Part shown: positions 1 through 57,638 of the stretch, piece after piece
Numbering within the stretch: the stretch's first letter is position 1
Layout: each line of letters opens with the position of its first letter
IMG/VR virus record: IMGVR_UViG_3300044630_007310
Coordinates: 1-57,638 of that record
Source of the DNA: a virus
DNA length: 57,638 nt
Reading direction: 5' to 3' (one strand)
Notes under the pieces: generated by a model
What the model saw: the letters and a program-made list of their open reading frames with translations, nothing else
Database searches by the model: none
Told to the model about the DNA's origin: nothing
Made by a program: the position numbers and the translations under genes

Positions 1-1
1 G

Positions 2-433
2 GGATATTATATAACGTATAGAGACCTTAATGGGGCAATTCAAAAAATAGAGGATCTTGAGCACATTTATTCACAGAAAGGAGAAAATATTACATTTTAC
101 TGTTGGAACATTGGATACGGTGGAACTCCTGAAGGAACTGAGAATTTAAAAGAAAAAATTGAAACTAAGGGAGGCTTTGGAAAAGACAAAGAGAATCTAA
201 GATTAGATAAAATTATTAGTTATTTTACTAAAAATCGAGAAGATGCCGATAATGTTAGAAGTATCTCAATATCCATAGATTCCGAATCTATAAGAAAAGA
301 AAAACTGGCTAGAGAAAATCAGGGACCTAGTCAAGAGGAAATATATCCATCAGAGGAACCTAAGAAAGGAGAGCAATCTTTTGCTCAATCAAAAGAATCA
401 GCTGAATCTAAAGAAGCTGAAGAAAAAGAATAA
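2..433 (+). CDS. Hypothetical protein, 3' end only
   Basis: The reading frame is open from the window edge to a TAA at 431-433, so only the last 143 residues are present. The visible part starts with a mixed alpha/beta stretch (YRDLNGAIQKIEDLEHIYSQ) and ends in a charged, Glu/Lys/Ser-rich tail that is probably disordered (for example SAESKEAEEKE). No family is recognised. It is co-directional with the ligase-like/NMNAT-like gene that starts 19 nt later. Confidence 0.7.
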   Translation, partial: GYYITYRDLNGAIQKIEDLEHIYSQKGENITFYCWNIGYGGTPEGTENLKEKIETKGGFGKDKENLRLDKIISYFTKNREDADNVRSISISIDSESIRKEKLARENQGPSQEEIYPSEEPKKGEQSFAQSKESAESKEAEEKE

Positions 434-452
434 TTTATATATAATATAACCA

Positions 453-2276
453 ATGGCGGGAATTAAGCATTTAAAGCAAATCCACGATAGAAAGGGAGAA
501 GAATTTCTAAACAATTTGCTTAACAATTATGTGATCATAAATGAACACATTGATGGTAATTTCTTCGGAGTGAAGAAGAATCAGTCAAATGATAGATTTA
601 AATATTTTAAGAAGACAGGAGAAATTACTTACGTAGATCGAATGTTAATGAAGTTCTATAATCCTGCAGTTTCTCATTTTGAATCTATGCCGGACGATAA
701 AAGAAATAGAATTCCTTCTAATTTTTACTTTGGATTTCAATTTGTTTCAGGAAAAGACGGTGGAAAATCTAAATATTCAAGATTGCCTAAAAATAACTTA
801 GTACTTAGCTATATTCATAGATTAGATGAATCTGGAAATCCAATAGAAACTCTTCAAACCAAGGCAGATCTTGAAAAATGGGCATATTATTTAGGAGTAG
901 AGCCTCCTCCAATTATATTTGAAGGCAAATTGGATGACGAGCAAAAGAGTGCAATTCTAGAATTTGTATACTCTCCTAAATCAAAATTAGAGGAAAGATT
1001 TCAAACGGAATCATTCTCTAAATACATACTAAAAGTATTAAATCCCGATGTTTCAGATGAGACTATAAAATCAGGTTTAACTGGAGACGTCGGTGGAATA
1101 GTCTTTAGATTCTACGATGAAAATGATGAAAACTCAAAGGCAAATGCATTTTTAGCTAAACTAATAGATCCTATTTTTATTGAAGCATCTGGAGATAATG
1201 TTGAATCTGAAAAAAATCAAACTAATGATTATATCTGGTTGATATTGATTGACCTGATGAATCATTTTGAATTATATAATGAGGATGACTTAATTAAAAT
1301 GTGTCAAGGATCAGAAGATTACGATTCTAAATATATTTCAATTATAAATCAGGCATTTAAAGATTTCATAAAAGAGTATTCTTTTAAATACGACGGATTA
1401 GAATTAGATACTCCAGAATATTTAAATCTGCCTGAATTTGAGATGGATTTTAATCTAATGCAGGATGAGGATCTTAAGAATCTATTAAATGGTAATAAAA
1501 CATATTGCGAAATCTATAGAATACTCTCAAACTTCTTTAGAAAAACAAGAAAGAAGTCAAGTTCAAGTTTCTTTACTCCAGATTTAATAGTTCAGCTTAA
1601 TTTAATAGTTAAAAAAATTAAACGAGTTGTAGTAGGGGAAGCTGTATATGAAGGACTATTTCCTTCATTTGGAGAATTCGTAGGATCAGATCCCGGAGAC
1701 AATGCTTATATTGGAGAATACGAATGGTATAATAAAGAAAAGGGAAAAAAGGTTGATTCTGAAGATGTTAACATTATAATAGGATCATTTCAACCTCCTC
1801 ATAATGGGCATATTAAATCAATTGAAGCCTTAAAGGAAAAGAATGGAAAGAGAGCCGTTTTAGTTGCTCTATATTCAGGTAACAGAAAGAGCCCATTCTC
1901 AGATAAGGCAATTAGAGTCATGTTGGAAAAATTACAACAGGAGATGACTGAGTTAATTGCTGATGTGAAAGTAATAGGATCCAACTCTATTAAGGATATT
2001 ATGAAGGAATTGAGGCCTAATTATAATCCAATTCTATGGGGAACCGGAGAAAAAAGAATAAAGGATCACTTGTTAGAATATGAATACATTAAAAATCGAA
2101 ACGTGCCACTAAGGGTTTCTGAAGATTTTAAATTAATTCAGCTACCAAACTATCTTGATTCTCAACGAGTTAGGGACTCAATTCAATCAGGTGATTTTAA
2201 TTCATTTAAGGACATGGTTCCTAAATCTATAAAATCAGAATTTTTTAATCTTAAAAAAGAATTGGACCGAAAGTAA
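453..2276 (+). CDS. Fusion protein: ligase-like nucleotidyltransferase domain plus NMN adenylyltransferase-like domain
   Basis: 607 aa. The C-terminal third has the nucleotidyltransferase signature GSFQPPHNGH at residues 444-453 (HxGH at 450-453) and a distal SQRVRDS at 570-576, matching the ISxTxxR-type second motif. The FQPxHxGH form is the one seen in NadM/NadR NMN adenylyltransferases, so NAD synthesis is the best guess; another cytidylyltransferase-like activity is possible. The N-terminal part resembles the DNA/RNA ligase nucleotidyltransferase fold: an EHIDG at 31-35 where motif I (KxDG) is expected, an internal GDVGGIVF like motif IV, and AKLIDP like motif V. The catalytic Lys of motif I is replaced by His32. 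The fusion is seen directly; the ligase relationship is inferred from motif order and is less certain than the C-terminal domain. Confidence 0.75.
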   Translation: MAGIKHLKQIHDRKGEEFLNNLLNNYVIINEHIDGNFFGVKKNQSNDRFKYFKKTGEITYVDRMLMKFYNPAVSHFESMPDDKRNRIPSNFYFGFQFVSGKDGGKSKYSRLPKNNLVLSYIHRLDESGNPIETLQTKADLEKWAYYLGVEPPPIIFEGKLDDEQKSAILEFVYSPKSKLEERFQTESFSKYILKVLNPDVSDETIKSGLTGDVGGIVFRFYDENDENSKANAFLAKLIDPIFIEASGDNVESEKNQTNDYIWLILIDLMNHFELYNEDDLIKMCQGSEDYDSKYISIINQAFKDFIKEYSFKYDGLELDTPEYLNLPEFEMDFNLMQDEDLKNLLNGNKTYCEIYRILSNFFRKTRKKSSSSFFTPDLIVQLNLIVKKIKRVVVGEAVYEGLFPSFGEFVGSDPGDNAYIGEYEWYNKEKGKKVDSEDVNIIIGSFQPPHNGHIKSIEALKEKNGKRAVLVALYSGNRKSPFSDKAIRVMLEKLQQEMTELIADVKVIGSNSIKDIMKELRPNYNPILWGTGEKRIKDHLLEYEYIKNRNVPLRVSEDFKLIQLPNYLDSQRVRDSIQSGDFNSFKDMVPKSIKSEFFNLKKELDRK

Positions 2277-2335
2277 AACCTAGTGTCCATTTTCTAATAT
2301 AATTTCTAAAAACAAATCTTAGCGTGGAAAACAAT

Positions 2336-4012
2336 ATGAGATTCAAAGACTTAAAAGAAGAAGATAAGCAATTTTTTAAAACAGTTTATTTAGATAAATC
2401 AATTTCATGGGATGACAGAATCAGAATGTTAACTGAATTTGCAAGCAGATCCCAAAGAACTATTCAAAAATGGGTGTCAAAGCTTGGATTAACTGAAAAG
2501 GAAGAAACCGAATCCCCAGAACTAATTAAGGCCAAGCAGCGAGTATTTAATGAAAGAAGAAAGAGATTCATAATTACATGGGCTCAAAATAATACTCCAG
2601 TTCATTCTAGATTTTTATCTAATTTAGAAGAATATGCTAAGACTATTAAGGCAGACATACATATAATTGCAGGTAGATATAAAAACCCAACCTCAGTTTT
2701 TACAGATAAGAATTATGATACTTGGCACGAATCAATTAGAAAATATCTAGATGCTGCTCGGCATGATATTCATAAGTATCTGTCTATTATGTCAGATGTT
2801 AAAATTCAACCGACTGCGGTTAATCCTATGACTGGTATGCAAGGAATGAGTGGAATTAATAGCTGCGTATTTGGATCTCCAAGAGTGCAGATGGAAATGA
2901 TTCCAGTTCTAGAAGGATGTAAGCCTAAAATGATGTTAACTTCTGGAGCTTGCACTATTAAAAACTATACTGATTCAAAATCTGGAAAGAAGGGAGAATT
3001 TCATCATACACTTGGATTCGTAGTAGCAGAGATTAAGGATGATGAAACTTTTTTCATTCGACAAGTAACTGCTGATGATAATGGAGACTTTATTGATCTA
3101 TGGAACTCAGTTAAATTTAAAGGATCTAAGCAACAAATTAAATTTAACTCACCAGTAGATGAAATTGGTTGGAATAAAGATAATTTTGGAAACGAGCCTT
3201 ATGAATGGGTAGGTGAATCAATCGTTAAAAGAATAGATCATATAGAAGCCTGTGTTTTAGGTGATTTGCACTTAGGGAAAGAGGATCCTCTTGTTATACA
3301 GAATACAATTAATTTTTTATCATCAATTAAGGTTAATCATGTTATATTGCACGATGTATTTGATGGAACTTCAATTAGTCACCATGAAATGAAAGATCCT
3401 TTTGCCCAATATGCAAAAGAGATTAAAGGAACAAATTCTCTTAAGAAAGAAGTTGATTATATGTTAGATCAATTAGATATATTCAATTCACTTAAGGAAT
3501 CAAATGTTGTGATCGTTAGAAGCAACCATGATGATTTTATAGATCGATGGCTAAAGAATGAAGACTGGAGAAGACAACCAACTCCTAAAAATTCCATGGA
3601 ATATATGGAATATAGTCAAATTCTACTAAAGCAATATTCAGAACAAGAAAGTATAAAAGGAGTAATTCCAGAATTAATTAATCGTAAATATCCTAAATTC
3701 ATAACCTTAGGTCGTAGTGATAGTTATATCGTTAAAGGATGGGAACTAGGTCAGCATGGAGATGTTGGTTCAGCGGGAAGCAGAGGGTCTCTACAACAAT
3801 TTAGAAAATTAAATACTAAGATTGTAGTTGGCCACTATCACGCACCCGGTAGATTTGATGGGGCTCTATCTGTAGGAACATCAACTGTATTAAGAGTTGG
3901 ATATAATATAGGAGCAAGTAGCTGGTTACAGTCTCATGTAATCATACATGAGAACGGAAAAGCTCAACATTTAAACTTTATAGACGGAGAGTTTACAACT
4001 CTTAAATTGTAA
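2336..4012 (+). CDS. Calcineurin-like metallophosphoesterase with N-terminal helix-turn-helix-like region
   Basis: About 558 aa from the ATG at 2336; an in-frame GTG at 2324 would add four residues. ATG is chosen because it follows the A-rich stretch typical of starts here. The C-terminal half has all metallophosphoesterase motifs: GDLHLG, then HDVFDG, SNHDD, GQHGD and GHYH (the first at about 313-318 and the last at 503-506, numbered from the GTG). These bind two metals, giving a phosphodiesterase or nuclease/phosphatase activity. The N-terminal region (SQRTIQKWVSKLGL) looks like a DNA-binding helix-turn-helix. The gene ends one base from the convergent lysozyme gene. It differs from the gp47 nuclease at 54821-55930; substrate unknown. 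Confidence 0.8.
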   Translation: MRFKDLKEEDKQFFKTVYLDKSISWDDRIRMLTEFASRSQRTIQKWVSKLGLTEKEETESPELIKAKQRVFNERRKRFIITWAQNNTPVHSRFLSNLEEYAKTIKADIHIIAGRYKNPTSVFTDKNYDTWHESIRKYLDAARHDIHKYLSIMSDVKIQPTAVNPMTGMQGMSGINSCVFGSPRVQMEMIPVLEGCKPKMMLTSGACTIKNYTDSKSGKKGEFHHTLGFVVAEIKDDETFFIRQVTADDNGDFIDLWNSVKFKGSKQQIKFNSPVDEIGWNKDNFGNEPYEWVGESIVKRIDHIEACVLGDLHLGKEDPLVIQNTINFLSSIKVNHVILHDVFDGTSISHHEMKDPFAQYAKEIKGTNSLKKEVDYMLDQLDIFNSLKESNVVIVRSNHDDFIDRWLKNEDWRRQPTPKNSMEYMEYSQILLKQYSEQESIKGVIPELINRKYPKFITLGRSDSYIVKGWELGQHGDVGSAGSRGSLQQFRKLNTKIVVGHYHAPGRFDGALSVGTSTVLRVGYNIGASSWLQSHVIIHENGKAQHLNFIDGEFTTLKL

Positions 4013-4013
4013 A

Positions 4014-4925
4014 CTATTTTAATCTTAGGGTTTGACCTGGATTGATTAGATCGTTCTTTAGGCCGTTTAATCTCTTAATGTCGTCAACTCGTGCACCAGT
4101 TTTAGCAGAAATTCCCGAAAGAGTATCTCCTGATTTTACAGTGTATGTCTCATAATTAGTTAAAGCGATTACATCAGATCTTACCCATCCATCGCCTCCA
4201 CCATCAGATAAGTCAACGTTATACCACATTTTTCCATCTTCTCCGGTTGCCTCTCCGGTAACTTTTCCAATTGAATCTGGCCAGTTTACAACTGAAACCA
4301 AATTGTTTATCCAACCATTATTAACATAATTATCATCCCTAACATTAGCATATCCATTTTCTTTCTTTGGATATATCGTTTTACCAATATATTGGCCGGG
4401 AGTCTTTTTCGCGGTATGGCCAGTTAATAAAGGCTTTAAGAATTTATTATAGAAACTAGTGTTTCTTTTCTCCAATTCCTTGCCATCTGCATATCTTTTA
4501 TAGTTTTCAGCGGCAGTCTTCCAATCTTTGTTTACAATCGCAGTTGTGAATCTAGGAAATTTATTAAGTCCTCCTAAATTAAAGGCAAAGTCAGTTAACA
4601 TTTGTAATTGACTAGTACCTAAAATCTTTCCTGGAAAATTAGAGGAGACGTGATTTTTAACTATGCCCTCCGCTTGTTGTAAATCCTGTTTAAGATATTG
4701 TTCTGCCTTCTGTTCTGTCCATTTATCACCTGGTCTAACACTCCCAGTGTGACCGTAGCCGATCGTCCATACTCCGGTTGAATCCTGATATGCTTTATGC
4801 ATACCCGAGGCATCTTTTACTGCGCCTTCTTGATCTTTAATATATTGAATAAAGTCAGGTGAATAGACAACGGCTGATTCGTTGATTCTGTTCCAGACTG
4901 AATATTTCTTTATATAGGAACTCAT
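4014..4925 (-). CDS. Modular lysozyme: GH24 muramidase + SH3-like + LysM, with capsid-targeting-like leader
   Basis: 303 aa. Residues about 22-165 are a T4-type GH24 lysozyme: Glu33, Asp48 and Thr54 match the T4 catalytic triad E11/D20/T26, with six extra residues between Glu and Asp, followed by TIGYGH. A bacterial SH3-like module follows (about 192-253) and a LysM peptidoglycan-binding repeat closes the protein (261-303). There is no signal peptide or membrane anchor. The leader MSSYIKKYSVWNRINES is close to the start of the cyclase at 35457 and ends in I-N-E, a T4 prohead-protease-like site. It is the only minus-strand gene between plus-strand blocks. It may be the lysis endolysin or a virion-packaged muramidase; the leader favours the second, as inference. 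Confidence 0.92.
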   Translation of the reverse strand: MSSYIKKYSVWNRINESAVVYSPDFIQYIKDQEGAVKDASGMHKAYQDSTGVWTIGYGHTGSVRPGDKWTEQKAEQYLKQDLQQAEGIVKNHVSSNFPGKILGTSQLQMLTDFAFNLGGLNKFPRFTTAIVNKDWKTAAENYKRYADGKELEKRNTSFYNKFLKPLLTGHTAKKTPGQYIGKTIYPKKENGYANVRDDNYVNNGWINNLVSVVNWPDSIGKVTGEATGEDGKMWYNVDLSDGGGDGWVRSDVIALTNYETYTVKSGDTLSGISAKTGARVDDIKRLNGLKNDLINPGQTLRLK

Positions 4926-4950
4926 TAAATAAAATTATTTTTACACATTT

Positions 4951-4958
4951 TTATTTAT
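4951..4958 (-). promoter_or_regulatory. Candidate late promoter for the lysozyme gene
   Basis: Minus-strand octamer ATAAATAA, within GATAAATAAAAA, 25 nt before the lysozyme ATG. It resembles the T4 late promoter TATAAATA. The spacing is longer than the 18 nt seen at several plus-strand genes. It lies back to back with the plus-strand copy at 4970-4977. Confidence 0.4.
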
Positions 4959-4969
4959 CTTCTAGCTAA

Positions 4970-4977
4970 ATAAATAA
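4970..4977 (+). promoter_or_regulatory. Candidate late promoter for the 4996-7047 genes
   Basis: Octamer ATAAATAA, ending exactly 18 nt before the ATG at 4996. The same octamer and spacing occur before the genes at 7103, 26811 and 44757. It resembles the T4 late promoter TATAAATA. Confidence 0.5.
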
Positions 4978-4995
4978 ACAAAAGGAACTTCATAC

Positions 4996-5220
4996 ATGGG
5001 ATCAAAGAAAGACTCTAGTTGGCAGAATCTAAGCGATTACCGATCTGGAAAAGATAAATTGAAGAATGCTATTATGCAGCACCCAGAAGAGAGTGCAGGA
5101 TCCGATTCAGTATATAATTATATGAAAGGTGAAATCAACAGAAGTGGATGGGTAATGCCATTTGATCAATATGTTAACATGGGATCTAAAAAGGCTAATA
5201 AAGTTAAAAAAAGAAAATAA
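4996..5220 (+). CDS. Small basic hypothetical protein
   Basis: 74 aa, rich in Lys and Ser, ending KKANKVKKRK. No family is recognised. Near its C terminus is PFDQYVNMGSKK, an aromatic-x-x-aromatic motif followed by basic residues. This is similar to TFDDYMNLKK in the protein at 46691 and NFEEFMKGGK at the end of the protein at 5221. It sits behind a candidate late promoter and its stop codon abuts the next ATG (TAAATG), so it is probably translated with the 608-aa protein and may be a virion component. Confidence 0.6.
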   Translation: MGSKKDSSWQNLSDYRSGKDKLKNAIMQHPEESAGSDSVYNYMKGEINRSGWVMPFDQYVNMGSKKANKVKKRK

Positions 5221-7047
5221 ATGGCAAAATTTACAACAGATTCTCTTTTTAATAAGTATGCTAGATCAAATAGCATTTTTGAGGCTAAGAAGCTGGTAGT
5301 TAAGCCAGATGATCAGCTTGAAAAAGATTTAAAGGATGCACTTAAGTTAGCTGAGGAGAAAATAGATGATTCAGGCACTGGTGCTAGGGATATGTCATTT
5401 AACTCGATCAGAGGTATTCTAGACAGATTGCCATCTGATTTAATTAAAGCAGAACCACTTAATCCAATTATTGAGCAGATATTCTCCGTCATGACTTCTT
5501 CTAGCAGAACTAAGATGGTTGATGAATTTGTAGACGAGGAGGAAAAAACCTTAGAGGATATTATAAAAAGAAATAAGTCTAGGGACGGAGCAGATTTAAT
5601 TTATAAGCGCGATGATTCCTACTCAGCTGATTTTAATCATTCGGCTCTTATTATAATGAGACTTGAAAAATTATATACAATCTATTCAAAGTCATCTAGA
5701 AAAGCAGGATTAGATCCAGAAGATTCTAAAAAGCTTTCCGGTGTTTCTACTAAGTGTGCAATCTCTATTAAAAAATGGTACGATTGGGCATCATCTACCT
5801 TTGTTAATTTAGTAGATGATCTTAAAAAAGGATCCCCCAGCGAAGTTGAATCTAAAATGGATTCAGCTGATGAATTTTCAAGCAATACAGGAGGCTCTGT
5901 GTTTAATATGGTATTCAATTATGGATCAAAGGAGACCACTGTTGCTAGTGAATTAGAAGAAATATCAACATCAACATTTAGGGAAGATTCAACAGGTAGA
6001 AGAGGAAATATTCGAAGAAAAAAATCTATTTTCAGAAAAATTAAGGAATCAGTTGCAATGGCAGCTCTTCCAATAATCCAGAACGGGGAGGTTAAGCGAG
6101 CAGGAGACTACTATAGACTCTTTACCGCTCTGAATACTGAAAAATCAGATTGGATGAATACTATTCTGCTAAATGACGTATTCAATGGACAGGTAACAGA
6201 ATTCAATGATTTTAAAGCAGGAATAACTCAAGAAGATCCCAGAGAAGAGATACAATTGGTATATTTAAATGCCTGTGTAGGATGGACTTATAGATTTATA
6301 GATTCAGATTACATTTCAACTTTCACTGCTAGAGAAATAGATGATTATCGTAAAGCAATTCAAATGATTGTCCTAGAAAAAAAATCTGAAATCAAAAATT
6401 ATTATCTTTCTAAGAATTTTAATCTTGGAGATTTTAATTCAGTTCATATAAAACCAGAGGTTGCTATTCCTCTCTATAAAACCGTAATACTAGCGGTTAG
6501 TGAAGAAGATAGAAAAAAAGAGAGTAGTTTAAGATCGATTACTAAAGGATTAGGCAGCGCAATATCGGGTATGTTTGGAGGAATCGAAGTTGACACTGCA
6601 GCTCTTGCTAAAGGAAAAGGATTTGCTGAAGGAGATAAGAGATTTATGGTTGGATTAAATAAGATCATTAAAGGAATGGTAGGAGCAGTTGGAGGAAAAG
6701 ATGCAGCTAGAAAATATGGAGAGGCCCTACCTGATAAATGGAAAGGGGAAGAAGATAAGAAAAAAGGTACAGTAAAGGAAGATATGTTGTCTCCTATGGA
6801 TTCTCCAGGATCTACAATGGTTCCAATGGAAGGACCAGGATCACCTAATCAGATTCCTGGAATGATGCCAAGTGATAATATGGACATGATGTCACTTGCA
6901 GGTCCGGCAGGAGGAAGTCTAACTCGTTTTAAAACAAATAGCAAGAAATCCGGTAAAAAATCAAAGAAGAAGAAAGGATCTCTTAATTCATTCGGAACAA
7001 CTAAAGTTCTTAATTTTGAGGAATTTATGAAAGGTGGGAAGTATTAA
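5221..7047 (+). CDS. Probable structural or head-associated protein, 608 aa
   Basis: Not assigned to a known family. The first two thirds are mainly helical and charged. The last third is low complexity: a Gly-rich segment (about 440-500), a Met/Pro/Gly-rich stretch (SPMDSPGSTMVPMEGPGSP and following), then a Lys-rich run and the end VLNFEEFMKGGKY. The N terminus contains SIFEAKK at about 18-24, a good match to the T4 prohead protease pattern (I/L)-x-E before Ala, which suggests processing during head maturation. It lies directly after the 74-aa gene and before the baseplate-type genes. Confidence 0.6.
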   Translation: MAKFTTDSLFNKYARSNSIFEAKKLVVKPDDQLEKDLKDALKLAEEKIDDSGTGARDMSFNSIRGILDRLPSDLIKAEPLNPIIEQIFSVMTSSSRTKMVDEFVDEEEKTLEDIIKRNKSRDGADLIYKRDDSYSADFNHSALIIMRLEKLYTIYSKSSRKAGLDPEDSKKLSGVSTKCAISIKKWYDWASSTFVNLVDDLKKGSPSEVESKMDSADEFSSNTGGSVFNMVFNYGSKETTVASELEEISTSTFREDSTGRRGNIRRKKSIFRKIKESVAMAALPIIQNGEVKRAGDYYRLFTALNTEKSDWMNTILLNDVFNGQVTEFNDFKAGITQEDPREEIQLVYLNACVGWTYRFIDSDYISTFTAREIDDYRKAIQMIVLEKKSEIKNYYLSKNFNLGDFNSVHIKPEVAIPLYKTVILAVSEEDRKKESSLRSITKGLGSAISGMFGGIEVDTAALAKGKGFAEGDKRFMVGLNKIIKGMVGAVGGKDAARKYGEALPDKWKGEEDKKKGTVKEDMLSPMDSPGSTMVPMEGPGSPNQIPGMMPSDNMDMMSLAGPAGGSLTRFKTNSKKSGKKSKKKKGSLNSFGTTKVLNFEEFMKGGKY

Positions 7048-7076
7048 ATCCCAGGTCTAATATTCTTTATTTTTTA

Positions 7077-7084
7077 ATAAATAA
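7077..7084 (+). promoter_or_regulatory. Candidate late promoter for the baseplate cluster
   Basis: Octamer ATAAATAA in the 55-nt gap before the gene at 7103. It ends 18 nt before that ATG, the same spacing as at 4996, 26811 and 44757. Confidence 0.5.
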
Positions 7085-7102
7085 AAAAAAGATTATTTTG
7101 GA

Positions 7103-9148
7103 ATGTCAGCTGAATTTCAACAATTAGTACGGGAATATACCACGAAGCCAGAGAAGGATGACACAAGGCATGCCCAGGTAGACAAGTATGGTCCTGTCCC
7201 CGGATCAATATCTCTATTTAATCCATTTAATATATTTAGATATAGTAGATATGGAATGAATCCAGGGGAGTATAAACAAGAACTCCATTCAGATCGAACT
7301 AGCCCATCCTCGGCGGATGCTGCCGCCCTTGCAGGTGTCAGTACTGCCGTATCAGCTGCTACTGGAGCAGGAGGAATAGACCCGAGTTTAGCAACATCTC
7401 AGACGTTAGGGGCAATTAATAACAGCTATCAAAAAATAAAAGATTTTAGAAAGGAGTACATCGAGAACCCTACTGCAAGTAAAATTATAGAATGGTCGAG
7501 ACTTAGATCCAAACCAGGAGAAATTACAGCAGATGGACCTGTTCCATATTCCAATAGTGATTTTATATGGTGTAAATTTTATGGTAAAATTCCAAATAAT
7601 AGATTGATAACTCTTAGACGATATCCCATTCCAGTTGAAGATAATTTAAACATTGCAGCATCTAAGATGCCTCTGGTGCCAATGGCACAGGCAGTTACCT
7701 GGTTTGATAAATCAGTGGGTAATAATCTAAATACTATTTTAAAACCTAGTTGGGGATTGAAATGGACGAGTAAGAGTGTGACGGAGATACAAGACATTCA
7801 AGGAAACGAGGTTACAGTTGAGGAATTAATAGCAGCACTCGGTCAAGGAGATTTAAAACCAGAGGTAGTTTCGACAATTAAGGCCTTAATTAGTGGAGAC
7901 AGTAAAGTGGATATAGCTAAGCTTTCTGGGTTTGATAAAATAATTCAGGACTATATCAAAAATGCATATGGAGCCAACGGACCCTATTGGAATCGAATCT
8001 TAGGTCCCCTAAACGTGATTAACGACACTGCAATCCGGGATCGAGGATTCAAGGATATGAAGACTCCATTTACAGTAAAATTTGTATACTCATTGAGATC
8101 CTGGGGAGGAGTTAATCCTAAAATTGCTTTTCTAGATCTGTTAGGTAACTTTTTAAGTCTTACTTACAGCACTGCTCCTTTCTGGGGAGGAGGGGCTAGA
8201 TATTTTGAAAGAACTGGGGTTACTCTTCCTTCTCTAGGTATGGAACAGAAATTTTTCGAGGGTGATATTTTCGGAGGAGTACAGACCGGAATGAGGGAAT
8301 TAATGGATCTCGCAACCTCAAGATTTAGTACAATTGTGACGGCCGCCAAAGATTTAGTAGCAAGAAATCAAGGAAGAGAGGCCGGACAAGATCAAGATTT
8401 TACTGCAGCAGATAAAGAAGGATTTAAAGTAAAGAAGGATCTGGATGAAAATGCGGTTGTTTCCACTATTGAAAAGGCATTTATACCTAGGCTAGCACTT
8501 CTGATGCAGAAGCCTATACTCTTTAGATCAATATTAGACGGCAGGGCAGTTGGGGAATGGCATCTAACTATAGGTAACCCAATGAATCCAATTGCAAATA
8601 TTGGAAATCTAGTATGTACAGGCTGCGAATATGAATTATCAGACACACTAGGACTGGATGACTTTCCAACTGAAGTTACTTTTACTGTATCGCTCCAGCA
8701 TGCTAGAACCCGTGCTAAACAGGACATTGAATCTATGTTTAATGCAGGTAACGGAGCAATGACGTTCAGTGAATTGCCGCTACCTAGTTCCGCATCTAAT
8801 TCATATGGAGACAGAAACACGGCTGCTGCAAATGCAGCAAGAAACGGAACCACTCCTGAAGGGGAACTTACACAAGCAAATAGTAACCCAAATATACAAT
8901 ATGGATCAGGTAATAATGGATTTGAGGAAACCAATTTTAATGCCCCAAATGGAACAGGTGCAACGTATGGATTAACCTCAGCAGGTGGAGCAGGCTCAAA
9001 TATTGCAGGTGGAGGCTCGAACACATCCTCAGATATTTCATCTAAAGTTGCGACTTATTCTAGACAGGTTAGAACAATGTATGGAGATGGATTTGGAGAC
9101 AGTACAATCTTAACTGACTATTTTACAGAATTAAAAACAAAAGATTAA
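7103..9148 (+). CDS. Probable tail/baseplate structural protein, 681 aa
   Basis: Family not recognised. It has an Ala/Gly-rich segment at about 70-100, a central region with IPNNRLITLRRYP (about 170), long beta-rich regions, and a Gly/Ser/Asn/Ala-rich C-terminal tail from about 555 onward. The tail looks like the flexible linkers of virion proteins. It opens a run of co-directional genes (gp53-like, hub-like, spike) with gaps of 1 nt or short overlaps, so a baseplate or tail-end role is likely from context. There is no membrane segment or signal peptide. Confidence 0.6.
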   Translation: MSAEFQQLVREYTTKPEKDDTRHAQVDKYGPVPGSISLFNPFNIFRYSRYGMNPGEYKQELHSDRTSPSSADAAALAGVSTAVSAATGAGGIDPSLATSQTLGAINNSYQKIKDFRKEYIENPTASKIIEWSRLRSKPGEITADGPVPYSNSDFIWCKFYGKIPNNRLITLRRYPIPVEDNLNIAASKMPLVPMAQAVTWFDKSVGNNLNTILKPSWGLKWTSKSVTEIQDIQGNEVTVEELIAALGQGDLKPEVVSTIKALISGDSKVDIAKLSGFDKIIQDYIKNAYGANGPYWNRILGPLNVINDTAIRDRGFKDMKTPFTVKFVYSLRSWGGVNPKIAFLDLLGNFLSLTYSTAPFWGGGARYFERTGVTLPSLGMEQKFFEGDIFGGVQTGMRELMDLATSRFSTIVTAAKDLVARNQGREAGQDQDFTAADKEGFKVKKDLDENAVVSTIEKAFIPRLALLMQKPILFRSILDGRAVGEWHLTIGNPMNPIANIGNLVCTGCEYELSDTLGLDDFPTEVTFTVSLQHARTRAKQDIESMFNAGNGAMTFSELPLPSSASNSYGDRNTAAANAARNGTTPEGELTQANSNPNIQYGSGNNGFEETNFNAPNGTGATYGLTSAGGAGSNIAGGGSNTSSDISSKVATYSRQVRTMYGDGFGDSTILTDYFTELKTKD

Positions 9149-9149
9149 C

Positions 9150-9908
9150 ATGTTAATTAGCAAACTATTAAGAAGAAAGAAGATCACTAAAAAATCAAAT
9201 CTTGATTTTACTGATCTTATCAGTAGTACATTTAAATTAAATCCGGAAGTAGTAGGATCAGGTGGAATAACGATAGTAGGAGAATATGAGACAATGAGAC
9301 CTGACTTGGTTGCAAATCGGATATATGGCGATATTTCAATGTGGGATGCTCTTTTAAAGTATAATGGAATATCTAATCCTTTCTCTTTAAAGCAAGGGAC
9401 CTTGTTATATGCGACTTCAGATTCTGCTCTATCCGCTAGTTATGTTAATCCAAAGGAAATTTCAATTAGGGATCCAAAATCAGAGGCTCCAGATCGACCT
9501 AGTGCCAATCCAAATACCGGAAGAGATTCAAACCGGTCAGATAATTTAAATAAGAAAAAAGCCAGGCTTAAATCTAATTCTTCTAGTCCTGCAGTCAGTC
9601 CGACTACTCAAAAAGAGGCAGATCGTCTGAATCAACTGCAGCAAAAATCCGGTGGAGCATCTATATTACCTCCAAATATTAATCAACCTGGGACTTCTAA
9701 TACTCAAAAATTACCAGACGGTAGAATTATATTCGGGGCAAACAATACTCAAGGTAATGTTAAAACCAGAACTGAACCTATTAGTAGAAAAAATCTTATA
9801 AATGAATTGAAAAAGAATAAAGGATTAAGTAAAAAATCTGCAGATGCTAAGAAATTCATTAATACTGTTATAGACCTACTATCAAGTAATTTAAATAAGA
9901 TTAAATAA
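9150..9908 (+). CDS. gp53-like baseplate wedge protein (LysM-like domain)
   Basis: 252 aa. Residues about 45-90 (MRPDLVANRIYGDISMWDAL and following) match the pattern of T4 gp53, which has RPEELANAIYG followed by a W/Y-rich helix and CN/YN. This is the LysM-like domain by which gp53 ties baseplate wedges together. The rest is a Ser/Asn/Gln-rich linker and a basic helical C-terminal tail. It starts 1 nt after the 681-aa gene and its stop overlaps the next start by 1 nt, consistent with coupled translation of baseplate genes. The linker and tail are longer than in T4. Confidence 0.65.
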   Translation: MLISKLLRRKKITKKSNLDFTDLISSTFKLNPEVVGSGGITIVGEYETMRPDLVANRIYGDISMWDALLKYNGISNPFSLKQGTLLYATSDSALSASYVNPKEISIRDPKSEAPDRPSANPNTGRDSNRSDNLNKKKARLKSNSSSPAVSPTTQKEADRLNQLQQKSGGASILPPNINQPGTSNTQKLPDGRIIFGANNTQGNVKTRTEPISRKNLINELKKNKGLSKKSADAKKFINTVIDLLSSNLNKIK

Positions 9909-11407
9909 TGGCATATAATCAAGTATTAAAGGTAACCACAGTTCCTAAAATATCTACTAAAGAGATATTTGCTCCCGACACATCAGGTGTTAATGGTCAA
10001 AACTTTAAATTTAAGGCACCAAAAAACTCTAGAGCAACAGAGGAATCAATAGGATCAGATGCCCCTTATATTATGATTAATACTGTTCCAATTGCATCAA
10101 TTGAAAAAATGATAATCGATGAAACTGGAACCATTCCAACTATAAGAATTACATTTATCGATCCAACTGGGGCCCTTTCTGGACCTAATTATCCTAAAAC
10201 AGATCCAATAATGAGCGTTTATATTAAAACTGCTAATGGAAAATTTAAGTCGATTGCCGGTGACTTTTTAATTACTAGTATAAAGAGCTCGTTAGATCCA
10301 AATGAAGATCCAGGTGGAGTAGGAATAAATGCAACATATGTGATGAGCGGGGAATTATATGTTCCAAAACTATATAATAATTTTTCTAAGAGTTATTCTA
10401 ATTTAACTTCAGTTGAGGCACTTAGAGTATTAGCAGATGATTTAGATTTAGGATTTTCAGAATTAGATATTAGTACTAACGATGCAATGACCTGGATTAA
10501 TCCAAATCGAAACGGACTATGGATGATTAATCATATATCTAAGCACGCATACATTGATGAAAATCAATTCTTTGATTCATTTATAGATAGATATTATAAT
10601 TTAACCTTTGTAAACATATCTAATCAATTAGTACAAAATCAAGATTATGATAATACATACACGAACAATGTTGACGGATCTGGTCTTTATGGAACTCAGG
10701 AAATGAAAGAACGGGAAGAATCTAATTGGCAGGAAAATGTTATACCTATGATGCTAACCAATGAGGATCGAATGAGAGGTCGGCCTGACTATATAACAAA
10801 TTATCTTTTAGAAGGGGAGCCAGGTAGAGTTTTAAAGGCTAAAGGGTTTAGAAAACAGATTTCTTATTACGATCATATATTAGATGAGGAAGATAAAAAA
10901 ACTGAATTTTGGGTAAACCCGATTAAGATTAATGGGCAGGATGATGCGTCTAGGCTAATACCTAAAGATAAAATATTACAAGATAATTTAATTAAGCAAT
11001 GGATGAGCATTGATTATGGCAACAATCATCGAGAATGGAATGGTGCCGCATTAATAAATGATCACAACCTAGCTGAATTAAATAAAGTGAAATTAAAAAT
11101 AGAAACCCTAGGCGTAAATTTTCAAATAGTTAGAGGAGCATCTGTGCCAATAAATATATTTAAGACGATACAGCAGGCAATAGATCAAGAATCCTACCTC
11201 TATGAAAGAATAAGAGGAGAGAATAGGGATATTGAATCAAACGATTTACAAAATATTATAATAGATCCTTATTTAAGTGGAACTTATTATAATTCCGGGG
11301 TACGGATCCTATATGACTCAACTGATAAATTCGGTCCATTTAGAACTGAATTTCATATGAAAAGAATGAATTGGTTAGTAGAAAAAACTTATAATTATGC
11401 CACATAA
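9908..11407 (+). CDS. Candidate baseplate hub protein (gp27/gpD-like)
   Basis: 499 aa. It is predicted to be beta-rich, with PTIRITFIDPTGAL near residue 75 and FFDSFIDRYYNLTFVNIS near 220. The latter recalls the joined beta-domains of myophage hub proteins that hold the spike. The call rests mainly on this segment and on gene order: gp53-like before, spike after. It overlaps the next gene by 11 nt. A different tail-end protein cannot be excluded. Confidence 0.5.
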   Translation: MAYNQVLKVTTVPKISTKEIFAPDTSGVNGQNFKFKAPKNSRATEESIGSDAPYIMINTVPIASIEKMIIDETGTIPTIRITFIDPTGALSGPNYPKTDPIMSVYIKTANGKFKSIAGDFLITSIKSSLDPNEDPGGVGINATYVMSGELYVPKLYNNFSKSYSNLTSVEALRVLADDLDLGFSELDISTNDAMTWINPNRNGLWMINHISKHAYIDENQFFDSFIDRYYNLTFVNISNQLVQNQDYDNTYTNNVDGSGLYGTQEMKEREESNWQENVIPMMLTNEDRMRGRPDYITNYLLEGEPGRVLKAKGFRKQISYYDHILDEEDKKTEFWVNPIKINGQDDASRLIPKDKILQDNLIKQWMSIDYGNNHREWNGAALINDHNLAELNKVKLKIETLGVNFQIVRGASVPINIFKTIQQAIDQESYLYERIRGENRDIESNDLQNIIIDPYLSGTYYNSGVRILYDSTDKFGPFRTEFHMKRMNWLVEKTYNYAT

Positions 11408-12794
11408 TTTTTTAGGAACAGAATTAAAGGTAGATACATTTCGAAAAGGCAGAATATCAGACCAATTTGACGAGCCTACCTATTTAACATTTGCAATTGA
11501 TTTTAAATTTGAATCTACTGCCCCCTCGACCGTATCGATAATAGATGAATCTAGACTATGGGACAGTCCCCTGTTTGATGAGAGAAACTTTACTGAAGAA
11601 GATAGCACCGCTGGTAACAATGCAATGCAATTTTTAAAAAACAGGGGGTATACTGCACAGGCGGCAGGAATTAAACAATTTAAGGAAATATTACGATATC
11701 TAACGTTTGATGCACCTTGGTATTTTCAATCCATTACTGGTATACCTGCAATGTTTAAAGCATCTAGTGATGTTAGTTCAGGTGAAAGAGCAAAAGGAGT
11801 AACATTAGAGGTTAAAACACTTGAGGCCGTGGACCTTAGGATATTTGAATTAGCAGCTCTATATAGAAATTCAATATACGATTTAAAATTTAGAAGAGAA
11901 AGAGTTCCTGATAATTTAAGATGGTTTTCAATGGACATATATTTAGCTGAATTTAGAAATCTTAGATACCGACTCCCGCAAGCTGCAAGTGCGATTGCTC
12001 AATTAACCGGAGTAAATACAGCGGCTATTGGAAATGCAGTTACTTCAATTAGAGAAACTGCAAATACTGTGTCGGGATTAGCCGGAGCAATAGGTGGAAA
12101 TCGACAGGCAGGATTAGAATTAGCAAGTGTATTCAAACAATTTGGATACATTAAATTTAGCTGTCGCCAATGTGAATTTGATTTTTCAGACTCACTACCA
12201 ATCAGTAGTGATTTAACCGTTGGCGGACAAAGCAGGACTGCAGAAAGTAATAAATTTAAAATCAAGGTTGGTTATGTTGAAGAAGAGGCTAAATTTGGGG
12301 ACGGTACTGTTGTGTATGATGATAATGTAAAAACAGACGTCAAAACAACTTGGGGTGAAAGACAGCAGGCGGCCCTCTTAGAATCATCAGCCAGCGCAAT
12401 TTTTTCTGCAGGTCAGAATTTAGTTAGTGGAATAGGATCCTTCGGTTCAGGTAATAAATCTAAAAACGATTCACCAAGTGAATTTGGTAGAAAGGCAAAA
12501 GAGAGCCTGGCTAGTATAGGAAATGCAACTGGTATAAATACTGCACTCGCAGCAGCAGTTAGTCTATTTGATCCTCCTATTGATAACTTAGGAGAAGTTC
12601 ACCCTTATGGATATGCTTCAAATGGAGACGAGGTACCTAATAGACCTGCTCCTTCTGGAGGAAAGCAATATGGGCCGGATAAACCAAAACCTCCCGTAAC
12701 TGATTTAGGAGATGCAAATACGATTGGATATGCTTCAAATGGAGACAAAGTACCTAATAGACCGCCAGAGCCTAATGGCAATATATACGAATAA
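11397..12794 (+). CDS. Baseplate-region structural protein with C-terminal tandem repeat
   Basis: 465 aa, no family recognised. The body is mixed alpha/beta with aromatic and charged patches (ERVPDNLRWFSMDIYLAEF near 180) and an Ala/Gly-rich helix at about 200-240. The C terminus carries two copies of GYASNGDxVPNRP separated by a Pro/Lys-rich linker. The start overlaps the hub candidate by 11 nt and the stop is 2 nt before the spike gene, so it is probably part of the same baseplate operon. Confidence 0.6.
   Translation: MPHNFLGTELKVDTFRKGRISDQFDEPTYLTFAIDFKFESTAPSTVSIIDESRLWDSPLFDERNFTEEDSTAGNNAMQFLKNRGYTAQAAGIKQFKEILRYLTFDAPWYFQSITGIPAMFKASSDVSSGERAKGVTLEVKTLEAVDLRIFELAALYRNSIYDLKFRRERVPDNLRWFSMDIYLAEFRNLRYRLPQAASAIAQLTGVNTAAIGNAVTSIRETANTVSGLAGAIGGNRQAGLELASVFKQFGYIKFSCRQCEFDFSDSLPISSDLTVGGQSRTAESNKFKIKVGYVEEEAKFGDGTVVYDDNVKTDVKTTWGERQQAALLESSASAIFSAGQNLVSGIGSFGSGNKSKNDSPSEFGRKAKESLASIGNATGINTALAAAVSLFDPPIDNLGEVHPYGYASNGDEVPNRPAPSGGKQYGPDKPKPPVTDLGDANTIGYASNGDKVPNRPPEPNGNIYE
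12609..12763 (+). repeat. Two 38-bp direct repeats encoding GYASNGDxVPNRP
   Basis: Copies lie at 12609-12646 and 12726-12763 and differ at two bases, both in the GACGAGG/GACAAAG segment. They encode the same 13-residue unit with Glu or Lys at the variable site. Near identity at DNA level suggests a recent internal duplication. Confidence 0.85.
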
Positions 12795-12796
12795 CT

Positions 12797-13450
12797 ATGA
12801 TAAGCAATAGAGAAGTAAATAAATCTGAAGATGAATACGTAAATAGGGTATTCATGGGAGTAGTAGAAGATATACAGGATCCTAGAAAGGAGGGCAGATG
12901 CAAAGTACGAGTAATTAGCATGCACGAAGATGCTATTGCAACCGAGGATCTGCCTTGGGCATATCCAGCTCAAAAAAGTACGATCTTTGGAGCTAATGGT
13001 GCAGGATCTATATCAATTCCTAAAAAGGGGGCAATGGTAATTGTTAAATTTAACAACGGTAATATCTATTCTCCTGAATATTATTCAATCCACGAGCTTG
13101 CTCAGGATGTCAAGGATGAACTTAATTCAGAATATGAAGGTTCACATATCTTATTATTTGATAGTGACGAGCAATTAAAGATATGGTTTACTCCTAATAA
13201 AGGAATGACAATATCCATAAAAGATACATTTATTAATATTGATTTAAATAATAATATCAGACTTAAGAGCACTAATAAAGTAATTGTTGAATCTCCTAGG
13301 ATAGAATTAGGTACAGATGCAGTAGAATCAGTAATTAAAGGAGATGCTTTTCTAAAAGCATTTAATTCTCATTCACACCCTGCTCCTAATACACCACCAA
13401 CATTGCCACTAACAGAGATTGTTTTAAGTAAAAAAGTTAAAGTTAAATAA
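12797..13450 (+). CDS. Baseplate central spike protein, gp5/gpV-like, without lysozyme domain
   Basis: 217 aa. The N-terminal region (about 18-100: FMGVVEDIQDPRKEGRCKVR and the following WAYPAQ and IPKKGAMVIVKF) is the OB-fold of phage spike proteins. The C-terminal half is a run of short beta strands (ISIKDTFINIDLNNNIRLKS) like the triple-stranded beta-helix, ending with HSHPAP, typical of metal-binding spike tips. The T4 gp5 lysozyme domain between these parts is absent. The trimer would pierce the outer membrane at the end of the tail tube. Confidence 0.85.
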   Translation: MISNREVNKSEDEYVNRVFMGVVEDIQDPRKEGRCKVRVISMHEDAIATEDLPWAYPAQKSTIFGANGAGSISIPKKGAMVIVKFNNGNIYSPEYYSIHELAQDVKDELNSEYEGSHILLFDSDEQLKIWFTPNKGMTISIKDTFINIDLNNNIRLKSTNKVIVESPRIELGTDAVESVIKGDAFLKAFNSHSHPAPNTPPTLPLTEIVLSKKVKVK

Positions 13451-13457
13451 TTAAAAT

Positions 13458-14300
13458 ATGGCTATTAATCCCTATGTATTTATTCCAAAGGTAACCAAAG
13501 AGGCAACCATTGAAGTAACAATCCTATATAAAATTAGATTGATCGAAGTTCAAACCTTTGCGCTTGATTATATCGAGACAATTGACGGAGTTGAGTATAC
13601 TGGAATACAGGCAGTTAGGGAATCCCTAAAGGCTCAATCTAGAAATTATGGATTCTATGTCAATGGTAAATCTTATCCTAAATATGTACCAGAGGACGAG
13701 CAAGAAGATCCTGACACTAAGGCAATAAAGGATCAAAAGAAGCTCTTTTTAGAAACAACGGGACCTGAAATACCAGGGTTAAATAAAGACGCTATCATAG
13801 TTATTTTAGCATCAAAGGAACCTGCTCTAAAGAAACAATTTGATGATATTCAAAGAGGAATCAATGAAGATATAGAAGCAGGCATGTCAGAGGAAGATGC
13901 TAAAGAAAAAGCAAAGGCAGATCAACTAAAAATCATTGAAAAATATAAAGAGAGCATGGATGATTATGTTGATGAACGTATAGCTGACATTAAAAAGCAG
14001 TACGACGTGTTTTTAAAAAGTGTAAAGACTATTCCAGATACAGTTGCTAGTACTATTGCAAATATTGCTCTTCCACCTTCAATTTCTGTTCCGCCTGGAG
14101 CTCCTAATCCGGTATATTCAATAAATTTAGCTAGACAAATTAAAGCAAGCTTGGGTATTATTTTAGCATCTGCTGTAATTGCGTTTGGGATTATTATAAA
14201 ATTGAGCTCAGAGCTTAAGTTTAAACTTCCAGAAGAAGTATTGGCGATATTTGATACTTTAAAGACCTTTGATGGGCTCCTAAAGTCTATTCCGATTTAA
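13458..14300 (+). CDS. Hypothetical virion-region protein with one hydrophobic segment
   Basis: 280 aa, last gene of the plus-strand baseplate block. An acidic, coiled-coil-prone central region (about 120-190) is followed by a Pro-rich stretch and one strongly hydrophobic segment (ASLGIILASAVIAFGIIIKL, about 231-250) that could cross a membrane or pack into the tail tube. It could be a tape-measure-like, tail-end or membrane-interacting protein. The 3' end overlaps the convergent glycan cassette by 14 nt. Confidence 0.55.
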   Translation: MAINPYVFIPKVTKEATIEVTILYKIRLIEVQTFALDYIETIDGVEYTGIQAVRESLKAQSRNYGFYVNGKSYPKYVPEDEQEDPDTKAIKDQKKLFLETTGPEIPGLNKDAIIVILASKEPALKKQFDDIQRGINEDIEAGMSEEDAKEKAKADQLKIIEKYKESMDDYVDERIADIKKQYDVFLKSVKTIPDTVASTIANIALPPSISVPPGAPNPVYSINLARQIKASLGIILASAVIAFGIIIKLSSELKFKLPEEVLAIFDTLKTFDGLLKSIPI

Positions 14301-14898
14301 TATATAGATTTTCTATATTTTCAAATCTCATAATCTTATTGAGAAGAGAATCTGGAGTAACTGAGACCATATTAAAGCCTAGAGACTGTAGATTTTTAAA
14401 ATTATTGAACATTTTATCAAATCTCACATCATACCATGCTTTTCCGTACCTATTACTAGACGGATGATTTAAATCTTTCCAAAAATGACTAGGTTCTATC
14501 CATCTAAGATTAACCCCTGCAATATAAAAAGTGGTTTTAGATTTATCGATGCGATATCTTTCAGTTAACATTCTAAGACCACCTGATACCGAATCTGGAA
14601 ATCTTCCTTTATCTGATCTTTCATAGGTGGTCAACCATTTAGGAATGTTTCGATATGTTCTTCTAAGCCAATCACTGGAAAAACATTCACTCCTGCCAAT
14701 TAATTTAGCTTTATGAATAGGGTTCTCATCAAGCTCCCTAATAATCGGGTGATCTTGAAAAAAGAAATAATCAGGGTAATGCTTTAACCAAATTCTATTT
14801 ACTCCGAATGTTTTTATTCGAGGATCTAATAATTCAAAGTTAATGTCATTGATCTGAGGACCATTTCCTAATACTAATATTTTCTCTAGTTTAACCAA
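14287..14898 (-). CDS. DUF115/Maf-like (MptE-like fold) protein 1
   Basis: 203 aa. It opens with ILVLGNGPQIND, then TFGVNRIWLKHYPDYFFFQDHP, and later FYIAGVNLRW. This layout (Gly-rich loop, GVN, D-H-P, second hydrophobic strand ending in G-V-N/D) is shared with the proteins at 21422 and 25117. It is typical of DUF115/MptE-like proteins, which include Maf factors thought to transfer nonulosonic acids to flagellin. Given NeuB- and NeuA-like neighbours, a sugar-transferase role is plausible. It overlaps the HAD gene by 13 nt and converges with the tail gene. Confidence 0.6.
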   Translation of the reverse strand: MVKLEKILVLGNGPQINDINFELLDPRIKTFGVNRIWLKHYPDYFFFQDHPIIRELDENPIHKAKLIGRSECFSSDWLRRTYRNIPKWLTTYERSDKGRFPDSVSGGLRMLTERYRIDKSKTTFYIAGVNLRWIEPSHFWKDLNHPSSNRYGKAWYDVRFDKMFNNFKNLQSLGFNMVSVTPDSLLNKIMRFENIENLYIKSE

Positions 14899-15182
14899 TC
14901 CTTTGAATTTATATTCTTATCGTCTATGAATAGATCATATGCAGGTTTTCCAAATTTAAGCTCGTGATACTGAACTCCCCATGTCTTTAATTGACACTCA
15001 GTTAATTCCCTCCAGTCTATTCCACTAACGGTCCCTCTTGCTGTCCAGAATACTATAGTATTTCCAGAATCATACAGCCGATTTACTTTTTCAATTGCTT
15101 CTAAAATCGGTCTGGCTGATTTATAATTCAGAGGCTCTAATAGAGTGCAGATTGTGTCATCAATATCAATATAGATTATCAT
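14886..15182 (-). CDS. Small HAD-superfamily phosphatase
   Basis: 98 aa. The HAD motif I is D6-I-D8-D9-T10, motif II is FWTARG, and the Lys (FGKPAYDLF) and Asp pair (DD) of motifs III/IV are present. This is the cap-less, minimal HAD form often found in capsule or sugar-phosphate pathways. It probably removes a phosphate from a sugar or lipid intermediate; the substrate cannot be told from sequence. It shares a 4-nt ATGA overlap with the upstream Cys-rich gene, so the two are co-translated. Confidence 0.75.
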   Translation of the reverse strand: MIIYIDIDDTICTLLEPLNYKSARPILEAIEKVNRLYDSGNTIVFWTARGTVSGIDWRELTECQLKTWGVQYHELKFGKPAYDLFIDDKNINSKDWLN

Positions 15183-15460
15183 TCTATCTTAATTTTATTT
15201 TGCTTTTTAAATTCTTGCCAATCTTTTCCATTCATTAGATCTGGAAATTTTTTGCCCCCGTTGCAAGATTCTTTGACATATAATTTACCCGGAACATCAC
15301 ATCCGCATTCTACGCAGTATCCATATTGCACACATTCGTATTTACAGATCTGAGCTCTATATAAGACCTGTTCTCTCTGATGTTGAGGTAATAGATCAAA
15401 TTGATCCCCCAGCATTTTGATATTTCCTTCAATAAATTGAATTATATTTTTAACTTTCAT
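15179..15460 (-). CDS. Cys-rich, probably zinc-binding small protein
   Basis: 93 aa. The centre has six closely spaced Cys (CKYECVQYGYCVECGCDVPG) and one more in ESCNGGKKFPDL, a pattern that suggests zinc or another metal site. The start is an alpha-helix with LLPQHQREQVLYRAQ. No function is recognised. It overlaps the HAD gene by 4 nt and the 57-aa upstream gene by 11 nt, forming a tightly coupled trio at the promoter-distal end of the glycan cassette. Confidence 0.65.
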   Translation of the reverse strand: MKVKNIIQFIEGNIKMLGDQFDLLPQHQREQVLYRAQICKYECVQYGYCVECGCDVPGKLYVKESCNGGKKFPDLMNGKDWQEFKKQNKIKIE

Positions 15461-15623
15461 AAAATTCAGTGACTTGATATATGCTTAAAAAGTCATCAAT
15501 TGACATTCTTTTTATTTGACTCCAGTATTCAACCGCCTGCGCATCACTATCGAATTTGCCTTTAGATATAGGCTCCTTAGTTGAATCAGATAAACTATAA
15601 TAACAATACATAATGTTTTTCAT
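15450..15623 (-). CDS. Small hypothetical protein, 57 aa
   Basis: A complete frame reads MKNIMYCYYSLSDS... to ...SIYQVTEFYES. It fills the gap between NeuB and the Cys-rich gene and its stop overlaps the next ATG by 11 nt (ATGAAAGTTAA). The coupling and the lack of any other gene in this gap support it as real. No family is recognised. Confidence 0.55.
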   Translation of the reverse strand: MKNIMYCYYSLSDSTKEPISKGKFDSDAQAVEYWSQIKRMSIDDFLSIYQVTEFYES

Positions 15624-15636
15624 AAATATACTTATT

Positions 15637-16503
15637 TTAAACTCCTCTTAAAGATTTTCTTTTACTTAATTCTGATCCTATCACTCTTCTAGGTCCATAT
15701 CCACCTAAAGATTTTTCAATATCTCGAATTCCCTTTACTAATTTAATCATTCCTCCGGGCTCAACTGATGCCATTTGATCTGATCCCCATAGTGCTCGAT
15801 CTAGGGTAAGATGACGTTCAACCCAAGTTGCACCTAACATAGTTGCGGCCATTGTTGTGACTAGACCAAATTCATGACCTGAATATCCTATTTCAGAGGA
15901 TGCATTATTATGACTTAACCAAGTAATATATTCTAGATTCAACTCCTCAACTGGAGATGGATAAGTTGAATTGGTATGCATGATTACATCTGGGTTACAT
16001 TCTGCTATACATTCAATGATTTCAGATTCCTCACTCATACCTGTGCTAATGATCAAGGTTTCAGATTTTTCTCTTGCGTATCTACATAGCTCTAAATTTG
16101 TGATTAGAGCAGATGGAATTTTCATAATGTTTGCATAAGAAAATCCTTCTTCTGACCACCTATTCATGAAATCAACCGATTCAATGTCCCAAACAGAGGC
16201 AAACCATTGGATTCCTTTAGTCTGGCAATATCTGTCTATCACGTAGTAGTCTTGATATGTTAGTTCAATATCTTCTTTATATTGTAGATAAGTTGTCTCT
16301 TCTTCTCTCCAAGGGACCCTCTTAGCCTTTGATTTTTCTGCTTCGGGAACACATATTTCAGGAGTTCTTTTTTGAAATTTAACGTAGTCGCAGCCTGCAA
16401 CTTTAGCAACATCAATTAAATTGCATACATTAGTCATGAAGTGGGATTTAGTGGCTCCATATGCAAAATTAATTCCTATTTCAGCTATAATTTTAGTTTT
16501 CAT
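15637..16503 (-). CDS. neuB: NeuB-like nonulosonic acid synthase (TIM barrel only)
   Basis: 288 aa. NeuB enzymes condense phosphoenolpyruvate with ManNAc or a related hexose to make sialic, legionaminic or pseudaminic acid. Seen here: EIGINFAYGATKSHF at the N terminus, YVKFQKRTPE, LIISTGMS, HTNSTYPSP, GYSGHEFG and VERHLTLDRALWGSDQMAS, which are the barrel and metal/PEP-site motifs in order. The protein stops at SKRKSLRGV, the usual end of the barrel. The C-terminal SAF (antifreeze-like) domain of about 60 residues that helps bind the sugar is missing. It lies 3 nt from the NeuD-like gene. Confidence 0.88.
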   Translation of the reverse strand: MKTKIIAEIGINFAYGATKSHFMTNVCNLIDVAKVAGCDYVKFQKRTPEICVPEAEKSKAKRVPWREEETTYLQYKEDIELTYQDYYVIDRYCQTKGIQWFASVWDIESVDFMNRWSEEGFSYANIMKIPSALITNLELCRYAREKSETLIISTGMSEESEIIECIAECNPDVIMHTNSTYPSPVEELNLEYITWLSHNNASSEIGYSGHEFGLVTTMAATMLGATWVERHLTLDRALWGSDQMASVEPGGMIKLVKGIRDIEKSLGGYGPRRVIGSELSKRKSLRGV

Positions 16504-16506
16504 GTA

Positions 16507-17100
16507 TTACTTTATTTTTTTAGCCGGGGTTCCAACATATATTCCAGGTTCTTCAATATGTTTAACAACACCGGAATTTAGGCCGATCTTCACTAAACTA
16601 TGTATTGACAGTTTTTCTTTAATGGATGCATTGGTGCCTACATAGACACATTCCCCAATAGTACAATTTCCAGATATTTTTGCGCCAGGTGCGGTTGTAA
16701 AAAAGTCTCCAATTATACAATCGTGACCTACTGTTGACATTAAATTTAAATGACAGTGTTTTCCTATTTTTACATTAGTTGTAATTATGCAATTAGCAGT
16801 AATTATTGATCCGGCTCCTATCTCAACTTTTAAATCTAATATCTGAGCAGATTTATGTATAAATGTAAAATACTCTGTTTCTTTTGGAAGTCGGTTAGCT
16901 ATGTTTTTGCGATCAACGGGATCTCCGACAACAATTAAAGCTGTCATTTTATCGGGATCGAATTGACTTAGTGGATATATTTCATCTGAATTTTTCATAT
17001 AAAATTTATCGTCTACAAAACATTTTAAGTTTGCTCCATAATGAGCTCTAACTTCTCTTGCAAATCCTCCGGCTCCAATAAGTACCTTTTCTTTATTCAT
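16507..17100 (-). CDS. neuD: NeuD/PglD-like sugar O- or N-acetyltransferase
   Basis: 197 aa. The N terminus has a small Rossmann-like domain (KVLIGAGGFAREVRAHYG, then LKCFVDDKF) and the C-terminal part a left-handed beta-helix of hexapeptide repeats (IGAGSIITANCIITTNVKIG, IGDFFTTAPGAKISGN), ending VYVGTPAKKIK. This is the layout of sialic acid O-acetyltransferase NeuD and PglD. It probably acetylates a sugar in the cassette pathway using acetyl-CoA. A degraded second copy of its N terminus lies immediately upstream (17116-17232). Confidence 0.82.
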   Translation of the reverse strand: MNKEKVLIGAGGFAREVRAHYGANLKCFVDDKFYMKNSDEIYPLSQFDPDKMTALIVVGDPVDRKNIANRLPKETEYFTFIHKSAQILDLKVEIGAGSIITANCIITTNVKIGKHCHLNLMSTVGHDCIIGDFFTTAPGAKISGNCTIGECVYVGTNASIKEKLSIHSLVKIGLNSGVVKHIEEPGIYVGTPAKKIK

Positions 17101-17115
17101 GTTCTTTAATTATTT

Positions 17116-17232
17116 TTAATAATCGACAAATACTTTTTTGTATATTAAATAATTTACATTTATATGTTTTTGATTCATCTGACACATTACTTCTCTAGCA
17201 TGTCCACCGTATCCTATTAGAGCTTTTTTTAT
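17116..17232 (-). pseudogene. Vestigial NeuD-like N terminus (start ATG changed to ATA)
   Basis: Reading on the minus strand from 17232 gives ATA AAA AAA GCT, i.e. (I)KKALIGYGGHAREVMCQM and, further on, KKVFVDY before a TAA at 17116-17118; 38 codons in total. KxLIGxGGHAREV and the second-strand FVD match the NeuD Rossmann domain and parallel the intact gene downstream. There is no ATG at the proper place: the codon overlapping the aminotransferase stop is ATA in ATAA. No hexapeptide region follows. This is therefore a remnant of a duplicated or replaced NeuD-like gene. Confidence 0.7.
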
Positions 17233-17864
17233 TCTATAGTTTTACAATTCTTAAATATATCAAATTCAGTTAAATCTCTATATCCATTTAATTCTCCTTG
17301 ATCGGACACATGTTCTGGATAATTTTGTAATAAACAAAGTCCTTGTGCGGCTTCTTGTGGAGTCATATACATATTCCAACCTAAAGATGATATATTGTCC
17401 TCCTTGTAGTATTTTTCACTTCTACCTTCATATCTGGACTTTTTGAACCAATCAACGGCTTCTTTATTATCAGTGAGAATCATTCCACCTTTTCCTATTC
17501 CAAGATTTTTCTTTATATGAAAAGATAAACACATAAATGTTCCTGGAATGTACATGTTGGAAGTAAGTCTTTTAGCTGCGTCATATATTGGATATGGTTT
17601 TAGTTGGTAAATTCCAGTCCAATGGTTTGATTCTGGTCTTTTATCAAATCTTAATTGAGCACCGGACTGAATTATACTCATTGGAACTGACAAATAAGTC
17701 TTCGATGGTATAGTTACTTCTTCGGCTTCTAAATACTTACAGCACAAAAATAGAGCATTTGTGCAACTATCTATTGATACAGCGTAGGGTGCATTTGTGT
17801 ATAGAGCAATTTCTTCCTCAAACATCTGAACAATTTTATAGGGGTTATGTTTTTTTATTGGCAT
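17229..17864 (-). CDS. Compact DegT/DnrJ/EryC1-type PLP aminotransferase 1
   Basis: 211 aa against about 370-400 for the family. Recognisable family parts in order: SIDSCTNALFL (phosphate-binding region), VTIPSKTYLSVP, YPIYDAAKRL (Asp95, expected to hold the pyridine nitrogen), LSFHIKKNLGIGKGG (Lys119 expected to form the PLP Schiff base), and MTPQEAAQGLCLLQ. About 60 residues of the usual centre and the whole C-terminal small domain are absent. Such enzymes aminate keto-sugars. Its stop codon overlaps the NeuD remnant. A second, diverged copy is at 19954-20583. Confidence 0.75.
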   Translation of the reverse strand: MPIKKHNPYKIVQMFEEEIALYTNAPYAVSIDSCTNALFLCCKYLEAEEVTIPSKTYLSVPMSIIQSGAQLRFDKRPESNHWTGIYQLKPYPIYDAAKRLTSNMYIPGTFMCLSFHIKKNLGIGKGGMILTDNKEAVDWFKKSRYEGRSEKYYKEDNISSLGWNMYMTPQEAAQGLCLLQNYPEHVSDQGELNGYRDLTEFDIFKNCKTIE

Positions 17865-17881
17865 AATTTATATAATATTTT

Positions 17882-18652
17882 TTAATATGGTGTGAATTTA
17901 GCTTTAGTTGGTAATAGAAATTTCATGAATGATATTTCCTCTTCTGTCAACCTCTTAGTATATTTTCTATCTGATATATTAAAATAGGTGTAATGTTCAC
18001 TTATTATTTCAGAAAAATCTGTTACTATTTTGATATTTTTTGGTGAACCAAACTGTTCATAATGTTTGTTCATTTTTAATAATTTGTCCTCCAGTTTAAC
18101 CTCACTGAACTGGGGTTTTATTTTATCAGTCAAATCTTTTGCGGGTGATCCTCCGTATATGTGATTGCTCTTCATATCTTTTGTTATGACAGAACCAACT
18201 AATGCCATCGATTTGTCTTCTGCTACTATTGGTGAAACTATACAATGTCCAACAAACCAACAGTCATTTCCTATTCTAAGTTCACTTGACGAGTTGTAGT
18301 TACAACCTTCCAAATCATCTCCATATAAAATGTGAGACCAGAGTTGTGAGTGGGCTCCGATTCCACAATTGTTTCCTATAGTTGTCCCTCCGATTCCATC
18401 TATTATTGTATACTGGCCTATCCATGCATTATGTCCTATGTTTATTGGTTTATATCCATGTATGTTTGTGTGATGTTGCACTTTACAGTAGTCTCCTATC
18501 TGGAATTCGTCTACTATTATTTGTACATCATCACCTATAAAAGTGTTATCACCAATTACGATTTTTTTTGCTTTACCGTTTATACCTCTTATTTTTGCAG
18601 TTGGCGATATAATCACATTTTTACCAATAATTATTTCTTCAGCTTCTATCAT
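17882..18652 (-). CDS. Hexapeptide-repeat (left-handed beta-helix) acyltransferase
   Basis: 256 aa. Repeated [IV]-G-x-N units run from about residue 6 to 170 (IGKNVIISPTAKIRG, IGDNTFIGDDVQI, IGHNAWIGQYTIIDG, IGNDCWFVGHCIV), ending with VGSVITKDMKSNHIYGGSPA. This is typical of sugar O/N-acetyltransferases. An extra C-terminal region of about 70 residues has no recognised fold. It lies 17 nt before the aminotransferase gene in the same transcription direction. The acceptor is probably an amino or deoxy sugar made by the cassette. Confidence 0.78.
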   Translation of the reverse strand: MIEAEEIIIGKNVIISPTAKIRGINGKAKKIVIGDNTFIGDDVQIIVDEFQIGDYCKVQHHTNIHGYKPINIGHNAWIGQYTIIDGIGGTTIGNNCGIGAHSQLWSHILYGDDLEGCNYNSSSELRIGNDCWFVGHCIVSPIVAEDKSMALVGSVITKDMKSNHIYGGSPAKDLTDKIKPQFSEVKLEDKLLKMNKHYEQFGSPKNIKIVTDFSEIISEHYTYFNISDRKYTKRLTEEEISFMKFLLPTKAKFTPY

Positions 18653-18659
18653 ACATTTT

Positions 18660-19181
18660 TCAATTTATTTTTACTAACCAACTAGAGTCTGAAAAAATGA
18701 TATCTGGTTTACCAAAAAATTCATTAACTGCTTTTATAACACCAGGACTGTCATTGCTGTAATCATGTCCAGCTATCAAACCATCTTTTTTAATTTTTTT
18801 TAGAGCATTGGTAATATCATCTTTAACAAATTCATAATCATGATTTGCATCGATATATATAAAATCTAGTGTTGGTAGAGATTCTAATGCCTCTGAGAAA
18901 TACATTTTAAGTTTTTTTATATTGAATTCTTTCATAGATTCGTCAAAAGTTTTCTCAACGATTGAAAAGTCGTGACTTGGTTGTATCTTTTTAAAGTTGT
19001 CCATTTCGTCTTTCCAAATATCTATTGCATATAGTAAGGTAATTTTACCTGATTCTAAAAACATTTTAGTACTTTCGCCTGCGTAACAACCTACTTCAGC
19101 CATTATTAAATTATTAGGAATGTAATCAATTAAGTCTAATAGACCCTTTGTGTTAGAACTTCCTCTCATTTTCAATATCAT
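18660..19181 (-). CDS. Class I SAM-dependent methyltransferase
   Basis: 173 aa. The SAM-binding glycine motif is MAEVGCYAGEST (residues about 28-39), followed by the acidic end of strand 2 (LYAIDIW) and a later IYIDANHDYEFVKDDI. The order resembles small O-methyltransferases (Methyltransf_24/TylF-like) that act on sugars or secondary metabolites. It sits between an acyltransferase and a glycosyltransferase candidate, so a sugar hydroxyl or carboxyl group is the likely substrate. Confidence 0.78.
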   Translation of the reverse strand: MILKMRGSSNTKGLLDLIDYIPNNLIMAEVGCYAGESTKMFLESGKITLLYAIDIWKDEMDNFKKIQPSHDFSIVEKTFDESMKEFNIKKLKMYFSEALESLPTLDFIYIDANHDYEFVKDDITNALKKIKKDGLIAGHDYSNDSPGVIKAVNEFFGKPDIIFSDSSWLVKIN

Positions 19182-19186
19182 AGTTT

Positions 19187-19957
19187 TTATCTTTTATTTT
19201 TTATCCAGTAGTCTAGTTCCAACCAGTCTTTTCCTGTTGTGTGTGGATTAATGCTTGGTTGTATTGTGTTTATTTTTTTAGACTCAAGTTTTATATTCTC
19301 TAAGACTTCATCAACATCTTTACATTTAATTAATGATTCGTATGGATATGGATTTTCAAATGTCAATGTTTTTACACCCATTAATGAAAATTCTCTTGTA
19401 GTTGTCATTCCGTGTCCTTGTGAAAAGTTGAGATTTAGAAAACATTTTCTATAATAATTTTCAATTAAAAATTCTATGTTATACATATCTGACTTGTTGA
19501 TATGTTGAGTTGTTATAATTTCATAGTCTATTTTAGATTGAATATAATCTATTTTTTCTTTTGGGCTTGGAGTCCAACCATTTGAAAATCCAGAGTAATA
19601 ATATATTTTGTCTCCTAATGTACTAGGATTAAACATGTTATAGTCTTTTATTTCTATAACCTCTTGTTTGTGAATTACATTTTCTGGTAGATAATAGTCT
19701 TTCGGTAAAGAACATTCGGTTATAAGTATAGTCTTTTCTATATTTTTAAGTATTCCAAAGTTTGGTAAGTCAGTCGGTGTAGATGGTAAAACTACTTTAT
19801 ATCCTTTGTGTGATTCAAAAATATTTTGTAGCCCACTAAATCCAAAGAAGAATAATGGTTTATCATCATCAAAATATTTTGACAAACTCCATTTTTTTTG
19901 AAACTCATATTCAAAGAATCCTATAGAGGGACACGTTATAAATTGTTCTATTTTCAT
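19187..19957 (-). CDS. Probable glycosyltransferase (GT-B-like), weakly recognised
   Basis: 256 aa. The C-terminal part (FLNLNFSQGHGMTTTREF, then MGVKTLTFENPYPYESL and a helix VDEVLENI) recalls the nucleotide-sugar site of GT-B enzymes, where a Gly-rich/Ser segment is followed by an E-rich loop. The N-terminal half has alternating hydrophobic strands. No DxD motif is seen. It overlaps the second aminotransferase gene by 4 nt. Glycosyltransferase is the best guess from fold hints and neighbours. Confidence 0.5.
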   Translation of the reverse strand: MKIEQFITCPSIGFFEYEFQKKWSLSKYFDDDKPLFFFGFSGLQNIFESHKGYKVVLPSTPTDLPNFGILKNIEKTILITECSLPKDYYLPENVIHKQEVIEIKDYNMFNPSTLGDKIYYYSGFSNGWTPSPKEKIDYIQSKIDYEIITTQHINKSDMYNIEFLIENYYRKCFLNLNFSQGHGMTTTREFSLMGVKTLTFENPYPYESLIKCKDVDEVLENIKLESKKINTIQPSINPHTTGKDWLELDYWIKNKR

Positions 19958-20583
19958 TGTTTATAAATATCAAATTTTGATAAGTCTGGATAAGGTAATT
20001 CCAAATCTTCATTAATCTTTTTTGTACCATCAGTGTTATAAAATTGACCCATTAGTAGTAGACCTCTCGCTGCTAATTCAGGCATCATATAAAAGTTCCA
20101 ACCTAACATATCGAAGTGGTCATCATGATAAGAACACTCTCTCCTACCTGAATATCTAGCTCTCTTAAACCAAAGATAGGCTTCGTAATTATCGGTTAGA
20201 ATAGCTCCTCCCTTTGATAACTTGAAGTGTTTATATGGTCCAGTGAATGATACACACATATGAGTTCCTGGTATATACATATCAGCAGTGAATCTTAAAG
20301 CAGAATCCCAGACATTAGAACCTTCTAGTTGGTAAGCTCCTTTAATTGTTTTCCCTTGAACTGGTTTAAATTTTACCTTAGCTCCTGCGTGTATAATTTC
20401 ACAAGGTACTGATGGATATGTTCTGGATGGAATTGTTAGTTCTTTACCCTTTACATTTTCATACATCATGGATAGAAAAAGAGCATTACTCTGATTATCT
20501 ACCGTTACAACATAAGGTGCTCCGGTATAATCAGATAAGGATTTTTCAAAATCTTCAGTTATTTTATAGACTCCATTTGCCAT
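19954..20583 (-). CDS. Compact DegT/DnrJ/EryC1-type PLP aminotransferase 2
   Basis: 209 aa. It has the same reduced layout as the protein at 17229: VTVDNQSNALFLSM, LTIPSRTYPSVP, VWDSALRF (Asp93), VSFTGPYKHFKLSKGG (probable PLP-lysine Lys118), and LGWNFYMMPELAARGLLLM. Identity to the first copy is moderate and spread along the length, so the pair is an old duplication rather than a recent one. It lacks the canonical central segment and C-terminal domain. The pair could form a heterodimer or act on two sugars. Confidence 0.74.
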   Translation of the reverse strand: MANGVYKITEDFEKSLSDYTGAPYVVTVDNQSNALFLSMMYENVKGKELTIPSRTYPSVPCEIIHAGAKVKFKPVQGKTIKGAYQLEGSNVWDSALRFTADMYIPGTHMCVSFTGPYKHFKLSKGGAILTDNYEAYLWFKRARYSGRRECSYHDDHFDMLGWNFYMMPELAARGLLLMGQFYNTDGTKKINEDLELPYPDLSKFDIYKQ

Positions 20584-20590
20584 ATTATTA

Positions 20591-21412
20591 TTATTTTTTA
20601 ATTCTAGTATAATTTTTTGGATAAGGAAGAGCCTGCCAGTTAATTATTCTATTTTCTCTATATTCCTTTTCAAATTTATATTTTTCTGATAAACCATCGA
20701 TGTCATATCCTCCCTTAACTGTCCCTAAATTATATGTATATGTTTTATAATATTGTGAAACACTATAATTGTTTTTTGAAGCAAATTTTTGTAAATCCCC
20801 ATCGTATACTCCATTTGGACATTCAATTAAGTATTTTTTAAATAAATCAGTATTAATAGTTAATAAATGTCCCCTACACGGAGGAACCTGTACGTCAGAT
20901 ATCTCCTTCGAAGAAAAATTCTTAAATGTAAAATCAGGATTTTCAATGAATCTAGATGAGCTATTCTTTAAATTGTAAATTGAATCTGGTAGGGAATCAT
21001 TCTTTGTTTGAAACCCGATTATTCCAATACCGTTATCTGTATTAAATTCATTGATGAAATCAGTAAGCCAGCAGTCCTTTGTTGAATCTGAAAGAAGACA
21101 ATCTCCATCACTTACGATAGTATATGAAGATATAGGAGTATCATACTTGGTGTGCTCAGATTGAAACATATGAGGTATAATCTTCGTTCCGTGATTATTT
21201 TCATAGAAATAAGCCGCATATATTAAATTATTTTCAAGTAGTTCATTTAATTGACTTCTGATTTTTTCTGAATTTTTACTATAGTTATCGCCTACTATTA
21301 TTCTAACAGGGTGCTTAGTATACTTATGTATAGCCGAAATAACATCAATTATAGTATCGTCAAAAAAATACGAAATCATGTAAATGTTTATAGGTTGTAG
21401 GTTTAAATTCAT
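20591..21412 (-). CDS. GT-A-type glycosyltransferase (family 2-like)
   Basis: 273 aa. The start, INIYMISYFFDDTIIDVISA and PVRIIVGDNYSKNS, is the usual nucleotide-sugar-binding beginning of GT2-like enzymes. SYTIVSDGDCLLSD contains a D-x-D-like metal motif (DGD). A later VPPCRGHLLTINTDLFKKY fits the acceptor-side loop. It probably transfers one sugar of the cassette product. It lies 7 nt before the aminotransferase and 9 nt after the DUF115-like gene. Confidence 0.72.
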   Translation of the reverse strand: MNLNLQPINIYMISYFFDDTIIDVISAIHKYTKHPVRIIVGDNYSKNSEKIRSQLNELLENNLIYAAYFYENNHGTKIIPHMFQSEHTKYDTPISSYTIVSDGDCLLSDSTKDCWLTDFINEFNTDNGIGIIGFQTKNDSLPDSIYNLKNSSSRFIENPDFTFKNFSSKEISDVQVPPCRGHLLTINTDLFKKYLIECPNGVYDGDLQKFASKNNYSVSQYYKTYTYNLGTVKGGYDIDGLSEKYKFEKEYRENRIINWQALPYPKNYTRIKK

Positions 21413-21421
21413 CTTAAATTT

Positions 21422-22105
21422 TTAGTTTATTTTATTTGATCCCTTAAATGAATTTCCTTCCAGATTATAATTAATAAAAGGATTTAGGGAATATATGTTA
21501 CATCCATATTTTTTACAAAGCTCTTTCTTTACATTGATGCTTTGATTTTCAATTACGCTTAACCATTTTTTATACTCTTCCCAATTTTTCCAAGGGGTCT
21601 CTGAAATGCTTTTATAATATCCATCGAAAACATGTTTATCATTAAGTAATCCACAGTCATGACCAACTATAATGATGTTTTTTGCTCCCATGTAAGCTGC
21701 CACATGTATTGCAGAAGTTATTGTAGAATAACTAACTATTATTTTATCAGAACCTAAGATAGAAAAATCAATTTGAGTGTGCCGATTTTCATTATGATCG
21801 AACACGTAAAAATTAAGGCCTTCATTGCCTTCTTGGTTCTTTTTCTTTTTTCCTTTTGTTATGTCTCCACTGTCCCATAAAGAACATATGACTTCAGCTC
21901 CAGATTGGATTGATTCTTTTATGTAAGATGCTTCCTTTCGAACTAGGTATTTACATTTAAACTTTCGATATACTTGATTGACTCCAATTGTTAGTTTTCC
22001 TTCAAAAAAAGAAGGATCAATATGATCAGATGATGGACCTGAGGCAATCACGTAAATATCGGAACCCCTATGTATATTCTTAAGATTAGAAATTGGACGT
22101 ATCAT
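21422..22105 (-). CDS. DUF115/Maf-like (MptE-like fold) protein 2
   Basis: 227 aa. IYVIASGPSSDHIDPSFF near the N terminus, then LTIGVNQVYRKFKCKYLV, and later TITSAIHVAAYMGAKNIIIV followed by GHDCG. The same order of motifs occurs in the proteins at 14287 and 25117. The family includes Maf-type factors linked to nonulosonic acid transfer, and GT29/GT42 sialyltransferases begin with a related GxGPS loop. It overlaps the large glycosyltransferase by 4 nt (ATGA). Confidence 0.62.
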   Translation of the reverse strand: MIRPISNLKNIHRGSDIYVIASGPSSDHIDPSFFEGKLTIGVNQVYRKFKCKYLVRKEASYIKESIQSGAEVICSLWDSGDITKGKKKKNQEGNEGLNFYVFDHNENRHTQIDFSILGSDKIIVSYSTITSAIHVAAYMGAKNIIIVGHDCGLLNDKHVFDGYYKSISETPWKNWEEYKKWLSVIENQSINVKKELCKKYGCNIYSLNPFINYNLEGNSFKGSNKIN

Positions 22106-24489
22106 ATTCCTAATATTTTTTTATTAGCATCTCTAACTATATTAGCAATAAATCGCTCCATTGCATGTGCCATTGTTCCATCAGGTAAATGACCTAATTC
22201 AAAATCATTTGAAGTAATTCTATTTTCTTTAAATACCTGTTCAAGAAGATCAAATCTCATCCAAAACATTGACCCTGCAAAAAATTTAAGAGTAGAATCA
22301 TTAACATTAAATCTCCTTCTTAAAATATTTATTTTCTCAGCGTTTACATTTTTTCCTGCTTTATTATCAAAGGATGACATCCCAATTAAATATCTTTTAT
22401 CTCCAATCATTCCAATTTCATCATTAGAGAAGTTATTTATTATTTTAGACTTTGCATCTATTATTAGTTTAGTATATAAATTTTTTCTCCAAGATTCTCC
22501 TTTTCTTTCATTTATCAATTTGCTCTTTTTAGAATGAATTTTAAGAATCCAATCGTACTTTAAATTGTTATTGAAAATCAAATTTAAGGATTCAAAAAAT
22601 CCTCCAAAATCCGAACCTCTATTTTCAACTTTACTGATTTGAGCAGATGGATAATCCCTTAATATTTCAAGTTCAATGCTTGGATTATCTATACATAAGC
22701 TGACATATAGATCAAATTCAAATCCTAATTGATTTAAATTATTTTTAATTTCTGGCCAGATATCGATATAATATATGTGGCACATTACTGCTATCTTATT
22801 ATCGCTTTTACTTTTAATTAAACTCAAATTTAGCAAATTAAGTTCTCTTTTCCAAAGATCCTCTATTTTTTTATATCTCGATTCAAAATCTGATTTAGAA
22901 GGATCCCATGGTTTAGAACCAACATAGTGTATAATTTTTATGTTCGAATTAAATTGATTAAATTTATTATCGGGAAAACATCTCTTTAAACAGTTATATT
23001 CTATTCCTAGCATTGGAATGCCTCCTGGAAAAAATGAATTCATTATTGTTTGATCGGCAAGTACCATATCCTTCATGGTTTCCGCGTGATCGATTAATTT
23101 TTTCTTATATTCTTTATCTGATATCGAATGACTCAGTAGCAAAAATCCTCCATTAAATGTGGAATATTCCCTTTTAATATATTCACCTGCATCCGGAGTA
23201 ACTACTATATCGTGATTCAATTTAAATATCTCGGAAATATCATTTAATACTAACATATCCGAATCTAGATATAATATTTTATCAAAATATTTAATATCCT
23301 CAAAAACTTCAAATGTAAAAAGAGAAGGTATCAATCTACTCTGAGCCTTCTTCATTTTTAAGAATTTGTTTATTAATTTTTGATATTGAGATACATTAAC
23401 TGGCTTGAAGTCTATATCTTCGTATATAGATTTTGCTCTATTCATATTTGAGATTGATATAGGAGAATATTCATTATGATAATATACGATAATCTTTCCT
23501 TTAAACCAAACATTATTTCGTAGGAAGCTAGATAACATTACCATTAACCCATCTATAAACTCATTATTACATATTGTACATAAGGCAATATTTAGATCAT
23601 TAATCTTTACTCCAGATTTAGGATTTAAGTTTCCAATATTAAGGTGCTTTTTAGGTTCTATGATTTTATTTGGAATGGAAGGTAAACTTCTTTTATATTC
23701 TCTAGGCTTATGTAAATCATCAATTACAGATTTATTTAAATGATTCCAATATGTATTAATTCTGGAATAATTTTGACCCCCAAGTTCGCCTGTGTTCAGT
23801 TTAACTGCATAGATTCCTTTTTGATATCTAATAAATTCAGTATATCTATGATTTGGAAAATTAGAAGAGCTAATTAAATACTGATTGCTGAATCTTTTTA
23901 TTCTGTCTAGGGTAATAACCTTAATTAGAGAATTAGATACCGCATCTGATTTAAATATATTATCCCCGAGTAGATTTTCCTCCAATATTGGTCTTATTTT
24001 CATATTGATTATATTTGAAGGAATATACATCAGTGAATGATCTATTAATTCGATAGATTCAGTATCTAGAGATGGAAATTTTTGAGAAGATATAGTAACA
24101 GATAGTTTGTTGTCATTTAAGAATGAGGAAATATTTTTTTGAAAAAATACATTTCTTGAAAAATATATGCTTCCTTGAGATTTAATATCGAATGCCTTTA
24201 GATAAAGATGTTCTAATAATGAATTTGAATTCCATCCCTTTTTAGAAATCCTATTTTTAATTAATATCAGATCATCATCAGGTATTTCCAATATTTCGAT
24301 CTTATCATATAAAAGATTTATATTTTTTATATTTTCAGATGTTAAGGGATTTGATTTTAAAGTCAATACTATAACAGTTCCTTCAAACCAAGTATTATGT
24401 TTAATAAAGGTTGATATTGCTAGCCTTGAGTTGGCAAAGCACATGTTGCTAGCTTCGGTTATTGCGCAAAGGTCGTTATATATTTTCAT
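22102..24489 (-). CDS. Three-domain glycosyltransferase: inactive GT8-like + GT8 + RgpF-like
   Basis: 795 aa. Domain 2 (about 295-545) is a GT8-type transferase: ALCTICNNEFIDGLMVML, YFDKILYLDSDMLVL (DxD near 408-410), FNGGFLLLS, ADQTIMNSFF and IIHYVGSKPW. Domain 1 (about 1-280) repeats the same opening (AISTFIKHNTWFEGTVIVLT) but reads IYFSRNVFF where the DxD should be, so it is probably inactive. Domain 3 (about 565-795; IAVMCHIYYIDIWPEI, VENRGSDFGGFFE, ILKIHSKKS) matches rhamnan synthesis protein F. The combination suggests building of a repeat unit on a polysaccharide or protein glycan. It overlaps NeuA by 14 nt. Confidence 0.82.
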   Translation of the reverse strand: MKIYNDLCAITEASNMCFANSRLAISTFIKHNTWFEGTVIVLTLKSNPLTSENIKNINLLYDKIEILEIPDDDLILIKNRISKKGWNSNSLLEHLYLKAFDIKSQGSIYFSRNVFFQKNISSFLNDNKLSVTISSQKFPSLDTESIELIDHSLMYIPSNIINMKIRPILEENLLGDNIFKSDAVSNSLIKVITLDRIKRFSNQYLISSSNFPNHRYTEFIRYQKGIYAVKLNTGELGGQNYSRINTYWNHLNKSVIDDLHKPREYKRSLPSIPNKIIEPKKHLNIGNLNPKSGVKINDLNIALCTICNNEFIDGLMVMLSSFLRNNVWFKGKIIVYYHNEYSPISISNMNRAKSIYEDIDFKPVNVSQYQKLINKFLKMKKAQSRLIPSLFTFEVFEDIKYFDKILYLDSDMLVLNDISEIFKLNHDIVVTPDAGEYIKREYSTFNGGFLLLSHSISDKEYKKKLIDHAETMKDMVLADQTIMNSFFPGGIPMLGIEYNCLKRCFPDNKFNQFNSNIKIIHYVGSKPWDPSKSDFESRYKKIEDLWKRELNLLNLSLIKSKSDNKIAVMCHIYYIDIWPEIKNNLNQLGFEFDLYVSLCIDNPSIELEILRDYPSAQISKVENRGSDFGGFFESLNLIFNNNLKYDWILKIHSKKSKLINERKGESWRKNLYTKLIIDAKSKIINNFSNDEIGMIGDKRYLIGMSSFDNKAGKNVNAEKINILRRRFNVNDSTLKFFAGSMFWMRFDLLEQVFKENRITSNDFELGHLPDGTMAHAMERFIANIVRDANKKILGI

Positions 24490-25120
24490 TTAATTTATCT
24501 AAATCTTTTTGAGTATCTACATCAATTGGAGAATTTACAGGAAAAAACATTGTTTGATTATTGTATAGATTGTTATTTAAACTATTTATCATACTTGAAT
24601 TGAATATGCCTATAAAGTGACATAATTCAAAACATTTAGGATAATCCTGTCTTCTATATAAATCATGCCAAAATAATTGAGATCCTCGACCGTCTTCCTC
24701 CTCTTTTAAAATTAGAAAAGGGGTATGTTCTATCTCCTTTTTGCATAAGAGACTCTTGGCCTCATTTAGATGATAAAAATCAAGAGCCCTCTCAATATCA
24801 GACCATTTTCTCTCCGGATAGGTTAAATATAGTAGGATAATTTCTTCACCCTGTTCTAATTTTCCAGTAAGTATGAGATAATTTGTTGCCCAATTTAGGG
24901 TAAATTTCATTGAGGCCTCATCGGTTGCGGTCTCTTCTAATCTTTCAATTGATTGGAATTTATATTCCCGAGCTAATTTATGAATTTCAGGATCATCTGT
25001 TAATACTATTACGTGATCTTTATATTCATTAGGTATTGTATTAGCAGTGTGTCTAAATAGGGTTCTATTTTTACCAGGAAGTCCTTTAGATCCCATTCTA
25101 GCTGGTATTATTATTTTCAT
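24476..25120 (-). CDS. neuA: NeuA-like CMP-nonulosonate cytidylyltransferase
   Basis: 214 aa. NeuA activates sialic or related acids as CMP-sugars. The nucleotide loop is IPARMGSKGLPGKN (residues about 5-18), followed by VIVLTDDPEI, ILLYLTYPER and the C-terminal SPIDVDTQKDLDKL, all typical of the family. It is slightly shorter than the usual 220-230 aa. With NeuB and NeuD in the same strand block, the chain synthase, acetylation, CMP activation is complete except for the enzyme that supplies the hexose precursor, which is not visible in this window. Confidence 0.85.
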   Translation of the reverse strand: MKIIIPARMGSKGLPGKNRTLFRHTANTIPNEYKDHVIVLTDDPEIHKLAREYKFQSIERLEETATDEASMKFTLNWATNYLILTGKLEQGEEIILLYLTYPERKWSDIERALDFYHLNEAKSLLCKKEIEHTPFLILKEEEDGRGSQLFWHDLYRRQDYPKCFELCHFIGIFNSSMINSLNNNLYNNQTMFFPVNSPIDVDTQKDLDKLNENI

Positions 25121-25731
25121 AGTTTCATAAATTCCTCCAAGGTTATTTTTGGCACAGTATCAATCTGACTAGCGCTGCTTAAATTATAGAGAGGAACCCC
25201 TCTCTTTTCAAGTTCATGTTTAATTATAGAATATCCACCCCTAAGATCTTTAAGATATCCCATTCTGGCAAGAGAATGCTGACCGTCCTTAGGGGAATAG
25301 AAGTGCCCTTCTGTAAAATCTACCCCTATCATTCCAATCGCCCGGGCTCCCATTTTATATGCAATATTAATCGCAGTGTAAGGAGAATTTAAGAAATGAT
25401 CTACTTTAGACGGATCATCCAGATTACTGGCTCCTTTTTTTCCAAGATCGAAATGTATTATTTTTGGATTTCTCCAACCGCTAACACAAGTCAATAGTCC
25501 CTTGACTTCAGCCTCATTAATTAATTTCTTCCGATTATCATTAAATCGGTTAGGATGATCAGTAACTAGAAGATAGGTAGGATTAAATAGTGCAGGTACA
25601 TCATTGACTCCAATAGTAATAAAATTCTTGTGATGAGGCTCAAATTGCTTCAGGGAAATTCCGCATCCGCATACAATTATCTTTTCATCCTTATGAATAT
25701 TATGAAACTCTGTGAATTTTTTAGGTAGCAT
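25117..25731 (-). CDS. DUF115/Maf-like (MptE-like fold) protein 3
   Basis: 204 aa, first gene of the minus-strand cassette. Motifs in order: IIVCGCGISLKQFEP, ITIGVNDVPALFNPTYLLVTDHP, and SPYTAINIAYKMGARAIGMI followed by GVDFTEGHF. These correspond one by one to the proteins at 14287 and 21422. It overlaps NeuA by 4 nt, so synthesis of the CMP-sugar and this candidate transferase are coupled. Function as a nonulosonic acid transferase is inferred from the Maf connection and context. Confidence 0.62.
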   Translation of the reverse strand: MLPKKFTEFHNIHKDEKIIVCGCGISLKQFEPHHKNFITIGVNDVPALFNPTYLLVTDHPNRFNDNRKKLINEAEVKGLLTCVSGWRNPKIIHFDLGKKGASNLDDPSKVDHFLNSPYTAINIAYKMGARAIGMIGVDFTEGHFYSPKDGQHSLARMGYLKDLRGGYSIIKHELEKRGVPLYNLSSASQIDTVPKITLEEFMKL

Positions 25732-25790
25732 TTCGAAACCTTAAGTTTATTTTCTTATACAATATTAAATAAAATAAGTTTACGTTAAAT

Positions 25791-26744
25791 TTGAAAGATT
25801 ATTATAAAATATTAAAGGTGTCTCAGGATGCAACTGATTCTGAGATTAAAAAGTCATACCGAAAACTGGCTCTGGAATTCCACCCAGATAAAAACCCTAA
25901 CAAAGAGGCAGAAGAATCTTTTAAAGAAATATCTGAGGCATACACTGTCTTATCTGATCCGGCTAAGAGAAAAGAATACGATTTAAAGAGGTCGCCAGGT
26001 GGAAGAAACGGAACTTTTGGTTTTGACGACTGGGTAAATGGATTTGCAAAAGATTTTGAAAATCAAGAAAATTTCGGTAGAGGATTCAAGCAGCGAACCT
26101 ATACTCGATCCTCTAAAGGGGCCCCAGATTCCAGATATTTAGATATAAAAAGATCGATTGATGTAGATCTAATAAACGCGATCGAAGGTAAGCCAATTGA
26201 AGTTTCCTATTCAAGATCCATGGTTTCAGGCGAATTAATAAAATCAGAAGAAGAAAAAACATTAAACATTCATCTTAATCTTAGAAAAAAATATGCAAAT
26301 ATTTCTGAAGAAGGAGGAGAATTATTAATCAAAATTCGGTTAGAAAAATTAGGAAATGAGGATATACATACTCGAGTTAACATGTGGGGAGAGAGGGAAA
26401 ATATCCTGCTTTTTGGGGATTATCATTTAACAGTAAAGATTAAATTACCGGAAGGTATTAAGTTAGAAGGTAATAATATTATACAGGAATTAGATGTCCC
26501 TCTATATAAGGTAATATTGCCTAGTAACAAAATCCGGATAAAAACCATGTTTAATAAAACCTACGAGGCTGAGGTAAATTCCCCAAATAGATTAAATGAT
26601 ATAAAATTAAATTTAAAGGACCAGGGGGTTCTAATTAAAGAAGGTGAAATCGGTAATTATATTATAAAATTTAATATCATTCCGCCTGATTTATCTAATT
26701 TAACTGGGGAAGATTTAAATGCCCTGGAGAAATTATTATCGTAA
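25791..26744 (+). CDS. dnaJ: DnaJ-like co-chaperone, type II
   Basis: 317 aa with TTG start at 25791; no in-frame ATG precedes the J-domain. The J-domain (1-66) has the HPD tripeptide at 31-33 and [16 protein letters not shown] Gly/Phe-containing linker follows, then the two beta-sandwich substrate-binding domains (about 118-300), but the Cys-rich zinc finger of type I DnaJ is absent. It would recruit host DnaK. Its place directly before the prohead protease and capsid genes suggests a role in capsid folding or assembly. Confidence 0.88.
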
Positions 26745-26773
26745 ATATTACAAATAATTTTATTTTTTTTCAT

Positions 26774-26812
26774 AAGAGTCCTATATAAATAATAAAAAAA
26801 TCAAGGACTCTT
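26774..26812. repeat. 9-bp inverted repeat flanking the promoter of the protease-scaffold gene
   Basis: AAGAGTCCT at 26774-26782 and AGGACTCTT at 26804-26812 are perfect reverse complements, 21 bp apart. The pair brackets the ATAAATAA octamer and its right arm runs into the TTG start. It could be an operator or, if transcription starts upstream, a translation-controlling hairpin. Confidence 0.6.
26785..26792 (+). promoter_or_regulatory. Candidate late promoter for protease-scaffold and capsid genes
   Basis: TATATAAATAAT contains a full TATAAATA, identical to the T4 late promoter consensus. The octamer ATAAATAA ends 18 nt before the TTG start at 26811. The 18-nt string ATAAATAATAAAAAAATC here is repeated exactly before the gene at 44757. 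Confidence 0.6.
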
Positions 26813-28784
26813 GAGTAATCTATCAAACAATTCCTCATATAACAACAGTGATGTTGTTTTAATCGTTGAAAACGTAGGTGAGGATCTAATGGTAAGAAAC
26901 AATGCCCCTAATAATATTGTATTAGAAGGTGTTTGTGCCGTTTTTGGAGCAAAGAATAATAATAACCGAGTTTATGAGAAAGACGAATATCTTCCTCATT
27001 TAGGTTATTTAAAAGATAAAATTTCTAAGAAGCAATTAGTTGGAGACCTAGATCACCCGCCTCATTTTGATGTTACTCTTAAGAGTGCATCTCACATAAT
27101 TGAGGGATTAGATTACGATGGTGGCAATAAAGTAAACATCAGATTAAGAATCCTAGAAAATACTCCAAATGGAAAAATTGCAAAGGCTCTCTTAGAAGGT
27201 GGTGTTGGACTTTCTATTTCTTCTAGAGCAGCAGGTCAGGTATTAAATGAGGGTAAAGTTAAATTACACCGAATTTTTACATATGATTTAGTTGGAGAAC
27301 CTGGATTTACTGAAGCTATTCTTAAAGAAACAGTAAGCGAATCTCTTAAAACTAACTTCAAAATGTTAACTGAAAGTTACGATCATCTTAAATCAGAATC
27401 TTTTGTAAATAAGAACGGATTAGTTGATATTTCTGAAAGTTTTAGTTTTGGTGAAAATGTATCAATCTATAAAATAAATAATCCTATAGAATCAGTTTTA
27501 GAGAATTCTATACAAACACAAAAAAATAATAACACAATGGCCGATCAGTTTGTAACAGCGGATTCAATGAATAAATATTCGAATCTCGTAAAAGAACAAA
27601 TTAACAGTATTAAGTCTGAATTGAAGAATCAAAAAAAGATTTTCGAATCTAATGGCGTTTCTGGTAAAGACGTAGACGTTGCTAAATTAGCAGGTTTCGT
27701 TAATTATTTAGCGGAACACTTAGAAGGAGTAATTAACTATTCAGACTATTTATCTGAAATGGTTAATAAGTCAGTTAAGTATACTGAGCATATAGCTGAG
27801 ACTACTAATAACGCAATCGAATACAGCAGCTATGTTGGAGAAAAATTAAATAAGAGCATTCAACATCAAGATTATATCGCAGAGAAATTGGATCAAACAA
27901 TTAATTATACTGAATATATCAAGGAGAATTTAAATAGTTCAATTAACTATCAAAACTATCTTGCTGAAGAAGTAGATAAAGGAATTCAATACACTGAGTA
28001 TGTTGCTGAAGGAGCTAATAAAGGAATTGAATTTGCTGAATATCTTTCTGAGAACATCAATATTAACAGAGACTATATGCAATATGTTGCTGAAAAATCA
28101 GCTCAGGGAATCGGCTACACTGAGTACTTAGCAGAACAATTAAATAGTGGTTTAGATGTTGCTAAAAGAAATGTATTAGGCGGAGCTTCTAAATTGAACG
28201 AGTCTCAATCAGTAGATCAATTAATTGGAAAAGTTGATGAAGTTATTGCTAATGTTAATTCAACTTCTTCTAAAAAAGTATTAGAATCAAGATATCCTTT
28301 CTTAAAGGTTATGAATGAGAATAACAGAGAAAGATTCTATAAATTAGATACTGCTACTAAACAATCAGTGGTTGAAACTTTAGGAGCTGCAATTTGGTTT
28401 ACCGAAGCAGATGTTTTAGGAATAATCGAATCAGTAGTAGATAATAAAATGCAACACATCCCTGCTCATGTTAGATTTATGCCAGACGAATATAAACCAG
28501 TTTGGAATTTAATGAATGAGTCAGAGAAAAATAGAATTCATGCTAAATCTCAACTTTATACATTGAATACTTCTTATCAAGTTAGAGCCTTTTGGGACGA
28601 ACAAGATTTAAGAGGAATTAATGAAAGAGTTGAATTAGAGAAAAATAATGCTAAAATGCATAAGCTTAACGAAAGCCAAGGTACAGAAGGTATGATATCC
28701 GTAGATCGGATAGTTGAGCATCAAAGAGGATATACCTCTAATTACCTAGATACTTTAATGCGCGGAGCACAGTATCGCAAATAA
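26811..28784 (+). CDS. Prohead protease (gp21-like) fused to a 14-residue-repeat scaffold
   Basis: 657 aa, TTG start supported by the 18-nt promoter spacing. Residues 30-190 are a gp21/U9-type serine protease: LVGDLDHPPHF (His82) and GGVGLSISSRAAG (Ser137/138), then VKLHRIFTYDLVGEPGF. The rest is helical. Residues 306-446 hold ten tandem 14-residue repeats of form x-I-x-Y-x-x-Y-[LIV]-[AS]-E-x-x-N-x, an unbroken coiled-coil-like rod suited to a scaffold core. In T4 these jobs belong to separate gp21 and gp22. An in-frame ATG at 27537 after an A-rich run could give a scaffold-only product of 415 aa. The major capsid gene follows after 18 nt. Confidence 0.85.
   Translation: MSNLSNNSSYNNSDVVLIVENVGEDLMVRNNAPNNIVLEGVCAVFGAKNNNNRVYEKDEYLPHLGYLKDKISKKQLVGDLDHPPHFDVTLKSASHIIEGLDYDGGNKVNIRLRILENTPNGKIAKALLEGGVGLSISSRAAGQVLNEGKVKLHRIFTYDLVGEPGFTEAILKETVSESLKTNFKMLTESYDHLKSESFVNKNGLVDISESFSFGENVSIYKINNPIESVLENSIQTQKNNNTMADQFVTADSMNKYSNLVKEQINSIKSELKNQKKIFESNGVSGKDVDVAKLAGFVNYLAEHLEGVINYSDYLSEMVNKSVKYTEHIAETTNNAIEYSSYVGEKLNKSIQHQDYIAEKLDQTINYTEYIKENLNSSINYQNYLAEEVDKGIQYTEYVAEGANKGIEFAEYLSENININRDYMQYVAEKSAQGIGYTEYLAEQLNSGLDVAKRNVLGGASKLNESQSVDQLIGKVDEVIANVNSTSSKKVLESRYPFLKVMNENNRERFYKLDTATKQSVVETLGAAIWFTEADVLGIIESVVDNKMQHIPAHVRFMPDEYKPVWNLMNESEKNRIHAKSQLYTLNTSYQVRAFWDEQDLRGINERVELEKNNAKMHKLNESQGTEGMISVDRIVEHQRGYTSNYLDTLMRGAQYRK
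27726..28148 (+). repeat. Ten tandem 42-bp coding repeats (14 residues each)
   Basis: Residues 306-446 of the scaffold region. Examples are SIQHQDYIAEKLDQ, TINYTEYIKENLNS and GIQYTEYVAEGANK. Period 14 equals about four helical turns, with Tyr at positions 4 and 7 and Glu at position 10. The copies differ clearly at DNA level, so the array is old and selected for protein structure. Confidence 0.85.
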
Positions 28785-28802
28785 AAAAAATCATTTTAAA
28801 AA

Positions 28803-30458
28803 ATGGCACGTACAAAAATTTTTAGACGCTCAAACGACAATCGTTTGACAAACACGTGGAAGCCTATTTTAGAAGGGTATGGTGCAAATGTTGACAAGAC
28901 ACCTTGGTTAGCTGAATATGCTCACAATCACGCTATTTTCGATAATAGCAATCCGATTTTCGAGCAAGCAGGTCCAGGTCAATTCTTACAAACACCAGGA
29001 GCTCTTCCAGGAATGGGTAACCCAGTAGCCCCTTTAGCCGGGCAAACACCTTTTTCAAGTGGAATCAAAGGATCTTATTCTGATTCAGGATCAGGGGATA
29101 AATTCCCTTCATTGCTTCCTGTAGCGATCCAAGTTGCAGCTAAAACTATCGGTTTCGACCTAGTTCCAGTTGTTCCTATGGATTCTCCAGTAGGATTCCT
29201 TCCTTACTTAGATTATCTTTACACAGGCGGTCGCTTAGATTCAGAATTTGAACCTTATATGGTTAAAATTCAAGGAATTACTGAGACTGACTTAGTTGGT
29301 GGTACTTTCCCTGGTACCAATGCAGTTGCTTTTACAGTTGCTCCAGCTAGAACTTATACCTTTGTAGGATTCTCAAGAGTAGATGGTCACTTGATTTTAA
29401 AAGTTGAAGATGATGCATCTAACACTGTTGCAGCTGACTTGAACGGAAAAATAATTTCTGCTGTTGGTGGTACTGCTTGTTCTGGTGGTGCACCTGCTAG
29501 AACTATCGCTTCTGCTGATGTTCAATTAGTATCTGCTTTGGAAAACCATATTTCTGGTTTCTCTGGAACTAGCGATGCTGCTTACGCAGGTACTGCGTTC
29601 AGCGGTCCTTACCTTCCTGGAACAGGAAACGTAAATGGATCAATGGATAGAAATGCTGGTGAAAATTCTAGATTCCGTCAAATGGGTCTTAGAATGTTTA
29701 CTAAATTCATCGAGGCTGAGACAGATCAGGTTGCTATCTCTGCAACAGTTGAGCAAATCCAAGACTTGAACCGAGTTTGGAATTATGACGTAATCTCTAT
29801 GTTAGAGAACGTTGCAGTTAATGATTTAGCTCAAACAATCAATAAGAGATTGATCGACAGAATCTTTACTTTAGCTGATACTCACAATACTACAGTTAAC
29901 TTGGTTGAAGGTTCTGGAATCACAACTCTTGATCTTACTGCTGGTACTGGTGGATTCGAAAACGTTTCTACATTACAGAGAAGATTAGTAACTAAAATTC
30001 TTGAATTATCTAACTTGATTTACCACAGAGGTAGATTTGGTGCAGGTACATTCATGATCACTAACGGACGCGTAGCTTCTGCTCTTGCTGATGTTGCTGG
30101 TTACTCAATCGCACAAGTTCCAACTGATATGGCTGGAGTTGCTGGTAACCTTTACCCTGCTGGTAAAGTTTACGGAGTACAAGTATACGTAGATCCTAAC
30201 TTAAGATTTGGTGATACTAGAATTTGTATCGGTCGTAAAGGTGCTGATGAAGAGCCTGGAGTTAAATTCATGCCTTACATCATGGCAGAAAGTCTTCAGA
30301 CTATTGCTGAAGGTACTTTCTCACCAAAAATCGGTATGAAATCTCGTTACGCTATCACAGAAGCTGGATGGCACCCTGAAACTCAATATGTAAATATGGA
30401 GGTAACAGGTGACTTAGCAGTTCTTACTGGTGGTGTTGCACCTTCAAACACTCCTTAA
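28803..30458 (+). CDS. Major capsid protein, gp23-like
   Basis: 551 aa. FPSLLPVAIQVAAKTIGFD followed by LVPVVPMDSPVGFLPYLDY (about 104-145) matches the conserved gp23 segment. The HK97-like body follows, with WNYDVISMLENVAVNDLAQ and NRVWNYD near 320. Three possible prohead protease sites lie near the N terminus: ILE at 24, LAE at 38 and IFE at 54. Codon choice is richer in C-ending and GGT/GCT codons than in neighbours, as expected for the most abundant protein. A strong terminator follows. Confidence 0.95.
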   Translation: MARTKIFRRSNDNRLTNTWKPILEGYGANVDKTPWLAEYAHNHAIFDNSNPIFEQAGPGQFLQTPGALPGMGNPVAPLAGQTPFSSGIKGSYSDSGSGDKFPSLLPVAIQVAAKTIGFDLVPVVPMDSPVGFLPYLDYLYTGGRLDSEFEPYMVKIQGITETDLVGGTFPGTNAVAFTVAPARTYTFVGFSRVDGHLILKVEDDASNTVAADLNGKIISAVGGTACSGGAPARTIASADVQLVSALENHISGFSGTSDAAYAGTAFSGPYLPGTGNVNGSMDRNAGENSRFRQMGLRMFTKFIEAETDQVAISATVEQIQDLNRVWNYDVISMLENVAVNDLAQTINKRLIDRIFTLADTHNTTVNLVEGSGITTLDLTAGTGGFENVSTLQRRLVTKILELSNLIYHRGRFGAGTFMITNGRVASALADVAGYSIAQVPTDMAGVAGNLYPAGKVYGVQVYVDPNLRFGDTRICIGRKGADEEPGVKFMPYIMAESLQTIAEGTFSPKIGMKSRYAITEAGWHPETQYVNMEVTGDLAVLTGGVAPSNTP

Positions 30459-30481
30459 TTTTTATATTAAGAAAAGATAAA

Positions 30482-30508
30482 GGGAGATCGAAAGGTCTCC
30501 CTTTTTTT
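30482..30508 (+). terminator. Rho-independent terminator after the major capsid gene
   Basis: GGGAGATC, GAAA loop, GGTCTCCC, then seven T. Eight base pairs including one G-T, a stable GNRA-type loop, 23 nt after the capsid stop codon. Confidence 0.9.
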
Positions 30509-30526
30509 ATTAAAGTTTTTTAACAC

Positions 30527-30910
30527 ATGGGATATTATGAAGATGATGAAATATTAAAAAGAGTGTATAAGGACGTTCCAATAAACGAATTTAAAGGATC
30601 TGTCTTATATGTCGGAATGGGTTCTGCCTGGGTGCCTAGAATTCAACCTAAAGCAGTTAAACGAACAGTAATAGTAGAAATAGATCAAGATATAATAGAT
30701 AGGTATTTTCATAAATTAAATCCCGATTGGGAAATAATAAGATTTGATGCTTGGAAGTTTCACACTGAGGATAGATTCGACTTTATATTTATAGATATAT
30801 GGGATTCTATTATATTAGACAAATATATGAAAATTATAGAGAATAAGTACTCTAATTTTCTAAATCCCGAAGGAAAGGTTATATTCTTAGAATCTATAAG
30901 AGTATTCTAA
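30527..30910 (+). CDS. Spermidine synthase-like/class I methyltransferase-fold small protein
   Basis: 127 aa. VLYVGMGSAWVP is the glycine loop, TVIVEIDQDIID the acidic second strand and FDFIFIDIWDS the motif after strand 4. This resembles the catalytic half of spermidine synthase but is too short for the whole enzyme (about 280 aa), so it may methylate, bind SAM or be non-catalytic. It sits alone between two terminators just after the capsid gene and so may be a separately controlled insertion. Confidence 0.65.
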   Translation: MGYYEDDEILKRVYKDVPINEFKGSVLYVGMGSAWVPRIQPKAVKRTVIVEIDQDIIDRYFHKLNPDWEIIRFDAWKFHTEDRFDFIFIDIWDSIILDKYMKIIENKYSNFLNPEGKVIFLESIRVF

Positions 30911-30933
30911 TTATTAGCTTGAATTATTTGAAA

Positions 30934-30957
30934 GGAGATCAAAAGATCTCCTTTTTT
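30934..30957 (+). terminator. Rho-independent terminator after the 127-aa gene
   Basis: GGAGATC, AAAA loop, GATCTCC, then six T. A perfect 7-bp stem lies 23 nt after the stop codon. It shares its stem sequence type (GGAGATC) with the terminator at 30482. Confidence 0.88.
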
Positions 30958-30978
30958 ATTTAGTGAACATTTTTTAAA

Positions 30979-30990
30979 ATAAATAAATAA
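30979..30990 (+). promoter_or_regulatory. Candidate late promoter for the 936-aa gene
   Basis: ATAAATAAATAA holds two overlapping octamers ending 16 or 12 nt before the ATG at 31003. It lies directly after a terminator, so a new promoter is needed here. Confidence 0.45.
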
Positions 30991-31002
30991 AAAGTTTAAA
31001 TT

Positions 31003-33813
31003 ATGTCATTATTTAATTGGGGAAACGAGTCTCCCGAGCAGAGAGCAATAAGAGCAAGACTAGAACAGGAGGCACTATACGAGCAAGCCGTTCGTATGTC
31101 CCAAGCTAGAGCTGGAAATGCACCAGGTGCGGCAGCAGGATCTGGAGGAAATGTAAATTCTACAATTCCACAATCTAGTGCAAGACAGACCGAATTACTA
31201 ATGGTAAGAAGCGTTGATTCTAATAATTGGCAATATTATATACAGGATTATGACATAAATTATTTTATCGGTCCAATTGATTCAACGGTATCTGCTGAAG
31301 ATTATTATTTAGATAATGAATCAATTATTGCGATAAATCAAAAAGGGTATGCATGTATTTTTAAAGGAAGAGAGGACTCAAATAATTACGTATTATGGTT
31401 TATAGATACTAAAACTAGAACAGTTACTACTTATTCTGGCTATACCGGCGATCTTCAATACGATTATTTGGGATATTCATGGCTTCTAGTAACTGATTTA
31501 GACGATAGCAAAATGTGGTATTTTGATGGCGAAACAGTAGGATATGACGAGGAATTCTTATTGAATGTAGTATCTCTCGTACCTCCACTTGGAACAGGTG
31601 ATATTAGTAGTAATGGATTTGGAATTAGAGCAATAACTGAAGTTGAAGAAAGAATATGTATCGTAAATTCAGGAGGACCTGTTGTTTTATTAGAACGAGA
31701 TCTTACACTTGAGGAAAATATATATTATCAGTTTTGTTTAAATGATTTTTCTGAAAAGGCAGTAATTATTAAATTGAATAATAATACTAATTTATACGAA
31801 GAGATCAGCGTATATGACGTAACTGAGGGAACTAAGGATGAATCACTAGAATTAAACAGCGTGGCAGGTTCTCCAGCTATGAATTTTACAGATAGAAATT
31901 TTTCATTTTTCGGACAAAATCAATGGAACTGTGTATTTTACAATAGTGGAGATATTAATGTTAATTATTTAGTAATTTTTTACAATGGATATTCAAATAC
32001 TTTATCATATCAGTTAGTGGATAGAAATGATTATCCAGATGTTTCATCTTATCGTAATAATATATCAAATTCTAGTTACAATGATTATACAAATTCAAAC
32101 TGTTCAGCTGTAGTATTAAAAAGATCTCAAGGATATTCCGAAGGATTAGAAGAAGTTTCTGCATGTAAAATACTCTATGTAATAAATGGACAGGGAATCA
32201 ATACATTTGACTATAAGCTACCTGAAGTAGGTTCTAATCTTAAATTAGGAGCTGATGTATTGGTAGGAAGTAGATTTTTAAGTGTATTTACAGTTGGAGA
32301 AACAGGACTTAGGATAACTAGTTTATTTGATGACTCTACTGTTGAGCACACCAATTGTAATGTGGAATTAAATGAAATTGAAAATCCTAGTCAAGAGATG
32401 GTTGGAGATAGACATTTATACTATTTCACATTAATAAGCGGAGGAAGAGAGGTTAAGGTCTTATCAGAAATAGGAGATAGATTATATGAACTTTTTATTG
32501 AAGAAGAGCCGGAGTATATTGACTTTTATTGGGATTATGACGTATTAACTATACGGACACAAAGTGAAGAATGGTATTTAAATCAGGCAACGGAAGATTT
32601 TACTAGCATCGATAGATTTACCAATAATTACGGATCCCAACAGCACTATGATCCTAGCTATTTTTCTCAATCAGCGGGAGTTATTCTACAGAGAAACAGT
32701 TTAAATATACCTTATACTCATACGCAATTTGCCTCTGCCGGAGAAGTTTCAGAAGCAGAGGATTTTGCAATGGATGGAGTAGTGATTTTAGGGACAGAAA
32801 ACAATTTTGGAGCAGGATCAAGATATTTTACTAATCTATATCCAGGGTTATTCGTTTTGCAGGCAGAAGGAATTGATATTAATACATTTAAAATTGGAGG
32901 AGATCTTGGAGCAGATGGCAATGGAATTGTAGATAATTATACCTTTGCTGCCAATGTAGGAGGTTCAAATTATAAAGTATTTGTAAAGAGAGTATTTGGA
33001 GCAGGAGATCCTTCAATAAATCATATAATTATATTGGATGGAGATGCAAATGGAGCAACACAATCAGTTGACATAAACAGTCGTTTCGATACCCATGTTA
33101 TTTTTAATATACCTAGCTCCGTTAATAAATTACATTATTTATTAATGGCACAAGATGATGGCAATAGAATAGAAAATGTGGATATTGCATCTATTGTAAC
33201 GGAATATTTGGCAATAGTTCACAATAAAGGTATATCTACGGCAATCTTAGACCTTAATGCTAATTATGAAAATATAACTGGAGTTTTACCGGCGCATGAC
33301 GGTCCATCACCTAGAATATACTGGTTTAGTGATGAACCTGCTGATAGTAATAATGGCTCAATTAACGATGGTGGAGATGATATGTATGATACTGGAAATA
33401 TTATAGATACGAACCGATCAATAGATAAGTGGAGAATAATCTCAAGAAACCGTACAATAAGTCCACAATTTGAAGTTGAATATGATGAGTTTGACACTGA
33501 AGTAGGTCCTAATTTTGTTGCAATTGCCAACTGGAGAAGTAATACTGAAACATGGTGGGTTGATATGTTCAATTTAGATGGGACTCTTGAATATTCAATA
33601 GATACTGAGAAAGTTGACTATGAAAATTTTGATGTAGTTGGAGATAGAGCCTCAATTCATGCATATAATAAAGTTTTTGATGGAATAGACTTTTATCGAG
33701 AATTTACAAGTTATATGCTTACCTTAAATGGAGTAAAAAAGAAATCTTTTAGGACATCGGATGATTTATCTGACTTTAGCTATCAATTTAATGATGCTCC
33801 TTATATAGATTAA
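31003..33813 (+). CDS. Large beta-rich virion/appendage protein candidate
   Basis: 936 aa, no family recognised. A helical N-terminal segment (about 1-40; QEALYEQAVRMSQARAG) and Gly/Ala/Ser linker lead into about 850 residues dominated by short beta strands with regular Trp/Tyr/Asp turns (YVLWFIDTKTRTVTTYSG, YLGYSWLLVTDLDDSKMWYF). This is the look of a beta-propeller or stacked-blade protein. It is acidic, with no signal peptide. With its own late-type promoter after the capsid gene, a head decoration, fibre or receptor-binding role is plausible but unproven. Confidence 0.55.
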   Translation: MSLFNWGNESPEQRAIRARLEQEALYEQAVRMSQARAGNAPGAAAGSGGNVNSTIPQSSARQTELLMVRSVDSNNWQYYIQDYDINYFIGPIDSTVSAEDYYLDNESIIAINQKGYACIFKGREDSNNYVLWFIDTKTRTVTTYSGYTGDLQYDYLGYSWLLVTDLDDSKMWYFDGETVGYDEEFLLNVVSLVPPLGTGDISSNGFGIRAITEVEERICIVNSGGPVVLLERDLTLEENIYYQFCLNDFSEKAVIIKLNNNTNLYEEISVYDVTEGTKDESLELNSVAGSPAMNFTDRNFSFFGQNQWNCVFYNSGDINVNYLVIFYNGYSNTLSYQLVDRNDYPDVSSYRNNISNSSYNDYTNSNCSAVVLKRSQGYSEGLEEVSACKILYVINGQGINTFDYKLPEVGSNLKLGADVLVGSRFLSVFTVGETGLRITSLFDDSTVEHTNCNVELNEIENPSQEMVGDRHLYYFTLISGGREVKVLSEIGDRLYELFIEEEPEYIDFYWDYDVLTIRTQSEEWYLNQATEDFTSIDRFTNNYGSQQHYDPSYFSQSAGVILQRNSLNIPYTHTQFASAGEVSEAEDFAMDGVVILGTENNFGAGSRYFTNLYPGLFVLQAEGIDINTFKIGGDLGADGNGIVDNYTFAANVGGSNYKVFVKRVFGAGDPSINHIIILDGDANGATQSVDINSRFDTHVIFNIPSSVNKLHYLLMAQDDGNRIENVDIASIVTEYLAIVHNKGISTAILDLNANYENITGVLPAHDGPSPRIYWFSDEPADSNNGSINDGGDDMYDTGNIIDTNRSIDKWRIISRNRTISPQFEVEYDEFDTEVGPNFVAIANWRSNTETWWVDMFNLDGTLEYSIDTEKVDYENFDVVGDRASIHAYNKVFDGIDFYREFTSYMLTLNGVKKKSFRTSDDLSDFSYQFNDAPYID

Positions 33814-33826
33814 AAAAATAATAGTC

Positions 33827-34081
33827 ATGAGATTAAATATACTTTGTGAAGATTCAAAAATAGCAGCAGCTAGAGAAAAAGCAAAAGCTATAACCGGGGA
33901 ATCCGTTCTCAATATCCCAGTTTCAAAGGATGGTAAAGAACCTGCAACACACTGGTTCTGTTCATTAGAAGTGAATGAAGAAGGTCAAAAGAAAATTCTT
34001 GACTTACAGGAGCATAGTGTTATTGAAGAAGGAGGACCTAAAGATTTCCTAAAGAAATGGAGTCTAAAAATCATAAAATAA
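33827..34081 (+). CDS. Small hypothetical protein, 84 aa
   Basis: Contains KIAAAREKAKAITGESVLNI and a central THWFCSLEVNEEGQKKILD. No function is recognised. Its 3' end overlaps the oxygenase gene by 25 nt in another frame, so the two are probably co-translated. Confidence 0.6.
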   Translation: MRLNILCEDSKIAAAREKAKAITGESVLNIPVSKDGKEPATHWFCSLEVNEEGQKKILDLQEHSVIEEGGPKDFLKKWSLKIIK

Positions 34082-34686
34082 TTAAGAATTTTCTATCTAG
34101 AGAAGATCAGTCTAAAATAATAGATTGGGTGAGCTCTATGAAGCAGGAAATAGTTCCAGATAACCATCATTTAAGATATTTAATCTCTAAGATAAATGGA
34201 GATTCTTATATGTTTGATATTAGTAAAACTCAAGAAACTAAGGAGATTTCTAATTATCAATCGGGTGGACATGTTATGATCGAAGAAGTTCCTCAAATAA
34301 TACATGATATCATAGATAAAATTTGTGAAACTACTGATATTCCAAAAAAGAACTGTTTTCTTCAAGCTGTAGACATGGATCACGGTGGAGTTATAGGTAA
34401 GCACTATGATGCTTCAAAGGACGGATACATTAATCATAAGTGTAATATAAGCGTCCTAGCGGAAGATTATGAATTCTTTATTGAAGATGAAAAATTTATA
34501 ATAGAGGAAGGAGATCTTTATTGTTTTAATGCTTCTCTATATAAGCACTGGACTCAGAAACCTTTTACTGCGCGTAGAATACTGCTAAGTTTTGGTTTTA
34601 TGTTAGAATATGAAGACTTAGGATTAGATTGGGAGAATCCTAGAGTTAGAATGAGTCGCAGAATCTGTAGTAAATTTCAAAAATAA
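34057..34686 (+). CDS. Fe(II)/2-oxoglutarate-dependent oxygenase
   Basis: 209 aa. The metal-binding triad is His116-x-Asp118 (GKHYDASKDG) and His164 (LYKHWTQKPF), with Arg173/174 in position to bind 2-oxoglutarate, inside the double-stranded beta-helix. FFIEDEKFIIEEGDLYCFNA is the usual strand pair before the distal His. Phage members of this superfamily act on proteins, nucleotides or nucleic acids; AlkB-like repair is one option. It closes the capsid-side plus-strand block. Confidence 0.78.
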   Translation: MESKNHKIIKNFLSREDQSKIIDWVSSMKQEIVPDNHHLRYLISKINGDSYMFDISKTQETKEISNYQSGGHVMIEEVPQIIHDIIDKICETTDIPKKNCFLQAVDMDHGGVIGKHYDASKDGYINHKCNISVLAEDYEFFIEDEKFIIEEGDLYCFNASLYKHWTQKPFTARRILLSFGFMLEYEDLGLDWENPRVRMSRRICSKFQK

Positions 34687-34715
34687 GAATTTATTTCTCT
34701 ATTTAAACTACAAAG

Positions 34716-34734
34716 GGAGAAGAAATTCTTCTCC
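34716..34734. terminator. Possible bidirectional hairpin between convergent genes
   Basis: GGAGAAG, AAATT, CTTCTCC: a 7-bp perfect stem between the oxygenase gene and the convergent gene at 34764. There is no long T tract on either side, so termination is only a possibility. Confidence 0.35.
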
Positions 34735-34763
34735 TCCCTTCGTCTAGCAAACAGTCACAGAGC

Positions 34764-35198
34764 CTATGCAACCGAGTAAGATTTCGATACTTTATCGAAT
34801 TTTATTTTATTAGATCTCTTCAATTCACTAAGATACTGTCTTACCGTATTTGGTGAATATTTAGTGTCCGGGCCCTTAAGTACCGCTTCGTGAATGTTAG
34901 AAAAAGAACTTATTTCTTCAGATTTTATAACTCTCATTATCTTTTTCTTGGTATCCTTTGCCTGGTATATTGTATTTTTTCCAGACTGGTCTAATTGTTT
35001 TTTATTTAGATCAATTGATATTTTAGGAGTAGGTTCAGGTTCCATATTAGTCAATTGATAATCATATTTCATCAAGACTGATAGGGCATCCTTAATCTCT
35101 CTAATTTTTTCTAGATCTTTAACCAATCGGTTCTCTTGTTGATCTAAAGAATTAATTGACACTGAAATCGTGGTAGTCCTCTTTGATTTGTTTTTCAT
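34764..35198 (-). CDS. Hypothetical protein with coiled coil and C-terminal winged-helix-like region
   Basis: 144 aa. Residues about 20-50 are a charged helix (ENRLVKDLEKIREIKDALSV). The C-terminal part (SSFSNIHEAVLKG and SPNTVRQYLSELKRSNKIKF) reads as a winged helix-turn-helix whose recognition helix would be TVRQYLSELKRS. It may regulate transcription; the target is unknown. It follows the 65-aa gene after 2 nt. Confidence 0.55.
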   Translation of the reverse strand: MKNKSKRTTTISVSINSLDQQENRLVKDLEKIREIKDALSVLMKYDYQLTNMEPEPTPKISIDLNKKQLDQSGKNTIYQAKDTKKKIMRVIKSEEISSFSNIHEAVLKGPDTKYSPNTVRQYLSELKRSNKIKFDKVSKSYSVA

Positions 35199-35200
35199 AT

Positions 35201-35398
35201 TTATACTAGATTAAAAAATTTACGTTTTTTAGATTTTTCGCTGGCACGTTCAAATTTATTAGAACACGATGTTAAAATAGATTTTACTAATTTAATAGTA
35301 TCGTCTTCTTCCTGTTTGTTTAAATGATCGATATAGGTCCGGCAGACTATTATCATGCCTTCAACCTCATCGCTTTTTAATTTAACTTTAACTTCCAT
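35201..35398 (-). CDS. Small hypothetical protein, 65 aa
   Basis: Basic C terminus (ERASEKSKKRKFFNLV) and helical body. No family is recognised. It is two bases from the winged-helix gene, so they form a two-gene unit divergent from the cyclase gene. Confidence 0.5.
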   Translation of the reverse strand: MEVKVKLKSDEVEGMIIVCRTYIDHLNKQEEDDTIKLVKSILTSCSNKFERASEKSKKRKFFNLV

Positions 35399-35456
35399 GA
35401 TTATATTATACTAAATACTCATATAAAATTAAGGAAGGCTAAATAAATATTATTAT

Positions 35457-36164
35457 ATGAGCAATTATATTAATTCGTATGCAATTTGGGAGAATTTAAA
35501 TTCTCTAGACAGTTTTGAAGAAAAGGATCAAGTGATACTTTTTACTGATGTTGAATCCAGTTCTAAATTATGGAAGCTACATGAGATGGGAATGTTTAAT
35601 GCGTTAAAGGAACATGAAGATAGAATCTCAACGATCATAAAAAAGTACAGAGGAGAAATAATTAAAACTATTGGGGATAGTTATATGTTGGGCTTTGATG
35701 GAAAAGATTCTTTACTGGATTCAATCAAATTTGCGCATGAAATACAATTAGATCTTCGCAAAAAACCAATTAAAATCAAAGGTAAATCACTTAAGATTAG
35801 ATTAGGAATACACAAGGGACCTCTTTATAAAAAGAAGGTAATGATTCAAGGTAAAAAGTTAATTGATTACTTTGGAAATACAGTAAATACTGCTTCTAGG
35901 ATGGAGTCAACAGTTGGGGAATCTGGAGATATTGCATTTAGTTGGACCGGGGATCTAGATTCTGCAGAAGAAGGTAGAATAAAGGATTGGATAGAAAAGA
36001 GCGGATTAAAGGTAGAAATAATCGATTATAAGCATAGATGTTATTCTGGAAAAAGAAAAAGATCAGGTAGATTATTATCTGAGTTACAGGTCCATACATG
36101 TGAACCTATTACTCAATTAAAAGGAGTGGCCCCGGTTACTGCCTTTAAATTAAAGGTAAAATAG
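35457..36164 (+). CDS. Class III nucleotidyl (probably adenylyl) cyclase with capsid-targeting-like leader
   Basis: 235 aa. The cyclase homology domain (about 25-190) has both metal-binding Asp: Asp31 in LFTDVESSS and Asp74 in IKTIGDSYML. Lys70 and Asp137 (LIDYFGNT) fit the pair that selects adenine in class III adenylyl cyclases. Asn144 and Arg148 (NTVNTASRM) fit the transition-state residues. All catalytic residues are in one chain, so a homodimer would have two active sites making cAMP. The leader MSNYINSYAIWENLNSL is nearly the same as that of the lysozyme. There are no membrane, sensor or signal-peptide regions. It is a single plus-strand gene ending 2 nt from the convergent topoisomerase gene. 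Enzyme class is confident; the product nucleotide and packaging are inferred. Confidence 0.9.
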   Translation: MSNYINSYAIWENLNSLDSFEEKDQVILFTDVESSSKLWKLHEMGMFNALKEHEDRISTIIKKYRGEIIKTIGDSYMLGFDGKDSLLDSIKFAHEIQLDLRKKPIKIKGKSLKIRLGIHKGPLYKKKVMIQGKKLIDYFGNTVNTASRMESTVGESGDIAFSWTGDLDSAEEGRIKDWIEKSGLKVEIIDYKHRCYSGKRKRSGRLLSELQVHTCEPITQLKGVAPVTAFKLKVK

Positions 36165-36166
36165 TA

Positions 36167-37510
36167 TTAAGAGATCGCCTTTTTTAGTTCCTTTAAATCT
36201 TCTTTATACATATCAATAGGATCAAGTTTTTTAATTTTTTCTAGTTCTGCTTCCTTCTGAGCCTTATTTGCTAGTAATTCTTCATATTTCTCTTTAGTTA
36301 AGGTATGAATTTGCATTGACAAAAGATATGTGTATGATCCATTAACTTGACTAAATTTTTCTTTATCTAATTTAGCAATAACTTCATCTTTTGGGACATT
36401 GTTAATATTTAATCTTTTTTCAATTATCATTTTAATAAAACGAGCCCGATTGGAAAGAATATCTAACTCTTCTGTCAATTTATTAATCAAATAGTCCTTT
36501 CTTTTTTGATAGAAATTCAATCTAAAGCCAACAAAGTACTTTATAATTTCAGTTGCGCTATTGAATATTTTTAATTTTCCAAATTCATCTAAGACAGTAA
36601 AGTTTTCGCTCTGCTTTTCTTCCATTTTTAGAAAATTATCTAACTTATTTCTTCTTTGAAGATCAGAAAGAGTAGATCTATTTAATTTTAGAAGATAATT
36701 GATGTTGGATTTACAATTATTGTCATATGATACAATGTTTCGATCATCTTCTAATTTATTTAGATGTGCGTCATACTTTTCATAGGTAACTGAAGGCGGC
36801 AGCTCTTTTATTTGAACAGTTGAAGTATTTTTAATCTCATAAATTCCTCTAAATATCCAAGAGTTCTGAGAATCTGGCGAAGCTTCACATGTTCCATTGA
36901 AACCATTAATCCATGGAACAGGATCACTGTATTTTTTACCAGCTAATTCATTTACGCAGCACTCTATGAGATCTAAAGGATTTCTATTTAAGATGTTGGT
37001 AGCAAACCCAACGGCAATCCCTGATGAACCATTGAGTAATACTGTAGGCAATATTGGAAGAAAGTATTCAGGTTCAATCTGGGACCCCTCTTCCAATCTA
37101 GGGCTTAATAATTCAAAGTCCTTATATAGTAATCTAAAATTTTGATGTAATTTAGTAGAAACATATCTAGGCGCCCCGGCTTCTGGAGATCTAAGGGAAC
37201 CAAACTGGCCTATTTCTTCTAGAAGTGGCATAGAATTTTTAAACTTCTGTGCCATACCAATTATAGCACTATTTAAAGATCCATCTCCATGATGGTAATG
37301 GGCATCTGCTGCAATTCTACCAGTTAACTGAAATACTTTATATGGTTTTTCACTTCCGTTCTTCCAAATCTTATCAGCTACGTATATTACCTTTCTTTGA
37401 GTTGGTTTTAATCCATCGATCACAGATGGTATAGCTCGGTTCTCAATAACGTATTTTGCGTATTCTTTATAGTCTTGATCTAAATATTCTGTTATTGTAG
37501 ATATTTTCAT
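36167..37510 (-). CDS. Type II DNA topoisomerase medium subunit (gp52-like)
   Basis: 447 aa. This is the DNA-cleaving subunit. The catalytic tyrosine is Tyr116 in GAPRYVSTKL; upstream DGLKPTQRKVIY and HYHHGDGSLNSAI match GyrA/ParC/gp52. A long coiled-coil tower follows (about 325-447), without the C-terminal DNA-wrapping domain of GyrA. It pairs with the ATPase/TOPRIM subunit at 38980-40866, from which it is separated by five small genes on the same strand. It relieves torsion during replication. Confidence 0.93.
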   Translation of the reverse strand: MKISTITEYLDQDYKEYAKYVIENRAIPSVIDGLKPTQRKVIYVADKIWKNGSEKPYKVFQLTGRIAADAHYHHGDGSLNSAIIGMAQKFKNSMPLLEEIGQFGSLRSPEAGAPRYVSTKLHQNFRLLYKDFELLSPRLEEGSQIEPEYFLPILPTVLLNGSSGIAVGFATNILNRNPLDLIECCVNELAGKKYSDPVPWINGFNGTCEASPDSQNSWIFRGIYEIKNTSTVQIKELPPSVTYEKYDAHLNKLEDDRNIVSYDNNCKSNINYLLKLNRSTLSDLQRRNKLDNFLKMEEKQSENFTVLDEFGKLKIFNSATEIIKYFVGFRLNFYQKRKDYLINKLTEELDILSNRARFIKMIIEKRLNINNVPKDEVIAKLDKEKFSQVNGSYTYLLSMQIHTLTKEKYEELLANKAQKEAELEKIKKLDPIDMYKEDLKELKKAIS

Positions 37511-37552
37511 TGTTCAAATACTTTTTTAACGGCTTTAATTTAAGAATTAAAG

Positions 37553-37819
37553 TTAATTATTTTTGCCCGATTGACTATTTTCTAAGGATTTTTTTCTCGT
37601 AGCAAGTGGCAAAGCTGCAACCATTATTATAACAGGAGGATTTTCCTGAACTTCAGAAGAATATGTATTCCATGAGTTTTTTATCTTATTTCCAATATCA
37701 TCATTCAATAAAAATAAAGTATCTCTATCTTTAGTGACAACGGAAAATTCACTCAATTGAATATAGTTGGATTGAGAAAAGGATAATAAAGGAAAAAGGA
37801 ATAAAATAAAAGTTTTCAT
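37553..37819 (-). CDS. Small secreted or periplasmic protein with signal peptide
   Basis: 88 aa from the ATG at 37819. An earlier in-frame ATG at 37858 would overlap the upstream 49-aa gene and put a basic tail before the signal peptide, so it is not used. MKTFILFLFPLLSFSQSN is a standard Bacteroidota signal peptide, probably cut after FSQ or nearby. The mature part is about 70 residues with ending KSLENSQSGKNN and no known domain. It may act in the host envelope during infection. Confidence 0.65.
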   Translation of the reverse strand: MKTFILFLFPLLSFSQSNYIQLSEFSVVTKDRDTLFLLNDDIGNKIKNSWNTYSSEVQENPPVIIMVAALPLATRKKSLENSQSGKNN

Positions 37820-37830
37820 AATTATTTTTA

Positions 37831-37980
37831 TTAATCTTCTATTTTTACAATTTCCCAATGAAAAGGTTCTCTATTTCTAGAATATTGTTCCATTGTCCAC
37901 TTAATATTTTCAGAAGATATTTCAATTTCCTCAGACTTATTAGATACTATCCACAATATTTTTATTAAATACGTCATCAT
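37831..37980 (-). CDS. Small hypothetical protein, 49 aa
   Basis: Frame MMTYLIKILWIVSNKSEEIE... to ...HWEIVKIED. It starts in an ATGA overlap with the stop of the 96-aa gene and ends 11 nt before the signal-peptide gene, so it fits the operon exactly. The first 12 residues are hydrophobic. No family is recognised. Confidence 0.5.
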   Translation of the reverse strand: MMTYLIKILWIVSNKSEEIEISSENIKWTMEQYSRNREPFHWEIVKIED

Positions 37981-38267
37981 TGTGGATTTTTAGTTTTAGG
38001 TGAACATCCTAACCAAAATTGAAAACTGAATGCATCTTTAAGTTTACCCTTAATCTTGTGTTTGGTCATAGTTGACTCGAATATTTCTTGTAGAACAGAT
38101 TGTTCGCATTCATGCTCCATGAAAGGTATAACCTTTTGGCCAAATTCATTAGTTTTAGCATTTTTTAATAATTCACTAAAGTCTGCAGGCGGTTCGCTAG
38201 CAGCAAATGATAATTGATAAAGCTCAGTTAGGATCTGATCATGCTTTTCCGCTTTTGTTTTTCTCAT
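37977..38267 (-). CDS. Hypothetical protein, 96 aa
   Basis: Helical, with MEHECEQSVLQEIFESTM and ending WLGCSPKTKNPQ. No family is recognised. It overlaps the SLOG gene upstream by 29 nt and the 49-aa gene downstream by 4 nt. Confidence 0.55.
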   Translation of the reverse strand: MRKTKAEKHDQILTELYQLSFAASEPPADFSELLKNAKTNEFGQKVIPFMEHECEQSVLQEIFESTMTKHKIKGKLKDAFSFQFWLGCSPKTKNPQ

Positions 38268-38610
38268 AATTTATTATTTTTATTTTTAAACCTTTTTTCT
38301 CAGCAATATTGATCATATGTTCAGTTCCTCTACTAGTACCATCCCAGAAAGCAATAAGTAAATCTGCATAGTCTGCCATTTCAGAATTTCTCTTATAGCC
38401 AGCTGCCTTTCCGTATTTATCCCAATCTGCTGGAAATATTTTACAATTATGTCCATTTTCCAAAGCATATTCTTCTCCTAAAGAATCGGCTCCTTTTGCT
38501 CGACCACTAACAATTTCAATATTATCCAAATTAGATAGAATCTGATCACATGATTCCTTTAATAAGGAATAATCACTGAAATCTCTGCCGCCTGCAATTA
38601 TTACTTTCAT
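38239..38610 (-). CDS. SLOG-family protein, YspA/DUF2493-like
   Basis: 123 aa. VIIAGGRDFSDY at the N terminus, EIVSGRAKGADSLGEEYA, FPADWDKYGKAAGYKRN and LIAFWDGTSRGTEHMI are the successive nucleotide-pocket motifs of the YspA branch of the SLOG fold, which binds nucleotides or nucleotide-sugar derivatives and includes signalling sensors and lysine-decarboxylase-like enzymes. It is a complete single-domain member. The ligand and partner in a phage are unknown. It overlaps the 128-aa gene by 4 nt. Confidence 0.82.
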   Translation of the reverse strand: MKVIIAGGRDFSDYSLLKESCDQILSNLDNIEIVSGRAKGADSLGEEYALENGHNCKIFPADWDKYGKAAGYKRNSEMADYADLLIAFWDGTSRGTEHMINIAEKKGLKIKIINYEKNKSGKA

Positions 38611-38993
38611 TTTTTATTAATCGATTTTCTTCGAACGATCTTACCTATTTCCTGATCGTTAGGAATATTGTAAAAATCAGAAGATTCTACTACCGTGTCT
38701 TGAAATTTATCATTTATAATTTCGAGAAATTCAGGATGAATCTCTAATAATTGAGATCTATTTAAGTGAGAGTATGATGTCTCTTCATATGCTCCATATT
38801 CAGTTAAAACATGATACATTTCTTCTCCTTGATCCATCCAGCCTGATTTTAATATTTTAACGATGATAGGCTCTTCTCCTTCTTTTGGAGAAAGGGACCA
38901 TACTACTTCACTATTTGACTTTTTCATCGGAATATTAAATTCTCGAGTAGTAGATGCTCCGTCCTGATGACGGATAGTTTCAGTTACTTTCAT
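38607..38993 (-). CDS. Hypothetical protein, 128 aa
   Basis: Acidic, with beta-rich N-terminal half (SNSEVVWSLSPKEGEEPIIV) and the C terminus ending GKIVRRKSINKK. No domain is recognised. It overlaps the topoisomerase large subunit by 14 nt and the SLOG gene by 4 nt, so it belongs to the topoisomerase operon. Confidence 0.55.
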   Translation of the reverse strand: MKVTETIRHQDGASTTREFNIPMKKSNSEVVWSLSPKEGEEPIIVKILKSGWMDQGEEMYHVLTEYGAYEETSYSHLNRSQLLEIHPEFLEIINDKFQDTVVESSDFYNIPNDQEIGKIVRRKSINKK

Positions 38994-40866
38994 ATGTTTT
39001 GGTATCTAATAATTTTTCTTTTCTAGGCTGAGAATCTGCTCCAAACCAGGCCTCGAGAGATTCTTTTGATTCTTTATCTAGTTTTAATTGTACCACAAAA
39101 GGATCTTTAATTATATTTTCATATTCATCGTCTTCTAATGCAGCTAGACCCTTTTTATATTCAATATTCCAAGAGGATGCATTTGTTGATTTCTTATTTG
39201 ACCAATTTTCAAACTCCTGATTTGTATAGAAATTTTGAACTTGATTACCTTTTTTAGCAACTACTAGCGGAGTCATAACTTTATAAATAATTCCAGTTTC
39301 AAACATTTCTGGCCAATATTTAGCAAAGAAATTGATTAACTGGGCGGCAATTGAATTTCCGTCTGGATCTGCATCGGTATAAATATAAATCTTTCCATAT
39401 CTTAAATTATTAGGATCCTCTCCTAATTTAAGACCTATTGATCCCATTAAACCTTTGACTTCTTCATTCTGAATTACCTTGGAATTTGGAAGTTCATGAA
39501 CATTTATGAATTTACCCTTAAGTGGATATGCTCCTATTAATTGAGTATCTCTAAATTTACGAACGGCAGAAAGGGCGGACATTCCTTCGTATATTCCAAG
39601 TATACATTTATCTCGACCGTCTTTTCTTTGAGCATCTATTAATTTTGGAATTCTACCCCTATCTAAAGATTTATTTAATTTTCTAAGTTCTGCTCTCTCT
39701 TCTGCTAATTGTTTCTTCTCTATCCAATCTAAAACAGATTGGATTATCTCGGATTTAAAGACTAGTTTTGCAATTTTATCAGTAACTTCATGTTTAGTTC
39801 CAAAGTCTTTAACTTCTGTGATTAATTTTTCTTTAGTCTGGGAACTAAAAAATGAGTTTACTATAGTGGAATCAATAAAAACATATAAGTGGTTCCTAAT
39901 ATCACTTGGCCTCACATCTACTTTATGTTTTTTCTTAATCATTTCTCTTAATTGAGAAATTAATTGATTTGTAATGTATTCCACATGAGTTCCTCCATCC
40001 TTTGTATGTACTGAATTAACAAAGCTTACATTTTGAAATCCATTTTCGGATTTGGCAAATCCGATCTTCCAATTTTTTGTTTCTTCAAAGAAATATTCAC
40101 TTGCATATAATTGAATGTATTCTTCAAAGCTTTTAAACCTTAATAGGAAATCTTGCTTCTTTCCATCCTTAATCTTTGTTAATTTTAAAGTGAGTTTATT
40201 GTTACATCCAACTAAATCTAGACATCTTTTAAATAGAATTTGAAAGGAATTCTCATCTATTATCTTCATTTTAAAACGTTCAAGATCTGGGAAAAATGAA
40301 ATTTCTGTAAAACCGCGTTTAGCTGGGTTTATTTTGGCAGAGGATCTCTTGCCCATATTATCAGTAAAAGTTTGCTCGAATTTGTTTATACCGTCACATG
40401 TAGAAACTGAAAACTTTTTACTAAATATATTAGTTAGAGTAGATCCTACTCCGTTTGTACCGGCAACAGTGCGCTGCTCTGAGTCATCAAAGTTTGAACC
40501 TGCCTTAAGATTTGAAAAGATCATTTCTGGAATCCATTCTTTATGAACTGGATGCTTTTCAACTGGGATTCCTCCATTATCCCAGACTGAAATCTCAGTA
40601 GTATCTAGGTTTATGGTAATTCGAATCTCATTTAATTTTGGATTTCTACGATGCTCGTCTACTGAATTTGAAACAATTTCATCAAATATTTTAATGAAAC
40701 CTGGATTATAGTGTACTTCTTCAATTCTTACTTTTTCTCCGTCGTATAGATATTGATCTCCAGTATGTATTGCAACTGATCCAATATACATTGATGGTCT
40801 TAAAAGAACGTGCTCGACATCAGTAAGCTTTTGATATTTTGTTTCAATAGATTTTTGCTTTGCCAT
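38980..40866 (-). CDS. Type II DNA topoisomerase large subunit, gp39+gp60 fused
   Basis: 628 aa from ATG 40866 (MAKQKSIETKYQ). A longer in-frame start at 40941 would overlap the membrane-protein gene and is rejected. The GHKL ATPase motifs are DEIVSNSVDEH, VWDNGGIPVEK and AGTNGVGSTL. The transducer region follows. The TOPRIM domain has the catalytic Glu in LGIYEGMSAL and the metal pair in YIYTDADPDGN. In T4 the ATPase and TOPRIM parts are split between gp39 and gp60; here they are one chain. Confidence 0.93.
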   Translation of the reverse strand: MAKQKSIETKYQKLTDVEHVLLRPSMYIGSVAIHTGDQYLYDGEKVRIEEVHYNPGFIKIFDEIVSNSVDEHRRNPKLNEIRITINLDTTEISVWDNGGIPVEKHPVHKEWIPEMIFSNLKAGSNFDDSEQRTVAGTNGVGSTLTNIFSKKFSVSTCDGINKFEQTFTDNMGKRSSAKINPAKRGFTEISFFPDLERFKMKIIDENSFQILFKRCLDLVGCNNKLTLKLTKIKDGKKQDFLLRFKSFEEYIQLYASEYFFEETKNWKIGFAKSENGFQNVSFVNSVHTKDGGTHVEYITNQLISQLREMIKKKHKVDVRPSDIRNHLYVFIDSTIVNSFFSSQTKEKLITEVKDFGTKHEVTDKIAKLVFKSEIIQSVLDWIEKKQLAEERAELRKLNKSLDRGRIPKLIDAQRKDGRDKCILGIYEGMSALSAVRKFRDTQLIGAYPLKGKFINVHELPNSKVIQNEEVKGLMGSIGLKLGEDPNNLRYGKIYIYTDADPDGNSIAAQLINFFAKYWPEMFETGIIYKVMTPLVVAKKGNQVQNFYTNQEFENWSNKKSTNASSWNIEYKKGLAALEDDEYENIIKDPFVVQLKLDKESKESLEAWFGADSQPRKEKLLDTKTYESN

Positions 40867-40885
40867 GTTATAATATGAGTATTTT

Positions 40886-41167
40886 TTAATCTTTTTTAGA
40901 TATTTCCTTTTTAATACCCAAATACGTGCCAATGGTTCCACCGATTAGAAAAGAAATTATAGGAAGTATTTCTCCATTCATGATTGAGTGAGTTCCGATT
41001 GCAATAGAGATTAACCATACTAAAGCTAATCCATTTCCAGTTACGACTGCTCCAACTATATTTTTTTTAGAGGTATATATAACATTTAATGTTCTTAAAT
41101 ATACAAATATAAGTTGAGAAATAAAGATGCAGACCGAGCTTAATATTGGGTCGCCGATGATTTTCAT
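40886..41167 (-). CDS. Small membrane protein, DUF5698/UPF0316-like
   Basis: 93 aa with three hydrophobic segments (about 8-25, 37-58 and 67-85). FVYLRTLNVIYTSKK and the later ISFLIGGTIGTYLGIKKE resemble the DUF5698 pattern (LRTxR... with a final GxxxGxxxG-type helix). The role is unknown; holin function is less likely given the family resemblance. It ends 19 nt before the topoisomerase start. Confidence 0.6.
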   Translation of the reverse strand: MKIIGDPILSSVCIFISQLIFVYLRTLNVIYTSKKNIVGAVVTGNGLALVWLISIAIGTHSIMNGEILPIISFLIGGTIGTYLGIKKEISKKD

Positions 41168-41176
41168 ATCTTTAGT

Positions 41177-42772
41177 TTATTTTAATTTTTTTGTTTTTAA
41201 AGCTTCTAAAAAGTATTTAGGAACTATCTTATTATTTAATATTTGATCAAAGCACTCATCTAATATATATGTTTCTGCCCAGTCTTCGTCATTTCTAATT
41301 GATCTTCCATAAGATTGCATAATATCAATCGAGGTCTTCCAATTATACCAATCAGGATTGGTTTCAAGTCTTTTTTTAATTTTAGTGCTTCTTAAATTTG
41401 GAAAAGGAACCTTTAATATTATTTGAAATCTAGATAATTCATCCTTTAGGTCAATTCCATTTATCATAGAAGGAGAAACTAGGACGGTGTTTAATTTAGA
41501 TTCTAGATGATGATTCAAAGATTTCTCTCGAGTAGATGCATCGTGGATTAATAATCTGCGGTCTTTAATTGATCTAGATATCCAATTGTTAAATTCATAA
41601 TTTCCAGAATGTATTATTCCTTTATTGTTTACATTCTTTTCAAGTATTTTCTTAATAATTGGTACTGATCTTTTAAAGGTTTGAGTCTTATCATAATAAG
41701 ACATTTTACCAAATTTTAAGTAGATTATTGGCCTATTTTCAGTTGGAAAAGGACACGGAAGGGAAAGATATGTATATTCCTCAGAATTTAGTCCCATTAA
41801 GAATCCCATCATTTTAGGATCTAATATTGTACCTGACATAAATATAATATGATCATATTGCTTCCAAAAAAGATCTTTTAGATATTGATTAGCCCATATT
41901 GGCTCAACTGATATTTTAAAATTACCATCTGAATCAAGTTCTCTTTCAAAAATCCAATTAGTTAAATAGCTATCTTCATCTTTAATGAATCTATTATATT
42001 TGCACATTGATTTATCACAATGGTCTGCTTTTTTAACTAATTCTGCTTTTTTATTCTTTGATCTAGTTGATTTTGCATCTTCTAAAAGGCTATCAATTCT
42101 GTTAATTAGTCTTGGTATTATTACTTTTTTAACGTAGTTTGAAAGCTGCTTAATAGTAATTATTTCTTCAAAATCCTTAGCCATATATTCTTCCCAAATA
42201 TCTAGAATAGTAAGTGATTTTTTAGAAAAGACTGAGGATATAAAATCACAGAATGTTTCTTCAAATTCATGAGCTTCATCTATGATTAATAAATTAGCTC
42301 CTCTATCAGCTAAGATATCTGGACTATACATAGAATAAGCAGTAATTAAATGAAAATTAGTTAGGCTTAATCTATCTTTAACAAATCCAGATTGGGCAAT
42401 TGAATGAGGGCATCCATTGCATCCTTTAGAATTTTCTTTAGCCTTATTAAGAATCTTAGATTCTCCACATGCCATCATACTATTTCTACACCAATATGAA
42501 TTACTGCCTTTTAATGAGGATATAAAATCAAAATCTTTAACATATTGATCTTGTAGAATTTTACTGTTGGTTAACATAGTAACCCTTGCTCTAGGATTAA
42601 CTTCCTTAATATACCAGTCAGCAATCATTACTGCTGCAAAAGATTTACCTACTCCAGTTGGAGCATCAACCATCATGAATTTTTTATTCTCAGACTCAAT
42701 AGAGTTTTTTACGAAATCTAGAATCTCTAATTGTTGAGGTCTTGGATCATACTTAAGGTTAATCTTTTTCAA
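41177..42772 (-). CDS. DinG/XPD-family superfamily 2 DNA helicase with Fe-S cysteines
   Basis: 531 aa. Walker A is DAPTGVGKS (36-44) and the DEAH box is LLIIDEAHEF. Between them four Cys (95, 102, 118, 121) have the spacing of the 4Fe-4S cluster domain of XPD/DinG helicases. Motifs V/VI are VSPSMINGIDL and QSYGRSIRNDED. This type unwinds DNA 5' to 3' and is linked to repair, R-loop removal and replication restart. It begins at the last base before the tRNA region. It is shorter than bacterial DinG (about 716 aa) and has no nuclease domain. Confidence 0.88.
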   Translation of the reverse strand: MKKINLKYDPRPQQLEILDFVKNSIESENKKFMMVDAPTGVGKSFAAVMIADWYIKEVNPRARVTMLTNSKILQDQYVKDFDFISSLKGSNSYWCRNSMMACGESKILNKAKENSKGCNGCPHSIAQSGFVKDRLSLTNFHLITAYSMYSPDILADRGANLLIIDEAHEFEETFCDFISSVFSKKSLTILDIWEEYMAKDFEEIITIKQLSNYVKKVIIPRLINRIDSLLEDAKSTRSKNKKAELVKKADHCDKSMCKYNRFIKDEDSYLTNWIFERELDSDGNFKISVEPIWANQYLKDLFWKQYDHIIFMSGTILDPKMMGFLMGLNSEEYTYLSLPCPFPTENRPIIYLKFGKMSYYDKTQTFKRSVPIIKKILEKNVNNKGIIHSGNYEFNNWISRSIKDRRLLIHDASTREKSLNHHLESKLNTVLVSPSMINGIDLKDELSRFQIILKVPFPNLRSTKIKKRLETNPDWYNWKTSIDIMQSYGRSIRNDEDWAETYILDECFDQILNNKIVPKYFLEALKTKKLK

Positions 42773-42789
42773 ATTCTATTTTATTTAAG

Positions 42790-42863
42790 TGGTCCCACCT
42801 GGGCTCGAACCAGGGACCTACTGATTATGAGTCAGTTGCTCTAACCGGCTGAGCTATAGGACC
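42790..42863 (-). tRNA. tRNA with CAU anticodon (Met or Ile2)
   Basis: 74 nt. Acceptor GGTCCTA pairs with TGGGACC (one G-T pair). The anticodon arm is ACTGA-CTCATAA-TCAGT and the T arm CCTGG-TTCGAGC-CCAGG. Discriminator A; CCA is not encoded. A CAU anticodon means elongator Met, or Ile2 reading AUA if C34 is lysidine-modified. AUA codons are very common in this genome, so Ile2 is a real alternative. Confidence 0.85.
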
Positions 42864-42923
42864 GTTAGATTTTTAAAACCCATCTCCAAAGAGGTAAGGA
42901 AACTCCATCCGTGTTTTTTGCGC

Positions 42924-43001
42924 AGTCAGGGCCGGACTCGAACCGGATAAGCAACCATTTTACTGGACTCGGGACCAATCCCTCATTACACCCACCTGAC
43001 T
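42924..43001 (-). ncRNA. tRNA-like structured element, unassigned
   Basis: 78 nt between the two tRNAs. The ends form a perfect 7-bp acceptor-like stem (AGTCAGG with CCTGACT), and a T-arm-like CCGG-TTCGAGT-CCGG sits at the right distance from the 3' end. Internally GGATT can pair with AGTCC and AGTAA with TTGCT, the latter like a long variable arm. A normal D arm is not found and no loop has T33 before a clear anticodon. It may be a decayed tRNA, a class II tRNA that I fold wrongly, or another small RNA. Confidence 0.4.
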
Positions 43002-43078
43002 ATGGACGGGCTTTTTGTCAATCTCTCTTAGGCTAGCCCGATACCGCCCTAAGTTCATCCGGGAGCTACCCAGCCTCG
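43002..43078 (-). other. Intergenic segment with potential hairpins, no gene seen
   Basis: On the minus strand CTTAGG/CCTAAG and CGGGCT/AGCCCG can form overlapping helices. No open frame of useful length and no tRNA fold are seen. It could be part of the same structured transcript as the tRNA-like element. Confidence 0.35.
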
Positions 43079-43152
43079 TGATCCACTCAGGATTCGAACC
43101 TGAGACCTACTGCTTAGAAGGCAGTTGCTCTATCCAGCTGAGCTAGCGGACC
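43079..43152 (-). tRNA. tRNA-Arg (UCU)
   Basis: 74 nt. Acceptor GGTCCGC pairs with GTGGATC (two G-T pairs). The anticodon arm is ACTGC-CTTCTAA-GCAGT, anticodon TCT, and the T arm is CTCAG-GTTCGAA-TCCTGAG in register. Discriminator A, CCA not encoded. It reads AGA/AGG, the main Arg codons in the genes of this window. Confidence 0.92.
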
Positions 43153-43179
43153 TTTAATTATTATACCGGGATTAAATCC

Positions 43180-43461
43180 TTAAGATTTAATCATTGCAGC
43201 ACTTAATTGATTAATTAGGCCCTGGACGATTGCAAAATTATAAAATCTAATAGGATGCTCAGTGTTAAACACATCAACATACCATTCATCTTCAAGAATC
43301 TCGCTTTTACTGCCGGTAATGAAACTCATTCCATTGCAAATATCAAAGACATAATAGTAATCTTCGATATCAGGTACCCATACTCCATTTGAATCTAGAT
43401 ATGAACTATCTGAAAATTCGTGCTTGGTAAATCCTAGTAATTGAACTTCTTTTTCTGTCAT
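43180..43461 (-). CDS. Hypothetical protein, 93 aa
   Basis: Acidic, aromatic-rich (VPDIEDYYYVFDI, FYNFAIVQGLINQL). No domain is recognised. Its ATG shares one base with the stop of the 36-aa gene upstream (TAATG), indicating coupled translation. Confidence 0.6.
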   Translation of the reverse strand: MTEKEVQLLGFTKHEFSDSSYLDSNGVWVPDIEDYYYVFDICNGMSFITGSKSEILEDEWYVDVFNTEHPIRFYNFAIVQGLINQLSAAMIKS

Positions 43462-43571
43462 TATTTTCTGTATTTATTTGAAAACTCTTCATCTTCTAAT
43501 TCAGGTGGACACCGGTCGACTATATTGCGTCTCCACCATCTCTTTATCGCATTCTTTATTTTATTAATCAT
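43461..43571 (-). CDS. Very small basic protein, 36 aa
   Basis: Sequence begins MINKIKNAIKRWWRRNIVD and ends SNKYRK. The N-terminal half is an amphipathic, strongly basic helix. It overlaps the Fpg-like gene by 8 nt and touches the 93-aa gene by 1 nt, filling the gap exactly. The overlap pattern supports it; nothing else is known. Confidence 0.5.
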   Translation of the reverse strand: MINKIKNAIKRWWRRNIVDRCPPELEDEEFSNKYRK

Positions 43572-44358
43572 TTTTAGAATATTTATGATTAAACCAAAGG
43601 GTTCTGCCGGTTCCGTCTATTGTGCTTGCTTCTTTGCCATAGCACTGCATCCAATCCATTATGTTTACCTTTTGTACTCCATTAGGATTTTTCCAATCCT
43701 TAATTGACCCTCCTCCTATTTGATAGGCTTCAATTGGAATCTGTTTACATAGAGATAATAATTCATCTCGCTCAACCGCTTCATTTGCAGGCAACCATGG
43801 ATCTATATCCGCTCTATATAAAATTTCAGCTCTAAGATAATTTCCAATACCATTGAAGTATTTTTGATCCATTAAGATTTCGCAGATGGGCTTATTGAAT
43901 ACCTTTCTTTTTTTATTGCGATGCAAGTTATCCACAAATGCGTCATATTCTCTAGTTGGATCAGGTCCTCGGTTTTGAGACCAATCTGTAACAACCTTCC
44001 ACTTTGCAAATCTTCTAACATCAACAAGACATAAACTAAATCTAGAAATGGAATTGAATTTAAGATGAGTGTGTTTTGGAATGCTCTCGGTACGATCATC
44101 TATTAATTTCCAGCTCCCTGACATTCCCATTGAAAAGCTAATTTTCATAAAAATATTCCTTCCCTGTGTTAAATTGAGTATTAATTCTTTACCTCTAGAT
44201 TCGGCAGTAATACTAAATATTTGTAAATCAGAGGGTTGAACTATTCCTAGATTACGATCCATTGCACTACTAGAGAAGCCAAATGAAGTAAAATCTACAC
44301 CTTGGCAAACTCTATTTATGTAATCTGACATTATTCTTATTTCAGCTAGTTCTGGCAT
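43564..44358 (-). CDS. Fpg/Nei-family DNA glycosylase without zinc ligands
   Basis: 264 aa. MPELAEIR supplies the catalytic Pro2 and Glu3; Lys57 (ESRGKELIL) is at the family position. The helix-two-turns-helix motif is in DQKYFNGIGNYLRAEIL. The C-terminal hairpin ends CYGKEASTIDGTGRTLWFN: the Arg and fold are kept but three of the four zinc-binding Cys are gone, as in zincless-finger Nei relatives. It removes oxidised or otherwise damaged bases and cuts at abasic sites. It overlaps the upstream gene by 13 nt. Confidence 0.87.
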   Translation of the reverse strand: MPELAEIRIMSDYINRVCQGVDFTSFGFSSSAMDRNLGIVQPSDLQIFSITAESRGKELILNLTQGRNIFMKISFSMGMSGSWKLIDDRTESIPKHTHLKFNSISRFSLCLVDVRRFAKWKVVTDWSQNRGPDPTREYDAFVDNLHRNKKRKVFNKPICEILMDQKYFNGIGNYLRAEILYRADIDPWLPANEAVERDELLSLCKQIPIEAYQIGGGSIKDWKNPNGVQKVNIMDWMQCYGKEASTIDGTGRTLWFNHKYSKND

Positions 44359-44684
44359 GTTGGAATATCTAAAGTTTTAACTAGCGTCCATGCTGCAATA
44401 TGAACAATTTCAAGACGCTCTAGAGTTTTTTCATCAATTTTATAACCGAATGAATACATTCCGTCTATATGTTGAAAATGAACAATATCTCCAGGAAAAA
44501 CCTGAGGGGATCCAGGAGCACATCTCACGGGAGCAGATTCTACTTCTCCATTTTCATATTCGTATTGAGCAATCATCACTTCTAAATCAATTTGATCCCC
44601 TTTTTTATATCCCGAGTAAGGCGCAGGGTCACGTTGCTCCAATATTCTAACATAACAGTCATTCGGACAATTTTGTAATTCCAT
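44346..44684 (-). CDS. Hypothetical beta-rich protein, 112 aa
   Basis: First gene of the minus-strand block facing the gene at 44757. It contains APYSGYKKGDQIDLEVMIAQ and VFPGDIVHFQHIDG, which suggest a small beta-barrel. No family is recognised. Confidence 0.55.
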   Translation of the reverse strand: MELQNCPNDCYVRILEQRDPAPYSGYKKGDQIDLEVMIAQYEYENGEVESAPVRCAPGSPQVFPGDIVHFQHIDGMYSFGYKIDEKTLERLEIVHIAAWTLVKTLDIPTCQN

Positions 44685-44730
44685 TTTTATTGGTTTATTT
44701 AAAATTACTAAAATTTATCGAAGTATTAAG

Positions 44731-44738
44731 ATAAATAA
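44731..44738 (+). promoter_or_regulatory. Candidate late promoter for the internal-protein/tail-tube block
   Basis: Octamer ATAAATAA ending 18 nt before the ATG at 44757. The 18-nt string ATAAATAATAAAAAAATC is identical to the one before the prohead protease gene. Confidence 0.58.
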
Positions 44739-44756
44739 TAAAAAAATCCGGATATA

Positions 44757-44996
44757 ATGAAAAACCCTGTAATGAACTATAATCAGTTTATGTCAGTATT
44801 CAAAAGCGCAGCTAATGGATATAGCGGTAAAGGAAACGTTGCAAACAAAGATGCAAAATCAGCATCTGGGATTAATCAAGGAATGGTAACTGGACCAATT
44901 TCTGGTAAAAACACCGCTCACCTTGATAAATACACTAAGCAACACCTAGCTAATATTAAGAAGAAGAGCGCTTCTATGGGTAGCAATAAAAAATAA
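44757..44996 (+). CDS. Small basic protein with capsid-targeting-like leader
   Basis: 79 aa, strongly basic, Lys/Ser/Asn/Gly-rich, ending KKKSASMGSNKK. Leader MKNPVMNYNQFMSVFKS has the YxxF core of the T4 capsid-targeting sequence but Lys where Glu is expected at the cut site. Size, charge and late-type promoter are like T4 internal proteins, which are packed with the DNA and injected. No enzymatic motif is seen. Confidence 0.6.
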   Translation: MKNPVMNYNQFMSVFKSAANGYSGKGNVANKDAKSASGINQGMVTGPISGKNTAHLDKYTKQHLANIKKKSASMGSNKK

Positions 44997-45010
44997 AATT
45001 ATTTCTTATA

Positions 45011-45274
45011 ATGAGAGCCATTACAAAATTTAGTCAGTTTGCTCTGCTTGAAAAGAAGGGAGATTTGAAGAAACTCGTTGGTAAAAGACCTGAGGAGGAA
45101 TTAACAGTTAACGATGCTAAAAAGATCGGTAATAGAGTTGCTAGAATGGAAGGTGAGCAAAAGCAAAAATTCGTTGGTATCATTAATTTCTTAGGAGCAT
45201 CTTGCGATATTTATGGTGAGCTTTGGAAAAATTATACTCTAACCAGAGACAGCTTAGATAAGAAAAAGGACTAG
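45011..45274 (+). CDS. Small basic protein with capsid-targeting-like leader
   Basis: 87 aa. Leader MRAITKFSQFALLEKKG: KFSQFALLE lines up with KTYQEFIAE of T4 internal proteins, with cleavage expected after L-L-E. The mature part is about 74 residues, helical and basic (KKLVGKRPEEEL, NRVARMEGEQKQKFVGII). It is in the same transcript as the 79-aa gene 14 nt upstream and ends 3 nt before the next gene. Probable internal head protein; inferred. Confidence 0.6.
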   Translation: MRAITKFSQFALLEKKGDLKKLVGKRPEEELTVNDAKKIGNRVARMEGEQKQKFVGIINFLGASCDIYGELWKNYTLTRDSLDKKKD

Positions 45275-45277
45275 CCT

Positions 45278-46036
45278 ATGAACCAGGTATATGAAGGCTA
45301 TTTCGACGATTCTAGTGCAAAGGATGGAGGAGTTATTTTTCAGGCAAAAGTTTCGCATGACATATCTTGGATAATTGAGAACGGCAGGACTGTTTTCGAC
45401 CAAAAAGACATAAATACCAAATTACATGAAGTTAAAGTTTTTCCAGACTTAAATTATAAGTCTGGACAGGCTACTTCCGTGTATTATGTACTATCTGAGA
45501 TAAACATTTTAAAAAGAAAATTTGATCTAGCATCAAGATTTATTAAGAGACAAATATCTCCACAGTATTCAGTAGAATTAGATGCTGCTCCAGATAAGGA
45601 GGCAGATATCAATGAGCGTCACTTTACAAATACTCAATATAGAGTAAGCTTTAAGACAAATAAAATCTACTTAAGAGAAATTTCTACATCAGGAATCGAT
45701 AATGGAAATCCAAACGTAGTGCTAAAAATTTCTACCGGTCTGGTAGATCAAGCAGATGGGGAAACCTTAGATCCTTGGTCTAATTTTAATATTAGAGTAA
45801 AGGGTAGTGGAGTGGATATAGAGATAAGTGAAAGATCTAATGTTAAAATATCCGCAGCTAAAGAGTATGATCTAATTGATAATAAATCTGATTTGGTATT
45901 TCAAACAATTATTCCATCTCTGCATTTAAAATTTGCTGGAGATCGAGTAAATGTAGAAACTTTTTCAAGTAGATCACATAATCTTTGGAATTCATCTAGA
46001 AACGATATTGAAACTTTATTTTCAGACGAATATTAA
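45278..46036 (+). CDS. Hypothetical protein upstream of the tail tube, 252 aa
   Basis: Mixed alpha/beta, with a beta-rich C-terminal half (NVVLKISTGLVDQADGETLD, NIRVKGSGVDIEISERSN). No known domain. It lies between a head-type small protein and the tail tube gene, so a virion role such as tail terminator or connector is possible but not shown. Confidence 0.5.
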   Translation: MNQVYEGYFDDSSAKDGGVIFQAKVSHDISWIIENGRTVFDQKDINTKLHEVKVFPDLNYKSGQATSVYYVLSEINILKRKFDLASRFIKRQISPQYSVELDAAPDKEADINERHFTNTQYRVSFKTNKIYLREISTSGIDNGNPNVVLKISTGLVDQADGETLDPWSNFNIRVKGSGVDIEISERSNVKISAAKEYDLIDNKSDLVFQTIIPSLHLKFAGDRVNVETFSSRSHNLWNSSRNDIETLFSDEY

Positions 46037-46072
46037 ACTAATGATACGTTTAAAAAAGTAGGAAATAAACGA

Positions 46073-46080
46073 ATAAATAA
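46073..46080 (+). promoter_or_regulatory. Candidate late promoter for the tail tube gene
   Basis: Octamer ATAAATAA within GAATAAATAAATTAAAATAA, ending 20 nt before the ATG at 46101, in a 64-nt gap. Confidence 0.45.
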
Positions 46081-46100
46081 ATTAAAATAATCTAATTAAT

Positions 46101-46673
46101 ATGCCACTTCCACATTGGGATAATTCGGTAGCATCTAGAAATAGTTACGAACCTATTTTTCAAAACCAGTTTGAGTTTGTTATAAACCCTCCTGCAGGTT
46201 TAGCTGGGGATGCTAATGCTCCACTATTAGTAGAGCAAATATTAACAGTTTCTGGTATTCCTGAACAGATGACAGCTGGGTCAGTTACACAATTCTATAA
46301 GTTTTCTAAAAGAGCATATGCGGCAGCAACTCCAAATGAGACCCTCGCTAAGTTATCATGTACATTTGAGGTAAACTTAGATAATGAAAACAATATGTAT
46401 GTTTATAATACATTAAGAGCATGGGCAGATTTAATTTACGATCCATTAACAGGAAGACAAGGATTAAAGAGAGATTATGTTGGTAGTGCAAGATTAGTTA
46501 TCTTTAATAAGGCAGGTGATATATTTAGAGAATTTACATTCGTTAACATGTTCCTAGATAAGGAATTAAGTGCAATGACTCTAGGCTATAGTACAACTGA
46601 CATATACAAAATTACAGCTAGCTTTACTTCTGATACTTGGAGAGAAACTAGAATCGGACAGATTGCAGTTTAA
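46101..46673 (+). CDS. Tail tube protein, gp19-like
   Basis: 190 aa. NSYEPIFQNQFEFVINPP begins the first tube beta strands; LVEQILTVSGIPEQ, LSCTFEVNLDNENNM, LRAWADLIYDPLTG and REFTFVNMFLDKELSAMTLG follow in the order expected of contractile-tail tube proteins, and it ends with a strand containing YKITASFTSDTW. It is slightly longer than T4 gp19 (163 aa). The matching tail sheath gene is not in this window. Confidence 0.82.
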   Translation: MPLPHWDNSVASRNSYEPIFQNQFEFVINPPAGLAGDANAPLLVEQILTVSGIPEQMTAGSVTQFYKFSKRAYAAATPNETLAKLSCTFEVNLDNENNMYVYNTLRAWADLIYDPLTGRQGLKRDYVGSARLVIFNKAGDIFREFTFVNMFLDKELSAMTLGYSTTDIYKITASFTSDTWRETRIGQIAV

Positions 46674-46690
46674 ATAAAATAAGACTAAGG

Positions 46691-47137
46691 ATGGAAACTT
46701 TTAATGTTCAAAGAAGAGATGTTCATACATTTGATGATTATATGAATCTTAAAAAGCCAGGATTCGGTGGCCCTAAGTCTGCTAAACTTTTGAAGGATGG
46801 CAGAGGAAAGTTCATTGATAAAGATAGAAAATTATCTGGGTTTCAGAGAACTGTTAAAAGAGACGATACTTTTAAAAATCAAGTATTTAATCCAACTTAT
46901 AAGGCAATGGGTGGAGATCTAGTTCATAAACAAGAATTTAAAAAGAATCCTTACGATTACCCGGATCTTTACAATAATACTGGAATTGGTACGGTAGAAG
47001 TTGGAGAAACAAACGAAGGTAAATGCCATTCTAACTTTACTAGATTTATTTTAGAATCCGAGTGTGAATGTGAATCAGATTGTGATTGCAAAGATTGCAA
47101 AACTCATAAAAGAGGAAAATACAAAAAATCTAAATAA
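46691..47137 (+). CDS. Hypothetical protein with Cys/Asp cluster at C terminus
   Basis: 148 aa. The N terminus has VHTFDDYMNLKKPGFGGPKS, whose FDDY matches the aromatic-x-x-aromatic core of the leader family. The middle is basic. Near the end ESECECESDCDCKDCKTHK has six Cys in 15 residues alternating with acidic residues, a likely metal-binding patch. It is 17 nt after the tail tube gene. Function unknown. Confidence 0.55.
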   Translation: METFNVQRRDVHTFDDYMNLKKPGFGGPKSAKLLKDGRGKFIDKDRKLSGFQRTVKRDDTFKNQVFNPTYKAMGGDLVHKQEFKKNPYDYPDLYNNTGIGTVEVGETNEGKCHSNFTRFILESECECESDCDCKDCKTHKRGKYKKSK

Positions 47138-47150
47138 TCTTTGGCATCGA

Positions 47151-49358
47151 ATGAATTTAAAAAGGGCAATTCTAAATTATTCTGATTGGAATAGAATAGT
47201 TGAATCTAATCTCAATTTTGATCAAAATTCCTTTTTAAAATTTTCTATCCTAGAACAAGACGAACAGAGATCCTTAATACCAAATTGGCTAGAATGGACT
47301 AGAGATGTCTTATGGTCAGGAACAGATCAATCAGCAAACGTAATTTTTATTAACTCCCAACCTGAATTAAAAATATCCGGAGATCAATCTGGAACAGAAG
47401 GAGTAAATCTGATACAGATTTCATTTAAAGGAGCAAAGTGTACTAAAAACGGTCAAACTAAATTTATAGGGTCAACTGGGCCTTTTCTACTCTATGCTAG
47501 ATCAGACGAGCCTTGGTTTTTATATGAAAGTTTAGAAGGAGCCCAAACTAAATCAACATCGCAAGGTAGATTTTCAGCTAAGTGGGGAGGTTTCATATTT
47601 AATGAAATTAAAAAGACAAGTGGACAGACCCTAGCTACAGTCAATCAACAGGGCCTACCTGCTCAAATAACTAATGATGTTGTTAACTGGGCAAAAGGTA
47701 ATTTTCTTCAACTTCTCTGGAACAGTAAAGCAAGAATAAGTTGGACATATATTAGCTTATACAATCTAGGGATAATAGATCTTGCAAAAGAGGATATAAA
47801 TAAGGCTATAAAGTTTCCTAAAAATATTACTATTAAAGATCCTGGGATAAAATCTAGTTTTTATGATATTCAAAAGAATATAGAATCTTCGATGAAAACC
47901 AACGAATCTATGTATTATATTAAGCCATTTGCTATTTTTGAACAGGATGAATATTATAAACAAACAGTTGATTCTGAAGGAAACGAGGTCAGTCTTGTAA
48001 AATATAACGTCATAGATGAAATAGTAATAAGAGAAAGCGCATCTGAAGAAGAAAAAAAGGCAGCCTGGGATAGATGTGAAAAATATAATGAAGAAGGACA
48101 TCGAGTTGTTCCTAAATCTTTATTTACAAATAATCCGGATGATCTTGGAATTAGATTAGTATTGGAGAGAGAATTTGATGAGGTAGTAATAAAATTAGAT
48201 AAGAAAACCGGCAAAATATCAACTTGGATTAACAAATTAAAAGCAAAAACTAAGGCGGCCGGTAGAACTATATTGATGCCAAAATCTGATAAAACATATA
48301 AAGCATGGGAAGCAATTGCTCTTGCTGAATCTGATTTATTGAGAACCCTTAAGAAAAAACTTCCTAAAAAGTTTTATAATAAGAAGGATGTTATGAGCGA
48401 GGAGGGTCTAGACGCAGTTATTAAATTATGGAAGGAAAATAAAATATCTGAATCGGATTACAGAAGATTTAGAGCAATTTTATATGAATGGGATGAGGAA
48501 ACTAAAAATAAAGAAAAAGAGGCCTCGAAATCACTTTTAGATAAATTATGGGACGATGCAAAATGGTTTGGAGAAGAGGCAAAGAAAGGATTTGACGATG
48601 CTTATAATACTGGAAAGAAAATTGTAACTAACGTTAAAGACGGGGTAATCAGTGCAGGAGAAGCAACGGCAAAGGCAATTAGCGACGGATGGAATGTATT
48701 GCAATTGGATCCTAATAATACATTCCATCAAAAAGAAATACAGGCAGCTTTTGATAAAATAGGAGAGATTAAAGATGATGTAGTTGAATGGGGAAAAGAG
48801 GAAGGAATAAATTTTATTGAAAATACACTAACTCCTTATGGCATTTATATATCTTTAGACAATTTAAATGTTGAAGTAGTTGAAATTAACAATCCTGCTC
48901 TTTCTAAAATTAAGGATGCAGCCCCTACGATAAAAGCCGATGTTAATGGTACTATTTCGATTATAACTCAAATTAAAGGAGGTAAAACAAGTGGAGTAGA
49001 TATAGAAGTAAATGGAGATTTACAATTAGAAGGAGATGTAGATTTAGATAAAAAGGCCTTAACTATTAAATTTAAATCCTTATCATTAGAAACCATCGGA
49101 GAATCTGATTTATCTGGGCTATTCAGTGATAATTCGCTTTCAAATTTTTTACCTTATTTTAAAATTTATAATAAAGAGAACGGAAAATCAACCGCTAAAA
49201 TTTGGTGGGAAAATACATTTACTGGAAATGAGATTTATAATTGGGAATTTAATTTACAGACGCCATTAGAAAAATCAATAGTAGCAGAATTGAATAAATA
49301 TAAAGGATATAGTCTAGATAAGTATTTACAGGGAGTGCCTGAATTTACAAATAAATAA
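47151..49358 (+). CDS. Large protein with capsid-targeting-like leader, 735 aa
   Basis: The start is set at ATG 47151 (MNLKRAILNYSDWNRIVES), after the stop of the previous gene. An upstream in-frame ATG at 47064 would run through that gene's Cys cluster and hide the leader. YSDW and I-V-E fit the leader pattern; SILEQ offers a second possible cut near residue 34. The body has a soluble beta-rich first part, a charged helical middle (about 380-540) and a beta-rich C-terminal domain with DVNGTISIITQIKGG. No enzyme motif is recognised. Probably a virion, perhaps ejected, protein. Confidence 0.6.
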   Translation: MNLKRAILNYSDWNRIVESNLNFDQNSFLKFSILEQDEQRSLIPNWLEWTRDVLWSGTDQSANVIFINSQPELKISGDQSGTEGVNLIQISFKGAKCTKNGQTKFIGSTGPFLLYARSDEPWFLYESLEGAQTKSTSQGRFSAKWGGFIFNEIKKTSGQTLATVNQQGLPAQITNDVVNWAKGNFLQLLWNSKARISWTYISLYNLGIIDLAKEDINKAIKFPKNITIKDPGIKSSFYDIQKNIESSMKTNESMYYIKPFAIFEQDEYYKQTVDSEGNEVSLVKYNVIDEIVIRESASEEEKKAAWDRCEKYNEEGHRVVPKSLFTNNPDDLGIRLVLEREFDEVVIKLDKKTGKISTWINKLKAKTKAAGRTILMPKSDKTYKAWEAIALAESDLLRTLKKKLPKKFYNKKDVMSEEGLDAVIKLWKENKISESDYRRFRAILYEWDEETKNKEKEASKSLLDKLWDDAKWFGEEAKKGFDDAYNTGKKIVTNVKDGVISAGEATAKAISDGWNVLQLDPNNTFHQKEIQAAFDKIGEIKDDVVEWGKEEGINFIENTLTPYGIYISLDNLNVEVVEINNPALSKIKDAAPTIKADVNGTISIITQIKGGKTSGVDIEVNGDLQLEGDVDLDKKALTIKFKSLSLETIGESDLSGLFSDNSLSNFLPYFKIYNKENGKSTAKIWWENTFTGNEIYNWEFNLQTPLEKSIVAELNKYKGYSLDKYLQGVPEFTNK

Positions 49359-49363
49359 ATATA

Positions 49364-50269
49364 ATGAAGGTAATTAAGAACTATAGAGACTGGAGTAAGG
49401 TATTTGAGCAAGGATATAATGATTTAGATCCTCTAGCTGGAGATGTTCAATATACTCCATCTCAATGGCACGATACTTCTACTAATGCTCCTGAAGGAGG
49501 ACCTGGTCTAACCGGAGACTATGATTACTATTCTGCAATTAAATCAGAAAATCCACCGGCTGAAGATATACCAACTGATGATAAGTGGATTGCTGAAAAA
49601 TTTAAAAAGCTATTAAGTAGCGAAGTTGCTCTTAAATCACTAAAGAAAAGAATTAATCAAGTAATAGACTCAGAAGTAAATAAAAAATACAACACAAGTC
49701 CAGACAAGGCAAAGATTGATCCAATTAATATTCAGACAGCAATTCAGGATTACTTTAAAAATGATCCTGATGGCGGAAGATACCCAATTGCTATTGCCGG
49801 GGGATTAGGAGACAGTATTAAGATTTCCCATTGGTTAGGTAAAGCTGCAGTTGCTAAAATTATTCCAAGCGAGTCAAATCCTCTGGTTGGTACTATAACT
49901 GGAACAATTACTCTTTCAATAAATATAACAAATTCAGAGTTAAAAAAGATTAACCCTAACGGAATTTCTATTCCAATATTAATAAATATATCAATTGATT
50001 ACAATATTTCTGAGGAGCAATTGAGTAAACAAAATTTATTAATGACATGGACTATTAAAAGTATTGGAGTTTCTGGATCTACTGAAATTAAAGAAGGTCC
50101 TTTTGTTAATTCACCTATTGCTCTAAGTATTAATAACGGAAAAGCTAATTTAAAAGTAAAAATTAATAATACTGCGATACCAATATTAAAGGATAAGGAT
50201 CTAAAAATAAGCAGCTACGTACCTCAAAAAACTGGAGTAGTAGACGTTGATATTACCCAAATTGCATAA
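49364..50269 (+). CDS. Virion candidate with capsid-targeting-like leader, paralogue A
   Basis: 301 aa. Leader MKVIKNYRDWSKVFEQ (YRDW, then V-F-E). A disordered acidic segment follows to about residue 75, then a helix with KRINQVID at 95-102, then a beta-rich C-terminal domain (TITGTITLSINITNSELKKI). The KR-[IV]-NQ-x-ID helix recurs at 54-61 of the next gene, with a similar beta-rich domain after it, so the two are paralogues. Starts 5 nt after the 735-aa gene. No function is recognised. Confidence 0.58.
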   Translation: MKVIKNYRDWSKVFEQGYNDLDPLAGDVQYTPSQWHDTSTNAPEGGPGLTGDYDYYSAIKSENPPAEDIPTDDKWIAEKFKKLLSSEVALKSLKKRINQVIDSEVNKKYNTSPDKAKIDPINIQTAIQDYFKNDPDGGRYPIAIAGGLGDSIKISHWLGKAAVAKIIPSESNPLVGTITGTITLSINITNSELKKINPNGISIPILINISIDYNISEEQLSKQNLLMTWTIKSIGVSGSTEIKEGPFVNSPIALSINNGKANLKVKINNTAIPILKDKDLKISSYVPQKTGVVDVDITQIA

Positions 50270-50283
50270 AATAATTTAAAGAT

Positions 50284-51126
50284 ATGATATTAAATTTTAA
50301 AAGATGGAAGGAAGTTCAGGGAAAAGTCTCGGAATCTAATTATGCTTCGATCTTTGAGGAAGAGCAAGGCGGATCAGGATCCGATATGAATGTATTATTA
50401 ATTAAATTATTAGGAAACCCGGCAACTAGGGGAACCGTTATTAAAAGAGTTAATCAGGCTATTGATAAAAATTTAATCAATAATACCAATGTTAATCCGT
50501 CAACAATTACTTTAGATTTAAATAAAATGGAGCCAGCGGCTAGAGTATTTTTTGATGCCGATCTTCCACCTAAAATCAAGGTTAAAATTTCAAGTTTAGC
50601 TGCGACAGAAGGTGAAAATAAGGGTGCAGGAATCTTAAATGTATTTAATACTAAAAAGAAGCTATCTGAGGGATGGGTTGGACTTGATGTTAATTATCTA
50701 GTTGATATAGAAATCGATGAGGTTATTTTAAATGCGATGTTTGAAAACCCAGAAGATCGATCAATTAAAAATATATCAGGGGTTGGAATATTAAGAGGAA
50801 AATTGGTTCAATCTGGTGAAATGAATGAAGCGGGAAAACCTAAATGGATTAACAGGTGGGAATTAATTGATTTGGGAATCAATTTTGTAAAGCCACTAGA
50901 TGAATATAAATTTACATGTAAATCTAGACCCGCTACTGAATTAATAGGTAAAAACCTATCTAGCGGAGCAGCTATAGATGCTGAATCAATAATTAATGTT
51001 AATGAATTTGTTTTAAATAAAGGAGAAAAAAAAATATATGGGCCATCTTACTTTATGACATCTGAATTATTTAAGGGAACTGAGCTTAAGATTGAAGTAG
51101 ATATAAACGATCTTCTTGAAAAATAA
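50284..51126 (+). CDS. Virion candidate with capsid-targeting-like leader, paralogue B
   Basis: 280 aa. Leader MILNFKRWKEVQGKVSES with FKRW, and a likely prohead-protease site at SIFEEE (I-F-E, residues 23-25). A helix with KRVNQAID at 54-61 and a beta-rich domain follow, as in the preceding gene. Last gene of the plus-strand block; its stop is 3 nt from the convergent gene at 51130. Confidence 0.58.
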   Translation: MILNFKRWKEVQGKVSESNYASIFEEEQGGSGSDMNVLLIKLLGNPATRGTVIKRVNQAIDKNLINNTNVNPSTITLDLNKMEPAARVFFDADLPPKIKVKISSLAATEGENKGAGILNVFNTKKKLSEGWVGLDVNYLVDIEIDEVILNAMFENPEDRSIKNISGVGILRGKLVQSGEMNEAGKPKWINRWELIDLGINFVKPLDEYKFTCKSRPATELIGKNLSSGAAIDAESIINVNEFVLNKGEKKIYGPSYFMTSELFKGTELKIEVDINDLLEK

Positions 51127-51129
51127 TTA

Positions 51130-51528
51130 TTAAGATCTAATAATTTTAAGATCCTTAACTGATTCCATTCCATCCTTATCAAACTCTTTAGGTTCAATTA
51201 AGGAGTATCTAAATAAGATAGGATCATATTCATTTGAGATAAATTGCATTGCATTTTTTATTATCCCAATTGAAAGATTGGAATTTAAATATATTATTCT
51301 GGTGTATTTTTCGTTTTTAATATTGATTGCCTTATCTAAGAGCTTTTTAATTTCATAATTAATTATGAATGACTGAACTTTATTAGGTATGATGAATTTA
51401 GAATTAAATTTATCCTTAATTATTTTACTAACATTTAGAATATAGTCATCTTTTCTTTTCTTTCCTAACTTAGAAGTGAATCCTTTAAACTCTCTTATAA
51501 ATATTATTTCAATTGTTCTATTTTCCAT
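51130..51528 (-). CDS. Hypothetical protein, 132 aa
   Basis: Basic, alternating strands and helices (IEIIFIREFKGFTSKLG, KYTRIIYLNSNLSIGI). No family is recognised. It overlaps the dCMP deaminase gene by 11 nt and is the last gene of that operon. Confidence 0.55.
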   Translation of the reverse strand: MENRTIEIIFIREFKGFTSKLGKKRKDDYILNVSKIIKDKFNSKFIIPNKVQSFIINYEIKKLLDKAINIKNEKYTRIIYLNSNLSIGIIKNAMQFISNEYDPILFRYSLIEPKEFDKDGMESVKDLKIIRS

Positions 51529-51943
51529 AATCTAACCTAAGAAGGCCGATTCCGGCTTCTTTTAATATTTTAAGTCCACTTGTTTCTCTATATTCTTCCT
51601 TGAATATTACCCTCTTAATCCCAGATTGGATTATTAATTTAGAACACTCTTTACAAGGAGAAAGAGTAACATATAGAGTAGATCCGTCTGCGTTCTGAGT
51701 AGATTTTGCAAGCTTAGTAATCGCATTTGCTTCGGCATGTAGAACATACCATTGAGTATTACCATCTACATCCTCACAATCATTTGCAAATCCACTAGGG
51801 GTACCATTATATCCATCTGATATAATCATGTTATCCTTAACAATAAGTGCTCCTACTTTTTTTCTACGACAACATGAATTTTGAGACCATTCACTTGCCA
51901 TTTTTAAATAAGTAAGATGCTTTTTTAATTCTTTATCTTCCAT
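51518..51943 (-). CDS. cd: Deoxycytidylate (dCMP) deaminase
   Basis: 141 aa. The zinc site is formed by His69 and Glu71 (LHAEANAI) and Cys97/Cys100 (LSPCKECSKL). An upstream Cys pair (NSCCRRKKVGALIV) resembles the regulatory zinc region of T4 dCMP deaminase. It converts dCMP to dUMP for thymidylate synthesis. It is in one operon with the thymidylate synthase/dCMP hydroxymethylase-family gene, though both would draw on dCMP if that enzyme is cytosine-specific. Confidence 0.9.
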   Translation of the reverse strand: MEDKELKKHLTYLKMASEWSQNSCCRRKKVGALIVKDNMIISDGYNGTPSGFANDCEDVDGNTQWYVLHAEANAITKLAKSTQNADGSTLYVTLSPCKECSKLIIQSGIKRVIFKEEYRETSGLKILKEAGIGLLRLDYGK

Positions 51944-52232
51944 TCTTATCCTTCGATCGATTGATTATTGTATTAAAGAGAGAATACTTGGAATCCTCTG
52001 ATTCGAATCTATTTTTCATTATATTCGATTCTCCAGGAGTAGGGGTCTGAGGTTTGATAATTCTACCAGATGGAATAATGCATGAGGAAATAATAATTAT
52101 TCCTACCCAATTTAAAAAACTAATATTGAAGGATAGAGCATCCTTCAATAAAAAGTGATAGATTAATGTACAAATACCAGCAAGAGCAAGCTGGGTAATC
52201 GACCATGAAATTATATACGCTAGTGTTTTCAT
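51933..52232 (-). CDS. Small membrane protein, two transmembrane segments
   Basis: 99 aa. Hydrophobic segments lie at about 5-27 (AYIISWSITQLALAGICTLI) and 40-56 (FLNWVGIIIISSCIIP), followed by a polar C-terminal tail of about 40 residues. It has 4-nt and 11-nt overlaps with neighbouring metabolic genes. The role is unknown; such proteins may anchor enzymes or act in lysis control. Confidence 0.6.
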   Translation of the reverse strand: MKTLAYIISWSITQLALAGICTLIYHFLLKDALSFNISFLNWVGIIIISSCIIPSGRIIKPQTPTPGESNIMKNRFESEDSKYSLFNTIINRSKDKNGR

Positions 52233-53089
52233 TTTATTATATTTTGATTTATCCAGTTTAATAGAGGATCTCGTGTTGAAAAATCTCCAATATATTCAGA
52301 TAGTAATTTTAAATTATTAGAGGGGTTGCAGCTAGTTCTAATAAGATCCTCCTTTAATTTAGGCACCTGAATAGAAGTAAATGGAACTTCTAACATTTCC
52401 TCAACTAATTTAAAATTTCTATCATATACATGATATGAATCTATTATATGAGTATATTTTCCTAATTCTAAATTAGGATAAGTTGATTTAAGATGACTTA
52501 ACATTTGTTGTTGGAGTACGGTAAAGAATGCGATATCAGTTGGAGTTCCTAATATAGCATCATTAGAACGCATATGAATTGTTAAATTAAGTCGATTTTC
52601 TCTTATTTGCCATATACCGTATAGCGTACAGACAAAATCTTTATTTCCATCGTATTGATGTTCAGGAAGATTAAAGTGCATTATTGCTTGCCTTGAATCT
52701 GGATCTTTTTTTAGGCAATCTAGAGCCCATCCATATTGAGTTTTAGCAAATCTATTCTTTTTCTTAAATAATAGATTTCCATATGAAGAATTAACTGTTC
52801 CATCTTCATTTTGAATTGTTTCCCAGAATGAAGCGTATTTTTTTATGAATTCTACATCATTTCTTCCTAGAAAATACCACAAAAATTCAGCTGAGATATA
52901 TCTAAGCTGAGATCCTCTTCTTTGATTATCATACAAACAAGACAAAGGATTTAATATTTCTAGAGTAACCCCTAGATTTTCTTTTATTTTTAATCCTCTA
53001 GGAGAAGACTCGTATTCCGGACTAAAGTAAAGATCTCTAAGACTAGATTCGTATACGGTAGAAAAATTGTCAGCTGAATATACTCTCAT
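52229..53089 (-). CDS. Thymidylate synthase-fold enzyme with dCMP-hydroxymethylase-type active site
   Basis: 286 aa. Fold signatures: PDSRQAIMHFNLP, the nucleophile Cys154 in DFVCTLYGIWQI, HMRSNDAILGTPTDIAFF, and DSYHVYDRNF. In thymidylate synthase the cysteine is in PCH and the later residue is Asn (PFNIA), which reads uracil. Here the cysteine is followed by Thr, as in T4 gp42, and Asp185 replaces the Asn, 31 residues after the Cys as in both enzymes. Asp at that place is the known mark of dCMP hydroxymethylase. A dCMP-modifying enzyme is therefore the favoured call; thymidylate synthase remains possible. Confidence 0.82.
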   Translation of the reverse strand: MRVYSADNFSTVYESSLRDLYFSPEYESSPRGLKIKENLGVTLEILNPLSCLYDNQRRGSQLRYISAEFLWYFLGRNDVEFIKKYASFWETIQNEDGTVNSSYGNLLFKKKNRFAKTQYGWALDCLKKDPDSRQAIMHFNLPEHQYDGNKDFVCTLYGIWQIRENRLNLTIHMRSNDAILGTPTDIAFFTVLQQQMLSHLKSTYPNLELGKYTHIIDSYHVYDRNFKLVEEMLEVPFTSIQVPKLKEDLIRTSCNPSNNLKLLSEYIGDFSTRDPLLNWINQNIIK

Positions 53090-53135
53090 TTTTAATGATT
53101 ATTATATTTATTATACTAATATTTAATTAATAGTT

Positions 53136-54821
53136 TTAGGAAGCTTGGGTTGCTATCATTGATTCTATTCTCATTTCAGAGAAATGATTTGGCATATTGA
53201 CCATTATCTTTTTATCAAAAAATTCTTCGGGTAGGTTATCATGAGATACTACGAATATTGTCATATTATAAATATTGGCGTATTCTCTTAATATCTCTAT
53301 TGCCTTATAAACATTAGTCTTATCAAGGCCGCTAAATATCTCATCAAGAAACATAACATTCATTTTATTATGCTTCATTTTAATAAGCTCAATGAAGGCT
53401 AAAAGTATTATCAGATTCATCTTTTTTCGCTGACCTGTAGATAGACTCTCAGGTGAGACTTCCATGCCTAGATAATATACAATTGGATTAAATTCGCTGT
53501 CGAAAGAGAATGTAAACTTAAAATCTAATCTGTTTGATATTTCGGATATTCTTCCGTTTAGAAGAGGAATGACTCTTTCAATCAGCATCTTTTTTATTCC
53601 TCCATCTGATAAAATATCGTCTAACGTACTATATAAATCAATTTCTTCTTGATACTTTGATTTTTCTTTCTTAGTTGATTCTATTTCTGATTCAATTGAT
53701 TTTATTATAGACTGAATTGAGCCTTCTTGTGAAGATGATTTATCTCCTTTTAGAGCATTTAAACTATTTTCTAGAGTTTTTAAACTAGATTGAACGTCAT
53801 AAAAATTAGACTTTTCAGTATCTTGATCGGATTTTATTTTTTTAATTGCATCTGCCATTTTTTTATGCAAATCAACTAATTGTTGTAATATTTCTTCTTC
53901 AGATTTCTTTCTATCTTCTATTTCTTTTTTTATTGAGAGAGAAGATCCGCTGGTTAAATCACTTAAGCAATGTGGACACTTGTTAGATTGATATATTTTT
54001 ATTTTCTGATCCAATTCTGAGATAGACGACTTAGATGTAGCAATTTTATTAATATGCTCAGTTACTTTTAAATTAAATGAATCTATTTTAGACTTTAATT
54101 GTGTAAACTTATCTTTATGAAAGTCAAGTTTCTTTTTATTATCAGTGATGTCCGATTCCAATTCTTTTATTTTAGAATCGTTGTCTTCCTTGATTTTATT
54201 TCTAAGTTCCTCTAATTGATTCATAGAACTTTCTAACAAGGATTCATTTTTTCCAATTGCAATGTCAAGAGAAGATGCTCCTTTAGATGCTTCCTTCAAA
54301 TCCTCCTTTACTTTATTTCTCATTAAGGTTAATATATCTATTCCAAAAATAGGATCTATTATTTTTCTCTTATCTGACGTAGATAGATTAATAAAGGATT
54401 TAAAGTCATCAAAAGAAAGACTTATTGTGTTGCAAAATGTTGAAAAGTTTATATTTAATATTTCTTCCTCTATAAACTCATCGACTTTTCTTTTGTCAGG
54501 TAGATTATGATCGATCCCGTTTACCGTAACCTTAGTAAAATTAGGATCAATTCCACGTTCAATAACTATAGTATCTCCTCCTGAGGTTTCAATTTCATTA
54601 TATGTATAAGTAGACTTATTAATCCAATTTGGGATATCTTTCATTTTCCTTATTGCAGATCTTCCATACGCAGAAACAGTAAGAGCCTCTTTAATAGAAG
54701 ATTTTCCAGAACCGTTTTCTCCTTCGATTAATACTAATTCTGGAGAATCGCTAAATACATACTCTTGTATCTTATTTCCATAAGAAAGTAGATTCTTCCA
54801 TCTGAATTTTTTAAATTTCAT
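53136..54821 (-). CDS. Recombination endonuclease ATPase subunit, gp46/SbcC-like
   Basis: 561 aa. Walker A GENGSGKSS (34-42), a long coiled coil broken by the zinc hook CPHC at 282-285, the ABC signature SPESLSTGQRKKMNL, Walker B NVMFLDEIFSGLD and VVSHD at the end. This is the SMC-like partner of the gp47 nuclease; together they resect DNA ends for recombination-dependent replication. It overlaps gp47 by one base. Confidence 0.95.
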   Translation of the reverse strand: MKFKKFRWKNLLSYGNKIQEYVFSDSPELVLIEGENGSGKSSIKEALTVSAYGRSAIRKMKDIPNWINKSTYTYNEIETSGGDTIVIERGIDPNFTKVTVNGIDHNLPDKRKVDEFIEEEILNINFSTFCNTISLSFDDFKSFINLSTSDKRKIIDPIFGIDILTLMRNKVKEDLKEASKGASSLDIAIGKNESLLESSMNQLEELRNKIKEDNDSKIKELESDITDNKKKLDFHKDKFTQLKSKIDSFNLKVTEHINKIATSKSSISELDQKIKIYQSNKCPHCLSDLTSGSSLSIKKEIEDRKKSEEEILQQLVDLHKKMADAIKKIKSDQDTEKSNFYDVQSSLKTLENSLNALKGDKSSSQEGSIQSIIKSIESEIESTKKEKSKYQEEIDLYSTLDDILSDGGIKKMLIERVIPLLNGRISEISNRLDFKFTFSFDSEFNPIVYYLGMEVSPESLSTGQRKKMNLIILLAFIELIKMKHNKMNVMFLDEIFSGLDKTNVYKAIEILREYANIYNMTIFVVSHDNLPEEFFDKKIMVNMPNHFSEMRIESMIATQAS

Positions 54822-55930
54822 TAGTCGTTGGATTTATTATTTTTAAGCTCGTCGCTAATCTCTTTAAATTTTTTATAGATCAATTCAGATTTATCGGTCG
54901 GAAGTGATCTGGCCTTCAGATATTCACTTAGAACATCAAAAATGTTATATTCATAGTTACTAATGTTTAGATTGGAATCGTCCACCTGAATTGACTCAGA
55001 TGAATACGGCTGAAATTCCAACCTTCTCATTCCGCTGTCCTTTAATATATCTATGAATTTAGTAACTGGAAAAATGCTCGCAAATGCATGCTCTATGTAG
55101 ATATCTACAAAGTTATTTTGTATTTGATTTGAAAATTCACTTAGAGACATATTTAAAATTTCCTGAGCATTGTATTTTAAAAATTTAGGAGAATGAGTAT
55201 TCTCTATAAATCTTTCGGTGATGGTTTCACCTTCAATATCTAATACGTAGTAGCCTTTGGTATTTCCGCAGTCTCCTCTATCCATTTGATATGGAGTTCC
55301 CACATATACTACATTGTTTTTAGTTTGACGAATATGAATATGTCCTGAGTATATCTTTTTAAATCCTGAAAGATCTGAATATTCAACACCGTGCTCTAAT
55401 TTAATTGTCTTACTTAAGGATGCTCCTTTTATATCGGCATGACAAAACATATAGTCACATCTATTAAATCTCTTCATTTCAGATTTAAATCGATCGACTG
55501 AATCTATCCATGGAAACATTAGCATTTTATGCTTGGCGTTAATTGTTATGGATTTAGGAGAACTATATACAAAAAAATTATCGAACATTCCATCCATTCC
55601 CTCTAGAGAATGAACATCGGTTCGATCTTTATAATATACATCATGATTTCCTACAATGACGTGAACTCCTTTTTTAAATTTAGAAGTAAGGGCCTTAGCG
55701 ATCTGTATTGAGACGTTTTGAATCCTAACATTAGTTGACTCTCGCACGTGATGCCAATCACCAACTTGTATCAAAATATCTAGCTCTGGATCAAATCCAT
55801 CTGCGTCAATCGACTCGATAAAATTCTTTAATAAGTATTGGGATTGTATTTCTACCCATTCAATGGAGGCATTTTTAATTCCTAAATGCAAGTCTCCAAG
55901 AATATAAATTCTACGTATATTATTAAGCAT
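54821..55930 (-). CDS. Recombination endonuclease nuclease subunit, gp47/SbcD-like
   Basis: 369 aa. Metallophosphoesterase motifs in order: ILGDLHLG, QVGDWHH, VGNHDVYY, MFCHADIKG and YSGHIHI. The C-terminal cap (about 245-369) is expected to contact gp46. It is the Mre11-type manganese nuclease of the pair. Its neighbour order gp41-like helicase, unknown, gp47, gp46 keeps recombination and replication genes together. Confidence 0.94.
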   Translation of the reverse strand: MLNNIRRIYILGDLHLGIKNASIEWVEIQSQYLLKNFIESIDADGFDPELDILIQVGDWHHVRESTNVRIQNVSIQIAKALTSKFKKGVHVIVGNHDVYYKDRTDVHSLEGMDGMFDNFFVYSSPKSITINAKHKMLMFPWIDSVDRFKSEMKRFNRCDYMFCHADIKGASLSKTIKLEHGVEYSDLSGFKKIYSGHIHIRQTKNNVVYVGTPYQMDRGDCGNTKGYYVLDIEGETITERFIENTHSPKFLKYNAQEILNMSLSEFSNQIQNNFVDIYIEHAFASIFPVTKFIDILKDSGMRRLEFQPYSSESIQVDDSNLNISNYEYNIFDVLSEYLKARSLPTDKSELIYKKFKEISDELKNNKSND

Positions 55931-55940
55931 ATAATTTGTT

Positions 55941-56507
55941 TTAATACATTCTCTTTTTATTAAATTTTCCGTCTAAAAAATTATACTTTTTATTGAGCTC
56001 AAGAATCAGATCCTGTTGATGCTCTACATCTAGAGCATCGAATAATCTTCGATAATCTTTTACTGGATCTCCTGAATTTATATTTAAAATTGAAGCTAAT
56101 ACTTCTACAATATAGATTGGATTATAGAACTGTCCATCCTCTAATTCAATTGATATTTTTTTAGTAATTTCGCCATAACACCAATTTATTTCATCCTTAG
56201 ATAATTTAATTTTATTATTAAATTCATTCTTATATAGGACAGTTTTAAGATTGGCATCTTCTTCTATCATTTTAAATATTTGATCTACCCCCAGATTATA
56301 ATCCATTGTTTCTTCACTCTCATAGATATCTTTTAGATAACTATCTGAATATGAAGAATTTATAGATATTACACTTTTATATTCATAATCATCTTCCCCT
56401 AGTCCTTCTCCGGTTTTATAACCATTGTTAAAGATTTTATCTTCTCTTTTCTTTTTGTTGATATTGTCTTTATAATCGTCATCTCTGTTATTTTCTTTAT
56501 CTAACAT
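55941..56507 (-). CDS. Hypothetical acidic protein between helicase and gp47
   Basis: 188 aa. A highly charged N-terminal 45 residues (NNRDDDYKDNINKKKRED) is followed by a helical domain (DEINWCYGEITKKISIEL, YNPIYIVEVLASILNI, DALDVEHQQDLILELN). No family is recognised. Lying 16 nt after the DnaB-type helicase gene, it might be a helicase partner or loader; this is only positional inference. Confidence 0.55.
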   Translation of the reverse strand: MLDKENNRDDDYKDNINKKKREDKIFNNGYKTGEGLGEDDYEYKSVISINSSYSDSYLKDIYESEETMDYNLGVDQIFKMIEEDANLKTVLYKNEFNNKIKLSKDEINWCYGEITKKISIELEDGQFYNPIYIVEVLASILNINSGDPVKDYRRLFDALDVEHQQDLILELNKKYNFLDGKFNKKRMY

Positions 56508-56523
56508 TCATATTTGATTATTT

Positions 56524-57618
56524 TTAGATGGAATTAAATAATTCCTCATACTCATCATCTGCAATAGATGATGGGCTGTTATTAATCTCAGATTTGACAG
56601 TTATTGTTTGATATTCTTCTCTAATTTCATCTTGTAATTTGTTAGCGGTATCATCATCGCTATAATATTCACTATTCATTCCTCTTTCTTCAGAAAGTCT
56701 AAAAAAGTCTTTTTCCATTGCATAGAATTTATAGCTCTCTTCATAACCATTGTCTCTGTTTGCAATTACCTTTATTTTCATTCTACTTTCTAGCGGACTT
56801 CTCATTAGTCCAAACAAGGAATCGACAGTGTGAACTAGACCAAAAGATTCAGCAACTGAATCCATTCCAAGATCAAAGTTGTCAACGTCATCTCTTTTAA
56901 TTTGAGTAGCTGATATGATACACCATTCGTTTCTCATAGCAACTCCTCTTAGTTCTTCACAGATTACTTTTATCTTTTCATATAAACCGTTTTGGTCTTT
57001 TACCGGTTTTAAAAGATTTAAGTAATCTACTACTACAACTTTAAATTTTTTGTTTAATTTATTCTCAAGGCGAAGAAAGTGATTCTCAATATCAATGGCG
57101 GTTGCTCCTCCTGTTGGAAATTCAACTACTTCTAGATATCCTAGATTTCTTCCCATAGATTTAAGTTCGTTTATCTTGTCCTCGATTAATTTTGCATTCT
57201 CATCGTCGTTTATATTCTCATAATCGTCTTTAGGAACACTTAAAATATTAGAACCAATTCTTTTCATATAGCTTCGATCTGCTAATTCTACTGTAACTAG
57301 ACCAGTATAGTTACCGTGTAAGAAAGATCGAGCAGCAATGTTTCCTAATACCATTGATTTTCCAACCTTCGGTCTTCCTTGAAAAACCACTAGAGTTTTA
57401 AGATTCCATCCTCCACCTAAGGTTTTATCAAAAAATTGAAATCCGCTTGGGGTTCCAATTTTAGGAATTTGAATGTGAGATTTTGGATCAAAGAAATTTA
57501 ATCCATTGTTTACGCTATTAAAATTTATAGATAGTTTAGTGCTTATTTCGTTACGTACTTTTTCAGTTATAGAGTTTATGTTATCCGGATTGACTGCCGC
57601 CGTTTTTAAGAACGACAT
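56524..57618 (-). CDS. Replicative DNA helicase, gp41/DnaB-like (RecA domain only)
   Basis: 364 aa. Walker A GRPKVGKS at 81-88, Walker B VVVVDYLNLL, and SATQIKRDD, VAESFGLVHTVDSLFGL and IANRDNGYEE for the later motifs of superfamily 4. The protein goes almost straight from a short, mostly helical start into the ATPase core; the N-terminal helical-hairpin domain of DnaB and gp41 (about 150 residues) is missing. It would form the hexameric 5'-3' helicase at the fork. The gene is complete, with ATG at 57618. Confidence 0.88.
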   Translation of the reverse strand: MSFLKTAAVNPDNINSITEKVRNEISTKLSINFNSVNNGLNFFDPKSHIQIPKIGTPSGFQFFDKTLGGGWNLKTLVVFQGRPKVGKSMVLGNIAARSFLHGNYTGLVTVELADRSYMKRIGSNILSVPKDDYENINDDENAKLIEDKINELKSMGRNLGYLEVVEFPTGGATAIDIENHFLRLENKLNKKFKVVVVDYLNLLKPVKDQNGLYEKIKVICEELRGVAMRNEWCIISATQIKRDDVDNFDLGMDSVAESFGLVHTVDSLFGLMRSPLESRMKIKVIANRDNGYEESYKFYAMEKDFFRLSEERGMNSEYYSDDDTANKLQDEIREEYQTITVKSEINNSPSSIADDEYEELFNSI

Positions 57619-57638
57619 AATATCAACTACTGTTAGAT

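Follow-up and report, generated by a model that had tools for sequence, protein, structure and literature searches.

We found that a 57,638-nucleotide IMG/VR virus record, analysed here over its whole length and called the window, encodes a class III nucleotidyl cyclase that is probably an internal head protein of the T4 style. The record comes from a T4-like phage of bacteria, and its capsid protein and head-maturation protease match PHROG head families. The gene (35457-36164, plus strand, 235 aa) is predicted to specify a stand-alone enzyme of the adenylyl cyclase type, and the protein starts with a short leader that holds a conserved candidate cleavage motif. From these features we infer packaging, cleavage, injection, the use of ATP and an effect on the host, in the following course. 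The cyclase would be made late in infection, and the leader, formed by its first 12 residues, would pull it into the prohead core. The prohead protease of the phage would then cut between E12 and N13 (IWE/N; throughout, the slash marks the cut), and the mature enzyme would be packed and later ejected alongside the DNA into the host cell. Once inside, it would turn host ATP into cAMP before any phage gene expression.

The enzyme class was assigned from domain, residues and predicted fold. The Pfam Guanylate_cyc domain covers residues 24-162 (E 5.5e-25; 88.5 bits against a curated cut-off of 21.9). The protein contains D31, K70, D74, D137, N144 and R148, all invariant or nearly so among ten phage cyclases, and these residues comprise the metal-binding Asp pair (D31/D74), the Asn/Arg pair (N144/R148) and the adenine-selecting Lys/Asp (K70 and D137) that is common to trypanosomal adenylyl cyclases. 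An AlphaFold2 model built from nine sequences (mean pLDDT 73) showed a folded catalytic domain and disordered residues 1-16. A Foldseek search with this model returned several solved class III cyclases (E ~1e-11), and the nearest solved structures by sequence were trypanosomal adenylyl cyclases. No sensor, membrane or signal domain was found in the 235 residues. These results confirm the preliminary description, which had recognized a class III cyclase with all six catalytic residues and no domain of those kinds. Viral cyclases as such had been recorded before: a viral structure library includes proteins with a cyclase domain from giant viruses and from uncultured phages.

We compared the first 20 residues of the cyclase with all N termini of the window and with 3045 internal control windows. 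The results showed an ungapped BLOSUM62 score of 51 between the cyclase and a protein with Phage_lysozyme (E 3.6e-21) and LysM (E 2.1e-15) domains (4014-4925, minus strand), compared with a control maximum of 36, and the two formed the top-scoring pair among all N-terminus pairs in the window. The lysozyme leader occupies codons 1-16 (4878-4925, minus strand), ends in INE/S and reads MSSYIKKYSVWNRINE/SA. On the cyclase, codons 1-12 (MSNYINSYAIWE; 35457-35492, plus strand) form a putative capsid-targeting propeptide, as suggested by the likeness to the lysozyme leader, by conservation among phage cyclases and by disorder in the model, and I10-W11-E12/N13 (35484-35495, plus strand) is the putative prohead-protease site. 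A cut at the position equivalent to the lysozyme INE/S was rejected for the cyclases because Ser stands there and Glu12 is the conserved residue. The match with the lysozyme that had been described earlier is therefore real, but its length of 17 residues is not retained, the likely propeptide being the 12 residues of MSNYINSYAIWE/N; the leader is indeed shared by the two genes but is not limited to them.

Related leaders were present on several other genes of the window and in dozens of gene families in relatives. Sequence and leader comparison identified them in the window at 47151-49358 (MNLKRAILNYSDWNRIVE/SN) and, with further support from the capsid-motif count described below, at 49364-50269 (MKVIKNYRDWSKVFE/QG), while sequence identified a third at 50284-51126 (MILNFKRWKEVQGKVSE/SN). 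Close to its N terminus, the product of the gene at 5221-7047 has a site of the capsid type (SIFE/A), according to its sequence and the same count. All four genes lie on the plus strand and have no assigned function.

Using the cyclase, the capsid protein and the topoisomerase subunit as queries, we obtained 155 loci, and further scans added cyclases. The distinct phage cyclases numbered 12. Nine belong to the window's group and share 58-100% identity with the window's enzyme, and three form a second group, which includes the 635-kb phage LR745206 and is ~36% identical to the first. The leader was kept in 12/12, and each had a site of the form [ILV][FWN]E/[NSA] with Glu at residue 11-14 (IWE/N, IWE/S, LFE/S, IFE/A or INE/A). 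By chance, this pattern occurs in 1.4% of internal 20-mers and about 4% of N-terminal 20-mers. The leader was thus retained while the catalytic domain diverged to ~36% identity. When 50 phage records, about a dozen of them chosen because a cyclase gene was present, were searched at the Pfam level, no leaderless class III cyclase was found; 14 of the 50 contained class III cyclases, each at the site of a known leader-bearing enzyme or a near copy of one. Relatives that keep the enzyme and lack the leader, which the preliminary description would have counted against packaging, were therefore not seen in either set. The phage cyclases may share one origin (support of only 54/0 for the joint-origin branch in the tree), and because a single origin is possible, the 12 enzymes are not independent. 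No single bacterial group lay near the phage enzymes in the tree that would point to a host source, and most bacterial homologues were long proteins, their cyclase domain being preceded by a median of 427 residues. One cyclase pair gave a dN of 0.066 and a dS of 1.2, indicating strong purifying selection, with four of the five pairs compared being saturated. In the 635-kb phage, a neighbour of the cyclase (L003, 6564-7265, minus strand) also has a leader-like start (MKYLHKYNKYTYIKEDKS).

The major capsid protein (28803-30458, plus strand; phrog_138 major head protein, E 3.7e-35) served as an independent yardstick for the specificity of the protease. It is ~30-38% identical to its counterparts in Prevotella Lak phages, other huge uncultured phages and Tenacibaculum phages. 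In T4, gp21 cuts the first 65 residues off the capsid protein gp23 (PMC9958956). The window protein carries the site I52-F53-E54/Q55 (28956-28967, plus strand), which is conserved as [ILV][FN]E[QNSA] and falls in the region where gp23 matures. Near residue 54, the sequences shown from a 59-sequence alignment of the clade read LFE/Q, IFE/N, VFE/S, INE/S or LNE/A. The IWE/N of the cyclase fits this motif except for Trp in the middle place, a residue absent there from the aligned capsid-protein sites. The gene adjoining the capsid gene encodes a head maturation protease, probably as a fusion with the scaffold (26811-28784, plus strand; phrog_207, E 5.8e-31, residues 30-256 of 657), and the annotation of the corresponding protein in Tenacibaculum phage PTm1 names both a scaffolding protein and a protease. 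The protease of the window is a candidate for cutting off the leaders.

We then searched the N-terminal 30 residues of 751 gene clusters, excluding those of the capsid protein and the cyclase, for the motif [ILV][FN]E[QNSA], which had been drawn from the capsid protein without reference to the cyclase. The motif was found in 47.8 cluster-equivalents at N termini, compared with 10.6 expected from internal windows, a 4.5-fold enrichment. A more demanding leader motif, with aromatic-x2-aromatic ahead of the site, was picked after examples had been seen and gave 23.7 compared with 1.4, an enrichment of about 16-fold. This N-terminal enrichment indicates that many unrelated genes share a leader with a probable head-protease site, and the site held in the shared leaders of these phages is probably that of the head protease. 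The recognizable domains among the motif-bearing genes included phage tail lysozyme, ATP-grasp enzyme, AAA ATPases, a putative metallopeptidase and HNH endonuclease, and some of these domain-bearing members may be there by chance. Leader-bearing ATP-grasp proteins (YheCD/RimK-like) occurred at L123 (10166-11383) and in relatives, in 8/12 members of the cluster, and are possibly injected protein-modifying enzymes. When two T4 segments were scanned with a looser form of the motif, the hits were IPII, IPIII, gp2 and about six further ORFs that are not known as packaged, and T4 Alt had no clear site of this form; for this reason the motif by itself was rejected as proof of packaging.

These counts also bear on the idea that the likeness of the leaders is accidental and the cyclase a stray host gene, which we regard as scarcely credible. 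Short motifs do recur, and the site turns up in N-terminal and internal 20-mers at the rates given above. However, the lysozyme score lies well beyond the control maximum, the leader is conserved in all the phage cyclases, the motif is enriched over unrelated gene clusters, and the dN and dS of the one pair speak against a stray gene. Chance resemblance of the leaders is ruled out by the internal-window controls and the enrichment counts.

The genomic setting of the cyclase was examined in the window and in relatives. The gene lies between minus-strand genes (34764-35198 and 35201-35398 on one side, the topoisomerase subunit at 36167-37510 on the other), so the earlier view of it as a single-gene island is correct. 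The slot between the capsid and topoisomerase genes is variable and holds other leader-bearing genes in relatives (e.g. L009, L022, L027 and L038); at L009 (7158-7871) and L011 (9965-10678), another gene with a leader (MNYINNFTTWYMMNEAAS...), for which Pfam gave no match, takes the place of the cyclase. The cyclase was found at several different genomic places across phages and therefore behaves as movable cargo. A few genes away in the window, a small protein of the SLOG family (YAcAr; Pfam E 3.8e-17) is encoded at 38239-38610; proteins of this kind have been linked to nucleotide signalling. The window also contains a minus-strand block (14287-25731) of genes judged by eye to be of the sugar or surface-glycan type (nucleotide-sugar, acetyltransferase-like and sialic-acid-synthase-like), a block of a size unusual for a phage.

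Just upstream of the cyclase lies a weak T4-late-promoter-like motif, TAAATAAAT (35440-35448, plus strand). Motifs of this kind, chosen after looking, were commoner before plus-strand genes (11/26 compared with 5/37, p about 0.01), and a late promoter upstream of the cyclase is suggestive only. Late expression would suit packaging, and it would equally suit a leader that is a tag specific to phages and serves another purpose, such as direction to an assembly site, a membrane or a replication compartment, with the cyclase acting late inside the cell and not being delivered by the virion. The support for packaging of the cyclase is all at the level of sequence, which leaves room for such a tag. 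We nevertheless consider it rather unlikely, given that the site in the leader resembles the capsid-protein site and the leader itself resembles those of T4 internal proteins. The preliminary description's proposal of head packaging gains strong sequence support from the 12/12 leaders, the capsid-like motif and the layout shared with IPII and IPIII, and the earlier interpretation as a whole is upheld in part.

In one lineage (L159, at 537-1496 on the minus strand, L222, L223 and L229), a CapV-like patatin directly follows the cyclase, starting 2 bases past the cyclase stop, and PADLOC classes it as a CBASS phospholipase effector (E 9.6e-68). This arrangement raises the idea of a phage-borne signalling pair, a Pycsar or CBASS system turned to phage use, in which the cyclase product would activate a phospholipase that attacks membranes and is directed at competitors or at the host. 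We hold this to be very improbable, because the window and most cyclase-bearing phages have no patatin, and in G026, G035 and LR745206 patatins occur with the cyclase either missing or far away. A fixed link between the two genes was rejected, since each is also found without the other. A broader proposal is that an injected, ready-made cyclic-nucleotide synthase would set off a second-messenger pulse before phage gene expression, and that some lineages would in addition switch on the CapV-like phospholipase; in this full form it is unlikely.

If the packaging reading is true, an enzyme for second-messenger synthesis enters the host along with the phage DNA. This would be a kind of early host takeover without a published case in the open-licence papers searched. 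No relevant report of a packaged phage cyclase or of a phage-encoded adenylyl cyclase was found in that literature, nor was virion proteomics of a relative such as Tenacibaculum phage PTm1. If the reading is true, a simple sequence rule, namely a leader plus a capsid-type site, would predict injected proteins from genomes, and it would serve many uncultured T4-like and giant phages, making their injected set testable.

The catalytic part of the protein resembles that of known class III adenylyl cyclases, the nearest solved being Trypanosoma brucei GRESAG 4.1/4.3 and the mycobacterial Ma1120. They share the catalytic domain, the metal-binding Asp pair, the adenine-selecting Lys/Asp and the Asn/Arg pair. 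The bacterial class III relatives are mostly large sensor proteins, whereas the window cyclase carries a phage leader and lacks a sensor.

Pycsar PycC has the same class III fold, and the PADLOC PycC models match the window cyclase weakly (E 4.5e-9). This match, together with the fact that few residues set substrate choice in the class III fold, favours the view that the enzyme is packaged and injected but makes mainly cGMP, cCMP or cUMP instead of cAMP. Such a product appears distinctly unlikely to us, as K70 and D137 form the adenine-selecting pair of trypanosomal adenylyl cyclases and the pyrimidine-selecting residues of PycC do not fit as a set. Those residues are Y50, D94 and R97 in clade B and F60, K104 and F109 in clade D (PMC11224242), compared with K70 and S75 of the window cyclase at the KxxGD(x) positions, a comparison by motif position and not by structure alignment. 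The neighbours of the window cyclase, which, unlike PycC, is phage-encoded, are the topoisomerase subunit and two small genes without assigned function, and none is a cyclic-nucleotide-gated effector. Membership of Pycsar is not supported on these two grounds, the differing base-selecting residues and the lack of an adjoining effector gene.

A further comparison is with proteins that giant phages, for example SPN3US, eject. Two reports (PMC5694885, PMC7411985) describe SPN3US head proteins whose N-terminal propeptides are cut at gp21-like motifs and which are ejected into the cell. The feature in common would be an N-terminal propeptide with a gp21-like site, which in the cyclase is putative. 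The SPN3US propeptides are mostly longer than 100 residues, unlike the cyclase leader, and the passages that describe them mention no cyclase.

T4 itself is among the closest known parallels. Its internal proteins and Alt carry propeptides of 10-20 residues that direct them to the prohead core and that gp21 then cuts off, and these proteins reach the host together with the DNA. No nucleotide cyclase is annotated among the T4 cargo proteins (IPI, IPII, IPIII and Alt), the leader sequence itself differs between T4 and the window, and packaging is shown in T4, whereas for the window cyclase it is predicted from sequence. T4 gp2 (L314, 21062-21886), a protector of injected DNA ends, starts MAIFQIINESTPQ and has an INE/S-type site near its N terminus. 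IPII and IPIII begin MKTYQEFIAE/A and IPI begins MKTFKEFTSTTTPVSTITE/A, the same layout as in the cyclase leader: like the cyclase, the three internal proteins have a short, aromatic-containing N-terminal leader that ends near an [IL]xE/A-type site at residue 10-19. As in T4, a head-maturation protease of the T4 type is encoded in the same genome.
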